Made by a program: the position numbers and the translations under genes
Source of the DNA: Pirellulales bacterium
GTDB taxonomy: Bacteria > Planctomycetota > Planctomycetia > Pirellulales > S012-138
Assembly: GCA_028066245.1 (NCBI GenBank)
Contig: JALCBR010000019.1
Coordinates: forward strand, 1-53,097
Direction: 5' to 3'
DNA length: 53,097 nt
In this document: piece by piece, positions 1 through 53,097 of the stretch
How positions within the stretch are numbered: the stretch's first letter is position 1
How the letters are laid out: each line of letters opens with the position of its first letter
Notes under the pieces: model-generated
Database searches by the model: none
Told to the model about the DNA's origin: nothing
The model's input: only the letters and a program-made list of their open reading frames with translations

Positions 1-1012
1 GCCCTTCGCTATCCACGGTGTAGTGCACATCTCGCTGAAGTGTCTCTGCTCGCAGGGCTTGCTCTATGTATTCCGTCCATGTCCTCTGCAACAGTTCGAC
101 GTCATAGGTCGAGTCGCAATCGTGGATCAATTGTTCCCCTTCGCTCGTAAGTCGAACTCCACTCAATGCTGCCGACGCACGGAAGTGAGTTTCTGGGTCT
201 AGTCGCAGCGCAACCTTCCGCGCGGCTCTACAGACGTCAGCGTCAGCAGCTGGAGAACCGCTGGCTTGGCTAAGCACAAGCGGTGATGCCGCATCGTCCA
301 GCAAGACATTGTCAATCTCGTCGATGATTGCGTAGTACAGGCCGCGTTGGAGCAAAGAAGCTCGATGATCGCTAGGCGACGTGCCGGAAATCAGGTGCTC
401 CCCTAACTGTCGTTGCGATTCCGCACGAAGTGAGAGTTGGTCTCTCAAGTAATCAAAACCAAACTCATGCCCCGGACCATAGGTGACATCGCACTGGTAG
501 GCCTCTTGCTTGCGGGATGCGTCAGAGTCGGTCGAGAGCAACCCTGCTCGACCTCCCAATAAACGAAATGCTGGCAGCACTAGGTCAAAATCACGGCTGG
601 CGAGATAGTCATTAGGAGTCGCGATGTGCACTCCGCGACCAGCTAAGGAGTGCAGATAGGCCGCCGGCGCGCACGAAAATGTCTTACCTTCCCCCGTTTG
701 CATTTCCGCGATGTTTCCGCCCGCCAACGCGAGCGATGCGCGGATTTGGACATCATACAGTTCAATCCCGCGCGAACGGCGTAGAGCTTCCGCCATCAGC
801 GCAAAAGCAAGAATGCGGCACTCGTCTGAATCAACACCTTGCCGTGCCGCCATGAGCTTCGCGGAATGCCCTCGTGCACATAGATCCTGAGGAGAATCTG
901 CCTTGAGGGAATGCCACCGAGTACGAATCGATGGGATCAGCTTGTCAACGGCGCCTAGCTGTGGAAGGGCTGCTTTTTTTGCAAAATCAACACACTGCGA
1001 GAGAAACGGCAT
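1..1012 (-). CDS. SecA-like translocase ATPase, C-terminus cut off by window edge
   Basis: This is the N-terminal 337 residues of a SecA-family DEAD motor, reading off the left end of the window. Visible motifs are the Walker A stretch EMQTGEGKT (about residues 107-115, close to its place in canonical SecA), TPNDYLASRD, YGPGHEFGFDYLRD, and the Walker B equivalent IIDEIDNVLLDDAASPL. These match SecA NBD1 in order, but the protein is divergent (canonical SecA has NNEFGFDYLRDN and VDEVDSILIDEARTPL). I chose the ATG at 1012 because it puts the P-loop at the usual distance from the N-terminus. There is no convincing Shine-Dalgarno site. It follows the TolC-family gene by 68 bp on the same strand, so the two are probably co-transcribed. 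It is likely an accessory SecA paralogue and not the housekeeping gene; the missing C-terminal half would test this. Confidence 0.85.
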   Translation of the reverse strand, partial: MPFLSQCVDFAKKAALPQLGAVDKLIPSIRTRWHSLKADSPQDLCARGHSAKLMAARQGVDSDECRILAFALMAEALRRSRGIELYDVQIRASLALAGGNIAEMQTGEGKTFSCAPAAYLHSLAGRGVHIATPNDYLASRDFDLVLPAFRLLGGRAGLLSTDSDASRKQEAYQCDVTYGPGHEFGFDYLRDQLSLRAESQRQLGEHLISGTSPSDHRASLLQRGLYYAIIDEIDNVLLDDAASPLVLSQASGSPAADADVCRAARKVALRLDPETHFRASAALSGVRLTSEGEQLIHDCDSTYDVELLQRTWTEYIEQALRAETLQRDVHYTVDSEG

Positions 1013-1080
1013 TGCTAAACAGGTGCCCCAGAGGCGAATGGAGAATTGTGGTATGTCTTGGCAATTGACTGATGTGCTTA

Positions 1081-3114
1081 TTAAGGTCCAACTGGGCGAA
1101 GGAGTGTTCCCAACTCGCTTTTCAACTGAACCAATGCCATCGCGTAATGAGCCTGAGCTCGTACCGCCTGGGCTTCCTCGTCGGAAACGCGTTCTTGTGC
1201 GTCGAGCAAATTTTCCAGAAGTTGCGCTGCAGAATCACCTTCACCTGGAAGAACGGACCATCGGTCTTCCAGGTAAGCTGCTTCTGCCTCAAGAGCTTGG
1301 ACTGCAGCCAACTTGCTTGCCATCTCGCGATAGCGCGCACGCGCGGCGTGCACCGCGACCTCGACGGCGGTGAGAGATTCTTCAACCACCAAACGGTATT
1401 GGTTCGTCGCACGCGCCATCTCCCAGCGTCGCCGGTCAGCTTCCGCAAGTGCCGTTCGATTTCCCAAGGGAATCTCGAATTCCAATCCAAGGTTCACCGA
1501 CGGGCGGCCTTCAGAGAACTGATCTCCCAATGCATGCCCAGCGTCGGCTTCAGCAGCGAGCCCGGCGACATAGACGCTGGCGACAAAATCAAGTTTGGGC
1601 AGGATATCTTTCTGGGCCACACCCAACTGCACGGCGGCAGTTCGAACCCCGATGATTGCTCGTGAGATGTCTGAGCGGTTGATCAAGGCGATGTGAAGCG
1701 AATCTGCCATGTCAACCTGCAATGGTTCTAGCAGCGGGCTCGTCTTCGGCATCAACTCGCGCGCACCGGCTTGAACCAAAAGAGGATCGTTGACGAGAAG
1801 TCGCAGTTGAGACTCCCATGTTCGAATGGCGGTCTCAGCGCGGACCACTTCCCCTTTCCGCCGGGCGACAGCTCCGCGAGCGCGAAACACTTGACGCTGA
1901 ATAGCATCAACACTGCGGCGCTCGCCCAAAGTCCGCAGAACTTTTTCAGCACGGCGCAACAGCCGTTGCTGTTGCAAGAATTCCGCGCGAGAGCGATACA
2001 ATTCCCAGTAGGCTTCTGCAACCTTGACAAGGTGTGATTCCAGCAGTGTGGCAACTTCCTCAGTTGCTTTGTCAACTTGGAACTGCGCGAGAACAATCTG
2101 GCTCTCGCTCTGTATCCGTCCGGCGCCCTTGAGCAGCGGTTGAGTGACCTGCAACTCCAGTCGAGTCGTTCGTTGAGGGTTAGGCAACAGAAAACGCGAA
2201 TTGTTGTTTTGTGTTCCGAATCGTTGCGCCAGCTCAAGCTCACCGCCATAGGGCGTACGCCGTTTGACTCCTGCATCCAATGACCAGTTGCGATCAGTGA
2301 ACCGGTCATCATTGTTTCCTGTCGTCAGCGTATTCCCAATTGGATCGCTGACATCACTGTATGTCGATTCAAGAAACGTGCGCCAGTCAAATACGGAATC
2401 TTGCTGAGCTAATTCCGCCTGCCGAATATGTGGCGTAACGGACACAACACGAACGTATGATGAAAACTGCAACGCTGCGGCACTGAGTTCATCAAGCCCA
2501 ATGGGCACCCCGGCGGATTGTGGTTGCAGCGGAGTTTGAACAAGCTCGTCCCACCAAGGCTGTGAGGGGGGAGGAAACTCCAATCCACCGGTGGCGAATC
2601 GTTTGTCTGCCGCAACGATGCCAGAAATCCAAGGCTGTCGCTGATGAGATTGCGGCACATGGGAATCGGTTTGTCGGGCGGTCTGCTCGCGATGCCGCGC
2701 GGGGACATTTGCCGCTGTGCGATCGATGGGCCCGCTGTTTAGTATGCTGGGCTTTGTCGACAGAGATTGCCGATGCAAGGGCGGTAACTTAACAATCGTC
2801 AGCGTGCGTTGCTGGCCATAGCGTGGACCAGTGTGCGCGTTTGCAGCTGGTGCAGGTGGGACCGCGGCGAGAGATTCCTGATGGTGGCGAATGACCGAAG
2901 GCACGCGTCGGACGTCGTCGAGTCTGCTTGTCGCCTGCGGTTTCGCTTGGCTACGGGACGTTCGGTGAGATCTCGAACCAAGCATGCTTGGACGGTTAAA
3001 CAGTTGCCCCGATGATTGAGAAGATGCTGAACGCGTTGCCGCTAGAGTCAGCAACAGAATCGTCGCTGCCGCCAGAGCGCAAATTGTTCGATTCCTTTGG
3101 CCTGCGGATCGCAT
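1081..3114 (-). CDS. TolC-family outer-membrane efflux protein
   Basis: This 677-residue protein has an N-terminal signal peptide (hydrophobic stretch about residues 11-27, ending near ATRSASS). A low-complexity Arg/Gln/Pro-rich linker of roughly 150 residues follows, and then a TolC-like body from about residue 220. The body is rich in long amphipathic helices with the family pattern: LELQVTQPLLKG, two repeats of coiled alpha-barrel helices, and NLGLEFEIPLGNRTALAE. It is longer than typical TolC (about 450-490 aa) because of the N-terminal extension. The start at 3114 is supported by TAAGG five bases upstream of the ATG. TolC proteins form the outer-membrane exit duct of type I secretion or efflux pumps. 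No inner-membrane pump or adaptor is in this window; the only obvious partner is the SecA-like gene directly downstream. Confidence 0.88.
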   Translation of the reverse strand: MRSAGQRNRTICALAAATILLLTLAATRSASSQSSGQLFNRPSMLGSRSHRTSRSQAKPQATSRLDDVRRVPSVIRHHQESLAAVPPAPAANAHTGPRYGQQRTLTIVKLPPLHRQSLSTKPSILNSGPIDRTAANVPARHREQTARQTDSHVPQSHQRQPWISGIVAADKRFATGGLEFPPPSQPWWDELVQTPLQPQSAGVPIGLDELSAAALQFSSYVRVVSVTPHIRQAELAQQDSVFDWRTFLESTYSDVSDPIGNTLTTGNNDDRFTDRNWSLDAGVKRRTPYGGELELAQRFGTQNNNSRFLLPNPQRTTRLELQVTQPLLKGAGRIQSESQIVLAQFQVDKATEEVATLLESHLVKVAEAYWELYRSRAEFLQQQRLLRRAEKVLRTLGERRSVDAIQRQVFRARGAVARRKGEVVRAETAIRTWESQLRLLVNDPLLVQAGARELMPKTSPLLEPLQVDMADSLHIALINRSDISRAIIGVRTAAVQLGVAQKDILPKLDFVASVYVAGLAAEADAGHALGDQFSEGRPSVNLGLEFEIPLGNRTALAEADRRRWEMARATNQYRLVVEESLTAVEVAVHAARARYREMASKLAAVQALEAEAAYLEDRWSVLPGEGDSAAQLLENLLDAQERVSDEEAQAVRAQAHYAMALVQLKSELGTLLRPVGP

Positions 3115-3534
3115 GGAGCCTTACCTGGACCGACGCGTCGAGCATATATAGAACGAGCTTAGCTAGCTTTCTTGCAAAATCGCTATGTTGAACCTTGCGA
3201 ACAGTGTGCCCACAAACAGCACCTGCAGTTACAAGAACGCATTACCTGCTACTGCAAGCGGAAGCGCGCATGCCAAATGAAAATCGTAGTTTTGTGCGTG
3301 AAACCAGAGCAATTTCGAAATCAGCCCGCTGAGCCGGTTGTTCAGGTTGTTCATGGCAGGCTGACTCTGCCAGCATGCAGGAATATGGCGAATATGCAGC
3401 GTCCCAGAGGAACTAAGCGAGAAGCGAGCGCAGCCCACCCGGGCTGCTGGAAGGCCGGCCATCATGGATGTGACTCGTGAGCTCGCTTCTTGCAAGCCTT
3501 GTTTGCAAGATCTCCGCTTCTCACTCATTGCCAC
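3115..3534. other. Intergenic region with nested inverted repeats
   Basis: This 420-bp stretch has no supported gene. It lies between the 3' end of the MBL gene and the 5' end of the tolC-like gene, both on the minus strand. A 10-bp inverted repeat (agaagcgagc at 3420-3429, gctcgcttct at 3481-3490) encloses a small hairpin, CAGCCC-accc-GGGCTG, at 3431-3446. These could mark transcript termination downstream of the MBL gene, but no T-tract follows. The tolC promoter must lie in the part near 3115-3200, where an AT-rich TATATATG box on the minus strand (about 3143-3150) is the best -10 candidate. Confidence 0.4.
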
Positions 3535-4590
3535 TTACAACTCCACGCGTTCGCCTTGCTCGGCGATGTGGAATCCGGCATCACGAATCTGTCTCGCGGC
3601 TTCACTTCCTGAGCGCAAGGCATCATTCGTGTGGTTGAAGTGAATGAAACGAATCTTGGCCTTTCCTTCCGCTGGAAGATTCGCAAATCGAGACATGCTC
3701 TCAATGATGAACGGGTGTGGGATTTCTGACATGTCGCGCCCAGGCAGTTCGTCACCGTCAAAGAAAGATCCATCCAGGAACGCAACGTCCACAGTCGCAA
3801 CCACGTCTTCCACTCGCCGATCCCACTTTTCCCATTTGTCAATGTCCGGCAAAAACAGCACTCGACGATTGGGTCCAGCGATCAAATAGGCCACCGTTTC
3901 GGAATATTCGCCCCGGTGAGGCACGTGAATGGGTGTAACGCTGATTGTCGGCGAGAGGTCCACAGCTTTGTCACTCTCCAACGGGCGGATGTCGATGTTA
4001 TCCAAAGACACGAGCTGGCTCCACGGGCCATTTTCTGTGAGGAACGCCTGCATTCGTGGCATAGCGTAAACGGGGATACAGTCCGCACCGATGACTTCAC
4101 GGCCCAGGTGAATCAGACCGGCGTAGTGGCCAATGTGTGCGTGCGTGAGCAAGATTCCGTCTAGCCCCGGTGGAGATCCTGCAGGAGCGAGTTTATCCAA
4201 CATCTGTAGTTGTTCGGGAAACTCTGGCGTACATTCCACCATCCACCGCTTCTGCGCCTGTTGATCGACAATCGCCAGGCAAACCGGATGGCGACGTTGC
4301 GTAGGATCTTGCCATGCGGAACGGCAACATTCCTTCTGGCATGCCGCCTGTGGATATCCAGCATCTTGCGTAATGCCCAACACAGCCAAGAAGGGCCCGT
4401 TCTTGGAGCCATCAAGTGGAGTGAAATCACCTTCGGACTGTTTCGTCTCGTCTAGGCTCTCTGTCGGCGGCACACCGGCGTTCACACTCGACGACGTCTG
4501 CGGGAGCTGTTGATCGCCGCAGCCAAGGGCTAAGGGGAACGTGATGAAGACTGTGAGAAACATCAGAACGGAATTGCGAAAATAGATCAT
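3535..4590 (-). CDS. PqqB-like metallo-beta-lactamase-fold lipoprotein
   Basis: The 351-residue protein begins with a signal peptide ending in LALGC-GDQ, consistent with a lipoprotein, although the position before the cysteine-adjacent residue is not the strict lipobox. From about residue 68 it resembles PqqB: VLGITQDAGYPQAACQKECC parallels the PqqB start, which also has closely spaced cysteines. The metal motif THAHIGHYAG (HxHxxH) follows, and later histidines occur in HVPHRGEYSE and FIHFNHTND. It is probably a Zn- or Fe-dependent hydrolase acting outside the cytoplasm. No other pqq genes are nearby, so a role in PQQ synthesis should not be assumed. Its start lies 25 bp after the stop of the upstream GTPase gene, which suggests one operon. 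Confidence 0.8.
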   Translation of the reverse strand: MIYFRNSVLMFLTVFITFPLALGCGDQQLPQTSSSVNAGVPPTESLDETKQSEGDFTPLDGSKNGPFLAVLGITQDAGYPQAACQKECCRSAWQDPTQRRHPVCLAIVDQQAQKRWMVECTPEFPEQLQMLDKLAPAGSPPGLDGILLTHAHIGHYAGLIHLGREVIGADCIPVYAMPRMQAFLTENGPWSQLVSLDNIDIRPLESDKAVDLSPTISVTPIHVPHRGEYSETVAYLIAGPNRRVLFLPDIDKWEKWDRRVEDVVATVDVAFLDGSFFDGDELPGRDMSEIPHPFIIESMSRFANLPAEGKAKIRFIHFNHTNDALRSGSEAARQIRDAGFHIAEQGERVEL

Positions 4591-4615
4591 CGTATTCCTC
4601 GCGCTAACGTTATGT

Positions 4616-6454
4616 TCACGACCCCGCAGGAGATTCCTCTTTTCGCCATGTCAGGCCACTGGCAGGCTGTGTCACCTTGCCGAGAAGCTCATCCACGCTG
4701 AGCTGTAGACGCTCCAATCGGGCGGAGAATTGTTTGATCCCGAGGATGCGGTTTTCCAGTCCGGTGAAGAGACCGGTTGCGGGAGCCTCTGTGTTCCAAC
4801 GGTCGGCCAAGGTATTGATCTCACGCTTGAGACCACGTCGCAAGCGGCTGAGAAACATCCAAACGAGTAGCATACTCCAGACGAGCAACCAGAAAGCCGC
4901 CTGCAGGAAGAAGGGCAAGCCCTCAATTGGCGGAGCGGTTTCAACGTCAACACGGCCTACCATGGGGCCGATAAGATTTAGCCAAAAGAAGTTTTTTCCC
5001 AAATGAAAGACGATCAGCCCAAGCATCGCCAAGAGCAGAACTTCATAACGAACCCGCGTCCACCAATGCGTGTGTTTACCGGCGAGCCGCTTAACGACAT
5101 CTTGCAGTTGTCCGCTGGCACGTTTGACAAAAGATGCACCGGCGTCAGCAGCTGACTCCTGGAATGTTTCCACACGGAGTTCATCCGTGGATAACCCTGC
5201 TTCCTGAGCGTGTCCAGAGACGATGATGGCGGCGGTGCGAAGTTCCGCTTCGTCCCAACTCCAGGCGACGGTTTCCTCCATCGCTTCCACGGCTTCCTTG
5301 GTTTTCTTGCTGCCGCGAAGCTTTCGTCCCGCCTGCCAGGCACCCCATAGCGCGAGTTGGCCAGGCGTTCGGACTCGAGTAAGTGCGGCACTGGCCATCA
5401 ATCCACCAAACCCGTGATACGCGCGGAGTACCAGTGAGAATGGGCTGAATCCAAAACGGCTGGTGACCTCACCCAACAGGCGGCTTTCCCATTGGCGTCG
5501 GCTGACAAGGAGCTCTTCACACAGTTGGACGATCAGACGCGATGAGAGTCTCCCACGGTTTTCTGTGATGGCAGCGTCGAGCGAATCAATTGCCGCTTGC
5601 CCTACTTTGATCTTGTTTTCGCATGCGGCCAAAGTTTCTTGAACCAGTTCCAGGAAGTTAGCCCGGCGAATGCGGTTGGCTGTTGAACGAGAGAGTTCGC
5701 GGTTGAGAAAATCTGTCAGACGCGCGAACTCGCCGCGAGGGGCAATCTCACTTTGGGCATCTTTCAAAGCTTGAACACTATCGACAAAGAACATCTCGCC
5801 GACTTGATATTCGTCGGTCAAATGGGCTCGCCAGTCTTCGCGTACGTCTGCGTCTGTATCAGCATGTGTCTGCACAAAGACAATCTTCGCGCCGCTGGCG
5901 GCACGCGCAAGCTCCTTATTGACCCGAGCGCTGCGGTACTTCTGCTGTGTGCCGGTGACGAGCAGGACATCGCAATGCGGCAAGAGGTGGCGCAGACGGT
6001 CGAGATTCGTGGCGGACGCCTCGACATCTTCGGTCGTATCTGGATCTGGACAGTCCAGCAATACAAGATCCCGCAGTGTCGGGCTTTCGCAGTGATGCAC
6101 ATGCGCTACATTAGCAGGAAGCCCGAGACTCTCTGGCGAGATGTCGGGGCGGCACACCAATTTGGGCATCCGTGTGGTCGGTCGCTCTTTGCCGGAAGAT
6201 GTCACTTCCTCTCCGGCTAGAGCGTTCACCAACGTACTCTTTCCGGTGCCAGTTCCACCCAATGTAGCGACTACCAGCGGCGCTTCTAGGCGGATGCGCA
6301 ACGATTCCGAACGAACGACCAACCTGCTCAGGAGGGATTGAGCCGCACGGGCAGGCGGCCAGTCCGGCGTGGAGTCAGCCCAGGCACGGAGTTCCGCCAC
6401 CGTGGCGTCCACTTCGGCCAGGAGTTCAAGATGGGCCAGCTCTGGAGAGGTCAT
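4616..6454 (-). CDS. Membrane-associated GTPase (dynamin/Era-like P-loop), unknown role
   Basis: This 612-residue protein has a clear GTPase domain. The P-loop GGTGTGKST is at residues 66-74, a threonine-containing switch I (ERPTTRMP) is near 90-97, and the G3 position reads LLDCPDPDT with Asp134. That gives DCPD where many GTPases have DxxG, a variant common in bacterial membrane-remodelling GTPases. The middle is long and helical with coiled-coil character (about residues 250-420). Two hydrophobic segments near the C-terminus (around LLLAMLGLIVFHLG and FWLLVWSMLLVWMF) look like a membrane hairpin. This layout resembles dynamin-like or EcsC/DUF-type GTPases, but I cannot name a specific family. 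It lies between the LRR lipoprotein and the MBL lipoprotein on the same strand. Confidence 0.8.
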   Translation of the reverse strand: MTSPELAHLELLAEVDATVAELRAWADSTPDWPPARAAQSLLSRLVVRSESLRIRLEAPLVVATLGGTGTGKSTLVNALAGEEVTSSGKERPTTRMPKLVCRPDISPESLGLPANVAHVHHCESPTLRDLVLLDCPDPDTTEDVEASATNLDRLRHLLPHCDVLLVTGTQQKYRSARVNKELARAASGAKIVFVQTHADTDADVREDWRAHLTDEYQVGEMFFVDSVQALKDAQSEIAPRGEFARLTDFLNRELSRSTANRIRRANFLELVQETLAACENKIKVGQAAIDSLDAAITENRGRLSSRLIVQLCEELLVSRRQWESRLLGEVTSRFGFSPFSLVLRAYHGFGGLMASAALTRVRTPGQLALWGAWQAGRKLRGSKKTKEAVEAMEETVAWSWDEAELRTAAIIVSGHAQEAGLSTDELRVETFQESAADAGASFVKRASGQLQDVVKRLAGKHTHWWTRVRYEVLLLAMLGLIVFHLGKNFFWLNLIGPMVGRVDVETAPPIEGLPFFLQAAFWLLVWSMLLVWMFLSRLRRGLKREINTLADRWNTEAPATGLFTGLENRILGIKQFSARLERLQLSVDELLGKVTQPASGLTWRKEESPAGS

Positions 6455-6559
6455 CAGCTGCGGGATTGATTGGTCGATTCGTGGGGAACTTTCTCTGTTA
6501 GCAACGCCCGTATCAACGCAGGCAATCGTACTTCTTACCGTCGATCATCAGGCAGGATC

Positions 6560-7303
6560 TTAGTCGCGAATGCGTGTGTTGGGTAAGGCCTTGCGCAGCT
6601 TTTCGACCCCTGCCGCACTCACTGCCGTATCCCCAAGCCAAAGTTGTTTGAGCGTCGTCAACTTACTGAGATACGGAATCGATTCGTCAGTGATCTTGGT
6701 CCGTTGCAGTTTCAAGTCCTCCAATTGCGGTAGTTGCGACAGATGTGCCACACCCAAATCGCCGACATCGGTTCTGAATAAGCCCAGTTCCTTCAAGCTG
6801 TGCAACTTTCCAACATGTTGCATGCCAGCGTCTCCGACGCTGCTGAAATTGAGATCCAGCACTTCCAGCTCTTTGAGTAAGTGCAAGTGCGCCAATCCGG
6901 CGTCGGTGATCAATGTATTGCCGAGATAGAGTTTTTTCAGTCCCGGCAGCTTCTCAAGTAGGGCGATGTCGTCATCGTTGACAGGTTTGTCTGAAAAATA
7001 GACTTGGGCGATGACGCCGCTTGACTGTTCGGCACTGCCGCCAAGGTTCGTGATAGTTTCGATCGTCGGTGGCAGTTCGTCGCCCTCGGCATTGCCGGGG
7101 AGCGGCGGTAATGTTCCATCGCCGGTTTTCGCCGTTGAATCTTCTGTGCCCGGGGTCTTGCTAGTTGAGGAATCATTTTCGCCAACCGAATCCTTTGGTT
7201 TGCTCGCGTCACCACCGGGCGCATCTGCCGGCCCCTCTTGTCCACAACCGCCCTGGCAGAAGGCCAGCGTTAACGCACAGCAGACGATTGCACGATGGAA
7301 CAT
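6560..7303 (-). CDS. Leucine-rich-repeat lipoprotein
   Basis: The reading frame stays open upstream to 7447, but the ATG at 7303 gives a signal peptide with a cysteine-containing end (AFCQGGCGQ) and so is preferred, making 247 residues. After a Ser/Asp/Lys-rich linker there are about six leucine-rich repeats of roughly 24 residues (pattern LxxLxxLxLxxTxITDxGLxxL), for example LPGLKKLYLGNTLITDAGLAHL. Such LRR proteins are abundant in planctomycetes, where they are thought to be surface or periplasmic interaction modules; no enzymatic motif is seen. It is first in a same-strand group with the GTPase (105 bp away) and the MBL protein. Function is unknown beyond probable protein-protein contact. 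Confidence 0.82.
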   Translation of the reverse strand: MFHRAIVCCALTLAFCQGGCGQEGPADAPGGDASKPKDSVGENDSSTSKTPGTEDSTAKTGDGTLPPLPGNAEGDELPPTIETITNLGGSAEQSSGVIAQVYFSDKPVNDDDIALLEKLPGLKKLYLGNTLITDAGLAHLHLLKELEVLDLNFSSVGDAGMQHVGKLHSLKELGLFRTDVGDLGVAHLSQLPQLEDLKLQRTKITDESIPYLSKLTTLKQLWLGDTAVSAAGVEKLRKALPNTRIRD

Positions 7304-7691
7304 GTTGTGATCTTGGGTTTGGAACGTAACGACTCGCGCGACCGCAAGAGCCTGATAATTGCACGGTGTGGCGAAGCTAGCGCAAAAGTTTCTCCTTGTC
7401 TTAGCGTACGGGCGCGGCGCGATTTCGTCCAATCGGACGCGATTCATCCGATATCGCCCGAATACACGTTCCGGCTTATTCCGATTCCATTGCTCTCGGA
7501 GTGTGGAGGTTTCGCCTCATCGAGGAAGCAGGGAACTGGATCGGCGCAAAGGCATTGCATCATCACTTTCTCGGGCATATCCGGTTCAAGCGGCAATCTC
7601 GGACAAGGTTTTTCCGCAGTCTTTGCGCGCTGATGGCAATCTGCCGTTCGGTCAACAATTAGCGGAGTGTTCCACCAAGCCATTGGTTTCA
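7304..7691. other. Intergenic region, no gene recognised
   Basis: This 388-bp stretch lies between the end of asnB and the start of the LRR lipoprotein gene, both on the minus strand. Short ORFs overlap here on both strands, but none has coding character or recognisable similarity. I see no strong terminator with a T-tract. It presumably carries the LRR gene promoter. Confidence 0.5.
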
Positions 7692-9428
7692 CTATGCATG
7701 TGACGCTTGAACGCGTTCCATGGAGAATCCGGATGCGGCCGGATGAATACCGGAGATCGCTCTCCCGGAGATGTCACCAGATGCCGTCTGCCATGATTCA
7801 TCCCAGCTGAGAGCTTCGGGTGTCGAGCAGGCAATGCTTCGCCCCCGCGGTACAGTAGCTGACGCTGAGGACCCCGCGGTGCGACCGCTGACGAAGAATT
7901 CTTCAAACAGCTCGCGCATCCAGAATTGCTCGTGCGTGGTAGGTGGGGCATCGGCAAATCGTTCCGTCCGAGCATCCCAGTCTTGTTGCGAAATAGTGGT
8001 CGCGGCATGTTCCCGTAACTTGTCAACCCAGTCGTATCCGACGCCATCAGAGAATTGCTCTTTAGGGCGCCAGAGGGTTTCTTCGGGCAACCAAGGTTGT
8101 CGATCATCATCGAATGCAGCACGGAGAAAATACTTTTCCATCCGCGGATGACGACCATCCGGCGTTTGATCCATGTCACACATCTTTTCGCGTGGATCAA
8201 TGTCCATAACCAAGTCGACAAAGGCTTGATCCAGGAAAGGAAATCGAACCTCCAGACCGTGGGCCATCGGCGCTTTGTTGGCTCGCATGACGTCGAATTG
8301 GTGCAGTCGTGTCACCTTGCGAACCAGTTCTTCCTGCATTTCTTTCCCGCTTGGCGCTTTGTGAAAGTACAGATAGCCGCCGAGCAGTTCATCGGCACCT
8401 TCTCCCGAGAGAACCATCTTGATACCGCACTCGCGAACTTTACGGGCGAGGATCTTTGTTGGCACAGCCGTGCGAATTTGCTCAAAGCTCTCAAGGTGGC
8501 GGACCACAGATGGAACCTCGGCCAGCGCCTCCTCGACCGTAAAGTGAAATTCGTGATGGATGGTTCCCAGGAATTCGGCCATCCGTCGTGCGGCGAGGAG
8601 ATCCGGAGAACCCGGAAGCCCAATTGAGAAGGTATGGAATTTGTCACTGAAGCTCCGTAGTCCCGACGCTTGCGGGCCCAGCCGAACGGCGATGGACGCG
8701 ATCAGCGAGGAGTCCAATCCGCCGGAGAGCAACAAGCCACATGGCACGTCACACATCAGCCGTTTGGTAACCGCCTTGATGAGCGTTTCGCGGACAGCTT
8801 CTTCGTCAACGGTTTGTTGCGGGATATATCCTGGCTGTTGCCAGGCCGGATCGTACCACTTCTCGCGGCGCAAGCCGTGTTCGTCGTAGATCCACGCATG
8901 TCCCGGCGGAACGATCTCGACAGAATCGCAATCGTCAACGAGGGCCTTCATTTCGGAGGCAAACCACAGACTTCCGTCCGCGTGACGACCGAGGTACAGG
9001 GGGCAAATTCCGATCGGGTCACGCGCGGCAATCCAAGCTCCCTGCTGCTCATCGACGATGACAAAAGCAAACTGCCCATCCAAGTGGCGTGGAAGGTCTG
9101 TTCCGTAAGCCTGCCATGCCGGACCAAAGATTGCACTATCGCAGGGGGAAAGGCCCTCTACGCCAGTTTGTTGGCGAAGCTGGTGATGGTTGTAGATCTC
9201 ACTGTTGGTGACCCAGGCCAGCCCATCAAATTCGTACGGTTGGGCCCCATCTTCCGGGGAGACGATGGCCAGACGGCGATGTCCAAGCCAAGAAGCTGTG
9301 CCTTGCCAGACTCCGCGGGCATCCGGACCTCGATGTTCAAGCCGGTCCAACAACAATTCCGCTCGAGGAGCGTGACCGCCAACCGAGAAAGTTGAATCTG
9401 CCTGTAAAATTGCCAAAAAACCGCACAT
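7692..9428 (-). CDS. asnB: Asparagine synthetase B, glutamine-hydrolysing
   Basis: This enzyme makes asparagine from aspartate, ATP and glutamine. The true start is the ATG at 9428, giving MCGFLAIL with the catalytic Cys2 of the class II glutaminase domain; it is preceded by AAGGA at a good distance. The protein has 578 residues. Glutaminase motifs are RLEHRGPD (about 29-36) and EIYNHHQLR; the usual NGEIYN reads TNSEIYN here, a Gly-to-Ser change beside the oxyanion Asn. The synthetase domain has the ATP pyrophosphatase loop SGGLDSS (235-241), and the C-terminus has the usual DxSGRA-like motif. It is divergent from nadA. Expression is probably controlled by the leader peptide and terminator directly upstream (9469-9611). 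Confidence 0.96.
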   Translation of the reverse strand: MCGFLAILQADSTFSVGGHAPRAELLLDRLEHRGPDARGVWQGTASWLGHRRLAIVSPEDGAQPYEFDGLAWVTNSEIYNHHQLRQQTGVEGLSPCDSAIFGPAWQAYGTDLPRHLDGQFAFVIVDEQQGAWIAARDPIGICPLYLGRHADGSLWFASEMKALVDDCDSVEIVPPGHAWIYDEHGLRREKWYDPAWQQPGYIPQQTVDEEAVRETLIKAVTKRLMCDVPCGLLLSGGLDSSLIASIAVRLGPQASGLRSFSDKFHTFSIGLPGSPDLLAARRMAEFLGTIHHEFHFTVEEALAEVPSVVRHLESFEQIRTAVPTKILARKVRECGIKMVLSGEGADELLGGYLYFHKAPSGKEMQEELVRKVTRLHQFDVMRANKAPMAHGLEVRFPFLDQAFVDLVMDIDPREKMCDMDQTPDGRHPRMEKYFLRAAFDDDRQPWLPEETLWRPKEQFSDGVGYDWVDKLREHAATTISQQDWDARTERFADAPPTTHEQFWMRELFEEFFVSGRTAGSSASATVPRGRSIACSTPEALSWDESWQTASGDISGRAISGIHPAASGFSMERVQASHA

Positions 9429-9468
9429 GCCGCGTTCCTTGTGAATGAGTCCGGAACGGGGAAGACAC

Positions 9469-9497
9469 AAAAAAACCCCGTCCTGGTCGGACGGGGT
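9469..9497 (-). terminator. Intrinsic terminator in the asnB leader (attenuator)
   Basis: On the minus strand a perfect 9-bp stem (ACCCCGTCC / GGACGGGGT) with a short loop is followed directly by a run of seven T. It lies 40 nt upstream of the asnB start codon and downstream of the leader ORF, so it would terminate asnB transcription prematurely unless disrupted. The 5' arm is also complementary to a segment inside the leader ORF (9549-9558). Confidence 0.92.
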
Positions 9498-9527
9498 GAT
9501 TCGCTCGTTTTTTGATTTGAGTCTTGC

Positions 9528-9611
9528 TCAGGCTCTCAACAAACGGCGACCCCGTCCGCAGCTGCGGTTAGAATTGCGGTTGCCGTTGGAATTGAATCGA
9601 GACGTGAACAT
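9528..9611 (-). CDS. Asn-rich leader peptide of asnB
   Basis: This is a 27-codon ORF (ATG at 9611, TGA ending at 9528). After MFTSRF it reads NSNGNRNSN, giving five Asn codons (AAT, AAC, AAC, AAT, AAC) in nine consecutive codons, then an Arg/Gly-rich tail RSCGRGRRLLRA. Such clustering of the amino acid made by the downstream enzyme is the hallmark of ribosome-mediated attenuation. The ORF sits 30 nt upstream of the terminator stem. The Shine-Dalgarno match is weak (AGAG about 13 nt upstream). The peptide itself probably has no function after its translation. Confidence 0.85.
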   Translation of the reverse strand: MFTSRFNSNGNRNSNRSCGRGRRLLRA

Positions 9612-9858
9612 GACTTTTGAACTCTAGTCTCAGCTCTCACGTAGGACAAGAGAAATCTCGGCCATGCTCGCCCGTTTCTCAAATCTAAATACAATTTAAA
9701 GCGATTTTTTCGGCTTACCACGTTTGCAATAGCTTTACATGCATCCGTTGGCCTTGATCAACAAAAGCATCACCGTATAAAGGAAGCATCGACGCAAGGC
9801 CGTCGCTAAATCGCTGGATGTGGGTTGCCCTCCGCCACACAAAAAACAAGGAGCCATC
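9612..9858. promoter_or_regulatory. Divergent control region of asnB leader and nadA
   Basis: This 247-bp region separates the asnB leader ORF (minus) from nadA (plus) and must hold both promoters. An AT-rich core around 9680-9710 (aaatctaaatacaatttaaa) is the likeliest promoter zone, but I cannot assign reliable -35/-10 boxes. An AAGGAG ribosome-binding site at about 9848-9853 decides the nadA start. Confidence 0.45.
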
Positions 9859-10914
9859 ATGCCTGATGACTTTCCTGCCTACACATCCCCTCCTGTCCGT
9901 CACGCTTCAGATTCCTCGACTGCGCGCGCCCCCGTTCAGCTTGCGCATACGGGCTTGACGTCTCCTGCAGAAACCGGTGCTTCTGATCCGGAAGACTTGT
10001 GCCTGGAGGTCGAGGATCTGCTGAAATCGCGCGATGCGACCCTGCTCGCACACTATTATCAGAACGGCGAAATTCAGGAACTCGCACACATCACCGGCGA
10101 CAGCTTGCAGCTTGCTCGCGCCGCGATGGAGGTTTCCACGTCCACGATCGTCTTCTGTGGCGTGCATTTTATGGCGGAAACCGCCAAGATGCTGAACCCG
10201 GAGAAACGCGTTTTACTTCCTGACTTGCTCGCTGGCTGTAGCCTGGCCGAGAGTTGTCCCGCGCCTGCGCTCGCCGAGTTTCAGGTGCAACTGCGGACTC
10301 AGGGTGTCCGTTTTGAAACGGTGACTTATGTCAATAGTTCCGCCGGGGTTAAAGCGATTTCTGATTGGGTCGTCACCAGTGGAAATGCCGAGGAAGTCAT
10401 TCGTCGCATTGACCAAGATGTTGAAATCTTGTTTGTTCCGGACCGTCACCTGGGAAGCTACCTACAAGATGTGACGGGGCGAAAAATGATCCTGTGGAAC
10501 GGAGCATGCGAAGTACATGAGATTTTCAGCGTTGGCGACCTTCTGAAACTCAAGCGACGGTTGCCGGAGGCCGTGACCATCGCCCACCCCGAATGTCCAG
10601 CAAACATTCGCGAACACTCCGACTACGTTGGCGGTACGCGGGGTATGCTCAAGCACGTGGAAAAGTATCGCGATCCCATGGATTTCCTTGTCGCGACGGA
10701 AGCCAATATGCTGTGGCAACTGCAAAACGCCACCCCACGGCATCGCTATCATCCCGTGCCTGGGGTGACCTGTGCCTGCAACAAATGTCCACACATGGCT
10801 CAAAATACTCTGGTGAAGTTGCGGGATTGCCTGCGAGATGGAACGCCTGAGATTCACTGGCAGGAGAGTTTCACGCAAGCGCGCAAGGTGGTGATCCGTA
10901 GCTTCACCAGCTAA
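9859..10914 (+). CDS. nadA: Quinolinate synthase
   Basis: NadA condenses iminoaspartate with dihydroxyacetone phosphate to make quinolinate, the NAD precursor, using a 4Fe-4S cluster in the cytoplasm. The start at 9859 is chosen over the in-frame ATG at 9820 because AAGGAG sits five bases upstream. The 351-residue protein shows [21 protein letters not shown] (about 62-82) and the cluster-ligand cysteine regions: [11 protein letters not shown] (Cys127), [18 protein letters not shown], and CACNKCPH (305-312). An N-terminal extension of about 45 residues precedes the conserved core. It is divergent from asnB; both pathways consume aspartate. No nadB or nadC is in the window. Confidence 0.95.
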
Positions 10915-10935
10915 CGACTGACAGGGAGCGCGAGT

Positions 10936-10959
10936 GTGTGGGACTCCAACACCCCACAC
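10936..10959. terminator. Possible bidirectional hairpin between convergent genes
   Basis: A 7-bp inverted repeat (GTGTGGG / CCCACAC) with a 10-nt loop lies in the 81-bp gap between the ends of nadA (plus) and the lipoprotein gene (minus). No clear T-tract follows on either strand, so this is only a weak terminator candidate. Confidence 0.4.
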
Positions 10960-10995
10960 TGGTTGACTAAAGCACTTGGGCAAGAATGCTCTCCA

Positions 10996-12138
10996 TTAAT
11001 CGTCGATTTGACGCTCCAGGTTGGCCCGTAGGACACTGCTGAATGTTCTTCCGCCGTCGATAGAAACTTCCCGCTCAACGCGGACGGCATCTCCAGAAAG
11101 ACCGGACCAGGTTTCTTGGAGAATTGTTTCCGCATTCATCCGCATGTCGGAGAACGTAACGACATCGTCACTCGGCATTCCGCTGCACCACTGAAAGCGG
11201 TCTTGCAGGTTATCAACGCCGACCGATACCCATTTGTTGCGATTGGGATCGAAAGCTAGCGCCGCGAATGCGTGCTCGTCCCAGCTATAGTCAGCAAGTC
11301 GAATCAAGCCTAGGCCTTCAATCATACTGCTGACGGCAACCTCAACGGTCCCTTGTTCCCATTCGCCGGAGTCGGTGATCCGTTCCGCTGTGCCGCTCCA
11401 GCAGCCGATTTGTCCGTCGAACAGACGTGACTTGGGAAATGACTTCGCGGATTCAGGCAGTTGCTTAATGGGGAGCGAGCTGGCGTCCGCCGTGGTGGGC
11501 TCTTCGCGACGGGTGAAGCTCATGATCCAATTTGTTTCCCAGGTCTGTCCGCCATTCTGACTGTTTGCCTGGTCCCACTGGCAACTGCTCGGTCGAGGTT
11601 TGGAAAAAGTGAATCGGGTACCTTTGGGCCCGCCGCCTGGGGGGAAGAACTCGCCGCGGTCTTCACTGAAGACACCATGCATTTGCGAGAATCCGCTGGG
11701 GCTGCCGCCGTGCCAGTTGAGCACGATAACCCATTTCTTCAGTTCGTCGTCGTATGTACGAATGCTGAATCCATGCAATCGATGTTGTGCCGTGCCATCC
11801 CATTGTTCGAGGATGGCTTTTCCGCCCGCGACCGATTGAATCAAAGCTTGGGCTTGGCCCGTTTCCTGCCAGGCTCCGTTGACGAGATACCGGTTCTGCA
11901 CATCCCATTCGCCCAGCCAGAAATCGAATTGACGCTCGACATCGGAGGAGATGGGTAGCAAGTCCTCATCTGGCTGATCTTGGCCCAGCAAAGCCGCAGT
12001 GTCGCCTGGAGTCGTCCTTGTGGCTGCCGCTGTCGATCCGGTCGTTTCAGAGTCCTCGCCGCAGCCAACGGCAGCAAGCATCGCAAGCATCGCCGCCTGC
12101 TGGATTCGATACACCGCAACACATCTCGCTCTCTTCAT
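10996..12138 (-). CDS. Exported lipoprotein of unknown function (DUF1579-like features)
   Basis: Starting at the ATG at 12138 the protein has 380 residues and begins with Lys/Arg residues and a hydrophobic stretch ending MLAAVGC-GED, a good lipobox. After a Thr/Ala-rich linker, two similar halves are visible: EFDFWLGEWDV-type wording (RQFDFWLGEWDVQNRY) followed by AILEQWDG, and later RLFDGQIGCWSGTAERI with MIEGLGLIRLADY. The FWxGxW pattern recalls DUF1579 and related beta-barrel proteins that bind small hydrophobic ligands. This is a family-level guess and no function is assigned. It is convergent with nadA and divergent from the radical SAM gene. Confidence 0.7.
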   Translation of the reverse strand: MKRARCVAVYRIQQAAMLAMLAAVGCGEDSETTGSTAAATRTTPGDTAALLGQDQPDEDLLPISSDVERQFDFWLGEWDVQNRYLVNGAWQETGQAQALIQSVAGGKAILEQWDGTAQHRLHGFSIRTYDDELKKWVIVLNWHGGSPSGFSQMHGVFSEDRGEFFPPGGGPKGTRFTFSKPRPSSCQWDQANSQNGGQTWETNWIMSFTRREEPTTADASSLPIKQLPESAKSFPKSRLFDGQIGCWSGTAERITDSGEWEQGTVEVAVSSMIEGLGLIRLADYSWDEHAFAALAFDPNRNKWVSVGVDNLQDRFQWCSGMPSDDVVTFSDMRMNAETILQETWSGLSGDAVRVEREVSIDGGRTFSSVLRANLERQIDD

Positions 12139-12433
12139 AGCTCGGTCCTGTTCGGTACGAGAGCCCAAATGATGAAATGGATGCCAATACGTTAGGGCAT
12201 TGCTGGTGCGTAGTTCCGTACGAAAAGCTACGTGACTCCGGTTTTGGTTCTCGCCGAAGCCACCCGGCGATTGCTCGACGCCATACTCTCGGCAAATGAC
12301 ATTGACGCAAGTCCACGACAGCCCAAAACTGTTCGCGGTTGTTTCTCCCGGAAGATGAGCAACGGGCGCCCGCGTTTAACGGCAGGGTTTGTCGTGGCTC
12401 CCCGCACCGACCGTCGCAGCGAAGGATCGAACG
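12139..12433. other. Divergent intergenic region, no gene recognised
   Basis: This 295-bp stretch lies between the start of the lipoprotein gene (minus) and the start of the radical SAM gene (plus). It should carry both promoters. Open frames that overlap it have no coding character. A GAAGGA sequence eight or so bases before 12434 is the probable ribosome-binding site of the plus-strand gene. Confidence 0.4.
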
Positions 12434-13666
12434 ATGGACGAAATCCACGAATTCCACAATTTTGGCTCAAAGCTCCAGCAGGTCTCGCTTTTGCCACAAG
12501 TGCTGGACTACGTCGCTTGGCAACAGGAAGTTAAGCAGGCGGAAGCTGCGGGCGAACCGGTCCCCCGTGTCCCCGAATGGGCCCCAATCTCGATCAATCT
12601 CGATTTGACTACCGCCTGCAACTACCGCTGCGACCACTGCATCGATTGGGATATCCTCAACTCGGGCGTCAAGCACAAAGAAGAAGAGCTTTTCGCCAGT
12701 CTGCAGGAAATGGCAGACCGTGGCTTGAAGTCAGTGATCTTGATTGGTGGAGGTGAGCCGACCGTCTATCCGCGATTTGTTGACGTGGTTCGCTACTTGA
12801 AGCAAGAACTCAATCAACAGGTTGCTGTCGTTTCCAATGGCGGGAGGAATGATCGCATTCTCGAGGCCGCCGAATATTTTACATCCGGAGATTGGGTGCG
12901 GCTTTCGCTGGATTCCGGTAAGGACGAAACATTCCAGGCGATGCACAAACCGCGGCAGCCAGTCACCTTGGATGAGATTTGCGGGTGGGTGCCCAAAATC
13001 AAAGATCGCAACCCTGACTTGCAAATGGGGTTCTCGTTTATTGTCACGTGGAAGGGCGCACAACGCGATGACGCCAAAGTGGTTGAAAACATCAACGAAT
13101 TGCTGACGGCGGCCCAACTCGCCAAACAACACCGTTTTGACTACATCTCCATCAAACCGTTCTTGATCCGCGCAGAAGAAAACGGCTCCGAGGTCATGGA
13201 CCCAGCGGCCGCTCAAGAAAAATTGAGCGTGATTATCCGAAAAATTAAGTCGGCTGTCGACAAAGCAAGAGAATTGGAAGACAAAGACTTTAAGGTCATT
13301 GAAAGCACAAACCTGAAAATGCTGGAAAATGGTGACTGGGAACACTACACCCAGCAACCTAAGCAATGCCACATGCAGTTCTTCCGGCAGGTGTTGACGC
13401 CGCATGGCGTGTTCAATTGCCCGGTCTATCGGAGTGTGCCCAATGCGCTTGTCGCCGCCCGCAATGGCTATAGAGATGCGGAGCACGCATGCGAATCGCA
13501 TCAGAAAACCGGTGAGATCATTCGCCGATTTGACGCAGCCCACGAGTGCCGTGAAGTGACGTGCCTCTATAATTCTGCTAACTGGTGGATCCAAGACTTA
13601 ATCGAGCGTCCCGAAAAACTCGCCGAACTTCAGGCAACGACTGTCAAAGACGATTACTATCTCTAG
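12434..13666 (+). CDS. Radical SAM protein of unknown specificity
   Basis: The start at 12434 (AAGGA upstream) gives 410 residues. The radical SAM cluster motif is TACNYRCDHCIDWD (Cys62, Cys66, Cys69, CxxxCxxC), followed by the SAM-binding GGGEPT motif at about 102-107 and a typical TIM-barrel body. The C-terminal third has further cysteines (QCHMQFFRQVLTP, FNCPVYRS, ECREVTCLYN), suggesting an auxiliary Fe-S site of SPASM or twitch type. Lone relatives of this kind act on peptides or small molecules. No precursor peptide gene is seen next to it. I cannot assign the substrate. Confidence 0.85.
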   Translation: MDEIHEFHNFGSKLQQVSLLPQVLDYVAWQQEVKQAEAAGEPVPRVPEWAPISINLDLTTACNYRCDHCIDWDILNSGVKHKEEELFASLQEMADRGLKSVILIGGGEPTVYPRFVDVVRYLKQELNQQVAVVSNGGRNDRILEAAEYFTSGDWVRLSLDSGKDETFQAMHKPRQPVTLDEICGWVPKIKDRNPDLQMGFSFIVTWKGAQRDDAKVVENINELLTAAQLAKQHRFDYISIKPFLIRAEENGSEVMDPAAAQEKLSVIIRKIKSAVDKARELEDKDFKVIESTNLKMLENGDWEHYTQQPKQCHMQFFRQVLTPHGVFNCPVYRSVPNALVAARNGYRDAEHACESHQKTGEIIRRFDAAHECREVTCLYNSANWWIQDLIERPEKLAELQATTVKDDYYL

Positions 13667-13682
13667 ACAGTTGGCAACTGTC
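13666..13682. repeat. Short perfect palindrome after the radical SAM gene
   Basis: GACAGTTG-g-CAACTGTC, an 8-bp perfect inverted repeat around a single base, overlaps the last base of the TAG stop codon. It could fold at the transcript 3' end or be a protein-binding site. There is no T-tract, so it is not a classic intrinsic terminator. Confidence 0.4.
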
Positions 13683-13798
13683 GACTTGTCTTCATCAAGC
13701 GGTGTGTACGGTTCCATTGCCGTCGTTGAGGCAAGCATATGCCTTATTGTCTGCGCGAACGTTCGCCCTACGACGCGTTGCGATCACGTGAAGAACAG

Positions 13799-14583
13799 TT
13801 ATCTGGATAACGCTTGAAATCCTGAAAGACCGTCGTTGGGATCAAAATACGCGCGTAGGTTGTCGGGGAGGATTTCCGCTTCTGGTATAAAGTGGACTCG
13901 GGCGTTTACGTTGGCCACTAATGTCCCACTTCCACGCGATGTTCTCAGTCGTGGATCGGTCAAATCAACGTCGTCAGGCTTTGTCCAGATGACGGCCATC
14001 TCGACAGGCACTTCTATGATCGCTCCGACTTCCTTCGTGGGGTCCGTAACATCGTCCAGGCTAAAGTGACTCTCTTTATCTTCTCTATCAGTCACGTGCT
14101 TCCAGATCGTATTGGGGCCGCTGGGGGCAGCAAAGCAGGTGTAGCCTGGAGCGAGATCGAATCCTGGTGACTCGTAATAGACCGGCATGCGCTCCACAAA
14201 CTTAATGTTGTGTGGGCTGTCCCAGGGTTCGTCGAGGTGAAGTCAAAGTACTCTGCGGCGTTGGGGCCATCCAGGAACGGGAGTAAGTGCACCCGCCAAC
14301 TCAAGCCAGGCTCACCATCAACAGTAATCGACGCCGGTGGAAAGTGTTGTCTCACATCGTGGAATTCGTACATGGCTATGCCGATGCTATGCAAGTTAAT
14401 TGCGGCGGTGTTTCGCTCTTTGGCTGATTGAGTGTCGTCCAAGTCCCACCAGATGCCATAGATACCATAGCCAGCTGTGACTACGAGCACGGCAATTGTC
14501 GCTATTGCTAACAGCTGTCGTTTTCGAGCACTGTGGTGGAGCGTCAAATTGGTCGAAGCATCTTGCTGCCCGCGTTCTTTCAT
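13799..14583 (-). pseudogene. DUF1559-type pseudopilin-like protein, frameshifted
   Basis: Two overlapping frames together encode one DUF1559-like protein. The N-terminal part (ATG at 14583) has a membrane segment (LLAIATIAVLVVTAGYGIYGIWW) and the family motif SWRVHLLPFLDG. At about 14228 the frame breaks: one base is missing, and the usual continuation PWDSPHNIKFVERMPVYYES appears in the other frame, running to the stop at 13799. The C-terminal part ends in the typical YFDPNDG motif. Planctomycetes carry many such genes, and their proteins resemble type II secretion pseudopilins. The break could be real decay or a sequencing error; the remaining frame is otherwise intact, which favours a recent event or an error. 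Confidence 0.8.
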
Positions 14584-14949
14584 GAGAGTCTCCTAGAATT
14601 GAATTGCGGAAGAACAACTTGCTAGCATCGAGTACCTGGCCGATTGCTGCCTCGCTCGCCAAACGGACGTTGTCAAGTCATCCCGCGGTCGCCAGTTCCG
14701 TCAATGTCAGCAGCGGAATCTCAACAAGAAAGCGTTCCAAGGCAACGCGTCGTTTTCGAGGATATCCGGACACAAATTCCTCTCGCAACTTGCTTCGTGA
14801 GACGCCAGGTTAGATACTCAGGCGTTCCTGGGCAATTCGATGGCGCTACCCCCCCAAGGTGAGCCCGCCCTCCAGGATTGCCGAACCATTGCGACTTGGC
14901 GGCATGGACCGTTGTCGCTTGAAATTCTCTACCGTTGTATGGGAAACCG
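14584..14949. other. Intergenic region, no gene recognised
   Basis: This 366-bp gap separates the start of the DUF1559-like gene (minus) from the start of the M24 peptidase gene (plus). No open frame has convincing coding character. It presumably holds two divergent promoters. Confidence 0.4.
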
Positions 14950-16140
14950 ATGTTTGACTTGTCCAAGATTCAGGCTGCGATCCGTGAGTTTGGCTTTGAT
15001 GGCTGGCTCTTCTATGACTTCCGCGGCGCCAACGTGCTGGCACGGAGAATCCTCCAAATTCCCAGTGAATCCATGGGATCGCGACGATTCTTCTATCTCG
15101 TTCCCGCCAACGGGGAGCCGCAGAAGCTGGTGCATCGGATTGAATCTGGGGCGCTAGATCATTTGCCGGGTGAGAAGCGAATCTATCTGCGCTGGCAAGA
15201 GCTACAGAACGCCCTGGGAGAAATGGTGGGGAGGCTGAAGAATGTGGCCATGGAGTATTCGCCCAATAACTCCATTCCCTATATCTCCAAGGTTGACTGT
15301 GGAACGGTCGAGTTGGTGCGTTCAACTGGGGCGAATGTCGAGTCTTCAGGCAATCTCGTCCAGCTTTTCGAAGCGATGTGGACTGACGCGCAATGGCGCA
15401 TGCACCAAGAAGTTTCCGAATTCACAAAAACGGCCTTTGAAAAAGCATGGAAGTTCATTGCTGATTCAGTCCGAGCGAATGGTTCCGTTCGGGAAACAGC
15501 CGTGCAGCAGACCATTCTGGATTTCTTCAATGCCAACGACCTGATTTGGGATCATGGACCTATTGTTGGCGAAGGTCCCAACAGTGGGGATCCGCACTAT
15601 GAACCACAGGTCGGTCATGACGCAGAGATTAAGGAAAACAGCTTCGTGCTGATTGACTTGTGGGCCAAGTTACCTCGCGAGAACGCTGTCTATAGCGACC
15701 TCACAAAAACGGGCTTCGTCGGTAATCGCGTTCCGGAAAAATACGAGAAAATATTTCAAATTGTTGCCGCTGCCCGAGATGCGGCAATCCAATTTGCACG
15801 CGATGCCTTTTCCCAAAAACAAACAATTCAAGGATGGCAGATCGACGATGTGTGCCGAAACGTGATTGAAGATGCTGGCTATGGTGAGTTCTTTGTACAC
15901 CGAACCGGACATAACATCGGACAGGAGATTCACGGCAACGGCGCCAACATCGACAATCTGGAAACGCATGATGAACGGCAGATTTTGCCAGGCACATGTT
16001 TTTCTATTGAGCCGGGTATCTATCTCGAGGAATTTGGCGTCCGCAGCGAGGTTGACGTCTTCGTCGACCGTGATGGCCAGGTTCACGTGACGGGTGGGTT
16101 GCAGACAAGCGTCTTGCCTATTTTAGAGGCTTACTCTTGA
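14950..16140 (+). CDS. M24-family peptidase (Xaa-Pro aminopeptidase-like)
   Basis: The ATG at 14950 gives 396 residues; an in-frame ATG at 14935 is an alternative. The N-terminal creatinase-type domain occupies about residues 1-150. The pita-bread catalytic domain follows with the five metal ligands in order: the Asp of VLIDLWAK, the Asp of YSDLTKTG, the His of HRTGHNIGQEIHG, the Glu of SIEPGIYLEE, and the Glu of RSEVDVFV. This matches dinuclear-metal aminopeptidases that cleave Xaa-Pro bonds, though the creatine or other hydrolase branch cannot be excluded. No signal peptide is seen, so it should be cytoplasmic. It stands alone. Confidence 0.88.
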   Translation: MFDLSKIQAAIREFGFDGWLFYDFRGANVLARRILQIPSESMGSRRFFYLVPANGEPQKLVHRIESGALDHLPGEKRIYLRWQELQNALGEMVGRLKNVAMEYSPNNSIPYISKVDCGTVELVRSTGANVESSGNLVQLFEAMWTDAQWRMHQEVSEFTKTAFEKAWKFIADSVRANGSVRETAVQQTILDFFNANDLIWDHGPIVGEGPNSGDPHYEPQVGHDAEIKENSFVLIDLWAKLPRENAVYSDLTKTGFVGNRVPEKYEKIFQIVAAARDAAIQFARDAFSQKQTIQGWQIDDVCRNVIEDAGYGEFFVHRTGHNIGQEIHGNGANIDNLETHDERQILPGTCFSIEPGIYLEEFGVRSEVDVFVDRDGQVHVTGGLQTSVLPILEAYS

Positions 16141-16276
16141 GCCAATGTTTGGTGATTTAAGAGGTTGTTTCCATTCCTTCCTGCAGTTTTGCTTAGCGAC
16201 GATTCGCCAAGAAGCAGTCCCCAACGACTGGAAAACACGGCTCGAAATTGCCGTGAAGTTGTTTCTCGTGCTTTCG

Positions 16277-16407
16277 TAGGACGAGCCTGGTGGTTGTGCG
16301 TCGCCAGCAAACAGTGTTTTAGCAACAAGGGTGCGTGAAACTTCAAGGACAGGACTCCCATAGCAGTACGAAAGTGCCGCGATGGGAGCCCATTCGGCCT
16401 CGTCCTA
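16277..16407. ncRNA. Candidate structured RNA element
   Basis: The 465-bp gap between the M24 gene and the kinase gene is rich in stems. An outer 9-bp stem (TAGGACGAG 16277-16285 / CTCGTCCTA 16399-16407) encloses a 6-bp hairpin (CTGGTG 16287-16292 / CGCCAG 16302-16307) and a long hairpin at 16355-16388. The long hairpin has CTCCCAT / ATGGGAG, an A.G step, then GCAGTAC / GTGCCGC capped by a GAAA tetraloop, with about 13 of 15 positions paired. Two more hairpins lie at 16192-16211 and 16236-16255. I do not recognise a known riboswitch class, and the transcribed strand is unknown. Confidence 0.45.
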
Positions 16408-16605
16408 TCCTGATTACACGGCATTCGCAGGTTGTAACACTTCTTGTGCCAAACCGCTCCGTGATAGCGCAACACATTTCTTCCGAGCCACACAATTGCG
16501 CAGTAGGTTTTCGAGCGAGAACCGCTCAACGGCGCCCGAATTCCAGCGGGTTTGCCTTTCCGTTGGCATTTTATTGGCGTCAGAACCGAGTGCAGATCAG
16601 TCATC

Positions 16606-18891
16606 ATGTCCAGTGACAGCCCCCGAGCCGCACACGGTCCACGGCCAGCCTTCCTCGAAAGAAACCTGGCTGCTCTGCTTACAGCTGCAATCCTGATTGC
16701 AGGCACAAGTGCGACCTTGCAAATTGAGATCGCCAGTTGGCAACTCGTCAGTCCCTCGTTGCATGGCCTTTTCCAAGGCTTGGGCGTCATGCTCTGCGCC
16801 ATCTTGGCGACAATGATGCTGGTTCTCAAACGCAACTCAAGTCTTTGCTTTCGCTATACATGGGTTGCGGCGTCCCTGGCGGCCATGGCAGTCTTCGGCT
16901 CATTCTTGGCAGTTGCCACGAATGAGCATTTGATCTCTTGGATTCAGTCAGGACGACTCGCGATCTGCGGTTCACTCTTCGCGCTGGTTTGGTTGCCGGA
17001 AATCAAGGTCGGCGGCTATCGTTTACGTGAGATGATCGTCGGAGGCGTGTCATCCATTGCGATCGCGTTTTGCGGGATCTCGCTGTACGCATTTCGCGAC
17101 AATCTCGCGTCGTTCTATTCGATCGAGTTCACTCATTGGGCCACGGTTTTGGGGGCCGTAGGGGCAGGCGGGTATTTTGCTGCCGCTGCATTCTTCATCA
17201 TCCGTCGAATTCGCACACAGGAAATCGAACCCGTCTTCTTCGCAAACCTCAGCTTGTCGTTAGCGCTGACGGCCAGCCTTTTCGATTACCGGCTGGTTTG
17301 GACGGGAACTTGGTGGGCATTCACTGGGTTATCACTGATGGCAATTGGCCTTGTGGCCGCGTATTTCCTCAAGTGCCTGCACCGGCTGCAACAAGAGCTT
17401 TTGAAATCCCGCAAAGACCTAGAGGCACAGGTTCAAAAGCGGACTCGCTCATTACAGGAGCAGGTTGACGAGCGCTCGCGAGTGGAGCAAGAGCTGCTGA
17501 TAACCAACATGGCTCTCAAACGCAAAGCGAACGAATTGCAGAGTTCAAAACTCAATGTCGAAACAATGATGCGAGAGACGGATGCCGCTCGGCAAAAGGC
17601 GGAATGCGCAAGACGAAAACTGCACGGCATGGTCAAAGAACTTCGCGAGTTGAAGGACAAGGCCGAGTTGTCGTCAAAGGCGAAGACGGAATTCCTCGCC
17701 AACATGAGCCATGAAATCCGCACGCCCATGACGGCCATCATCGGGTATGCCGATCTGCTCAAGTCACAGGTCAGCGAGGATGGCCCCGCATCAGAGGCCG
17801 TGGAAACAATCCGCAGAAACGGCGAATCTCTCCTAAGAATCCTCAACGACATCCTCGACCTATCGAAGATCGAATCGGGCAAGCTCGAAGTGGAGCAGAT
17901 TCCCACCAACATCGCGGATATCGTAGGTGACACGGTCGACCTGATGCGGATTCGTGCGGTTGCCAAGAAACTCAAACTGCACGCAAGTGTTGATTCTCCT
18001 ATCCCGGACAAGGTCTTGACGGATCCCACACGTCTGCGCCAAATCCTCCTCAATTTGATCTCCAACGCCATCAAGTTCACCGAAATCGGAGAGGTCTCAG
18101 TCAGGATCCGTGGCATTAACCTAGATGGCGATCACCCCCAAGCGCAAATCTCGGTCGTGGACACAGGCATCGGCATGAAGGAGGAGCAGATGAGCAAGCT
18201 CTTCCAGTCGTTTAATCAGGCGGACTCTTCGTTGTCTCGCAAGTTCGGCGGAACAGGTCTCGGGCTTGCAATTAGCCAACGCCTCGCGGAGATGATGGGC
18301 GGCCACATTGAAGTGGAAAGTACGTACCGAGCGGGAAGTACCTTCACGCTGAACCTTCCTCTTAGTGACATTGCTGACGCCACGTTAGTTACAGAGATCT
18401 GCGGCCCAGCAGCCATCCCCCAACCAAAGGACGAGCAACTTTCCGAGCTCAGTTCACGTGTCCTCATGGTCGAAGACGGAGTCGACAATCAGCGCCTTAT
18501 TGGCCACTTGCTGCGAAAGTCCGGAGCAGATGTTACGATCGTGGAAAATGGACTCGAAGCGGTGCGTAAACTCATCGGACAACCTAACGCGGAGGAATTC
18601 GATGTCGTCTTGATGGATATGCAAATGCCGATCATGGATGGCTACGAGGCAGTCTCCCGGCTGAGAGAAGCCGGCTATGACAAGCCAATTCTCGCAATGA
18701 CAGCCCACGCGATGCAGGGAGACCGCGAGAAATGTTTGGACGCCGGCTGTGACGAGTACTTGAAGAAGCCGGTTGATAGGCACCTGTTGATTTCGACTGT
18801 CGCTAAGTTTACGCGATCGGCAGCCGTCGGAATGGCCAACGACGACGTGCCAGGTGTTGGTGTTGCTTCATCCGTCAAGTCCGAACAGTGA
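16606..18891 (+). CDS. Membrane hybrid histidine kinase with receiver domain
   Basis: Counting from the ATG at 16606 the protein has 761 residues; an in-frame ATG at 16552 would add 18. The N-terminal 255 residues hold seven or eight hydrophobic segments, a membrane sensor of MASE-like character. A long coiled coil follows (about 260-360), then HisKA with the phospho-acceptor His369 in NMSHEIRTPM. The ATPase domain shows LISNAIKFT, VVDTGIGM and FGGTGLGLAI. The C-terminal receiver has VEDG at its acidic pocket, the phospho-acceptor Asp in VLMDMQMPIMDG, and Lys in YLKKPVD. No PAS domain or output domain is seen, so an external response regulator or Hpt protein is expected. It is an orphan in this window; the signal is unknown. 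Confidence 0.93.
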   Translation: MSSDSPRAAHGPRPAFLERNLAALLTAAILIAGTSATLQIEIASWQLVSPSLHGLFQGLGVMLCAILATMMLVLKRNSSLCFRYTWVAASLAAMAVFGSFLAVATNEHLISWIQSGRLAICGSLFALVWLPEIKVGGYRLREMIVGGVSSIAIAFCGISLYAFRDNLASFYSIEFTHWATVLGAVGAGGYFAAAAFFIIRRIRTQEIEPVFFANLSLSLALTASLFDYRLVWTGTWWAFTGLSLMAIGLVAAYFLKCLHRLQQELLKSRKDLEAQVQKRTRSLQEQVDERSRVEQELLITNMALKRKANELQSSKLNVETMMRETDAARQKAECARRKLHGMVKELRELKDKAELSSKAKTEFLANMSHEIRTPMTAIIGYADLLKSQVSEDGPASEAVETIRRNGESLLRILNDILDLSKIESGKLEVEQIPTNIADIVGDTVDLMRIRAVAKKLKLHASVDSPIPDKVLTDPTRLRQILLNLISNAIKFTEIGEVSVRIRGINLDGDHPQAQISVVDTGIGMKEEQMSKLFQSFNQADSSLSRKFGGTGLGLAISQRLAEMMGGHIEVESTYRAGSTFTLNLPLSDIADATLVTEICGPAAIPQPKDEQLSELSSRVLMVEDGVDNQRLIGHLLRKSGADVTIVENGLEAVRKLIGQPNAEEFDVVLMDMQMPIMDGYEAVSRLREAGYDKPILAMTAHAMQGDREKCLDAGCDEYLKKPVDRHLLISTVAKFTRSAAVGMANDDVPGVGVASSVKSEQ

Positions 18892-19011
18892 TACCCTCAC
18901 GAGAGGCTGACTGAAGTTTTGCCGTGACTTGCGGTCCATGCGAGAAGCCTGCTCGCACTTAGCCTAGGTTGAACTTAACGGTGGCGTTTTCTCAAAGAAG
19001 GGCGTAGGAGG

Positions 19012-19618
19012 CTAGAGCGACTCTTTGATTGCTGTTCCGACGTGACCGAACGCCGCTGGCTGTGGAAGTTTTGGCAGGCTCAACTGCATCCGTTTCGTTT
19101 GGTCTTCTTTGACGAAATCGGCGTCAACACCAAGATGGCTTGCCACCACGGCCAGGCATTTCGAGGCGAACGGATGGTCAGCAAAGTTTCCGCCGGACAT
19201 TGGAAGACGACAACCTTCGTCGGTGCGTTGCGAGCGACCGGCATCACGGTGCCACTGATGGTTGACGGCCCGATGAACGTCGACATGTTTCTGGCTTACG
19301 TGCAACAGCACCTGGCGCCCCGCTCCGTCCGGCGACGTGGTGATCACGGACAATCTCTCCAACCACAAGAAGGCCGGCGTTCGCGAAGCGATTGAGGCTG
19401 CCGGCGCGACGCTCGTGGGCCCCTACAGCCCTGACTTGAACCCGATCGAACTGGCATTTCGCGAAGCTAAAGAGTCCTCTTCGCGCGGCGGCCGCTCGCA
19501 CCGTCACCGCGTTGGAAGACACGCTCGGCAAACTCCTCGACAAGTTCACACCCCAAGAATGCCAAGCCTACTTCCGCCACTGCGAATACTCCGCACGGTA
19601 AGTGGAAAAACGCTCTAG
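19012..19618 (+). mobile_element. Decayed IS630-family element
   Basis: The remnant is about 607 bp, roughly half of a normal IS630. Its outer edges carry an 8-bp inverted match, CTAGAGCG at 19012-19019 and CGCTCTAG at 19611-19618, consistent with TA target duplications flanking a GAGCG terminus. The transposase N-terminus is missing, so the left edge may be a deletion junction and not the original end. A second sequence resembling the right end (GGCGTTTTCTC at 18983-18993) lies just outside on the left and could be the older terminus. Confidence 0.7.
19022..19603 (+). pseudogene. IS630-type transposase fragment, multiple frameshifts
   Basis: Three successive reading frames together give the C-terminal DDE domain of an IS630-family transposase. 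Frame 1 has RLVFFDEIGVNTKMA (first Asp) and runs to about 19320. Frame 2 has [13 protein letters not shown] (second Asp) and [13 protein letters not shown] (Glu). Frame 3 ends in [20 protein letters not shown] followed by a TAA at 19601. The N-terminal helix-turn-helix part is absent. All three catalytic acidic residues survive but in different frames, so the element cannot move by itself. Confidence 0.85.
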
Positions 19619-20754
19619 TAAAACGCAAGCAGACGAATCCAAGTTGCGCTCTTTGTGCGTGAAATCAGAAACTCAAACTCCTTCGATCGAATCCAACCAT
19701 CGTCAAGAGTCCCCGGCCCCAGGCGCCAGAAGCGTGAGTTACTTTCCAGGGGCTCCACAGAAAATGCTACACGAACAATGAAAGATGCATCAGAGAGATT
19801 CTTGGTTTGAGCAACCTCGTGCAATGTGAGCGAGCGAAAGCCAAACATCCCTCCCATCCACGAAAGCTGCGCAAACCAAGATTGAACGAGCTCTGAACGC
19901 GCGGCGGCTATTTCCTCACGCTGGCTCGCCTGAGATGGCACTCCTACATCGAGTGCATCTCGCAACCAATCAATCAACTCATCCATCTCAAGATCCAGAG
20001 CGTCCAGGACATCATCGATGTGATCCTCTAGCGTTGCTATTTCGTCAATGAGTTGAACGTATTGCTGTAAGAGGGCACCGGGTTTCTGCCTGCGCCTTAG
20101 CCGTCGACCGCGCCGGCGCCATGCTTCCAGAGTATCAAGTGTGACTTGTTTTGACTCCTCAATACGACTTTGGATTGATTCAAGAATGCTCTGCTGGGAA
20201 GGCTGCCCGGACGTCAATTTGGCAATCTGAGCGAGACTGCGATGAATCGCTTGGACGCGAGTGCCGGCCGATTCGCTACAGGCTTGTTGCAGCGTGCGAT
20301 GCGTTTGGGCCCAGTGACTATCAAGAGCTTGAACAGCTTCAACCGCCACGTGGCGATTCGTTGGCGTTAACCGCACCAGCACTCGACAAGTAAGACCGAG
20401 ATACACACACGCCAACTCATGGCCGATATCGTGCAAAGCAGCCTGGTGGTACGACTCGTTACGAAACGCATGTGCTTGCTTGCAAAACTCAGCATCATCT
20501 TCCCTCAGCTTGAACCGTGAGCGGACGAAGTCAACTTTTGGAGCAAAGGTTCGGTTGAGATTCTTGCGCTGCTTGGACGTCAGAGTGACGATCGGCGGAT
20601 GCTCAAAATAGTAGGGAAGATAATTTTGAAGAATGATCTCGATCGTGTTATCGATCAGGATTAACGCGATCCGATCACACTGTGCGTCATTCAGATGCAG
20701 CTCTGCACTCGCCAAGTTCAGTTGTTTCACACAAATCGCCAAGTGCCTTGCCAT
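19615..20754 (-). CDS. Unknown protein with HEPN-like motif, C-terminus altered by IS630 remnant
   Basis: The ATG at 20754 is preferred over 20802, giving 379 residues. The N-terminal 150 residues are helical and contain RNESYH (Arg98-Asn99-x3-His103), matching the R-N-x3-H core of HEPN ribonucleases, inside [20 protein letters not shown] helical middle with a basic [12 protein letters not shown] patch (about 218-229) follows, then a C-terminal part rich in beta residues. The TAG stop at 19615-19617 is formed by the flanking TA and the end of the IS630 remnant, so the native C-terminus may have been longer. No antitoxin-like partner gene is adjacent. The function is not known; HEPN assignment rests on one motif and predicted helices. 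Confidence 0.6.
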
Positions 20755-21219
20755 TATGCACACACTTTCAGTTGCTTTGCGCCGAACAACCCTGAGACAC
20801 AACGGAGGAGTGCGGAGAATGGTTCCGGTGGGTGAAGAAGCCCCGTTGGAAGGTCCTCAGTACAATGTACCGCATCTCCACGCCGCCGCATTCTCTATCG
20901 CGTAGAATCTGTGCAATGAATCTATTGCGAGGTGAGCTGTCGGTTGGACCTGACAGCAGCTCCACAGACACCGCATATCCCGGCGCTCTGCTAGCGCGGA
21001 AATAGACTTATACTCTGCGCAGTCATCAACAGGAGCGTTGCCACTGCAATTGTCGTGCGACACGCTACGTTGCAGAAGTACTCAGTTCTTTCATGTTACC
21101 CTCTCGAACTTGGCCGCAGAGAAGGGCATTACTTGGAGAATTTCTACTGATCCAATGATGACGGACCGTGTTAAAATCTGCCTCGAGTTCACGGCCAGAA
21201 GTCGTGGACCCGAGCATGG
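20755..21219. other. Intergenic region, no gene recognised
   Basis: This 465-bp gap separates the end of the amidohydrolase-like operon from the start of the HEPN-like gene, both on the minus strand. The only structure noted is a 6-bp stem GCTGTC / GACAGC around 20937-20958. It probably contains the promoter of the HEPN-like gene. Confidence 0.4.
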
Positions 21220-22833
21220 CTAGCGCTCATAGTTTGGATAAACACGGTCCGCCGCGCGAATGTAAGCGACTTCCCCAGCGACAATTGCTTGCTCAACATA
21301 CGTTCGATAATCTAACGGTGGACCGTTGAGGATCAGCAAGTCAGCATCTTTACCTGCCTCAATGCTACCAATCCGATCATCAACTCCCAGCATGCGAGCA
21401 GGAACAATCGTGAGGCTTTCCAACGCGGTTTGGTTAGACGCACCACCACGAACGGCAAAGGCCGCCTCGAGCGGGAGGCTCGTGAGGTCTCGCCCGGCGA
21501 TCCCCCCCATGCTGACGGACGAACTGAGCGCAGCCGTGGCGAATGGCACGCCGAACTGTTCGAAAATGCCAGTTGACTCAATTGAACTGCCTGTACTTTC
21601 TTCTTGCCCGGACCGAGCCTGGCGTCGCTGGCGCGGCGTATAGACGACCGAGACGTTGGCCTCACTGATTTCCTTGGCGACAACCCACCCTTCCACGACA
21701 CCGGTCAGGATGAGGTTGTAATCCAGCTCTTCAGCCAAAGCAATCATGTCACGGATCTCATTAACCGTGTTGGCTTGAATTCTCAGTGGAATCTCTTTGC
21801 GCAGCAGACGTTGTAACCCCGAGTTCCCCCCGCGCCGCGTGTTACGAGATCTCTGAGTACCACTCTGCTCGCCGCCTTCACGTGCGCTTTGTCCGCGCGC
21901 GTTTGAGCTGGAACTTCCGGAAGATTGGCCCTCCATTTGCTCACGAGCTTTTCTGATGTTTGCCCGCCAATTGTGGCGGTTGAGCGCTCCGGAAAGAGCG
22001 CCTGAAGACAGGTCATAAAATGCAGACTGTTTCATGATCATCGGATCCAAACGTCCATAACTCAGCTTGATGATCACATGGTCTTGGGGATTTGGAGCGG
22101 AAGGGGTATCAGGCATGATGGGCTTTGTGGGGAGGATTGGTAGGCCACAACAAGGGCAAAGTGCCGTGTCCGCAGGGCCAAAGTCCTTTTCTTCTTGTGT
22201 GATGAGAGTTTCCGGATCAGGCTCTAATCCCAAGAATCGCTCAATGGGCGCGCCGCTGCGCCCCCGGCGTCCCCGTGCTCCACCGCCAACCTGAACACAG
22301 CCAGAGGTAATGCCCACGCCAAGAGAGTATTTGATGTTACGGTCAAATGGATTAACCGTATCTGCAAGTTGATTATTGTTGCCGGAGTTTCCACCACCTC
22401 GCCCACCACGACCGCCCACGCCTACCCCACTCATCTGTACTGCCACGAATCCAGGCGTGATGACTTTACCCGAGGCATCAATTTCCTTGGAGCCTTTGGG
22501 GATAGTTACGTTTTGTCCAACTTCCAAAATCTTGCCATCTTGAACCAAGACGGTGCCTGCCCGAATAATCCCATCAGTGACAGTGTGAATATCGGCGCCG
22601 GTGATCGCCGTGACAGGGCCGGGCTGGTCCTTGCTCTGTTCCTCGCCTTCTTTTTTTGTCGCTTCAGTTTGTTTGCCCTCCTGGCTGGCTTTCTGCTCTT
22701 GACCTGTGCGGCGGCGCGCTTGCAAGCCGTCTTGCGCATAGGCAAACGGTGAGGCAAAAGCGACACAGGCGGAGGCCACACAAACGACGCCGGCAATCAA
22801 ATGCCTGTGAGCTTGTAGCAGATTAGTTTTCAT
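21220..22833 (-). CDS. Exported amidohydrolase-like protein 7, metal motif lost
   Basis: This is the last gene of a seven-gene array, 537 residues with a signal peptide (cleavage near PFAYAQDG). It has the amidohydrolase composite beta-sandwich and TIM-barrel layout: TDGIIRAGTVLVQDGKILEVG near the N-terminus and the C-terminal signature MLGVDDRIGSIEAGKDADLLIL. Where active relatives have PGxIEAHSH this protein has PGFVAVQMS, so both motif histidines are gone. The later HxxxH and DHG positions are also replaced (LRIQANTVNE, LILTGVVEG). A Gly/Arg-rich stretch (GVGGRGGRGGG) and a Ser/Gly/Arg-rich insert (GSSSSNARG) interrupt the barrel. A CPCCGLP motif (about residue 226) could bind a metal. Its start overlaps the stop of gene 6 by 11 bp. 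Confidence 0.85.
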   Translation of the reverse strand: MKTNLLQAHRHLIAGVVCVASACVAFASPFAYAQDGLQARRRTGQEQKASQEGKQTEATKKEGEEQSKDQPGPVTAITGADIHTVTDGIIRAGTVLVQDGKILEVGQNVTIPKGSKEIDASGKVITPGFVAVQMSGVGVGGRGGRGGGNSGNNNQLADTVNPFDRNIKYSLGVGITSGCVQVGGGARGRRGRSGAPIERFLGLEPDPETLITQEEKDFGPADTALCPCCGLPILPTKPIMPDTPSAPNPQDHVIIKLSYGRLDPMIMKQSAFYDLSSGALSGALNRHNWRANIRKAREQMEGQSSGSSSSNARGQSAREGGEQSGTQRSRNTRRGGNSGLQRLLRKEIPLRIQANTVNEIRDMIALAEELDYNLILTGVVEGWVVAKEISEANVSVVYTPRQRRQARSGQEESTGSSIESTGIFEQFGVPFATAALSSSVSMGGIAGRDLTSLPLEAAFAVRGGASNQTALESLTIVPARMLGVDDRIGSIEAGKDADLLILNGPPLDYRTYVEQAIVAGEVAYIRAADRVYPNYER

Positions 22834-24082
22834 GGACGGTCCTCCCTTCGACCATCACTTGTTCTAGACGCGAACCAGTTTCTAACGGATCGCCATCAAA
22901 GATCAGCAGGTTGGCTTGTTTGTTCTCTTCCAAGGATCCCAAAGTCTCCTCCATACCGATCAACTTAGCAGGCCCGATAGTGACTGCTTGGAGTGCGGCT
23001 TCGCGCGGAAGCCCAGATTTGACGAGCATGGAGATGACGAACATTGGGTCATCTTGATGGGCGTTGAGCTGTCCCCGGTTGAGCGAGAAGGAAAACACAA
23101 ATGGAACGTTATTGTCCAGAGCCATTCGAGCGATGTTCACCCGTTCTGATGTATACGGAACATTGTCAATGCCAGGCTGCAGGATGAGAGTGATTTTGCG
23201 GCTGCTCAATTCCCCCATGACTTCATAGAGATTGGAGCCTGAACAAACCATTGCAACTTTGACGGCCTCATGATCCCCCAAGGCTTTGAGCAAGTGGAGA
23301 ACCGTAGCCGTGTTGTTGACATTCACAAACAAAGGCTGATCGCCCGCGCGAACCTGATTCCACAATTCCGCTGTGTCCGTCGTGTTCTCTCCTTCTTGTT
23401 CCTGCTGATCACTTTGGTCTTGCACCGGAGCGGAAGTCATATCAAAGGGTGATTCTTCGCTGCGGTCACGCCCGCGACTTCTGCGCCTGCCGCTGGCCGT
23501 TGGAGGTTTAAGACCGTTGCGGACGAAATTCAAAGAGGCTGTTTGATTTGTCACTGTGGCAAACAAAAACCCGTCAGGCTTGAGCAACAGGTTCTCCAAA
23601 TCGCTTGGCACGATCTGAGCGACCGCCGATTGCCCCGTGCCAGATTGGACCAAGTTGGCAGTTGTGATGCCACTCCTGGAGAAAGGGACCCAGTTGACTT
23701 CATAGGGGTAGAAATACTCAGACAAGCGCCGCAAGCTTCCGCGCCTCCCTCCACCATTCCCTCCCTGGTTGTTGAAGACAAAGTAGGGATCGACAATGCC
23801 TGGCATGATAGTCTTGCCCGTGGCATCCACAAGGCGTGCGTCATCGGGCACATCAGCGTTGACGCCAGCGGCAATGATCTTGCCGTCACGAATAACGAGC
23901 GTGGCGTTTTCCATGCGGCCGTCTGGCCCCATAGTTTCCAATGTGGCGTTCCGGAACGCAACCGTGCCACTTGCCATGCCTGTTTGTGCAGAAACTCGCC
24001 CACATAGCACCAGCACGACTATCGCGAACAAGCTGGTCCCTGAGAGCGTTCTGAGGAACACCGATTTTAAAACGCAGGGCAT
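22823..24082 (-). CDS. Exported amidohydrolase-like protein 6, metal motif lost
   Basis: This 419-residue protein has a signal peptide (hydrophobic stretch near residues 12-30, ending VSAQTG). The family N-terminus (MENATLVIRDGKIIAAG) and C-terminus (LIGMEETLGSLEENKQANLLIFDGDPLE) are clear. The HxH site reads PGIVDPYFV, with neither histidine. The later His positions are also lost (PLFVNVNNTAT, KVAMVCSGSN). Between the first barrel strands and PLFVNV there is an Arg/Ser/Glu/Gln-rich low-complexity insert of about 45 residues (RRRSRGRDRSEESP, DQSDQQEQEGEN). Catalysis by the usual metal mechanism is unlikely. It lies 73 bp after gene 5 and overlaps gene 7. Confidence 0.85.
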   Translation of the reverse strand: MPCVLKSVFLRTLSGTSLFAIVVLVLCGRVSAQTGMASGTVAFRNATLETMGPDGRMENATLVIRDGKIIAAGVNADVPDDARLVDATGKTIMPGIVDPYFVFNNQGGNGGGRRGSLRRLSEYFYPYEVNWVPFSRSGITTANLVQSGTGQSAVAQIVPSDLENLLLKPDGFLFATVTNQTASLNFVRNGLKPPTASGRRRSRGRDRSEESPFDMTSAPVQDQSDQQEQEGENTTDTAELWNQVRAGDQPLFVNVNNTATVLHLLKALGDHEAVKVAMVCSGSNLYEVMGELSSRKITLILQPGIDNVPYTSERVNIARMALDNNVPFVFSFSLNRGQLNAHQDDPMFVISMLVKSGLPREAALQAVTIGPAKLIGMEETLGSLEENKQANLLIFDGDPLETGSRLEQVMVEGRTVHEN

Positions 24083-24155
24083 ACCTTAGCTCCAGGAAAG
24101 TTGAGCCGTGATGAGGTTGAGTTCATTCACGGGATTCCGGTCATCAAAGTGTTGA

Positions 24156-25502
24156 TCAAAAACGCCGTCGGTCTTTGGTGATATCATAAACGCTTTGCCC
24201 ATCAATAAAGACCTGCTTGATGTAATTGCGCGGGTCAATGATGGAGCCAGTCACGATAAGGATGTCCGCGTCTTTGCCGACTTCCAACGAACCCACGCGA
24301 TCATCAATCATCAAAGCTTTGGCGGCCTCAATGGTCAGGCCGCGAATGGCTTTTTCTTCATCCCAACCGTAGCGGACAGCCATAGTCGCTTGAAAGAACA
24401 GTTCTTCTTGCGGCACAACAGGGGCATCCGTGTTGACACCCAAGGCTGTCACCCCGCGTTTGGCATATTCACTAACAACACCCAAAACTTGTCCGGTATC
24501 GGAATCGCGATAGAAGCCTCGCGGGCCCGCCATGACAGGGATGTTGCGTTTGGCGAGTTCCGGCCCAACGAGAAACCCGTTGAATGTTCCGTGATCAATC
24601 ACAATCCGCAAGTTCATCTCGTCATGGAGCATCCGGACGGAAGACATGACCACCTGATGCTGTTGCGTATGAACGACAACAGGAATTTCGTGATGAAAGA
24701 GCGGCTTGAAGTTCTCCAACCTCAGGTTGAACTCTGGCGGCTGCGAGGCCCGCCCAGCTTCATAATCATCCCACTGACGGACATACATCTGGCCTTCCAT
24801 CAGTTGCTGGCGGATGACGTAGTTCATGCCCATTCGGCTGGACCCAGTCTCGCCTGTGCGTCGCTCAGGATTTCCGGCTTGAGCGATTTTAAGCACACCG
24901 GGAGCTTTGATGATGACGTCTTCCGGCTTGCCAGGCCCGGTTTTCAAGAGCGCACCGAAGCCACCCATGTTGGTTCCGCTACCCGGAATGAAGCAGATCG
25001 TGGTGACTCCGCCAGCAATTGCCACTTTTAGCTGATCATTGTGAGGGATGATCTGATCCCAGTTCCGCATCTCCGGGTTGGTTTGGTAAACCATCTCATT
25101 CAGGTCACCAGAACCGCCAACATGGCTATGCGCTTCAATCATCCCCGGCATGGCGAACATGTCAGAATGATCGATAACGTTATAACCCTCAGGGATTTCA
25201 ATTTCGCTGCGCGAACCTATGGCTTCAATCTTGCCGTTGCTGATCAAAATGGTGCCGTTGGAAATGGGATCACCGACGCAGGTCAGGATCTTTCCAACCA
25301 GCAAAGCCACATTGAGCTTCTCAGCTGTTTGCTCAGACGATTTCTGCGGCGAACCAAGAAGCTCAAGCTCCGAGCTGGGACTGGAAGGCGAACTTCCCGA
25401 AGCCGCAGTTGTGCCATCCTCAACGTTGTTCGAATAATGCGCGAAGCCCATCACCGGAACAAGCAACATGATCGCAAACGCGGTTAACGCACGACGGATC
25501 AT
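24156..25502 (-). CDS. Exported amidohydrolase 5, metal-binding residues intact
   Basis: This 448-residue protein is the only array member with a complete-looking active site: HSH at 125-127 in PGMIEAHSHVGG, His278 and His282 in VVVHTQQHQ, His304 in VIDHGTFNG, and Asp359 in GVNTDAPV. Lys199 or Lys205 (IIKAPGVLKIAQ) could bridge metals. The C-terminal signature is LMIDDRVGSLEVGKDADILIV. It is closest in layout to imidazolonepropionase-like amidohydrolases, which hydrolyse C-N bonds in cyclic amides or peptides; the substrate is unknown. The signal peptide (MIRRALTAFAIMLLVPVMGFAH) places it outside the cytoplasm. Its ATG overlaps the stop of gene 4 (ATGA), implying translational coupling. Confidence 0.9.
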   Translation of the reverse strand: MIRRALTAFAIMLLVPVMGFAHYSNNVEDGTTAASGSSPSSPSSELELLGSPQKSSEQTAEKLNVALLVGKILTCVGDPISNGTILISNGKIEAIGSRSEIEIPEGYNVIDHSDMFAMPGMIEAHSHVGGSGDLNEMVYQTNPEMRNWDQIIPHNDQLKVAIAGGVTTICFIPGSGTNMGGFGALLKTGPGKPEDVIIKAPGVLKIAQAGNPERRTGETGSSRMGMNYVIRQQLMEGQMYVRQWDDYEAGRASQPPEFNLRLENFKPLFHHEIPVVVHTQQHQVVMSSVRMLHDEMNLRIVIDHGTFNGFLVGPELAKRNIPVMAGPRGFYRDSDTGQVLGVVSEYAKRGVTALGVNTDAPVVPQEELFFQATMAVRYGWDEEKAIRGLTIEAAKALMIDDRVGSLEVGKDADILIVTGSIIDPRNYIKQVFIDGQSVYDITKDRRRF

Positions 25503-28180
25503 CGTCCGTTCTCCTTTTCATAAACCCATTGCCCGTCAATCATCACAGCGAGCACTTTGGTTGAAAGTTCAAAAGGGGGGCCGCTGAGGACAACCAAGTC
25601 CGCATCTTTGCCTGCCTCTAATGAGCCAAAGTTGGCTTCGCTTGAGAGCAGTTCAGCCGCGCCATAGGTCAACCCTCGCAACGCATCTTCAGTTCCCAAT
25701 CCTTGATAGACGGCGAATTGAACCGCCTGAGGCAAATCGCGAACGCCGGTTGTGGCTTCAGACCGAAAACCGAAAGCGATTTGATCATTTGCCAACATCT
25801 GGGGGATGTTGAGCCGGCCGTCTTCACCCTCTGCGATTAACGCTGGCCCAGCACACACGTTGACATCTTGGCCATCCAGTAACTCAGGAAATCGCTTGAG
25901 GTCGTCGACACCGACAAGAATCGTGCGAATATCATTCTCTGTACGGAAAAGTTTCAGTGCGGCTTCAATCTCTGGTAGGGTTCGTGCTTCGACGAAAGCA
26001 GGAATCTGACCGGAAAAGAGCGCACGGTACGGTTCAAGGGCTTCATCAACCTCAGGCTTTTTGGGCGGTTGATCCTCTGCATCAGCACTGTCTTTCGTTC
26101 GCTGCTTTTCGTCTTTCGTCTCTTGGTTTTGTTCGGTCTGGCGCTGCTCATCGCCAGCGTCATCTTGGGTGCCACCTCGACGTCCACGACCTTGCAGCTG
26201 TTCTTGCATATCTTGTGAATTGGTCATGGCGATGTTGCCTTGACTGCCGCGCCCCTTCCTTCTGTCTTCCGTCTTCTGCCGGCTCTCTTCGGTCGTGCCG
26301 TCTTTACCACCATCAGATTGGTCGGAGGTTTCCTCATCTTCAGTGCTGGTTCGCTGCTGCGCTTCGTATTCAGCGAGCACTTGCTCATAGTTCTTCCAGC
26401 GCTCGTGATAGGCCTTACCTTGGGCGAGAGCCCTTTCGGCAGCCGGCACTCGCGAACTCAAATTGCCAGTCAACGGAAAACGCACGGCCACAGGATTGCC
26501 AACCACGCGGGCGTCGTCACCAAGTTTGAACGCGACCAGCGGAGATGGATTGTTGCCGCCACCGCCCAACAAGACCGTGGTTACACCAGATTCACGAGCA
26601 ACGGCAATCGCTGGATCGGCGGGGTCAATTCGCTCTGCCAGGTTGCTTTGCAAATTCAAATTGTTTCCCAGTGAAGCTCCCGCAGTTCCAACACTCGCGC
26701 CCAAATCAATAAAGCCAGGCACAATAACAGCATTGGGGTATTCGCGGACAGTTGCATCCAACGGAAGGGAAACACTCTCGCCTACGCTGCGCAAGGTTTT
26801 TCCCTTAACGACTACAGAAGCGTCATGCAGGAACTGCCCGTTGCCAGCGTAAACTCCTCCCGCGCGAATGGCAGTCGTCCGTGGGGATGGCTCACGCTCG
26901 TAAGCGGCTTCGCCATCGACATACGTCGCCCAAACCGTGGATCGCACGCTGAACGGCTCATCGGTCAACACAACGAAATCGGCCGCCCGTCCAACGGCCA
27001 ACGTTCCAACTTGATCATCAACCCCCATCAACTGGGCAGGCCAGCACGTGACAGCACACAAAGCCTCAGCACGCGTCAAGTCACCCTGCATGAACTGCCC
27101 GGCAACAAACAACATGTCGGACATGTCGTTGTCGTTTGCGGGGTAAACAGCCAGCGGAAAGCCCGCATCGACCAATTCGCGAGCCGATTCCCACGGACCA
27201 ACCTGCTGTTGGGCGTCTTCAGCTGACGGGTTGGAAAACTCGCCGGGACTCTGGCCGCGAAGAATCACGCCGCGGAGTTGTATTCGCGGTGCATCGTCAT
27301 CATCGAAGAATTCATCCAGTTCACGTGGATTAACCAAGACACTGGTCAGGTTGTTTTGTTTTGCAACCTGCATTGCCAACCGCACTTCCGCTGCGGTGTT
27401 CGCATCAAAACGAACCAGACCGCCATCGACTAAGTGGGCGACCAGTGCATCCATGACGCGGTCTGCTTCACTTTCTTGGACTTCACTCATCCGCTCTTTG
27501 GCAACGCGGAAAACGGCCCGGAGACCCGAAGCTGCCGCGGCAAGCGACCTGGCAAGTTGAGGTCGAGTTGGAACTATGGGGCGTTCTTCCGAAACAGGCC
27601 CAACCGGTGGCTCATAGATCGTGGGGGGATTCCGCGAGGCCGAAGTGAGAACTACGCGTAAGCTTTCATCGTCGGCCAGGAGTTGAGCGGATTTCCTGCC
27701 AACGGCTAGCTTGACGACTGCGCCGGTGCCAGAGATCAATCGCCCCCCGCCGGGAGAAAGTTGCACTGTGGTCACACCGCCCTTGAAAGCGTTGGAACGG
27801 TCCGCAAAGAAGTCAAAGCCATCGACAGCAGACACATACGGAGTCAACGCGCGATTGACGTTAGAACTCTCATCCGCGAAATCCGACTGCGCGATAACAA
27901 GCCCGGGAATGATGATCTTGTTCCCGAGGTCATGGACGTTCGCGCCCTCGGGTACTTTCATTTCATCACGTGAGCCCAGTGCCGTGATCTTGCCTTCCGT
28001 CACAACCATGACGGCATTCTGGATGGGCTCACCTGCGGCTGTGTAGATGCTCTCCACAAGATACACATCGACGACTTGTGCTGTCGCAATGCTGTCTGGC
28101 AAGACCGCAAGCGCAGCGAACCAAACCAACGCCGCGAAAGTTTTACCAGCAAGCCGACGTACGTGTGGAATTGCGTTCAT
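25499..28180 (-). CDS. Exported two-domain amidohydrolase-like protein 4, metal motifs lost
   Basis: The open frame extends to 28351 but the ATG at 28180 gives a good signal peptide (ALVWFAALAVLPDSIATAQ) and 893 residues. Two full amidohydrolase-like units are fused. Domain 1 runs from about residue 40 to 430 and ends LMGVDDQVGTLAVGRAADFVVL. Domain 2 ends LLSSEANFGSLEAGKDADLVVL. The HxH site reads PGLVIAQSD in domain 1 and PGFIDLGAS in domain 2, so neither can bind metal in the usual way. Domain 2 contains a highly charged, Gln/Glu/Lys/Asp-rich low-complexity insert of about 110 residues, encoded around 26045-26380, just before the strand GQIPAFVEA. Its stop overlaps the start of gene 5. Confidence 0.88.
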   Translation of the reverse strand: MNAIPHVRRLAGKTFAALVWFAALAVLPDSIATAQVVDVYLVESIYTAAGEPIQNAVMVVTEGKITALGSRDEMKVPEGANVHDLGNKIIIPGLVIAQSDFADESSNVNRALTPYVSAVDGFDFFADRSNAFKGGVTTVQLSPGGGRLISGTGAVVKLAVGRKSAQLLADDESLRVVLTSASRNPPTIYEPPVGPVSEERPIVPTRPQLARSLAAAASGLRAVFRVAKERMSEVQESEADRVMDALVAHLVDGGLVRFDANTAAEVRLAMQVAKQNNLTSVLVNPRELDEFFDDDDAPRIQLRGVILRGQSPGEFSNPSAEDAQQQVGPWESARELVDAGFPLAVYPANDNDMSDMLFVAGQFMQGDLTRAEALCAVTCWPAQLMGVDDQVGTLAVGRAADFVVLTDEPFSVRSTVWATYVDGEAAYEREPSPRTTAIRAGGVYAGNGQFLHDASVVVKGKTLRSVGESVSLPLDATVREYPNAVIVPGFIDLGASVGTAGASLGNNLNLQSNLAERIDPADPAIAVARESGVTTVLLGGGGNNPSPLVAFKLGDDARVVGNPVAVRFPLTGNLSSRVPAAERALAQGKAYHERWKNYEQVLAEYEAQQRTSTEDEETSDQSDGGKDGTTEESRQKTEDRRKGRGSQGNIAMTNSQDMQEQLQGRGRRGGTQDDAGDEQRQTEQNQETKDEKQRTKDSADAEDQPPKKPEVDEALEPYRALFSGQIPAFVEARTLPEIEAALKLFRTENDIRTILVGVDDLKRFPELLDGQDVNVCAGPALIAEGEDGRLNIPQMLANDQIAFGFRSEATTGVRDLPQAVQFAVYQGLGTEDALRGLTYGAAELLSSEANFGSLEAGKDADLVVLSGPPFELSTKVLAVMIDGQWVYEKENGR

Positions 28181-28244
28181 AGATCGCGTTTCCGATGAAT
28201 AGATAGAAAGTGCAAAAGGCACGGTTCGCCAGATACCCTGGAGG

Positions 28245-29495
28245 CTAGTTGTCTTTGGCGTCACCATTGAGCAGCCGACGCAGCTGCACGTCTGCCGAAC
28301 GTTCATAAATGACGGCGCCGTTGATGATTGTGGTTTCAACCCAGGTATCATTCTTCAACGGCTCGCCGGAGAGAATGACCAGATCGCCATCTTTGCCAAC
28401 TTCCAAAGATCCAATGAACTGATCGACACCGAGCATTCTGGCGGGGCGAATTGTCAGCGCAGCCAAAGCCTCGTCTCTTGGCATGCCGTACTTTACAGCC
28501 GTCGCGGCTTGATACCACAAGTAGTTGTTGCCTAAAGTCGAGTTGTTGGAACTCCCTGCTTGGAAAGTGAAAGGCACGCCCGCGGCGCGAAAGACCTCCG
28601 TCGTGACGATTCGTTCGCTTTCGTTTGTGCGAGGATCGGTTTCCCAAAACACCAGTGTGGAGTCTAGGATCACAGGCAGATTGGCCGCGGCGATTTGTTC
28701 AGCTGCTTTGTAACAATCTTGATCGAGAACAAGTGTCGCCTTGAATTCATAGTCCTTGGTTAATTGAACAGCGTGTGCCACATCCATCGCGTCAGCACAA
28801 TAGATATACGCAGGCATCTTCCCTGTAACCAATTTGACAATGGCCAGCTGAAGTTGCTGCCGTACGGCTTCTTTTAGCGTTGAGACGTCTGCGTCAGCAT
28901 TCTCTTCAGCAAAATCTTTTGCCGCATCCAGCTCGTGGCGAAGGGCTGATAGATGGCCCATGCGGCTCCTCCCGCCGGTGGGCGAAAGAGAAATCTTCAT
29001 TGCCGTGTTGCTCTTCAACACCATATCATCCACGAAAAGCCCGCTCGTCTTGATGACGGCGGCCTGCCCGGAAATCATGCCACTGTTGCCAGGGACCATG
29101 GCGGCGGACGTGACGCCATCGCGACGTGCTTGCTTGAAATAGGAACGCGAAGGGTCAATCCCATCCAAGACCGAAAGGTATGGCACGCTTGGGTTCGAGC
29201 TTTCATTTGCTTGGCTCAAGCCAGCAGCCGTGTGAGCTTCCACAAAGCCGGGCATCACGACTCTTCCTGTCGCGTCTACCACACTCGCTTCAACTGGAAT
29301 GGAGACATCCGCTCCTACGGCCGTGATCTTGCCGTCCACGATGACCACAACGCCGTTTTCGATCGGCTCGCCAGCCATCGTGATAATACGTCCGCCCTTG
29401 ACGGCGACGGTTTCTTGAGCGGACGACACCGAGGTGATCATGAATATGGCCGCCGCAACAAACGCCGCCACGAATCGCGGTGCCTGATGAGTCAT
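28245..29495 (-). CDS. Exported amidohydrolase-like protein 3, half of the HxH motif
   Basis: The open frame extends to 29576, but the ATG at 29495 gives a clean signal peptide (FVAAFVAAAIFMITSVSSAQE) and 416 residues. Family landmarks are IENGVVVIVDGKITAVGADV, the site PGFVEAHTA (first His kept, second replaced by Ala), the barrel region SLSPTGGRSRMGHLSALR, and the C-terminal MLGVDQFIGSLEVGKDGDLVIL. The later His ligands are replaced (AYIYCADAMD, TLVLDQDCY). It lies 64 bp upstream of gene 4. Probably not a standard metallohydrolase, though retention of one His makes it one of the two least degenerate inactive copies. Confidence 0.86.
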   Translation of the reverse strand: MTHQAPRFVAAFVAAAIFMITSVSSAQETVAVKGGRIITMAGEPIENGVVVIVDGKITAVGADVSIPVEASVVDATGRVVMPGFVEAHTAAGLSQANESSNPSVPYLSVLDGIDPSRSYFKQARRDGVTSAAMVPGNSGMISGQAAVIKTSGLFVDDMVLKSNTAMKISLSPTGGRSRMGHLSALRHELDAAKDFAEENADADVSTLKEAVRQQLQLAIVKLVTGKMPAYIYCADAMDVAHAVQLTKDYEFKATLVLDQDCYKAAEQIAAANLPVILDSTLVFWETDPRTNESERIVTTEVFRAAGVPFTFQAGSSNNSTLGNNYLWYQAATAVKYGMPRDEALAALTIRPARMLGVDQFIGSLEVGKDGDLVILSGEPLKNDTWVETTIINGAVIYERSADVQLRRLLNGDAKDN

Positions 29496-29588
29496 ATTGC
29501 GAGTGATTCGTGCCACGATGAGATCCTTGTCTTGATGTGCAAAGACAGTTGATTGCAAAGTTAAACAGGCGTTCATTGATCGCGAGAT

Positions 29589-30767
29589 TTACTGTTCAAA
29601 GACTTGCCCATTGACCATGACAAAGCGGATGCCAGTGGTGAACTCCAGTGGATCGCCATCAGTAACAACCAGGTCCGCATCCATCCCGGGAGCGATTGTG
29701 CCCACCCGGTCGGACACACCAATGAGCTCGGCAGGGGTTTTGGTAATCGCCTGCAAGGCTTTGCCAGGCTCCAAGCCAAACCGGCAAGCGAAACGTGCTT
29801 GCTCCAACAAATTGCCACCCGAGAAGGCAAACGTGATACCTGCCTTGGAAAGCAAGCCCGCCTGATTGTAGGCAAGCTCGGTTCGTTCTGGTCCGTTTGC
29901 GCTTCCGGTTGTCAACGAGCCGAGGATGACCGGTAAGCCAGCTGCAGCGACTTGCTCCGTAACTTTATAGGTTTCCTGCCCGCCAACGATGATGGGCGGC
30001 GCAAAAGCAAACTCTTCTCCAATTGTCAGCAGCGCCGTGATGTCGTGCGAGGTTCGCGCAACAGCCATGAGTGGACGTTGGCCGGAGAAACCGGATTCAA
30101 TATCGTCCCTTGCTTCGATGTCACGCCCGCGGCGAAGTTTGTCCAGCGTACTACGTAGAATCCAGACTACGCCCATCCGGTTGGTTGGCAATCGGTTGTA
30201 CAAGCCATCCGGACGGGCGCGGGCGCGGTTGCGACGCGCAGGGTCTGAGCACACACTGATAAACAAGGCCGCATCGTTCTGCAAAATCCTGGATTCCCTT
30301 TCTCCATTGGTTTTTGCCAAGCACGAGCAACCGGCGATCACGTTCTCTGTCCCGGGACAGATTGCCAGTGTTGTGGTTCCCGCCGCCAAGGCTTCGGCAA
30401 ACCCACGGTCATTCCAGTCGATTGCCAACGCGGGGCAAAAATCAGGCGTCAACTCCGCTGTGAACTCATCCGTACCGCCTGAAAGTCCGGTTTGCGTATA
30501 CGCATCGATAAACCCCGGCAACAAACAGGAGTCATCACCCAAATCCACGACTGTAACGCCAGCGGGGGCATTCACTGTGCCGCCAACCGCCGCGATCTTA
30601 CCATCGGTCACTAAGACTTGCCCCGGCGAAAGTGGATCACCGGTCATCGTGTAGACCGTGCCGGCCTTGTACAGCGTGGACTCCGCCGTGACAGACGTGG
30701 CGCAAGCAACGCCAAACAGCCCCAACGCAGCGCAAACACGCAAGACTGAAGTGATAGTCATATTCAT
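29589..30767 (-). CDS. Exported amidohydrolase-like protein 2, metal motif lost
   Basis: Three in-frame ATGs (30791, 30767, 30761) are possible; 30767 gives 392 residues and a compact signal peptide (VLRVCAALGLFGVACATSVTAE). The site PGFIDAYTQ replaces both motif histidines. Other landmarks are LAICPGTENVIAG, NRLPTNRMGVVWILR and the C-terminal LIGVSDRVGTIAPGMDADLVVTDGDPLE. The ligand-equivalent positions LMAVARTSHD and IIVGGQETY lack the expected His pattern. The start lies only a few bases to about 30 bases after the stop of gene 1, so the two are translationally close. An operon member of unknown biochemical role. Confidence 0.85.
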   Translation of the reverse strand: MNMTITSVLRVCAALGLFGVACATSVTAESTLYKAGTVYTMTGDPLSPGQVLVTDGKIAAVGGTVNAPAGVTVVDLGDDSCLLPGFIDAYTQTGLSGGTDEFTAELTPDFCPALAIDWNDRGFAEALAAGTTTLAICPGTENVIAGCSCLAKTNGERESRILQNDAALFISVCSDPARRNRARARPDGLYNRLPTNRMGVVWILRSTLDKLRRGRDIEARDDIESGFSGQRPLMAVARTSHDITALLTIGEEFAFAPPIIVGGQETYKVTEQVAAAGLPVILGSLTTGSANGPERTELAYNQAGLLSKAGITFAFSGGNLLEQARFACRFGLEPGKALQAITKTPAELIGVSDRVGTIAPGMDADLVVTDGDPLEFTTGIRFVMVNGQVFEQ

Positions 30768-30794
30768 CACGATCCAGGATCTGTAAGACATGCG

Positions 30795-33206
30795 CTAGTT
30801 CATGGCACCAGTTGATGTGCGAACGGTTTCCAACTCGCTTTGGATGAGAACGCGAACCGGAACCGCGCGCAAATCCAGCGGACTGCCAGTCCAAATAACA
30901 AAGTCGGCCACGCTTCCCTTATTTAGCTGGGCCGTACCGGTAGGCATGCCGACCATATCAGCGGCCGTTGCCGTCAATCCACGCAACGCCATCACGCTGG
31001 GCATCCCGGCGTTGACTGCCATTGCGGCCGTGACGCGAATCTCTTGCGGTGTTTGGCCGGAGAAGGCAATGGGAATCCTCGCATTGGCTGCTTTGGCCAG
31101 TTGCTGAGAGTAGGAATCGAAGTCGTTATCATCAAACGGGCGTGCGATGATGCCCATCCCTGCCGCGGAAATATCATTGGCTAAGCCTTGAATTCGCTCA
31201 GGATCCAGCAAGACGGAAGTGAAACCATGTTGCTGAGTTAAATTGATGGCAGCTTGGATCTCAGGCGCCGATTCTGCCGCGACCACCGCAGGCCGGCCAC
31301 CGGTCACCACAGCATCCACGTTGGCACGGCGCTCGCGCTCAATTGCTCTGGCGACAGGATCAGGCACATACAAACGGGTCATCGGCGTTGTGCCGCCAAA
31401 GAGCGAGTTCAAAAACATCACCTGTCCAACGAGCGAACTCGGCAGCCGATCGTTGCTCCGCGCGTCGCCGGAGAGCACAAACTTGCCAGCAATGTCATCC
31501 ACGACAATCGGCTTCTTCGCTCCTAAGCGAACATGGGCCATAACGCCTGCGGACGGGTTCACGGAAGTGGGCGCAAATCCGATGTTCACAAACCCCCCTG
31601 CGAGCATCTTTTTTGCGACAGGCGAACTTGCTTCGATGACGTCCGCCGCGCGGATCTGGCTTGAATCAGCTTCGGTGTCGTCGCTGAGCATGGACTGCTG
31701 CCCTAAATAGGAATGGGCATTGACCAATCCCGGCGTGACAACTCCATCACCAACATCAAAAACAGGAACGCCCTTGGGAATGGTAACCGTTTTGCCAATC
31801 GCGGCGACAAGGCCGTTTTGGATGAACATTTCCGCTGGCTGCATCTCGCCCACAGCGTTGAGCATTCGTTTGGTTCGAATGACATAGCTCTCAGGCATTT
31901 CTGCAGGCAGGTCCACGGTGGTAATGCTGGAATTGTTCGGAGATGCATCCGCATCTTCGTAAACCACTTCACCACGCGTCATCACCATTCTGGTGGAAGC
32001 AGCTGGATCCAACGGACTGCCGGCGAACACAGCGAGATCTGCTTGCATCCCTGGGGCAATGGATCCAATCTGATCGGCCACGCCCAAGACCCTCGCGGCT
32101 TCGACAGTGACAGCACGCAACGCGCTCTCCGCTTCAACGCCAGAAGCAACCGCCGCAGCGGCTTGAACTCGCACCATGCGAGACCCACGCGCTTCGGTTG
32201 AGTACGTCGCCAAGGCCCAGCGGCTTGTTGATTCCGCAATGCGCGAAAGCAACTGATCATCACGATCTCGACGATAGCTAGGAACGGCCCCGCTTTCCCA
32301 TGCGGGACCAACCACAACACGCGCCTGTCGGGCAGCCACGTCTGAGATAGCACTGCCAGGCGATGAAAGACCATCAACAATCAAATCGAACTCAAACTCG
32401 TCCGCCATTTCAAACGCGGCACGAACGACATCTTCCTGATGAGCTTCCAGTCGAAGTGGAACTTTTCGGTCGAGAACGAGTTTGATCAGCTCTTTGGTTT
32501 GATTAGGTTGAGCCGCTTGGCTACGTCTACCCCCCTGGTTGCCCTGCTGCCTATTGTTCCCGGTTAGGTTGGGAGGATCTTTGCCGTCTTTGACGGCTTG
32601 AAATGCTCGCTTGAAACGCCGAATCTGCGCCGCCCGTTCGCGAACGGTGTCACCAGTGATTCCCATCGCCGACTGTACGGCAACATCAGTCGCGATGACC
32701 AAATCTCGTACCGAATTCCCGGCTCCAACTCGCAGCACGGCGCCACGTCCACCAAACACGCCAGAATTACTTGGTTGGACATAGACAGCAGTCACGCCCT
32801 GTCGGGAAACCTCGCGCCAATCTTCTAAGAACGGATTTACACCATCCAAAATGTTGAGCGTTCCGCGGCTACTGGCCTCGTTTCGAGCAGCGGCAGTCAG
32901 CCACAACACACTACGACTATCGATCAAGCCGGGCGTGAGGATGTGACCCGTTAGATCCATCACCATTGCGCCCTCGGGTACTTTGACATCTTTGCCAACC
33001 GACTTAACCTTGCCCTTCTCCACTACCACGGAACCGACGAAGGTTCCCTGTTCCGTCATTGTGTGAATGGTGGCGCCTTGCAAGACAATTGTCTCGGCAG
33101 TATTCACATCCCCCGCAGATGCGAGCTTGCTAAGCGGAACGATGACAAACAGCGAGGCAAGAACTGCGCACAGCCCATGAGCAGTGGCCGATCGAAGAGC
33201 CCGCAT
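30795..33206 (-). CDS. Exported two-domain amidohydrolase-like protein 1, first gene of the array
   Basis: This 803-residue protein has a signal peptide (AVLASLFVIVPLSKLASA) and two amidohydrolase-like units. Domain 1 has PGLIDSRSV at the HxH position (both lost) and ends VLGVADQIGSIAPGMQADLAVF. Domain 2 has PGLVNAHSY (first His kept, second is Tyr) and ends MVGMPTGTAQLNKGSVADFVIW. Domain 1 carries an Asn/Gln/Arg-rich insert (GNNRQQGNQGGRRSQAAQ) just before the strand VPLRLEAHQED. This domain fusion parallels gene 4. It is the promoter-proximal gene of the array; 298 bp upstream separate it from bioD. Confidence 0.87.
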   Translation of the reverse strand: MRALRSATAHGLCAVLASLFVIVPLSKLASAGDVNTAETIVLQGATIHTMTEQGTFVGSVVVEKGKVKSVGKDVKVPEGAMVMDLTGHILTPGLIDSRSVLWLTAAARNEASSRGTLNILDGVNPFLEDWREVSRQGVTAVYVQPSNSGVFGGRGAVLRVGAGNSVRDLVIATDVAVQSAMGITGDTVRERAAQIRRFKRAFQAVKDGKDPPNLTGNNRQQGNQGGRRSQAAQPNQTKELIKLVLDRKVPLRLEAHQEDVVRAAFEMADEFEFDLIVDGLSSPGSAISDVAARQARVVVGPAWESGAVPSYRRDRDDQLLSRIAESTSRWALATYSTEARGSRMVRVQAAAAVASGVEAESALRAVTVEAARVLGVADQIGSIAPGMQADLAVFAGSPLDPAASTRMVMTRGEVVYEDADASPNNSSITTVDLPAEMPESYVIRTKRMLNAVGEMQPAEMFIQNGLVAAIGKTVTIPKGVPVFDVGDGVVTPGLVNAHSYLGQQSMLSDDTEADSSQIRAADVIEASSPVAKKMLAGGFVNIGFAPTSVNPSAGVMAHVRLGAKKPIVVDDIAGKFVLSGDARSNDRLPSSLVGQVMFLNSLFGGTTPMTRLYVPDPVARAIERERRANVDAVVTGGRPAVVAAESAPEIQAAINLTQQHGFTSVLLDPERIQGLANDISAAGMGIIARPFDDNDFDSYSQQLAKAANARIPIAFSGQTPQEIRVTAAMAVNAGMPSVMALRGLTATAADMVGMPTGTAQLNKGSVADFVIWTGSPLDLRAVPVRVLIQSELETVRTSTGAMN

Positions 33207-33504
33207 ATCGCACCCTCTAAAAGTGAAGATCGCGTCAGGACCGCGCTATGCCGAAAAATTCATCTGCCACCAATGGGTAGTCAGACAAACTTCAGGTCAA
33301 CGTCAATACGCGGAAACGGTGAGTAGGTCGACAAGGCCTGAGCCTGCAAAGAACGGTGAGGTCGCGGGCGGGGCAAGACATCGTGTCTAAGCGGACCTTG
33401 TCGAGAGATTTATCCGCAAGGACATTAACACCGCCGACACCCGGTTGCAAGAAGTTTCTGACCGCGGGAACGACTGTTGTCCGGCGCCAACTAACACGCC
33501 TCGG
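33207..33504. promoter_or_regulatory. Upstream region of the amidohydrolase-like operon
   Basis: This 298-bp gap lies between the 3' end of bioD and the start of the seven-gene array. It must carry the array promoter unless transcription reads through from the biotin genes. I see a small AGACA-tcg-TGTCT stem near 33379-33391 but no clear promoter boxes. Confidence 0.4.
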
Positions 33505-34215
33505 TTACTTTAGAGCCGTTCCTGAGCCAGTAATCAGAGACAGAAGTGGTGGTGCGGTTCGCCACAATTCTCCCTCAGCCAGTATGCGCGGAATACTCAT
33601 GATTTGAATGGCCTCTGGAACGAAGCTCCGCATACAGGCAATTGTGTCTTCAAAGGGGACATTGCTGGTATGTGATTCGCTGACGACGAGCGAGTGCAAC
33701 GAAATGTTCCGTGACTTCAGCGTCTCGATAGCCGTTAGCGTGTGGCTCAGGGCACCCAGGTAGTTTCCCATCACAAGGACAACTGGCCAGCCGATACCAT
33801 CCATCCAGTCGAGCATCGTCTGCCTCGGATTAATCGGCGCCATGACTCCACCTGCTCCTTCGACCAAGACGGTCGTTGAATCGTCATCCTCATGGTCGTT
33901 GCAGAACTGAATGACTTCGTCGAGCTCGATGGTGCGACGTTCCCGCTTCGCCGCCATATCGGGAGAAAGCGGCGTTTCAAAACGCCACGGTGAAATCTCG
34001 CGCACCAATTTCAGCGTTGGCTCACGACCACAGCTTTGTAGGATCAACGATGAATCGGAATCCGTGTCATGCGGTGAGTATCCCGTGATGATTGGCTTGA
34101 GCGCAACAACGCGTTCACCGCGCTGCCGGAGTTGCCAGCATAAGGACGTCGTCACAATCGTTTTTCCGACGCTTGTATCTGAAGCAGTGATGAAGAAGGA
34201 TCGCCTCTTGTTCAT
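33505..34215 (-). CDS. bioD: Dethiobiotin synthetase
   Basis: BioD closes the ureido ring of dethiobiotin from diaminopelargonate, CO2 and ATP. The ATG at 34215 is chosen because the protein then begins MNKRRSFFIT directly before the P-loop ASDTSVGKT (residues 11-19), giving 236 residues, the usual length. Upstream in-frame codons belong to the overlapping bioC region. Other family landmarks are KPIITGY, and VEGAGGVMAPI with the glycine-rich carbamate-binding turn. It begins two bases after the bioC stop and is the last gene of the bioF-bioH-bioC-bioD arm. Confidence 0.93.
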   Translation of the reverse strand: MNKRRSFFITASDTSVGKTIVTTSLCWQLRQRGERVVALKPIITGYSPHDTDSDSSLILQSCGREPTLKLVREISPWRFETPLSPDMAAKRERRTIELDEVIQFCNDHEDDDSTTVLVEGAGGVMAPINPRQTMLDWMDGIGWPVVLVMGNYLGALSHTLTAIETLKSRNISLHSLVVSESHTSNVPFEDTIACMRSFVPEAIQIMSIPRILAEGELWRTAPPLLSLITGSGTALK

Positions 34216-34217
34216 GG

Positions 34218-35012
34218 CTAAGCTCTCCTTAGTAACATGTACAGAATCTGCCACGTTACAGGCAGCCCTTGAGCAACACCGTGCTGTGTTGCATACGTTC
34301 GCTCGAGTCGTTCGAGCTGCCGCGGCGTCATCAATCCTTTCCGGCGACCAGAATGCGCATTTGTTGCGCCAATCGTCCGTAGCGATTCCATGAGCGAGCG
34401 AGCGTTTGAGTGGTGTTCGATCTTGGTCACCTCGTCCGACCAGGCAACTTCGAGCCCCGCGTCCGCCGCCCAACCGTGAACTGCCACCGGCTCAGCGAAC
34501 TGAGTGACATGCGGAGCACGATCAATGACCGAGAACGAATCTATGAGTTCGTGCAACGTTCCGCATGTTAGGGTCGAGACGATGGCATATGCGTCTTCTC
34601 TTAGCACGCGCGCGAACTCTTGAAAAACAACCTGTGGATCATTGATCCATTGCAGCATGAGTGATGAAAAGACGCCATCCACGCTCGCGTCAGTGAAAGG
34701 AACGCAATCGGCGCTGGCATGGACGACGCGGCAACCTCGCTTTTGAGCAATGCGGCACATTTCCACCGAAAAGTCTAGACCGATGATTCGCCAACAGTCG
34801 GACCGAGATTCATCGTATAGTGCGCCGGTTCCTGACCCCACGTCAACGACGAGGGAGCCCGGGCTCCAGAGTTCCCTGGCTTTCGCATAGCATGCCTTTC
34901 GAACAGATTGCTGTAGCCAAGCGGCGCTGTCATAGTGCTCTGCGGCGCGGCCAAATTTCCTTTGGACGGTCAAGGGATCGAGGCTTCTATATCCAGTTGT
35001 CGCTCGTGCCAT
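34218..35012 (-). CDS. bioC: Malonyl-ACP O-methyltransferase
   Basis: BioC methylates the free carboxyl of malonyl-ACP so that fatty acid synthesis can extend it to pimeloyl-ACP methyl ester. The 264-residue protein has the BioC-type N-terminus VQRKFGRAAEHYDSAAWLQ, the SAM-binding motif LVVDVGSGTGALYDE (about 54-68), and the post-motif IIGLDFSVEMCRIA. FSSLMLQWINDP is typical of the family. It lies 83 bp after the bioH-like gene and 2 bp before bioD, consistent with one transcription unit. Confidence 0.92.
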   Translation of the reverse strand: MARATTGYRSLDPLTVQRKFGRAAEHYDSAAWLQQSVRKACYAKARELWSPGSLVVDVGSGTGALYDESRSDCWRIIGLDFSVEMCRIAQKRGCRVVHASADCVPFTDASVDGVFSSLMLQWINDPQVVFQEFARVLREDAYAIVSTLTCGTLHELIDSFSVIDRAPHVTQFAEPVAVHGWAADAGLEVAWSDEVTKIEHHSNARSLMESLRTIGATNAHSGRRKGLMTPRQLERLERTYATQHGVAQGLPVTWQILYMLLRRA

Positions 35013-35095
35013 TCGGTCTTCTTCATCTCTTTTTGCGAAAGCAAACCCGGATGCCGTAAAGGGAACTCCTCAAAGACGATACTCATTGAAAGACT

Positions 35096-35806
35096 TCACC
35101 GAGAGTGCGCGTCGCCCGTAGGTTTTGGTTCAAAATGTGCCATAATCCATCTTTGCAGTTTGACCCCATCGTACCAGTGGGGAGCATGACCACACTGGTT
35201 CCACACGAGCAAAGTCGCATTTTCGATCCGGTCAGCAAAGCGCAATGAATGGAGGTAGTGGACCACGGCATCATTCTTACCGTGAACCAGCAGCGTGTTG
35301 GGAAAACCGCTGAAGTCAATCTCCTCACAACTGAACGCGCCCAGCACGTCAAGCCAAGGCAGCCAGTCGACTTCGGCGACGCGGTTGAAATCCTGGGATC
35401 GCATCGCCTGACGAACGGCACGAGCCCGTGCATCGTTCCAAGCAACAAGGTTCCAAGCCTTCTTCAGTGTCTTCTGCGGATCACGAATGTAGCGCTCGCG
35501 AAATTCCGCAAACTGGCTGCGGTCCATGCCCAACGGCAGATCTGCCGTCTCAACGAACTGATATGGAGTGGCAATCAGCGTCAGCAAACGCGGCCGGATA
35601 ATCTTTGCGGCGATTGCCCGAACGGCAAGCTGCCCCCCCAGCGACCAGGCAATGATCCGATCAACCGAGCGAGCCCTCTTCGCCATTTGCTCGAACACTT
35701 CATCAGTATCTCTGAAGCTCGTGTAGTCAAGACACTCGGCATCAGGAGAGATCAGTCGCAGCGTATCGGGTGCGTGGCCCCACCCACTTAGGGTCAGAGT
35801 TCGCAT
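35096..35806 (-). CDS. bioH: Pimeloyl-ACP methyl ester esterase-like alpha/beta hydrolase
   Basis: The 236-residue protein should remove the methyl ester from pimeloyl-ACP methyl ester, completing the BioC route. The nucleophile motif is AWSLGG, with Ala where BioH has Gly (GWSLGG). The acid is in HGKNDAVV and the base in QCGHAPHWY. The start MRTLTLSGWGHAPD recalls both BioH and the unrelated-in-name BioG group, whose nucleophile motif also begins with AWS; I therefore use bioH as a functional label and not a strict family call. It overlaps the 3' end of bioF by 13 bp, so translation is coupled. Confidence 0.8.
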   Translation of the reverse strand: MRTLTLSGWGHAPDTLRLISPDAECLDYTSFRDTDEVFEQMAKRARSVDRIIAWSLGGQLAVRAIAAKIIRPRLLTLIATPYQFVETADLPLGMDRSQFAEFRERYIRDPQKTLKKAWNLVAWNDARARAVRQAMRSQDFNRVAEVDWLPWLDVLGAFSCEEIDFSGFPNTLLVHGKNDAVVHYLHSLRFADRIENATLLVWNQCGHAPHWYDGVKLQRWIMAHFEPKPTGDAHSR

Positions 35807-36936
35807 GCGAGATGCTCCTTCAGCAGGTCAGCGACTGATTGAACATCCGTTTCATCGTGGAGCATTGAAAACGTGAACCGCAACCGTGAAGTACTCTCGG
35901 GGACTGTCGGTGGGCGGATGGCCGTGACCAAATAGCCGTTGGCTTCGAGCATCGCTGACAGATCCAATGCCCGCTTCTCATCCCTAACGATGACTGGCAC
36001 GATCGCGCTTTCTGCGCTCCTGAGTTCCAAACGTGACGAAAACAACTTCGCCAGCGCTAGCGCTCTTTCTCCTCTTTGCGGTTCCCGCTGCATCACTTTG
36101 ATGGCAGCTATTGATGCGGCAATTGTGGCTGGCGGAAGTGCGGTTGAATAAATCAGGGATCGCGCTGTCCCCTTGACAAAATCCACGAGTTGCCGCGTAC
36201 CAGCCACATAGCCTCCGTAGCTGCCAGCCGCTTTCGAGAGGGTCCCCATCATGACGTCAGTCGGAGCCGAGGTAACGATCGCCAACCCGTGCGCATCATC
36301 TGTCATGAGCCAGGCATCATTGTCTCCGGCCAATTCTGACAGCTGATCGAGCTGCGCCCGGTCGCCATCCATGCTAAAGACAGTTTCCGTCAAGATCAGG
36401 CAGTTCTCACAAGTTGGTCGGTATTTGGTTAGGAGCCGGCGGCAATGTTCAATGTTGTTATGGGCGAAACGCTTCAGCGTAGCTTGCGACAATTTCGCTC
36501 CATCGAGCATGCACGCATGAATATACTTGTCCGCCAAGATCAGATCGTTCGGTCCAACAAGCGCCGAGATAACTCCGAGGTTTGCCAGGTAGCCACTTCC
36601 AAAAACGCAGGCATCTTCGGCGCCTTTGAGCTGCGCGAGTTCTGACTCGAGCCGCTCATAGAGTGGATGATTGCCGGTGACAAGGCGCGAGGCTCCCGCC
36701 CCCGAGCCGTATCGATCCAATGCGTCGTGTGCCGCAGCCGTCACCTCTGGGTGTTGCGCCAAGCCTAAGTAGTCATTGCAACTAAATGAAACCAAAGACT
36801 TGCCGTCTCGCTTCACGTAGACACCATCAAACCGCTGACCTGAAATCGGCTGACGGTGCCGCTGTCTGCGCTCAAGCTGAATAAGCCTTGCCTGTAAAAC
36901 CGCGTCTAATTCGGGCATGCCTTCGTCAAATGGCAT
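35794..36936 (-). CDS. bioF: 8-amino-7-oxononanoate synthase
   Basis: BioF is a PLP enzyme that condenses pimeloyl-ACP with alanine. The 380-residue protein shows CNDYLGLAQHP (about 53-63), GSGAGASRLVTGNHPLYERLE, DDAHG (213-217, Asp contacting the PLP nitrogen), and the Schiff-base lysine in GTLSKAAGSYGG (Lys235). The ATG at 36936 is used; a second ATG six codons on is possible. It is the first gene of the minus-strand biotin arm and is divergent from bioB. Confidence 0.95.
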   Translation of the reverse strand: MPFDEGMPELDAVLQARLIQLERRQRHRQPISGQRFDGVYVKRDGKSLVSFSCNDYLGLAQHPEVTAAAHDALDRYGSGAGASRLVTGNHPLYERLESELAQLKGAEDACVFGSGYLANLGVISALVGPNDLILADKYIHACMLDGAKLSQATLKRFAHNNIEHCRRLLTKYRPTCENCLILTETVFSMDGDRAQLDQLSELAGDNDAWLMTDDAHGLAIVTSAPTDVMMGTLSKAAGSYGGYVAGTRQLVDFVKGTARSLIYSTALPPATIAASIAAIKVMQREPQRGERALALAKLFSSRLELRSAESAIVPVIVRDEKRALDLSAMLEANGYLVTAIRPPTVPESTSRLRFTFSMLHDETDVQSVADLLKEHLACEL

Positions 36937-37203
36937 TGAATAGTCGGTCGTGGCTCGCTAGTCTCATTCGCGTGTTTCCACGGCCATTTCCAGCTAAACT
37001 GTACACGTTGCCGTCTAACTTTGAAGGCCATCCCATCTCTAGGCTGGCCGGCGTTTATTACTTCCAGATGCTGATCGTGGCGGGACTGAGTGCTGGTGCG
37101 TCTCAGCCTTACTTGCTGGACCGCGGGTGAAACTCGTTGGAATTGGGGCAAGAGAAGGTCACGATCAGTGAATTCATCGGATCCCAATAGGAATCTTTGA
37201 TTG
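36937..37203. promoter_or_regulatory. Divergent bioF/bioB control region
   Basis: This 267-bp region separates the two biotin arms and must drive both. I looked for a BirA-type operator (a TTGTAAAC-like inverted repeat with a 14-16 bp spacer) and for a BioR-type TTATnnATAA site, and saw neither. AGGA at 37190-37193 is a possible but distant ribosome-binding site for bioB. Confidence 0.5.
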
Positions 37204-38193
37204 ATGTCGACAACACTTCGCCATGATTGGCAAAGCGACGAAGTGCTTGAGATTCTCAAGCAACCGTTTTCCGATCTGATTTTTGAAGCACAGTCCGTGC
37301 ACCGTCAGCACTTCCCGCCAAACCAGATCCAGGTATCGACGCTGCTTTCAATCAAGACAGGCGGATGTCCTGAAGACTGTGGCTACTGCCCACAGAGCGC
37401 GCATTTCGATACCGGAGTCAAGTCAGGCGAGTTGATGAAGCCTGAGCTTGTGCGGGCTGCGGCCGAGAACGCAAAGCAAGCGGGAGCGTCGAGGTTCTGC
37501 ATGGGAGCCGCCTGGCGATCGCCTCGAGATTCAGAGCTTGAATCAGTCTGTGACGCAATTGGTGAAGTCAAGGCGCTCGGGCTGGAAACCTGTGCAACGC
37601 TTGGAATGCTCACAGCGGACCAGGCGGAGAGGCTCAAGGCAGCCGGTCTCGACTACTACAATCACAACATCGATACCTCCGCAGGGTTTTATAAGAGCAT
37701 TATCTCGACGCGAACATATGACGATCGGCTCGAGACAATTTCACACGTCCAGGCAGCCGGCATGCGAGTTTGCTGCGGGGGCATCGTGGGAATGGGCGAG
37801 TCCCGCGAAGATCGCGCTGAGATGCTCCGGACGCTCGCGAACCTTTCGCGGCACCCCGAAAGCGTCCCGATCAATATGCTCGTCCAAGTCGCGGGAACTC
37901 GACTCGATGGAACGACACCGATGGACCCTTTCGAATTCGTGCGGACCATTGCTGTAGCGCGGATCTTGATGCCAAATTCTTTTGTGCGTTTGTCCGCCGG
38001 GCGCGAAGGGATGTGTGACGAATTGCAGGCGCTTTGTTTTTTGGCGGGAGCCAACTCGATATTCTCGGGAGAGAAATTACTGACGACTCCCAACGCGGAT
38101 GCAGACGATGATGAAGAGCTTCTGCGACGTCTAGGCATCAAGCCAATCGAGATGGCCGCGAGTGAAGTGGACACACCGTCAATGACAGCCTAG
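37204..38193 (+). CDS. bioB: Biotin synthase
   Basis: BioB inserts sulfur into dethiobiotin using SAM and two iron-sulfur clusters. The 329-residue protein (ATG at 37204, with an in-frame TTG directly before it) carries the radical SAM motif [13 protein letters not shown], with Cys55, Cys59 and Cys62. Other conserved pieces are [39 protein letters not shown] and [13 protein letters not shown], and RLSAGRE supplies the Arg ligand to the 2Fe-2S cluster. It is divergent from bioF and 72 bp ahead of bioA. Confidence 0.97.
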
Positions 38194-38265
38194 ACGGACG
38201 TACAAGTTGACGAGGGCATTGTGGCTGCCATTCGCTGAGTTCTTGGCGCATACGAGGGTTGGAAG

Positions 38266-39513
38266 TTGGCTTGGTTGGAAACGGGCCTTGATTCGGTTTG
38301 GCCACCATACACCCAAGTAAAAACCACTCCGAGTCCGCATCGGGTTGTGGGGACGGACGGGTGCCGCATTCGGCTCGCTGATGGACGTGAGTTGATTGAT
38401 GGAGTCGCTTCGTGGTGGAGTTGTTGCCACGGCTATAACCATCCCCATTTAATTGCAGCGGTCCGCCAACAACTTGAGGTGATGCCGCACGTCATGTTTG
38501 GCGGGCTGGTTCACGAGCCCGCCCTCCGGTTGGGATCCAGGCTTTGCAATCTTACGGGACTCGATCGCGTTTTCTTTTCCGATTCCGGCTCTGTCGCGGT
38601 GGAAGTCGCTCTCAAACTGGCGCTGCAATACTGGCGCAATGTTGGTCAGCCGGCGCGATCGCGGTTCGCCTGTTTTTCAAACGGCTATCATGGGGACACG
38701 ATTGGGGCGATGTCGGTCTCAGATCCCGAGCAATCGATGCATCGAGCATTCCGGGATGCTGTTGCCCAGCAGTATGTTTTTGAAATTCCCGCTGGAAACA
38801 CCGAATTGCAGGCGCTGGACACCAGACTCAGTGAGATCGGCTCTCAGCTGGCAGGAATGATCATCGAACCTTTGGTGCAATGCGCCGGCGGGATGAAGTT
38901 TCATTCCGCCGAAACGCTTCGGGCATTGCAGCAGTTGGCGCACAAGCACGGATTGTTGTTCATTGCTGATGAGATTGCCACGGGCTTCGGACGCACCGGA
39001 ACACTCCTTGCCTGCCAACAAGCGGACATCCTCCCAGACATTCTCTGCCTCGGAAAAGCTTTGACGGGCGGCGCTATCGCACTCGGCGCCACGATTGCCA
39101 GTGGCCGTATCTTTGACGCGTTCCTGGATGACAGAGAAGACCGGGCGTTTATGCATGGGCCAACATTCATGGCAAACGCGCTGGCATGCGCTGCCGCCAA
39201 TGCTTCGCTGGACCTGTTCGAAGAAGAACCACGCATCGAACAAGTCATCGCAATCGAAGCTCAACTCCAGACAGAACTCGCAGCTTGCCAATCCATACCA
39301 GGTGTAATTGATGTGCGCGTTAAAGGCGCCATCGGCGTGGTGGAATTGTCGAGCGACAAGATGGACACCGATTCCTTCCGCCAGAAGTTCGTCAACCGCG
39401 GCGTGTGGATACGGCCTCTTGGCAACGTTGTTTACTTGATGCCGCCATTCATCATTGACCAGTGTGACCTTCGCAAGTTGACGGAAAGCGTGGTCAGTGT
39501 GCTGAAAGAATGA
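38266..39513 (+). CDS. bioA: Adenosylmethionine-8-amino-7-oxononanoate aminotransferase
   Basis: BioA is a class III PLP aminotransferase that uses SAM as amino donor to make diaminopelargonate. The 415-residue protein has the family N-terminus VWPPYTQVKT, the aromatic site ASWWSCCHGYNHP, PHVMFGGLVHEP, SNGYHGDTIGAMSVSD, IADEIATGFGRTG (Asp235) and the Schiff-base lysine in CLGKALTGG (Lys264). No ATG lies at a sensible place; the TTG at 38266, with GAGG about ten bases upstream, gives the expected N-terminus. It ends 14 bp from the end of glnA, which converges on it. Confidence 0.95.
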   Translation: MAWLETGLDSVWPPYTQVKTTPSPHRVVGTDGCRIRLADGRELIDGVASWWSCCHGYNHPHLIAAVRQQLEVMPHVMFGGLVHEPALRLGSRLCNLTGLDRVFFSDSGSVAVEVALKLALQYWRNVGQPARSRFACFSNGYHGDTIGAMSVSDPEQSMHRAFRDAVAQQYVFEIPAGNTELQALDTRLSEIGSQLAGMIIEPLVQCAGGMKFHSAETLRALQQLAHKHGLLFIADEIATGFGRTGTLLACQQADILPDILCLGKALTGGAIALGATIASGRIFDAFLDDREDRAFMHGPTFMANALACAAANASLDLFEEEPRIEQVIAIEAQLQTELAACQSIPGVIDVRVKGAIGVVELSSDKMDTDSFRQKFVNRGVWIRPLGNVVYLMPPFIIDQCDLRKLTESVVSVLKE

Positions 39514-39527
39514 CGCTAACGGCTGGC

Positions 39528-40949
39528 CTAGATGTCGTAGTACAAGCAGAACTCGTACGGGTGCGGGCGGAGCCGCAGCGCGTCAACTTCTTTCTCCGTC
39601 TTGTACCAAATCCAAGTGTCAATCACGTCCTTCGTGAAGACATCGCCGCGGAGCAGGAACTCATGATCGTTCCGTAGAGCCGCCAGCGCTTGGTCCAGTG
39701 AACTTGGTGCCTTGGGGACTTCAGCAAGTTCCTCAGGCGGAAGATCGTAAATATCCTTATCCAACGGATCACCCGGGTGGATCTTATTCTGAATGCCGTC
39801 CAAAGCAGCCATCAGCATGGCGGAGAACGCCAGGTAGGGATTGCAACTTGGATCAGGGCAGCGAAATTCGACTCGCTTAGATTTGGGACTGGCGCTGTAC
39901 ATGGGAATACGGCAAGCCGCAGAGCGGTTCCGCTGTGAGTATGCCAAGTTCACCGGAGCTTCATAGCCGGGGACCAATCTCTTGTAGCTATTGGTTGTGG
40001 GGTTGGTGAACGCCAGCAAAGCGGGAGCATGTCGTAGTATTCCGCCCATGGCGTACATTCCCATGTCACTAAGGCCGGCATAGCCTCCGCCGGCAAACAG
40101 CGGCTGCTCATCCTTCCACAACGAGATGTGGGTGTGCATGCCGGAACCGTTATCGCCATAGAGCGGTTTGGGCATGAACGTTGCCGTCTTGTTGTGGCGT
40201 GCCGCAACGTTTTTGATGATGTACTTGAAGGCCACCAGACAATCGGCCATGTGGACGAGGTTTTGAAAGCGCAGGTCGATCTCACCTTGCCCTCCTGTGC
40301 CGACTTCATGGTGTTGGCACTCCACGTCCAGTCCGCAATCGATCATTGTCTGCATCATTTCGTTGCGCAGATCCATCATTTGATCGGCAGGCGGAACCGG
40401 AAAATAGCCTTCCTTGTATCGCAGCTTGTAGCCGAGATTCGGGCCTTCATCCCGCCCTCGATTCCATTCCCCTTCGATGGAGTCCAGGTGGTAGTACCCG
40501 GCATTGGGCGTTTGATCGAAGCGAACATCATCGAAGACGAAAAACTCAGCTTCCGGCCCAATGAAGCAGGCATCCGCCACGCCTGTGCTGCGCATGTAGT
40601 TAACGGCTTTGCGGGCGACGTTGCGCGGATCACGTGAGTAATCTTCTCGCGTGATGGGATCCTGAATGTTGCAGATCACGTTGAGCGTGCAGATCTCCGT
40701 GAACGGATCAATGAACGCTGTCTCCGGCTGTGGAACGACCAGCATGTCGCTCTCATTGATGGCTTGCCATCCTCGAATGGAAGAACCATCAAAACCAAGT
40801 CCGTCTTCAAAAGTCTCGGGCTCAAGCTTGCCAATAGGGATTGTGAAGTGTTGCCACAGTCCAGGGAAATCCATAAAGCGGAAGTCAACCGCTTTGACTC
40901 CTTTGTTCCGACAAAGCGTCAACACTTCTTGGGGTGTTCTGGTTTCCAC
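39528..40949 (-). CDS. glnA: Glutamine synthetase type I
   Basis: The enzyme makes glutamine from glutamate, ammonia and ATP. The start is taken as the GTG at 40949, with GAAAGG just upstream; an in-frame ATG at 41003 would add 18 poorly conserved residues. This gives 473 residues, close to E. coli GlnA (469). Motifs are [30 protein letters not shown], the ATP-site [10 protein letters not shown], and NRSAACRIP. The sequence [10 protein letters not shown] (Tyr401) matches the adenylylation site of the I-beta group, so control by adenylyltransferase is expected, although no glnE or glnB is in the window. It is divergent from the LOG-family gene. Confidence 0.97.
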
Positions 40950-41230
40950 TCGGGACCTTTCTTTCGTAAGTAAAAGCAAGAGAACTGGTAATCTCACCGA
41001 CACCCGGCAATTCCACTCAGCGCAAGATCAATTCCTGTGCCACTTATCGCAATCCTCTGTGGAATCCATAAAGTTAGTATTTTCAATGCTTTATGACGTC
41101 TATGGCATGGGCGGCTACTCAGTGAACAAAAGCAACTGCACAAAAACCAGGCGATAGGTGCTTATGATACAGGCAGTTCCCCGGAAAGAAATAGCTGGGC
41201 GCGGAAGCTGATCTTAGCTGCGGATCCCCA

Positions 41231-41261
41231 TTGCCAGATTGCCAAGTCAACAGGCTATAAT
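41231..41261 (+). promoter_or_regulatory. Probable sigma-70-type promoter of the LOG-family gene
   Basis: A perfect -10 box TATAAT lies at 41256-41261. TTGCCA at 41231-41236 is a fair -35 box, with a 19-bp spacer that is slightly long. Transcription would begin near 41268, leaving about 97 nt of leader before the GTG at 41365. Confidence 0.5.
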
Positions 41262-41364
41262 AGACGCTAGGATTCGATGGAATCGCACTGTAAGTCTTTT
41301 CAAAATAACAACAAACGTCATTTGGCATAGTCGTGTTTCAGATGGCGTTGCTGAAGGAAAAAAC

Positions 41365-42453
41365 GTGAATTCCAGAGCAAATCAGCGAAGTGGCGATCAG
41401 TCAACTGTGCCACCCATCCAGCCTGAGACCGAGGTTCCTCGTGAATTGGGGGGCGACCAAGGCTGGCAGTCCACGGACCTCATCGAGCAAATTAAGGAAA
41501 CCGCAGATAAGCTAGCCAAGGACCAGGCCAGTCGCGGCGACCTGAAGATTGTTAGCCGCGCTCTGCGTGAGTTGCGATACGCATTCAAGGTCTTCAGCGA
41601 ATACCGTCAGCAGCGGAAAGTTAGCGTCTTCGGTTCGGCACGGACCCTGCCAGAGGCTGCTGCGTATGAGCAAGCGATTCGCTTTGGCCGGGCAATGGCT
41701 AGGCAAGATTGGTATGTGGTGACGGGGGCCGCCAACGGCATCATGGAAGCCGGACATCGCGGCGCTGGACGTGAGCACTCAATGGGCGTCAACATCATGC
41801 TCCCGTTCGAGCAGGATGCCAATCCCGTCATTGCTGGCGATCCCAAGCTGGTTCACATGAAGTATTTCTTCACGCGCAAGCTGATGTTCGTCAAGGAGTG
41901 CGACGCCGTGTGTCTGCTGCCTGGCGGATTTGGCACTCTGGATGAAGGGCTCGAGGTCCTCACGCTCCTACAGACCGGCAAGCGGGACCTGTGCCCCGTA
42001 GTATTCCTTGATGCCGAGGGAGGCGACTTCTGGGAGTCTTTCCAGGAGCTTGTTGATAACCTGCTCAAGCGCGGGATGATTGCGGAAGAGGATCTAGCGC
42101 TGTACATCGTGACTGACGACATGCAGGAAGCCGTCGATGAGATCCTGCAGTTTTATCACAACTATCACAGCATGAGATATGTGCGGGATAAGCTCGTGCT
42201 TCGCTTGCAGCGAGCTCCCAGCGAAGAATTTCTGGAGAAGCTCAATGAAGAGTTCGCAGACGTGCTCGTCGACGGCCAAATTGAATCTAGCCGGGCACTA
42301 GGCGATGAACGTGATCAGCCCGACCTGATGGACATGCCGCGGCTAGTCATGCACTTCAATCGCCGCAACTTAGGCCGCCTGCGACAACTTGTCGATAGCT
42401 TGAACCACGGCTCCATTAGAGTACGCAAGAGGTCGATGCCCGCGAACTCCTAG
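41365..42453 (+). CDS. LOG-family nucleotide phosphate hydrolase-like protein
   Basis: The GTG at 41365 is preferred because AAGGA lies a few bases upstream and because the sequence ahead of it is unconserved; the protein has 362 residues. The Rossmann-type lysine-decarboxylase-like domain shows [10 protein letters not shown] (88-97), [25 protein letters not shown] and the catalytic PGGFGTLDE (186-194). LOG proteins with this motif release cytokinin-type bases from nucleoside monophosphates or hydrolyse related nucleotides. An extra N-terminal segment and about 100 C-terminal residues make it longer than plant-type LOG (about 200 aa), like the larger bacterial TIGR00730-type proteins. The physiological substrate is not clear. 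Confidence 0.88.
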
Positions 42454-42520
42454 CCCGTTGATTTGAGAAACCCGCGAGTGGCTCACAGATCGCTTAGTAA
42501 GACCGCTAATGGCGGGTTTT

Positions 42521-42537
42521 CACCTTCGAGGAAGGTG
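42521..42537. terminator. Hairpin downstream of the LOG-family gene
   Basis: CACCTTC-gag-GAAGGTG forms a 7-bp stem with a 3-nt loop. A TTTT run precedes it on the plus strand, so the tract would follow it only on the minus strand. It may close the LOG transcript or belong to the L33 upstream region; assignment is weak. Confidence 0.4.
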
Positions 42538-42691
42538 GGCAACCCTCGCCATCCTGCATAAGAACAGCTCTAGTCAAACCGGCACACCATACATTAGACT
42601 TGAGCGACTGTCGGTCGAGTTGGAATTATGATCGGTGCTCACGACCGCTGAAGCGCCCCATCGCGTTTGTTACCGGACAGGTCTCGTTGCC

Positions 42692-42856
42692 ATGGCCAAG
42701 AGCAAAAAGAAAGTTGAAACCGTGTTCCTCGTGTGCGAGGAGTCCGGAGACTACAACTACACACTTCGCCGCAAGCCCGGTGGCGATAAGCTCAAACTGA
42801 AGAAGTATTGCCCGCGATTGCGGAAGCATACGATGCACGTTGAGAAGAAAAAGTAG
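42692..42856 (+). CDS. rpmG: 50S ribosomal protein L33
   Basis: The ATG at 42692 gives a 54-residue basic protein, [19 protein letters not shown] followed by [34 protein letters not shown]-like residues, which is the complete L33 pattern. L33 binds 23S rRNA near the E site. Two cysteines remain (Cys15 in LVCEES and Cys40 in KYCPRL); zinc-binding L33 has four in CxxC pairs, so this looks like a zinc-independent form. It lies 98 bp before holA. Confidence 0.92.
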
Positions 42857-42954
42857 CACGCACGGCCCGGTGGTCGCGTCCATCTACGCGCGTTGACCGG
42901 TAGTTTCTTTCGCAGCCGCGCTGATCAATTCCCGCCACGTTGCGCGTTGAACGT

Positions 42955-43995
42955 ATGGCTCTCTCAGCGCTTGATTTTCTTTCGGTCAAGACAGAGCCGA
43001 CCATCCCGGCGGTGGTTATCTGTTTTGGCGAAGACGATTTTCTCCGCCGCCTCGTCCGCAAGCGCATCCGAAAGTTCATCTTCGGTGAAGGTGACGACTT
43101 TTCGTCGCGCACCGTCAGTGGAAAAGATGCAGATCTGGCAATCGTGATGGATGATCTCCGCACGGTATCCATGTTTGGCGCGGAGCGCACCCTAGTATTG
43201 ATGGATGCCGCGGACGATTTTGTCACGCAGCATCGAACAGCGCTTGAGTCATACGTGCAAAAGCCGTCATCGGCCGGTGTATTGGTGTTGGACGTGCGCA
43301 AGTGGCCCAAGAACACGCGGCTTTACAAAACGCTGGATAAGACGGGCATGCAGATTGACTGTGCTGCGCCCAAGCCAGGCAAACTCCGTGGTTGGTTGAG
43401 CAAATGGTCTTCATCACAGTACGGCGCCAAGCTCGACGGCGCCGCTGCGGAGTCGTTGGTCGAAATCATTGGATCGGAATTGGGGCTTTTAGATCAAGAA
43501 TTGGCCAAGCTGGCTGCCTATGCCGGTGCGGAACAGAAAATCACCGCCGAGATGGTTCGTGACCTCGTTGGCGGCTGGCGGGCTAAGACCACTTGGGAAA
43601 TGCTGGACGCGGCGTTGGGGGGCGATGCCCGCGAAGCGCTGACACAACTTGATCGGCTGCTGAACGCCGGTGAACATCCCGTCGCTCTGTTGGGCCCAAT
43701 TGGGTTTACACTGCGGCGTTTCGCGACCGCAGCGCGGACAATTGATCGCATGCAATCCACAGGGAAACGGATCACCGTGCGAGACGCGCTCAGCCAAGCA
43801 GGCATCAAGCCGTTTGTGATGGCCAAAAGTGAAGCTCAACTTCGACAGATTGGCCCTGTCCGTGCAGCTCGGCTGGACCGCTGGTTGCTGAATGCCGATT
43901 TGGACCTTAAGGGGGCCAGCCGTTTAGCACCTCGTATGATCCTGGAACGGTTGGTGTGCCAACTTTCTCGCAGTGTCAAACCGCAACGAACCTAA
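42955..43995 (+). CDS. holA: DNA polymerase III delta subunit
   Basis: The delta subunit opens the sliding clamp within the clamp loader. The ATG at 42955 gives 346 residues. The AAA+-like N-terminal part has VICFGEDDFLRRLVRKRI and TVSMFGAERTLVLMDAAD, matching the family's clamp-contact helix region. VLVLDVRKWPKNTRLYKTLDK, ELGLLDQELAKLAAYAG and the C-terminal collar (ALGGDAREALTQLDRLL, HPVALLGPIGFTLRRF) are typical. As in other delta subunits there is no P-loop. It follows L33 on the same strand. Confidence 0.92.
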   Translation: MALSALDFLSVKTEPTIPAVVICFGEDDFLRRLVRKRIRKFIFGEGDDFSSRTVSGKDADLAIVMDDLRTVSMFGAERTLVLMDAADDFVTQHRTALESYVQKPSSAGVLVLDVRKWPKNTRLYKTLDKTGMQIDCAAPKPGKLRGWLSKWSSSQYGAKLDGAAAESLVEIIGSELGLLDQELAKLAAYAGAEQKITAEMVRDLVGGWRAKTTWEMLDAALGGDAREALTQLDRLLNAGEHPVALLGPIGFTLRRFATAARTIDRMQSTGKRITVRDALSQAGIKPFVMAKSEAQLRQIGPVRAARLDRWLLNADLDLKGASRLAPRMILERLVCQLSRSVKPQRT

Positions 43996-44171
43996 CTAAG
44001 GCCTCGTTCAAGATTGCGGTTTGCTGGCGTTCTTTCTCCCCGCTTGATAAAATTCTGGGTGTAAAAGGGGTCGTCGCGGTCGCTGGGCGGCGCGGCCATG
44101 CGATCGTTGTACGTTGTGAGACACGCGATCTGTGTGTTTGTTCGCAACCCCTCCAGGCAGGGCGATAACCG
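43996..44171 (+). promoter_or_regulatory. Intergenic region upstream of the VWA gene
   Basis: This 176-bp gap follows holA and presumably carries the promoter of the VWA/MoxR pair. An AT-rich TTGATAAAATTC near 44043-44054 is the best -10 region. No other gene is seen. Confidence 0.35.
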
Positions 44172-47100
44172 ATGTTCGGAAACACTTCCCTGACGCTCGG
44201 AAGTCCGTGGTACCTGCTCCTTTTGCTTTTGCTGGCACCGGTTTGGCTGTTGAGCGTGCGCGGCATGCGGAGCATGGGACCATGGCGGCAATGGAGCGCG
44301 ATTGTCATTCGCTCGCTCGTCCTGCTGCTGTTGGTGGCCACGCTGGCGCAGCCCATGTGGGTTCAGCAGAGTGACAAGTTGACGGTCATCTATTTGCTGG
44401 ACCAGTCGGCGAGCATTCCGGAACCCCGCCGTCGCGAGATCATTCGCTACGTCAATCACGCGATCACGGAGCAACGCGAGAACGAAGATCGAGTGGGTGT
44501 GATCGCCTTTGGCAAAGACGCAGCGATGGAAATTCCGGCCTGGGATTACGCAGAGGGGCCGATTCCCGAATCGCTCGAATCTCTGATCGACCAGGAGTAT
44601 ACGAATCTCGAAGGCGCAATGAAGCTCGCGCAAGGGACCTTCGAACATGACACCGCCCGGCGAATTGTGGTCGTCAGTGACGGCAAACAGAACATCGGTA
44701 ACGCGAAGCGATTGGCCGGCGTGTTGGCCGACCAGGGGATTGGCATCGATGCCGTGCCGATCTTCTACGAGAACATCGGCGAGGCGATCGTTGAAAAGTT
44801 AACGATGCCCGCGGGCGTTGCCAAAGGGCAACCTTTTCAATTGCGCACGGTGATTACCAACACCAGTGAACAACCAATTCCCGGTCGACTGATCCTAACC
44901 CGGACCACAGGCGATCAGCCCATCACGCTCAATTCAAACGAGGGCGTCGAGCAAGGATCTGCGGATGATCCGCAACGTGTCGTCTTGCAGCCGGGCAAAA
45001 ACGTCTATGAGTTGCGGCAAGAAATCACTCAACCACACTTCTATAAGTACGGCGCGCGCTTTATCCCAGATAACCCGGCGCACGACGGCATGGTTGAAAA
45101 CAATGCCGCGAGCACGTTCACCCATGTTCGCGGCGAACAACGTGTGCTGTTGATCTATCACGGAGATGAAGGACAACACGTCCGGCTCATCAACGCGCTT
45201 CGCGATGCCGACCTGGAAGTCACGTTAAAGGAAGCCCGCGTCGCCTATTCCAGCTCTGCCGAACTGCAACAGTACGACACCGTGATCTTGGCCGACGTTC
45301 CGCGGACGGCTGAAGACGAAAATATCGAGCACTTCACCGACAGCCAAATTCGCATGTTGGTGAACAACACACGGTACGTGGGCAGCGGACTAGTGGTGAT
45401 CGGCGGACCAGATAGTTTTGGCGCCGGCGGCTGGACGAACACCGAGTTGGAAAAGGCCATGCCGGTCGATTTCGACATCAAGAACGCCAAGGTTGTTGCC
45501 AAGGGAGCACTGGCGATGGTTATGCACGCTTGCGAGCTTCCTGATGGAAACCACTGGCAGAAGAGAGTCGGTGAAGAGGCTCTAAAAACGCTGGGCTCAC
45601 GCGATTGGGCAGGCGTGGTCGAGTGGAACGGTCAGGAAAGGTGGTTGTGGGACGGCATGAGGGAGATCGGCAGAAACAAACGCCGAATGATGAACCAGCT
45701 CAGTACGATGACGCCCGGTGACATGCCTGACTTTGACGCCCCCCTCCGGATGATGCTCCGCGGCTTCAACGCACTTCCCAAAGGAGGTGCCGGATTTGTC
45801 AAGCACGCGATCGTGATCAGTGATGGCGACCCGAGCCCCGCTAGCGCACGCACCCTGGCAGCGTTCAAAGAGGCCGGTGTCACGATCTCTACGGTGGCCA
45901 TCGGTACGCACGGACCAGCCGGGCACAGAGAGATGCAGCGCGTGGCGAATGTGACAAATGGAAATTACTACATCGTTAAGAACAGCACTGCTCTGCCACG
46001 GATCTTCCAAAAGGAAGCGCGACAAGTCACACGACCGTTGGTCCACGAGAACGAAAAAGGAATTTATCCGACCCCCCGATTTGGCATGGAGATGCTCGAA
46101 GGCATCGACATCAACAACCTGCCGCGGCTGACCGGCTACGTGTTGACCAGCGTCAAGGATGCCAAAGGCGTGGAGCTGGGGTTGATGGCGCCAGAGCCTG
46201 CGGGACGTGACAACACCATTTTGGCCGGCTGGCAATACGGTCTCGGCAAAGCGGTTTGTTTTACTTCTGATAGCGGATCGAAGTGGGCCAATGCGTGGAC
46301 CAGTTGGGATGGTTACGACAAGTTCTTTACGCAAATGGTCCGCTGGTCGATGCGGTCCAACAACGAGAACGGCGATTTCACTATCGCTCAAGAATTGGTC
46401 GATGGCAAAGTCAAGGTTGTGGTCACGGCTCTGGATGCCGACGATGAGTTTCTCAATCAACTTGATATCGTTGGCACGGCGTTGGGCCCACCAATTGATC
46501 CGGACAACCCCAACACAGCAGCCAGGAATTTCAGCCTGCGGCAGGTGGCTCCTGGTCGATACGAGGGCGAGTTCTCTGCCGAGGAGACCGGAAACTACCT
46601 GGTGACGCTAATCCCAGGGAGAGATGAAGCTCCGTTGATGACGGGGATCAGCGTCCCCTATTCGGCCGAGTATCGCGAACGTGGCACGGACGAGGCCCTG
46701 CTGGCTTCCATGGCTTCACAAACGCCCACAGGCGGTCAACCTGGGACGCTCCTGGCAGCTCCCCGCGGCACCGGCGCGCAGGCATTGACGGATTTCCTGG
46801 CGCTCAACCCGTTCCGGCATGACCTCCCCAAAGCAGAAAGTAGCCAAAAGGCTTGGCATTTCTTCCTGCTGCTGGCTTGCTGCCTCTTCTTGGCAGATGT
46901 CTTCGTTCGCCGAGTCCAGGTTCATTTCTATTGGTTGCCGCCGTTGTTAGCCAAAGTTCGCGATACGATTTTGCGTCGTGAGTCAGCTCCTGCGGAAGCG
47001 GAGTACATCTCGCGGCTGCAAAGCCGTAAACGGGAGATCGCGTCCGAAATCGAATTTCGCCGTGCGGCGACTCGCTTTGAACCGGAGAAAGACGCTCCGC

Positions 47101-47264
47101 CGGAAGTCAACGCCGTGCGTGAGGCCGGCTCTGCTCGTGGCGCGCCTCCGTCGCAACGGACACCAGCGGCTTCGGCTGAACTAACGCCGCAAAAAGAAGA
47201 AGATACCTATACAAATCGCCTGCTCAAAGCCAAGAAGCAAGTCTGGAAGGACCGCAAGGAATAG
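44172..47264 (+). CDS. Large membrane-anchored VWA-domain protein
   Basis: This 1030-residue protein has a BatA-like N-terminus: SPWYLLLLLLLAPVWLLSV (TM1, about 11-29) and a second TM (about 44-61). A VWA domain follows, with the metal site DQSAS (77-81), a Thr in TNLEGA and VVVSDGKQN. A central region has GPDSFGAGGWTNTELEKAMPV, the glutamine-amidotransferase-like fold common in planctomycete VWA proteins. A second VWA-like part shows AIVISDGDPSP and ISTVAIGTHG. A further TM lies near residues 896-914 (WHFFLLLACCLFLADVFV), and the tail is charged. It is paired with the MoxR ATPase 109 bp downstream. The pair probably acts as a chaperone- or metal-insertion-like system at the membrane; the client is unknown. 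Confidence 0.88.
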   Translation: MFGNTSLTLGSPWYLLLLLLLAPVWLLSVRGMRSMGPWRQWSAIVIRSLVLLLLVATLAQPMWVQQSDKLTVIYLLDQSASIPEPRRREIIRYVNHAITEQRENEDRVGVIAFGKDAAMEIPAWDYAEGPIPESLESLIDQEYTNLEGAMKLAQGTFEHDTARRIVVVSDGKQNIGNAKRLAGVLADQGIGIDAVPIFYENIGEAIVEKLTMPAGVAKGQPFQLRTVITNTSEQPIPGRLILTRTTGDQPITLNSNEGVEQGSADDPQRVVLQPGKNVYELRQEITQPHFYKYGARFIPDNPAHDGMVENNAASTFTHVRGEQRVLLIYHGDEGQHVRLINALRDADLEVTLKEARVAYSSSAELQQYDTVILADVPRTAEDENIEHFTDSQIRMLVNNTRYVGSGLVVIGGPDSFGAGGWTNTELEKAMPVDFDIKNAKVVAKGALAMVMHACELPDGNHWQKRVGEEALKTLGSRDWAGVVEWNGQERWLWDGMREIGRNKRRMMNQLSTMTPGDMPDFDAPLRMMLRGFNALPKGGAGFVKHAIVISDGDPSPASARTLAAFKEAGVTISTVAIGTHGPAGHREMQRVANVTNGNYYIVKNSTALPRIFQKEARQVTRPLVHENEKGIYPTPRFGMEMLEGIDINNLPRLTGYVLTSVKDAKGVELGLMAPEPAGRDNTILAGWQYGLGKAVCFTSDSGSKWANAWTSWDGYDKFFTQMVRWSMRSNNENGDFTIAQELVDGKVKVVVTALDADDEFLNQLDIVGTALGPPIDPDNPNTAARNFSLRQVAPGRYEGEFSAEETGNYLVTLIPGRDEAPLMTGISVPYSAEYRERGTDEALLASMASQTPTGGQPGTLLAAPRGTGAQALTDFLALNPFRHDLPKAESSQKAWHFFLLLACCLFLADVFVRRVQVHFYWLPPLLAKVRDTILRRESAPAEAEYISRLQSRKREIASEIEFRRAATRFEPEKDAPPEVNAVREAGSARGAPPSQRTPAASAELTPQKEEDTYTNRLLKAKKQVWKDRKE

Positions 47265-47373
47265 TCCAGACCAGCGAACACATTGCAAAAGGCTTCTTAC
47301 ACAGCAGCGCCGGTCTATTTGCGAACTCTTTGCCTGGCACGTTGAATGCCGTTTGAAACAAGGGACACAGTTG

Positions 47374-48390
47374 ATGAGCATCGCGGAATCCATTGAGCAA
47401 CGTGCCGAAGAGTTTGCCCAACGCTATCACGCCGTGCGTACAGAGATCGGTCGTGTGATCGTTGGGCATGACGATATCGTCCACGGCGTGCTCACTTGCC
47501 TGTTTGTCGGCGGACACTGCCTGCTCGAAGGCGTTCCTGGGTTGGGAAAAACGCTTTTGGTGCGGACGTTATCGCGAACGCTCGACTTGGATTTCTCCAG
47601 GATTCAATTCACCCCGGACCTGATGCCGGCGGACATCTTGGGCACCAACATGGTGGTGGAGACGCCGGACGGAAAACGGATCTTTGAGTTTCAAAGAGGC
47701 CCGATTTTCACCCAGATTTGTCTGGCTGACGAAATCAACCGCGCCACGCCGAAAACGCAATCCGCCATGCTGGAGACAATGCAGGAAGGAACCGTCACCG
47801 CAGCAGGCACACGGTATGATCTTGAGCAACCGTTCTTTGTGCTGGCCACGCAAAACCCCATCGAACAGGAAGGAACCTACCCACTTCCCGAGGCTCAGTT
47901 GGACCGGTTCTTCTTCAAGCTTGTGGTCGGCTACTCCGGTCGAGAGGAACTCTCCACGATTGTTGACCGTACCACGCGCGGAGAAGTCATCGAGCCCAAC
48001 AAGGTCATGGACGGAGCCGAGATCATCAAGTGGCAAGGCTTGATCCGTGAAGTCATTCTGGCTGACCACGTCCAGGATTATCTGGTGCGTTTGATCCTGG
48101 CCACGCACCCCGGCGGCCCGTTCGCGCCGCCGGTTTGCAATCAGTATCTGCGTTGGGGATCCAGTCCCCGCGGCGCGCAAACCCTGGCGCTGGCCTCCAA
48201 AGTTCGGGCATTACTGGAAGGTCGCTTCAATGTCTCGTTTGAAGACATTCGCCGCGTCTATCTGCCTGCCATGCGCCACCGAGTGATTCTCAACTTTGAA
48301 GCACAGGCAGAGGGCATGGAACCTGATCAAGTCCTGTTGGATATCCTGGAATCCGTGCCAGAGAAAGCAGAAGCCACGCAAGTCGCGTGA
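47374..48390 (+). CDS. MoxR-family AAA ATPase
   Basis: The ATG at 47374 gives 338 residues. Walker A is GVPGLGKT (53-60) and Walker B is LADEINRA (117-124). The MoxR landmarks RIQFTPDLMPADILGT, ATQNPIEQEGTYPLPEAQLDRF (sensor 1 and Arg finger region) and GSSPRGAQTL (sensor 2) are all present. MoxR ATPases remodel or activate client proteins together with VWA-domain partners, and the large VWA gene directly upstream fits that role. No signal peptide is present, so it acts in the cytoplasm. Confidence 0.94.
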   Translation: MSIAESIEQRAEEFAQRYHAVRTEIGRVIVGHDDIVHGVLTCLFVGGHCLLEGVPGLGKTLLVRTLSRTLDLDFSRIQFTPDLMPADILGTNMVVETPDGKRIFEFQRGPIFTQICLADEINRATPKTQSAMLETMQEGTVTAAGTRYDLEQPFFVLATQNPIEQEGTYPLPEAQLDRFFFKLVVGYSGREELSTIVDRTTRGEVIEPNKVMDGAEIIKWQGLIREVILADHVQDYLVRLILATHPGGPFAPPVCNQYLRWGSSPRGAQTLALASKVRALLEGRFNVSFEDIRRVYLPAMRHRVILNFEAQAEGMEPDQVLLDILESVPEKAEATQVA

Positions 48391-48492
48391 GTTTCCAAGA
48401 GCAAGAAGCTTTTATCCCACCAGGGAGATCGGTGCGCAAACTTAACTTGAGTACGCTACCGTCACGCATTTCATGTATGAATCCTGGGCACG

Positions 48493-49290
48493 CTAACCTT
48501 GCATAGAGTCTTGGTCCGGTTCCAGCTTTCCCTTGAACGTTGGTTCTGGCGGAGGTTCTATGCCCAGTCCGGCGTAGTCGGCAATGTATGATTCCACATA
48601 CCACCCGGACTCCGCGTGGCGATGCTCAGCCCAGCGCTTGACCACCAGCGCCACATATCCCTCCTTCTTCTTGCCGTCTTCCTGGAAGCGAAACAGATAC
48701 AGTAGTCGCAGTCGGTCATACCTGCCACCTAATGTCTCCTTAAGGACCTTGCGGAACTCAATATCGACTCCATCCTTCAGTCGCTCCAAAGTTGGCAGCG
48801 GTTCAATCTCAACATACCCGGCCAAGTCTTCGCGCTCCTTAGCGATCCGTACATAGATGTCTTCCAAGAGTTCCGGGTTGGGGTTGCGCGCATCCGGTTT
48901 CAAAGACAATTGGTGAAGCATGATGCGGTCCCCTCGTCGGGCCGCATCAAACCATTGGTGGGCGACATATTTCGCCTGTTCCCGCATTGTGGATTCACCC
49001 ATAACGTTGTGCAGAATTCCTCCGCTCGCGCAAAACAGGGCAATGGCCAACCCAATCATGGCCAGCCGTGAACCCTTGATCTGAGCTTGAGCGATGCGCA
49101 CCAACGCCACGATGTTGACAATCACAGCGAGGAAGGGCACAACGGCGCCCATCGTGTTGAAAAACGCCAATGGAGAAAGCAAGCTCAAGAGCAAGCCTGC
49201 AATCGCCAGTCCACTGAAGGACTCGTAATCGGACTTCAGTTCGCCTTCCTCGCGGTAGGCGGTCATCTTTGCGCTATAGAGCGAGGTCAT
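48493..49290 (-). CDS. DUF4190-like membrane protein
   Basis: This 265-residue protein begins in the cytoplasm (the start could also be the ATG at 49266). It has two or three membrane segments between about residues 28 and 95 (LAIAGLLLSLLSPLAFF, VVPFLAVIVNIVALV, LAMIGLAIALFCASGG), the pattern of DUF4190 (SGLAIAGLxLSLL). The rest (from about residue 105) is a soluble domain of mixed structure, including YLFRFQEDGKKKEGYVALVVKRW, with no recognised catalytic motif. Its 3' end converges on the MoxR gene and its 5' end is divergent from the flavin reductase gene. Confidence 0.72.
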   Translation of the reverse strand: MTSLYSAKMTAYREEGELKSDYESFSGLAIAGLLLSLLSPLAFFNTMGAVVPFLAVIVNIVALVRIAQAQIKGSRLAMIGLAIALFCASGGILHNVMGESTMREQAKYVAHQWFDAARRGDRIMLHQLSLKPDARNPNPELLEDIYVRIAKEREDLAGYVEIEPLPTLERLKDGVDIEFRKVLKETLGGRYDRLRLLYLFRFQEDGKKKEGYVALVVKRWAEHRHAESGWYVESYIADYAGLGIEPPPEPTFKGKLEPDQDSMQG

Positions 49291-49581
49291 TGCGGATTAT
49301 CGCCAAGGTCTGGTGGCCCGAAGGTCAAGGGTTGATACCGCCAACAAAATGCCGGTTACTGAAATTTAGCTTACTGCACGACCGTTTTCTTTACGAATGC
49401 CCTTTCCTAAAGGACGCAGTTTCCCTACGAAGACCAATACCATTTGGTCGCATGATTTTCACCATAATCAGCAACTCACAATCGCCGGCAACCTACGGAA
49501 CATATTCCACCACCCTTGAGTTGGACTGCAATTCGCGGAAGATAATTGAAACGACTCACACTCCACGATTTTGGTCAACCG
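49291..49581. other. Divergent intergenic region, no gene recognised
   Basis: This 291-bp gap lies between the DUF4190-like gene (minus) and the flavin reductase gene (plus). An in-frame TTG at 49546 is a possible earlier start of the latter. No other structure was identified. Confidence 0.35.
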
Positions 49582-50067
49582 ATGAGCGAAGCTTCTGCCG
49601 TTCCCGAATTTGCCGCCGCGCTCGGCCGTTTGCCAAGCGGGATTTTTGTTCTCACAGCCAAAAGCGGAGCTGATGAGACAGGCATGCTGGCAAGTTGGGT
49701 GCAGCAAGCAGGCTTTGAACCACCGATGGTCACCGTGGCGATCAAGCTGGGCCGGTACGTGGGCGACTGGTTGGAGCAAGGGGAGGAATTCATCCTCAAT
49801 GCGCTGCCGGAAAAATCCCACTTGATGAAACACTTTGGCCGTGGGTTTGAGCCAGGCGAGCCGGCTTTCACTGGCGTCAACATTGACCGTGCCCGCGAAA
49901 ACGGGCCCCCCATTCTGACCGAAGCCCTGGCGTATCTCGTCTGCCGCGGCTCCAAAGCGATTGACTCCGGCGATCATCGCATCTACCTGGCCGAAGTGAC
50001 TGGCGGAGCAACCTTGCGCGACGAAAAACCCGCAGTTCACATACGGAAGAACGGGCTGCATTATTGA
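49582..50067 (+). CDS. Flavin reductase-like FMN-binding split-barrel protein
   Basis: The ATG at 49582 gives 161 residues. The fold is recognised from ALGRLPSGIFVLTAKSG (about 13-29), GMLASWVQQAGFEPPMVTVAI (flavin-phosphate region), NALPEKSHLMKHFGRGF and the late HRIYLAEVTGG. These match the flavin reductase-like family of FMN-binding proteins, whose members reduce flavins with NAD(P)H or simply carry FMN. No partner monooxygenase is nearby. The following gene, mqnA, begins 131 bp later on the same strand. Confidence 0.83.
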   Translation: MSEASAVPEFAAALGRLPSGIFVLTAKSGADETGMLASWVQQAGFEPPMVTVAIKLGRYVGDWLEQGEEFILNALPEKSHLMKHFGRGFEPGEPAFTGVNIDRARENGPPILTEALAYLVCRGSKAIDSGDHRIYLAEVTGGATLRDEKPAVHIRKNGLHY

Positions 50068-50198
50068 TTGCAGACTGAGTTAATGTGGAGCATGCGCTAC
50101 GGTTTGTTTCCAGAGAAGCCATCCGAGTAAGCCTTTTGCCCACGAAGCGTGCATCTATAATCGATCCATCGCCCTCCGTATGTCTGTTCTGGCCGTCC

Positions 50199-51062
50199 AT
50201 GACCAATCCCGTCCAACCTGATGTGCGTAGTCGTGGGCAGCAGCCCCGCAGACCAATCCGTGTGGGCGCTGTGAGTTATCTTAACACGAAGCCGCTGATC
50301 CATCAGTTTGCGAAGTTCGCTCCGCAGGCGGAACTAGTTGTGGACGTCCCCAGTCGCTTGGCGGATGAACTCTTCGCCAACAATCTGGATGTTGCACTGG
50401 TCCCGGTGATTGAATTATTTGGCAAGCCGGGCTACCGCGTGTTGGCGGACGCCTGCATTGCTTGCCGCGGCCCGGTGTTGAGCGTGAAGTTGTTTAGCCG
50501 TGTGCCTGTCGCAGAGATTCGTACACTGTCGTTGGATGAAGGTTCACGAACAAGCGCAGCTCTGGTACAGATTTTGTTGCATGCCCGCTTCGGTATTCGT
50601 CCGGAGCTGCAACTGTTGCCCATTGGCAAATCCGTCTCTGATGCGGCGGCCGATGCGGTCCTCTTGATCGGCGATCGTTCCATTCATCCACCGCCAGGAC
50701 CGTTTGCGGTCGTCTGGGATTTGGGCGAGGAGTGGATTGCGCACACGGGGTTACCGTTCGTGTTTGCAGCTTGGGTTGCTCAGTCGGACACGAACCTAGC
50801 AGGCGTCGAACAAGCTCTAACCGCGGCGCGAGACTCCGGCATCGCCAACTTGGAAGACATCGCCGCTGCTGAAGCCCCCAAGGTGGGACTCACGCGCGCC
50901 GAATGCCTGGCCTACCTGAGAGACCACTTGCATTTCTACTTGGGCGAGCGGGAGCAACAGGGCTTGGAACGATTTCACGAACTTGCCATCCAACTAGGAT
51001 TGGTGCCCCCCGGAGTAGGCATTACTTACTGCGGGGAAATGAGCACTCCGGCAAAGCTCTAA
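50199..51062 (+). CDS. mqnA: Chorismate dehydratase of the futalosine menaquinone pathway
   Basis: MqnA converts chorismate to 3-enolpyruvoyl-benzoate, the first committed step of menaquinone synthesis by the futalosine route. The ATG at 50199 gives 287 residues. The start RIRVGAVSYLNTKPLI-like segment (IRVGAVSYLNTKPL), NNLDVALVPVIELF, SVKLFSR, LSLDEGSRTSAALVQILL and VLLIGDRSIHP are MqnA/MqnD-fold hallmarks. The protein has a periplasmic-binding-protein-like fold but no signal peptide. Its presence indicates that this organism makes menaquinone through futalosine, as many planctomycetes do. No other mqn gene is in the window. Confidence 0.93.
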   Translation: MTNPVQPDVRSRGQQPRRPIRVGAVSYLNTKPLIHQFAKFAPQAELVVDVPSRLADELFANNLDVALVPVIELFGKPGYRVLADACIACRGPVLSVKLFSRVPVAEIRTLSLDEGSRTSAALVQILLHARFGIRPELQLLPIGKSVSDAAADAVLLIGDRSIHPPPGPFAVVWDLGEEWIAHTGLPFVFAAWVAQSDTNLAGVEQALTAARDSGIANLEDIAAAEAPKVGLTRAECLAYLRDHLHFYLGEREQQGLERFHELAIQLGLVPPGVGITYCGEMSTPAKL

Positions 51063-51276
51063 AGGCTCTCGCGCTTGGGGAGTTCTTGCTCGGCCGACGG
51101 AACCGCCCGGCACGAACGTTTTGTTGAGAAGCCATGCCCTCAGCGATGTTGAGCTTCCAACTCCGTCGCGCTACTCGCCTATGTGCGGCCAGGCCAGAGG
51201 AACTATCGGCTGATCAATCGAGAACACCTCGATTGCCGCTCCGCTCGCCCGGATGGACGCTGTGAGGTCATCCTAC

Positions 51277-51302
51277 GAGAGCAGGCCATGCGGCCTGCTC
51301 TC
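51277..51302. terminator. Perfect 11-bp hairpin downstream of mqnA
   Basis: GAGAGCAGGCC-atgc-GGCCTGCTCTC is a perfect 11-bp stem with a 4-nt loop, about 215 bp after the mqnA stop. There is no T-tract, and its right arm overlaps the first five bases of the inverted-repeat element. It may be a terminator-like fold or an insertion-site hairpin of that element. Confidence 0.5.
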
Positions 51303-51535
51303 AGGCGTACGGGCGAATTTGTCATTGGTCAAGTTTTTCCCGCCCCCAGGGAGTGACGCAAACGCTTCATGGCCAGCAATTAACCAGCAATGGCACCGAC
51401 AACATCACCGGCAACCCTGACGTTAAGTTCAGCAGCATGTTAACCGTCAACCTCCTATGGCGCTCGGCAGCGCGCATGTTCGCCGGAAACATCCCAAAAT
51501 TTGACCAATGTCAATTTCGCCCGTACGCCTGAGAG
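51298..51535. repeat. Inverted-repeat-bounded element, MITE-like
   Basis: The 40-bp left end (51298-51337, beginning CTCTCAGGCGTACGGGCGAA) is matched in reverse complement at 51496-51535 with three mismatches, the first 20 bases being identical. The 158-bp interior has no transposase. This fits a miniature inverted-repeat element or deletion derivative of a transposon; alternatively the two arms could form a long hairpin RNA. No target-site duplication is obvious. Confidence 0.65.
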
Positions 51536-51830
51536 GATGGCGAGCAGGGAACGCCGCGATCATTCAATCACGTGTCTGCGAAGCGATGAAAATGCCGACG
51601 AACAGAACACCCATTAAAGAGATGTTCTCGAGCGTTTGTTGATTCCTATTCTTCTTACAGTCGGGTACCGTCCAACGCCTCAGCAATATCCGCACTCATC
51701 AATGTTGGCGACGGAACGTCAACAAGAAATGCCCTTAAGTGTTCATGCACGCGCCTTCCCTCTGGCGAGGTTCTCAGAGCATCGTCTAGAGGAATTCAGT
51801 CGTGCCGAGCTCGCGCAGTTCACTCTTCGG

Positions 51831-52340
51831 CTACGATTTGCGTTTGCCGCCTTCCCCGCTTGCTGTGCGTGATTTCTTCGTTTTGGTAACTCGGCTCGAA
51901 TCAATAGTGAATGTCTTCTGGTGTTCACAAAGTGGAGTTACGGAATCACTGTCAGAAAGCATGTCAGCCATCGTTGTCCTTCGAAACATTCGCTCAACAG
52001 TTTCCATCGCCTGATCCAAGTTTCGATGCAATGGGCAAAGCCCGTTGGCGTGCGATTTAATCTCCAACGGGCACGTCGTGATTCGTTGAATTGGTTCCAC
52101 AGCGTCAACGACATCCCAAATCGTGAGCTCCGTGGGTGAACGAACCAAGAGGAATCCTCCGTGGAGGCCTCGCTGTGAACTTACCAAGCCGCGCCGCACC
52201 AGGACCTGCATGAGCTTGGAGAGATACGGACCAGGGACTTTGGTGATCTCCGCGATCTTCTGCGCAGTGCATGGTTCACCCTCGTTTTGGGCAATGGTAA
52301 CGATGGCCCGTAGAGCGTATTCGACAGATTGGGAGATCAT
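51831..52340 (-). CDS. Rrf2-family transcriptional regulator
   Basis: The ATG at 52340 gives the standard start MISQSVEYALRAIVTIA and 169 residues; the longer open frame to 52439 is unlikely. The winged helix has TAQKIAEITKVPGPYLSKLMQVLVRRGLV and RGLHGGFLL. The cluster-binding loop has Cys90 and Cys102 (TTCPLEIK...LCPLH), with His97 and His105 close by; the middle cysteine of the usual three is missing. Rrf2 proteins such as NsrR and IscR sense nitric oxide, iron-sulfur status or redox state through a Fe-S cluster. It is divergent from a cytochrome c gene, which is its most likely target. The C-terminus is a Lys/Arg-rich tail. Confidence 0.9.
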   Translation of the reverse strand: MISQSVEYALRAIVTIAQNEGEPCTAQKIAEITKVPGPYLSKLMQVLVRRGLVSSQRGLHGGFLLVRSPTELTIWDVVDAVEPIQRITTCPLEIKSHANGLCPLHRNLDQAMETVERMFRRTTMADMLSDSDSVTPLCEHQKTFTIDSSRVTKTKKSRTASGEGGKRKS

Positions 52341-52542
52341 TATCGTTCCAGGTGGTTGTGGAGTAATCGCATAAGACTTACATGCCGGTGAAGAGAAATT
52401 TTCAAATTCCTGCGATTTAAGACATCGGGACCTTGACATCTTTTATAAGGGGCGATAGGTTCGCTTTCAAGCAGGACAAAAGGACCTGAATATCCTGTTT
52501 AAGGTAACCGGCCTTCCTTTTCGGTCATTTTGCAGGTGAATT
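52341..52542. promoter_or_regulatory. Divergent rrf2/cytochrome c control region
   Basis: This 202-bp gap should contain both promoters and the regulator's operator. Around 52420-52443 there are two direct GATGTC units (minus strand) spaced by eight bases, AAGATGTC and GATGTCTT, whose outer halves AAGA and TCTT are inverted. The half-site resembles the AAGATG of NsrR operators. Binding is inferred, not shown. Confidence 0.35.
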
Positions 52543-53097
52543 CGTGAAATGCCGGGTTGAAACGCGTGGCGGACGAGGCGCGACTGGTGGTCTTGTCGCA
52601 ATTCAGGGATTTGCCTTTCTGGCAATCTGCTTTGGCGGAATCGCGCCAGGGCAAGCCCAGGACACGCCCGATTATTTCCGCCAAAACTGCTTGAACTGCC
52701 ACACGATCGGCGGCGGTCCCTTAGCAGGGCCTGATCTCAAGAATGTCACGCAACGCCAGGATCGTGAGTGGCTCATCGGGTTCATGATGGACCCCGGCAG
52801 TTATCTCGACCGGGGTGATCCATATGCCAAAAAGATCTTGGAGCAATCCCGCAATGTTCGGATGCCTGCTCTGCCTGGCTTGGATCGAGAGCGAGCTGAA
52901 AACCTTCTCGATTTGATCGAGGCGGAATCAGCACTTCCGGAGTCACAGTTCAAGGGGCTGCGACTCTCGACAGCTCCCTTTACTGAAGCAGACCGTCAAT
53001 ACGGACGAGAGCTCTTCCTTGGCTTGGCGTCTTTGGAAAACGGTGGTGGAGCATGTATTGCCTGCCACGCTGTTCGGGGGCAGCCAGCGATTGGTGG
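52543..53097 (+). CDS. Diheme c-type cytochrome, truncated by window edge
   Basis: The open frame begins at a GTG (52543) and runs off the right end; 184 complete residues are visible. A signal peptide (VAIQGFAFLAICFGGIAPGQAQ) sends it to the periplasm. Two heme-binding sites are seen: CLNCH (49-53) and CIACH (171-175). Likely axial methionines occur in the MMDPGSYLD and RMPALPGL stretches. The protein resembles small electron carriers fused to or serving terminal oxidases or denitrification enzymes. Being divergent from an Rrf2 gene, it may be induced by nitric oxide or low oxygen; this is inference. The identity of the rest of the operon lies outside the window. Confidence 0.85.

Follow-up and report, generated by a model that had tools for sequence, protein, structure and literature searches.

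The stretch of DNA analysed here (the window, 53,097 nucleotides of contig JALCBR010000019.1 of a Pirellulales bacterium) contains a gene for an asparagine synthase and, divergent from it, nadA, with a short leader region between the two (Table 1). The synthase scores 568.5 bits against NF006949 (cut-off 499) and 351.9 bits against TIGR01536, and has the Pfam domains Asn_synthase and GATase_7; judged by these profile matches, the gene is a true asnB of the Escherichia coli type. Between the leader ORF and asnB there is an intrinsic terminator, recognised from its sequence, and the spacing between its last position (9469) and the ATG of asnB (9428) is 40 nt. Since the upstream neighbour nadA is divergent, this terminator serves no co-directional upstream gene. 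A second, terminator-like hairpin (AGTCATCAGGCATGATGGCT followed by CCTTGTTTTT, window positions 9852-9871, minus strand) lies over the start of nadA, on the strand opposite to this gene.

Table 1. Genes, leader elements and predicted RNA helices around the start of asnB (positions in the window).
Feature	Position	Strand	Basis
asnB, glutamine-hydrolysing asparagine synthase B, 578 aa, controlled gene	7692..9428	-	NF006949, TIGR01536, Pfam
T7 tract of terminator	9469..9475	-	sequence
3:4 terminator stem ACCCCGTCC-GACCA-GGACGGGGT, 9 bp, loop GACCA	9475..9497	-	sequence
2:3 antiterminator, 9557-9541 (GGACGGGGTCGCCGTTT) with 9510-9489, inner hairpin	9489..9557	-	folding
1:2 protector helix, 5' arm 9610-9576 (Asn codons), 3' arm 9553-9525	9525..9610	-	MFE without ribosome
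Leader ORF MFTSRFNSNGNRNSNRSCGRGRRLLRA, 27 codons	9528..9611	-	read between divergent nadA and asnB
CCGCAGCTGCGG, 4-bp hairpin, AGCT loop, tip of 1:2 helix	9556..9567	-	leader codons 16-19
Tentative promoter TTGTCC-17 nt-TAGAGT	~9619..9650	-	read from the letters, 8/12 consensus bases
nadA, other side of leader, divergent from asnB	ORF 9820-10914, ATG ~9859	+	

The leader ORF carries asparagine at codons 7, 9, 11, 13 and 15 (AAT, AAC, AAC, AAT and AAC), exactly as the original prediction had described it, and the amino acid enriched in it is the product of the AsnB enzyme: a short leader ORF thus has a cluster of codons for the very amino acid that the controlled gene serves to make. To appreciate how unusual this is we have taken as background 641 kb of the organism's own genome, in which only 2 of the 14,402 ORFs of 8-40 codons have at least five Asn within nine residues; a smaller sample, whose length limits differed slightly, gave one such ORF in 4,783. 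Under loose criteria the same 641 kb contain 221 pairs of an ORF with a terminator, and the leader ORF is the only one among them with that Asn density. The leader also contains seven Arg among its 27 residues. We have rejected arginine as the signal, runs of Arg being common in the short ORFs of this genome and unfitting for asnB. A self-complementary sequence that had been placed at the end of the ORF (CCGCAGCTGCGG) is indeed present, but lies in the middle of it, and its hairpin might possibly act as a pause hairpin. No Shine-Dalgarno sequence was recognisable before the leader ATG. The promoter-like element listed in Table 1 was not picked up by an automated scan that requires nine consensus bases; some 10 nt separate its end from the leader ATG, and an almost leaderless mRNA may result.

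The three helices usual in attenuators can be drawn in this region, 2:3 and 3:4 strongly and 1:2 less so. The terminator (3:4), for which the stem, the T7 tract and the distance to asnB had all been predicted, was reproduced at the same coordinates and, as read from its letters, is of the canonical, strong intrinsic type. For the antiterminator (2:3) a pairing of 10 bp had been proposed, and it is exact: 9558-9549 (CGGACGGGGT) pairs with 9497-9488 (ACCCCGTCCG). This is, however, only the outer part of a larger helix of 17 bp (8 + 4 + 5 bp) that encloses an inner hairpin and whose full extent the original prediction had missed. The antiterminator segment folds with -31.9 kcal/mol, against -15.4 +/- 2.8 for shuffles in which region 3 was kept fixed (n = 1000), giving a z of -5.8 with 0/1000 shuffles reaching this value. 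In the stretch tested, the longest perfect match between the leader and the 5' arm of the terminator measures 9 nt, as found in one of 2000 shuffles. Region 2 is located inside the leader ORF. Also absent from the original prediction is the leader-wide 1:2 helix (-30.5 kcal/mol at an RNA length of 90-105, ribosome absent), whose advantage over shuffles, taken alone, is slight (47/1000). It is predicted to form first, before region 3 appears, and by the end of region 3 the 2:3 pairing beats it at equilibrium.

A way to explore how translation might act on these alternatives is to fold the RNA with simulated ribosomes, blocking the footprint at chosen codons in RNA made up to region 3 or in the full leader. 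With the RNA made up to region 3 and the ribosome at any position from Asn7 to Asn15, the antiterminator has a mean pair probability of 0.82-0.93; in silico, a stall at the control codons favours the mutually exclusive antiterminator as long as region 4 has yet to be transcribed. For RNA that ends with region 3, the equilibrium favours it as well when the ribosome is absent or sits at the stop codon. In the latter position the ribosome hides the inner half of the antiterminator and leaves the 9-bp outer part, which would have to close across a 50-nt loop holding the ribosome. A ribosome stalled at codon 15 would hide part of region 2 as well. In the full leader at equilibrium the terminator has a probability of 0.98 if the ribosome is absent or stands at the stop codon. 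Stalls at Asn7, Asn9 and Asn11 give the antiterminator 0.08, 0.16 and 0.40, respectively, and those at Asn13 and Asn15 give it 0.03 and 0.00. In other words, the terminator wins in every full-leader fold, and antitermination would therefore depend on kinetics and the order of synthesis, as in trp. Presumably the 1:2 helix holds long enough in the absence of a ribosome to allow termination.

These observations lead us to predict, with a probability of roughly 0.84, that asnB is under the control of an Asn-specific, ribosome-mediated transcription attenuator. The best reading of the locus would thus be a new specificity (asparagine) of a known mechanism. When charged tRNA-Asn is plentiful the leading ribosome would pass the five Asn codons, reach the stop codon and mask region 2; alternatively, the leader would refold into the 1:2 helix. 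With region 2 masked or engaged in 1:2, the 3:4 terminator would form and transcription would end 40 nt before asnB. When charged tRNA-Asn is scarce, the ribosome would stall within codons 7-15 and cover region 1. The stalled ribosome would prevent the 1:2 helix, so that regions 2 and 3 could pair as the long antiterminator ahead of the synthesis of region 4, and RNA polymerase would continue into asnB. We infer for this attenuator a promoter, translation of the leader ORF, termination in vivo and dependence on asparagine. The genome encodes an AsnRS (C43, 625 bits, cut-off 342.6), and tRNA-Asn should therefore be chargeable from free asparagine, whose level charged tRNA-Asn can report; with such charging, a tRNA-Asn signal is sensible for asnB. 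The proposal that Asn-starved ribosomes could switch asnB on is thus supported in silico by the ribosome-block folds, and also by the identity of the gene as a true asnB and by the presence of AsnRS. The divergent orientation of nadA and the Asn-rich leader of 27 codons in the closest relative of this asnB (see below) give the attenuator further support.

Searches through the genus, family, order, class, phylum, plasmids, genome contigs and viral contigs retrieved a single other AsnB with more than 49% identity. This sole close relative, in a genome of another class (G241, locus L012), is 61% identical, and in the AsnB tree the two form a clade with 100/100 support, apart from 29 others; the other AsnB genes of the window's own order belong to a different lineage. 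Upstream of the relative, at -195, there is an ORF of 27 codons (MTLRARLTVNRNRCGNLPRRFAVMVLD) with the Asn motif NRNRCGN. In G241, a random 250-nt segment would hold an ATG ORF with three Asn among seven residues with a probability of ~7e-4. This leader ORF folds into a leader-wide hairpin (z of -6.6, 0/1000) whose 5' arm and tip contain the Asn codons, and it is followed by another strong hairpin (ACTGCTCAGC...GCTGAGCAGT). No U-tract follows the 3:4 hairpin at L012, and a possible 2:3 pairing there (CGGCGG...GCTG with CAGCCCCGCCG) was no better than chance (192/1000 shuffles). Of what had been expected in close relatives, the leader and its alternate pairing, the Asn leader is thus found in the one relative available, but a U-tract terminator and a significant antiterminator were not recognisable in it. 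The frequency of terminators with a U-tract is some tenfold lower in G241 (4 in 390 kb) than in the genome of the window (39 in 358 kb), and G241 may therefore stop transcription otherwise, or control translation. A hairpin at L012 (GGCAGGGGATTGGAACCTGCC, 3208-3230, minus strand) abuts the start codon of the G241 asnB and could hide its ribosome-binding site, making translational control possible there. The sequence TAGAGTTC, from the promoter-like region of the window, recurs upstream of the L012 leader.

None of the other AsnB genes read, at 40-48% identity, has a comparable Asn leader, including 16 from the same order with readable upstream regions, which makes the attenuator a feature of one asnB lineage. 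Since no close AsnB was found in its family, the organism of the window has probably gained asnB by horizontal transfer, as the AsnB clade also suggests, and the leader perhaps came along with it. A wider claim would be that this is the first Asn-specific attenuator of the ribosome-mediated type, from a phylum where our searches met no description of any amino-acid attenuator, that a distinct asnB lineage passed from one planctomycete class to another with its leader and that the relative works without a U-tract terminator; this we put forward tentatively, its chances falling somewhat short of even.

Other explanations of the locus have to be weighed against the Asn-specific attenuator. The terminator and the strong helix that competes with it could serve any riboregulator that does not sense tRNA-Asn by translation (such as a T-box, a riboswitch for a metabolite or a leader bound by a protein). 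The Asn cluster would then be incidental, and the structure is indeed significant irrespective of the ORF (leader and terminator as a whole, z of -3.5 against shuffles). Nevertheless, with Rfam 15 the leader gave no match, T-box included, at the gathering score or at E values up to 5, and an incidental cluster fits poorly with its rarity (2/14,402 ORFs) and with the recurrence of an Asn-rich leader in the nearest orthologue, so that we consider this explanation very unlikely. A T-box, in particular, was rejected: the conserved T-box and specifier domain were not found with Rfam 15. Control could also be partly translational, a stalled ribosome altering the access to the asnB start. This is more likely for L012, where the GGCAGG...CCTGCC hairpin abuts the asnB ATG, changes with the simulated ribosome positions and is accompanied by no U-tract; in the window, where the terminator with its T7 is canonical and 40 nt away from the asnB ATG, it seems highly improbable. 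Finally, simple hairpins are common, yet it is scarcely credible that the 5' region of asnB simply holds a terminator that acts constitutively, or a hairpin that trims the transcript, along with a chance ORF and no regulation, because a terminator directly before asnB makes little sense unless conditional when there is no co-directional upstream gene, the antiterminator is far beyond chance and the Asn leader recurs in L012.

Text searches of the literature retrieved no Asn-specific attenuator, most subscription papers being outside their scope, and an earlier prediction may exist (e.g., in the 2010 survey of Lopatovskaya et al., cited in PMC4833913). Neither did the literature searched contain a description of an amino-acid attenuator in Planctomycetota. 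If the Asn-specific attenuator is true, leader-peptide attenuation would gain asparagine as one more amino acid that it senses, and this type of control would extend to Planctomycetota. It would also require the coupling of transcription and translation at the asnB leader, a point on which the cell biology of planctomycetes can be tested directly.

In E. coli, the asparagine synthetase gene asnA is controlled by AsnC, and the system proposed here resembles it in being an Asn-responsive control of such a gene, although AsnC is a DNA-binding protein and not an RNA attenuator. The resemblance to T-boxes lies in that both would sense the charging of a tRNA and act by antitermination; T-boxes, however, bind the tRNA directly, and the leader of the window has no match to the T-box family in Rfam 15. 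T-box control is found in Firmicutes, where a few T-box operons hold asnS, and no T-boxes were found in the one planctomycete examined (PMC2494555). The closest parallels are the ribosome-mediated attenuators of the trp, his, leu, thr, ilv and pheA operons (for the mechanism see PMC1183508), a class of which actinobacterial examples have also been described (PMC1262725). Like them, the window has a leader ORF rich in codons for the end product, predicted 1:2, 2:3 and 3:4 helices, the first of them less strongly, and an intrinsic terminator before a biosynthetic gene. Unlike them, it would respond to asparagine, control the single gene asnB and belong to a member of the Planctomycetota, with region 2 inside the leader ORF and a leader mRNA that may begin almost at its start codon.

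Follow-up and report, generated by a model that had tools for sequence, protein, structure and literature searches.

The window, the whole 53,097-nucleotide stretch of DNA analysed here from a Pirellulales bacterium, carries at positions 21220-33206 an array of seven tightly packed ORFs on the same (-) strand, designated G1 to G7 in transcription order and present where the first-pass annotation had placed them. The seven proteins contain nine domains, D1 to D9, with G1 comprising D1 and D2, G2 D3, G3 D4, G4 D5 and D6, G5 D7, G6 D8, and G7 D9:

30795..33206, (-) strand: G1, 803 aa, two degenerate amidohydrolase domains (ORF, PF01979, ligand counts)
~31938-33206, (-) strand: G1 D1, motif DSRSV
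~30795-31979, (-) strand: G1 D2, motif NAHSY
29589..30791, (-) strand: G2, 400 aa, degenerate D3, motif DAYTQ (ORF, Pfam, ligand counts)
28245..29495, (-) strand: G3, degenerate D4, motif EAHTA, likely start ATG at 29495 (ORF, Pfam, ligand counts)
25499..28180, (-) strand: G4, 893 aa from the likely start, degenerate D5 and D6 in a single chain (ORF, Pfam, AlphaFold model)
24156..25502, (-) strand: G5, 448 aa, D7, the sole domain with all six metal ligands (ORF, ligand counts)
22823..24082, (-) strand: G6, 419 aa, degenerate D8, motif DPYFV, no ligand kept in most arrays
21220..22833, (-) strand: G7, 537 aa, degenerate D9, motif AVQMS, CPCCGLP insert (ORF, Pfam, model)

For both G3 and G4 the longest ORF begins too far upstream; the likely starts are ~29495 (MTHQAPRF...) for G3 and ~28180 (MNAIPHVR...) for G4, and the nominal 107 bp overlap between these two genes is therefore spurious. 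Overlaps of 4-13 bp had been described, and those of 4 bp between G4 and G5 and 11 bp between G6 and G7 are real, with the remaining intergenic gaps being short. All seven proteins exceed the cut-offs of the Pfam profiles Amidohydro_1 and Amidohydro_3 (PF01979/PF07969), placing them by fold in the amidohydrolase superfamily, and the nine motif strings read in the first pass (SRSV, AHSY, AYTQ, AHTA, AQSD, LGAS, AHSH, PYFV, and VQMS) match the sequence exactly. The C-terminal GxxExGKDADL signature attributed to every copy is present but loose, reading GTAQLNKGSVADF in G1-D2 and GSLEENKQANL in G6, while G5 ends in a conserved KDRRRF tail. Signal peptides had also been proposed throughout, and a strongly hydrophobic N-terminal segment, as judged by hydropathy, is found in 7/7 proteins, all of which are probably exported.

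The metal site is intact in G5, with each of the following residues invariant in 58 sequences:

25122..25130, (-) strand: G5 H125 and H127, the HxH ligands
24888..24890, (-) strand: G5 K205, by homology the putative carboxylated Lys bridging two metals
24669..24671, (-) strand: G5 H278, ligand
24591..24593, (-) strand: G5 H304, ligand
24426..24428, (-) strand: G5 D359, ligand/base

The first-pass claim that the later His, His, and Asp ligands persist in gene 5 only is borne out, and the strand-4 Lys, which it did not list, is also there. Ligands were counted in an alignment of all 441 domains, built by adding the rest to a 153-sequence seed alignment. In D7 all six residues are kept in 49/49 non-redundant complete arrays, with the invariance of K205 being partly by construction in loci from the GTDB scan, since all loci were collected via G5 and one scan pattern contains this residue; the other five ligands are absent from the patterns, and loci from the BLAST samples and the phylum sample were found with whole-protein queries. 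The remaining eight slots hold a complete metal set in 0/392 domains of these arrays, mostly keeping 0-2 ligands, with a maximum of four in three D2 domains, and with D4 retaining the first His in 46/49 arrays and the Lys in 48/49 and little else. A further 14 arrays, mostly more distant, give the same picture, with 32/32 G5-type copies complete and no other domain so. The set taken to indicate catalytic competence (HxH, Lys or Glu, His, His, Asp) is thus complete in G5 and incomplete in the eight others. Two candidates for a second intact site, the HxH of D6 in six clade 2 arrays and that of D2 in L069, L071, L108, and L098-L100, were rejected, as the full later ligand set is absent from both. 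From its ligand pattern, and with prolidases and carboxypeptidases as the nearest characterised relatives, G5 would be a subtype-I-like amidohydrolase with a binuclear centre, belonging to the TM0814 (3ooq) group, and it probably cleaves an amide or peptide bond.

The array extends well beyond the window's own genome. BLAST searches of order-level and class-level samples with G5 as query returned clear orthologues of 43-76% identity, with the surrounding DNA carrying the same genes in the same order, and a GTDB genome scan with the G5 alignment returned 206 relatives, the best 80 of which belong to Planctomycetota (Pirellulaceae, Gemmatales, Tautonia, Phycisphaerae, and others) or to records labelled merely bacterium. 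Among the carriers is a cultured one, Tautonia sociabilis GM2012 (locus L091). The 49 non-redundant complete arrays extracted all have these nine slots, identically ordered. A survey of gene order across planctomycete genomes had been proposed with the first-pass annotation, and it finds the array kept whole across the phylum, with 56/56 loci that have enough flanking sequence complete through G7. G5 is present in 103/392 sampled Planctomycetota genomes and G7 in about 93/368 (at least 285 bits), and where one appeared alone, every mismatch examined proved to be an array cut by a contig end.

Gene boundaries vary within this fixed order. Clade 1 (26 arrays, including that of the window) has seven genes with the G1 domains fused, whereas in clade 2 (23 arrays) D1 and D2 are encoded by separate ORFs, giving eight genes; in three loci the G1 domains and G2 form one chain of ~1350 aa. 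Nine domain slots are found in every gene arrangement seen. In some lineages the G5 slot is amplified to 2-4 tandem copies, each of them intact, and no multiplied degenerate slot was seen in the arrays examined, which sets the catalytic role apart from the eight partner roles. Beyond the array no conserved neighbours were found, with two local families occurring in four loci each. The biotin cluster upstream, considered as a functional clue, was dropped because it is absent from other loci.

Two simpler arrangements occur in Planctomycetota. In type A, a protein of ~1040-1280 aa with a degenerate and an intact part is followed by a degenerate protein of ~420-480 aa, and in type B an intact and a degenerate protein overlap or are fused, so that the pairing of intact with degenerate relatives is a recurrent design in this subgroup. 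In a maximum-likelihood tree, D7 and the intact members of these two arrangements group together with moderate support. The window's own genome carries a type A pair on another contig (C85), broken by three frameshifts that reflect either decay or assembly error; the nine-slot array of the same genome is intact.

In the same tree every slot from D2 to D9 falls into a phylum-wide clade of its own, with the placement of D1 unsettled. The metal-site losses are therefore ancient, and the nine roles were fixed before the sampled lineages split. The dN/dS survey, likewise proposed in the first pass, finds purifying selection on every gene, with values mostly of 0.03-0.25 for all genes in closely related pairs whose synonymous sites are not saturated; G5 is lowest or tied in 6/8 fully unsaturated pairs, and the pair L060/L066 gives higher values for all genes. 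The degenerate copies are thus not pseudogenes, and the concern that relatives of the array might prove to be so is removed by their conservation and by the selection acting on them. The degenerate slots do evolve faster than G5, with mean identity within clade 1 of 0.70 for D7 and 0.32-0.52 for the others.

Structural models agree with the proposal that the fold was kept while the metal site was lost, with G4 and G7 bearing this out by AlphaFold2 models and the other slots by Pfam match only. The G7 model (mean pLDDT 81.6) matches 3ooq, Thermotoga TM0814, with a Z of 36.4 over 351 residues, compared with 24.2 for the next entry, and the G4 model (mean pLDDT 86.4, pTM 0.76), which contains two amidohydrolase domains, also has 3ooq as its best match (TM 0.83 by target length). 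As 3ooq is also the solved structure nearest to G5 in sequence (E 8e-54; profile 3.5e-77), both proteins keep the fold of the intact enzyme's subgroup. Three features of a pseudoenzyme, namely a retained fold, lost catalytic residues, and selection, are accordingly found together, with the fold taken from the models for G4 and G7 and from Pfam alone for the other slots. All seven proteins score 34-86 bits against the Xaa-Pro dipeptidase family NF051886 (XaaProDiPepCaul), far from its equivalog cut-off of 500. An anti-phage defence system was considered and rejected, with no PADLOC model matching any of the seven at E 1e-5.

We propose, with a probability of roughly 0.6, that the array is an ancient operon-like Planctomycetota module encoding an exported multi-subunit metal hydrolase, with G5 as its catalytic subunit and the eight degenerate domains as obligate non-catalytic partners. 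The nine domains would share one fold ancestry, with eight having lost the metal site long ago and diverged into eight fixed roles, leaving G5 as the only catalytic subunit. Homologous amidohydrolases are homo-oligomers, and here, in the periplasm, dedicated pseudoenzyme subunits may occupy the partner positions instead, forming a hetero-oligomer in which they hold and shape the G5 active site and perhaps feed it substrate. We infer that the genes are co-transcribed and that their products are exported to the periplasm, where they would form a physical complex and carry out catalysis. The more specific picture, offered tentatively and at somewhat under even odds, is that a single ancestral amidohydrolase gave rise to an asymmetric, exported hydrolase assembly in which one position is catalytic and eight are held by dedicated pseudoenzymes; such an assembly would have the most extreme ratio of non-catalytic to catalytic paralogous subunits of any known to us.

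As a fixed nine-slot block with one metal-binding slot, the array gives its eight degenerate domains the look of permanent non-catalytic partners and not of decaying copies. Hetero-oligomerisation is favoured because ochratoxinase is a D4 homo-octamer (PMC11342369), because CRMPs, PF01979 proteins without most metal ligands, prefer heterotetramers of paralogues (PMC4051505), because the pseudo-dihydroorotase (pDHO) of Pseudomonas, an inactive subunit of the amidohydrolase fold, is required for ATCase activity (PMC7053772), and because no array with enough flank is incomplete. Counting against an assembly, identity within clade 1 is only 32-39% for D1, D2, and D8, looser than would be expected of subunits packed tightly together, and no conservation focused on one surface was identified.

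A different and unlikely reading is that the eight domains each bind substrate or sit at the surface as separate proteins, capturing substrate such as peptides and handing it to G5 without a stable complex. Such binders would fit the hydrophobic N-terminal export segment found in all, the persistence of the barrel pocket without metals in CRMP-4 (PMC4051505), and the strongly conserved, slot-specific blocks RPDxxYxRxPTNRMG in D3 (G2) and GRDLTSLPLEAAFAVRGG in D9 (G7). Independent loss or reshuffling of single members would, however, be expected of separate proteins, yet all arrays with enough flank are complete and ordered. Compared with the rest of the barrel, the columns around the former metal positions show no clear excess or deficit of conservation apart from a weak rise in D1, which favours neither the scaffold nor the binder role suggested in the first pass.

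It is less probable still that the degenerate domains are catalytic in some other way, with altered chemistry or with metal bound at another site. Conserved residues which might serve such a chemistry are found in D9 (W383, R401, R448, D449, E456) and in D4 (H115, D138, D141, C260), the latter also keeping one ligand His and the Lys. However, no degenerate slot has a phylum-wide conserved His/Cys set, and none has at least two His or Cys residues conserved phylum-wide other than D4 with its single His and single Cys. The CxCC insert of D9 is limited to one lineage, occurring in 21/26 clade 1 and 0/23 clade 2 arrays. An alternative intact metal site in the other copies, which the first-pass annotation had named as a finding that would overturn its reading, is therefore not seen. 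That the array consists of decaying duplicates captured in one genome, as the frameshifts of the C85 pair might suggest were they decay and not assembly error, is refuted by seven intact ORFs, an order conserved over the phylum, and purifying selection.

Inactive enzyme copies are common and pseudoenzyme partners are known, but we know of no other case in which one enzyme and eight inactive paralogous domains occur phylum-wide, never separated and in constant order. The array makes testable what non-catalytic paralogues do for their companion enzyme, and it points to a large and conserved hydrolase system, unstudied and probably exported, in roughly one in four of the planctomycete genomes sampled. 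In the literature on planctomycete amidohydrolases and superfamily pseudoenzymes, with most subscription journals and preprints outside its scope, no description of the locus was found.

The closest known protein, the TM0814-type amidohydrolase of Thermotoga maritima (3ooq, PF01979), shares the HxH, His, His, Asp pattern when aligned with G5, but it is a lone protein whose entry names no function, whereas the one intact copy here is tied to eight degenerate ones. The next nearest folds are those of prolidases and Xaa-Arg/Lys carboxypeptidases (2p9b, 3feq/3n2c, 3mtw, 3be7) and of ochratoxinase, for none of which are degenerate paralogues known to us as partners. The CRMPs, which do not share their closest relative's hydrolase activity (PMC4051505), resemble the assembly proposed here in their heteromeric association of paralogues, but are neuronal and cytosolic, number five members, and are not tied to a catalytic member in a shared operon. 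In pDHO an inactive subunit is needed by an active enzyme, but its partner is a transcarbamoylase and not a paralogue, with one pseudoenzyme in place of the eight that accompany G5.

Two genes of the seven-gene array, G7 and G5, carry distinctive segments, and further genes are encoded elsewhere in the window:

Window 21220-22833: G7, with an insert bearing a CPCCGLPILPT motif
Window 24156-24176: C-terminal end of G5, where a basic-aromatic tail is conserved as KDRRRF or a near match
Window 33505-39513: biotin synthesis-like cluster, upstream of the array
Window 44172-47264: ORF of 1030 aa combining von Willebrand A domains with a domain resembling glutamine amidotransferases

The CxCC/G pattern of the G7 insert is found in 21 of the 26 arrays of clade 1, the lineage that includes the window, and in none of the 23 arrays of clade 2. 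The G5 tail is a candidate docking tail. In the amplified loci listed below, the G5 slot alone is multiplied, to two to four tandem copies, each retaining a complete metal site; tandem G5 duplicates also occur in the named GTDB loci L095, L110, and L139.

Loci with G5-slot amplification: L148-L156 and L158 (genomes G802, G854, G816, G740, G935, G1018, G953, G698, G721, and G672)

The genes at 33505-39513, encoding AAA_26/BioD-like, methyltransferase, alpha/beta hydrolase, class I/II aminotransferase, BATS radical SAM, and class III aminotransferase proteins, look like a biotin synthesis cluster, which is not conserved as a neighbour of the array.

Besides the nine-slot array, two planctomycete arrangements, types A and B, set a single intact, TM0814-like amidohydrolase domain alongside one or two degenerate ones.

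Type A loci: L034, L036, L039, L041, L043, L045, L047, L050
Type B loci: L032, L037, L038, L040, L042, L044, L046, L048, L049
L031 (G000:C85), 9503-14105: frameshifted type A pair of the window genome

Three frameshifts disrupt the L031 pair, two in the large gene and one in the small, reflecting either real decay or assembly error. Across these two arrangements, the intact and degenerate domains at times form a single fused chain.
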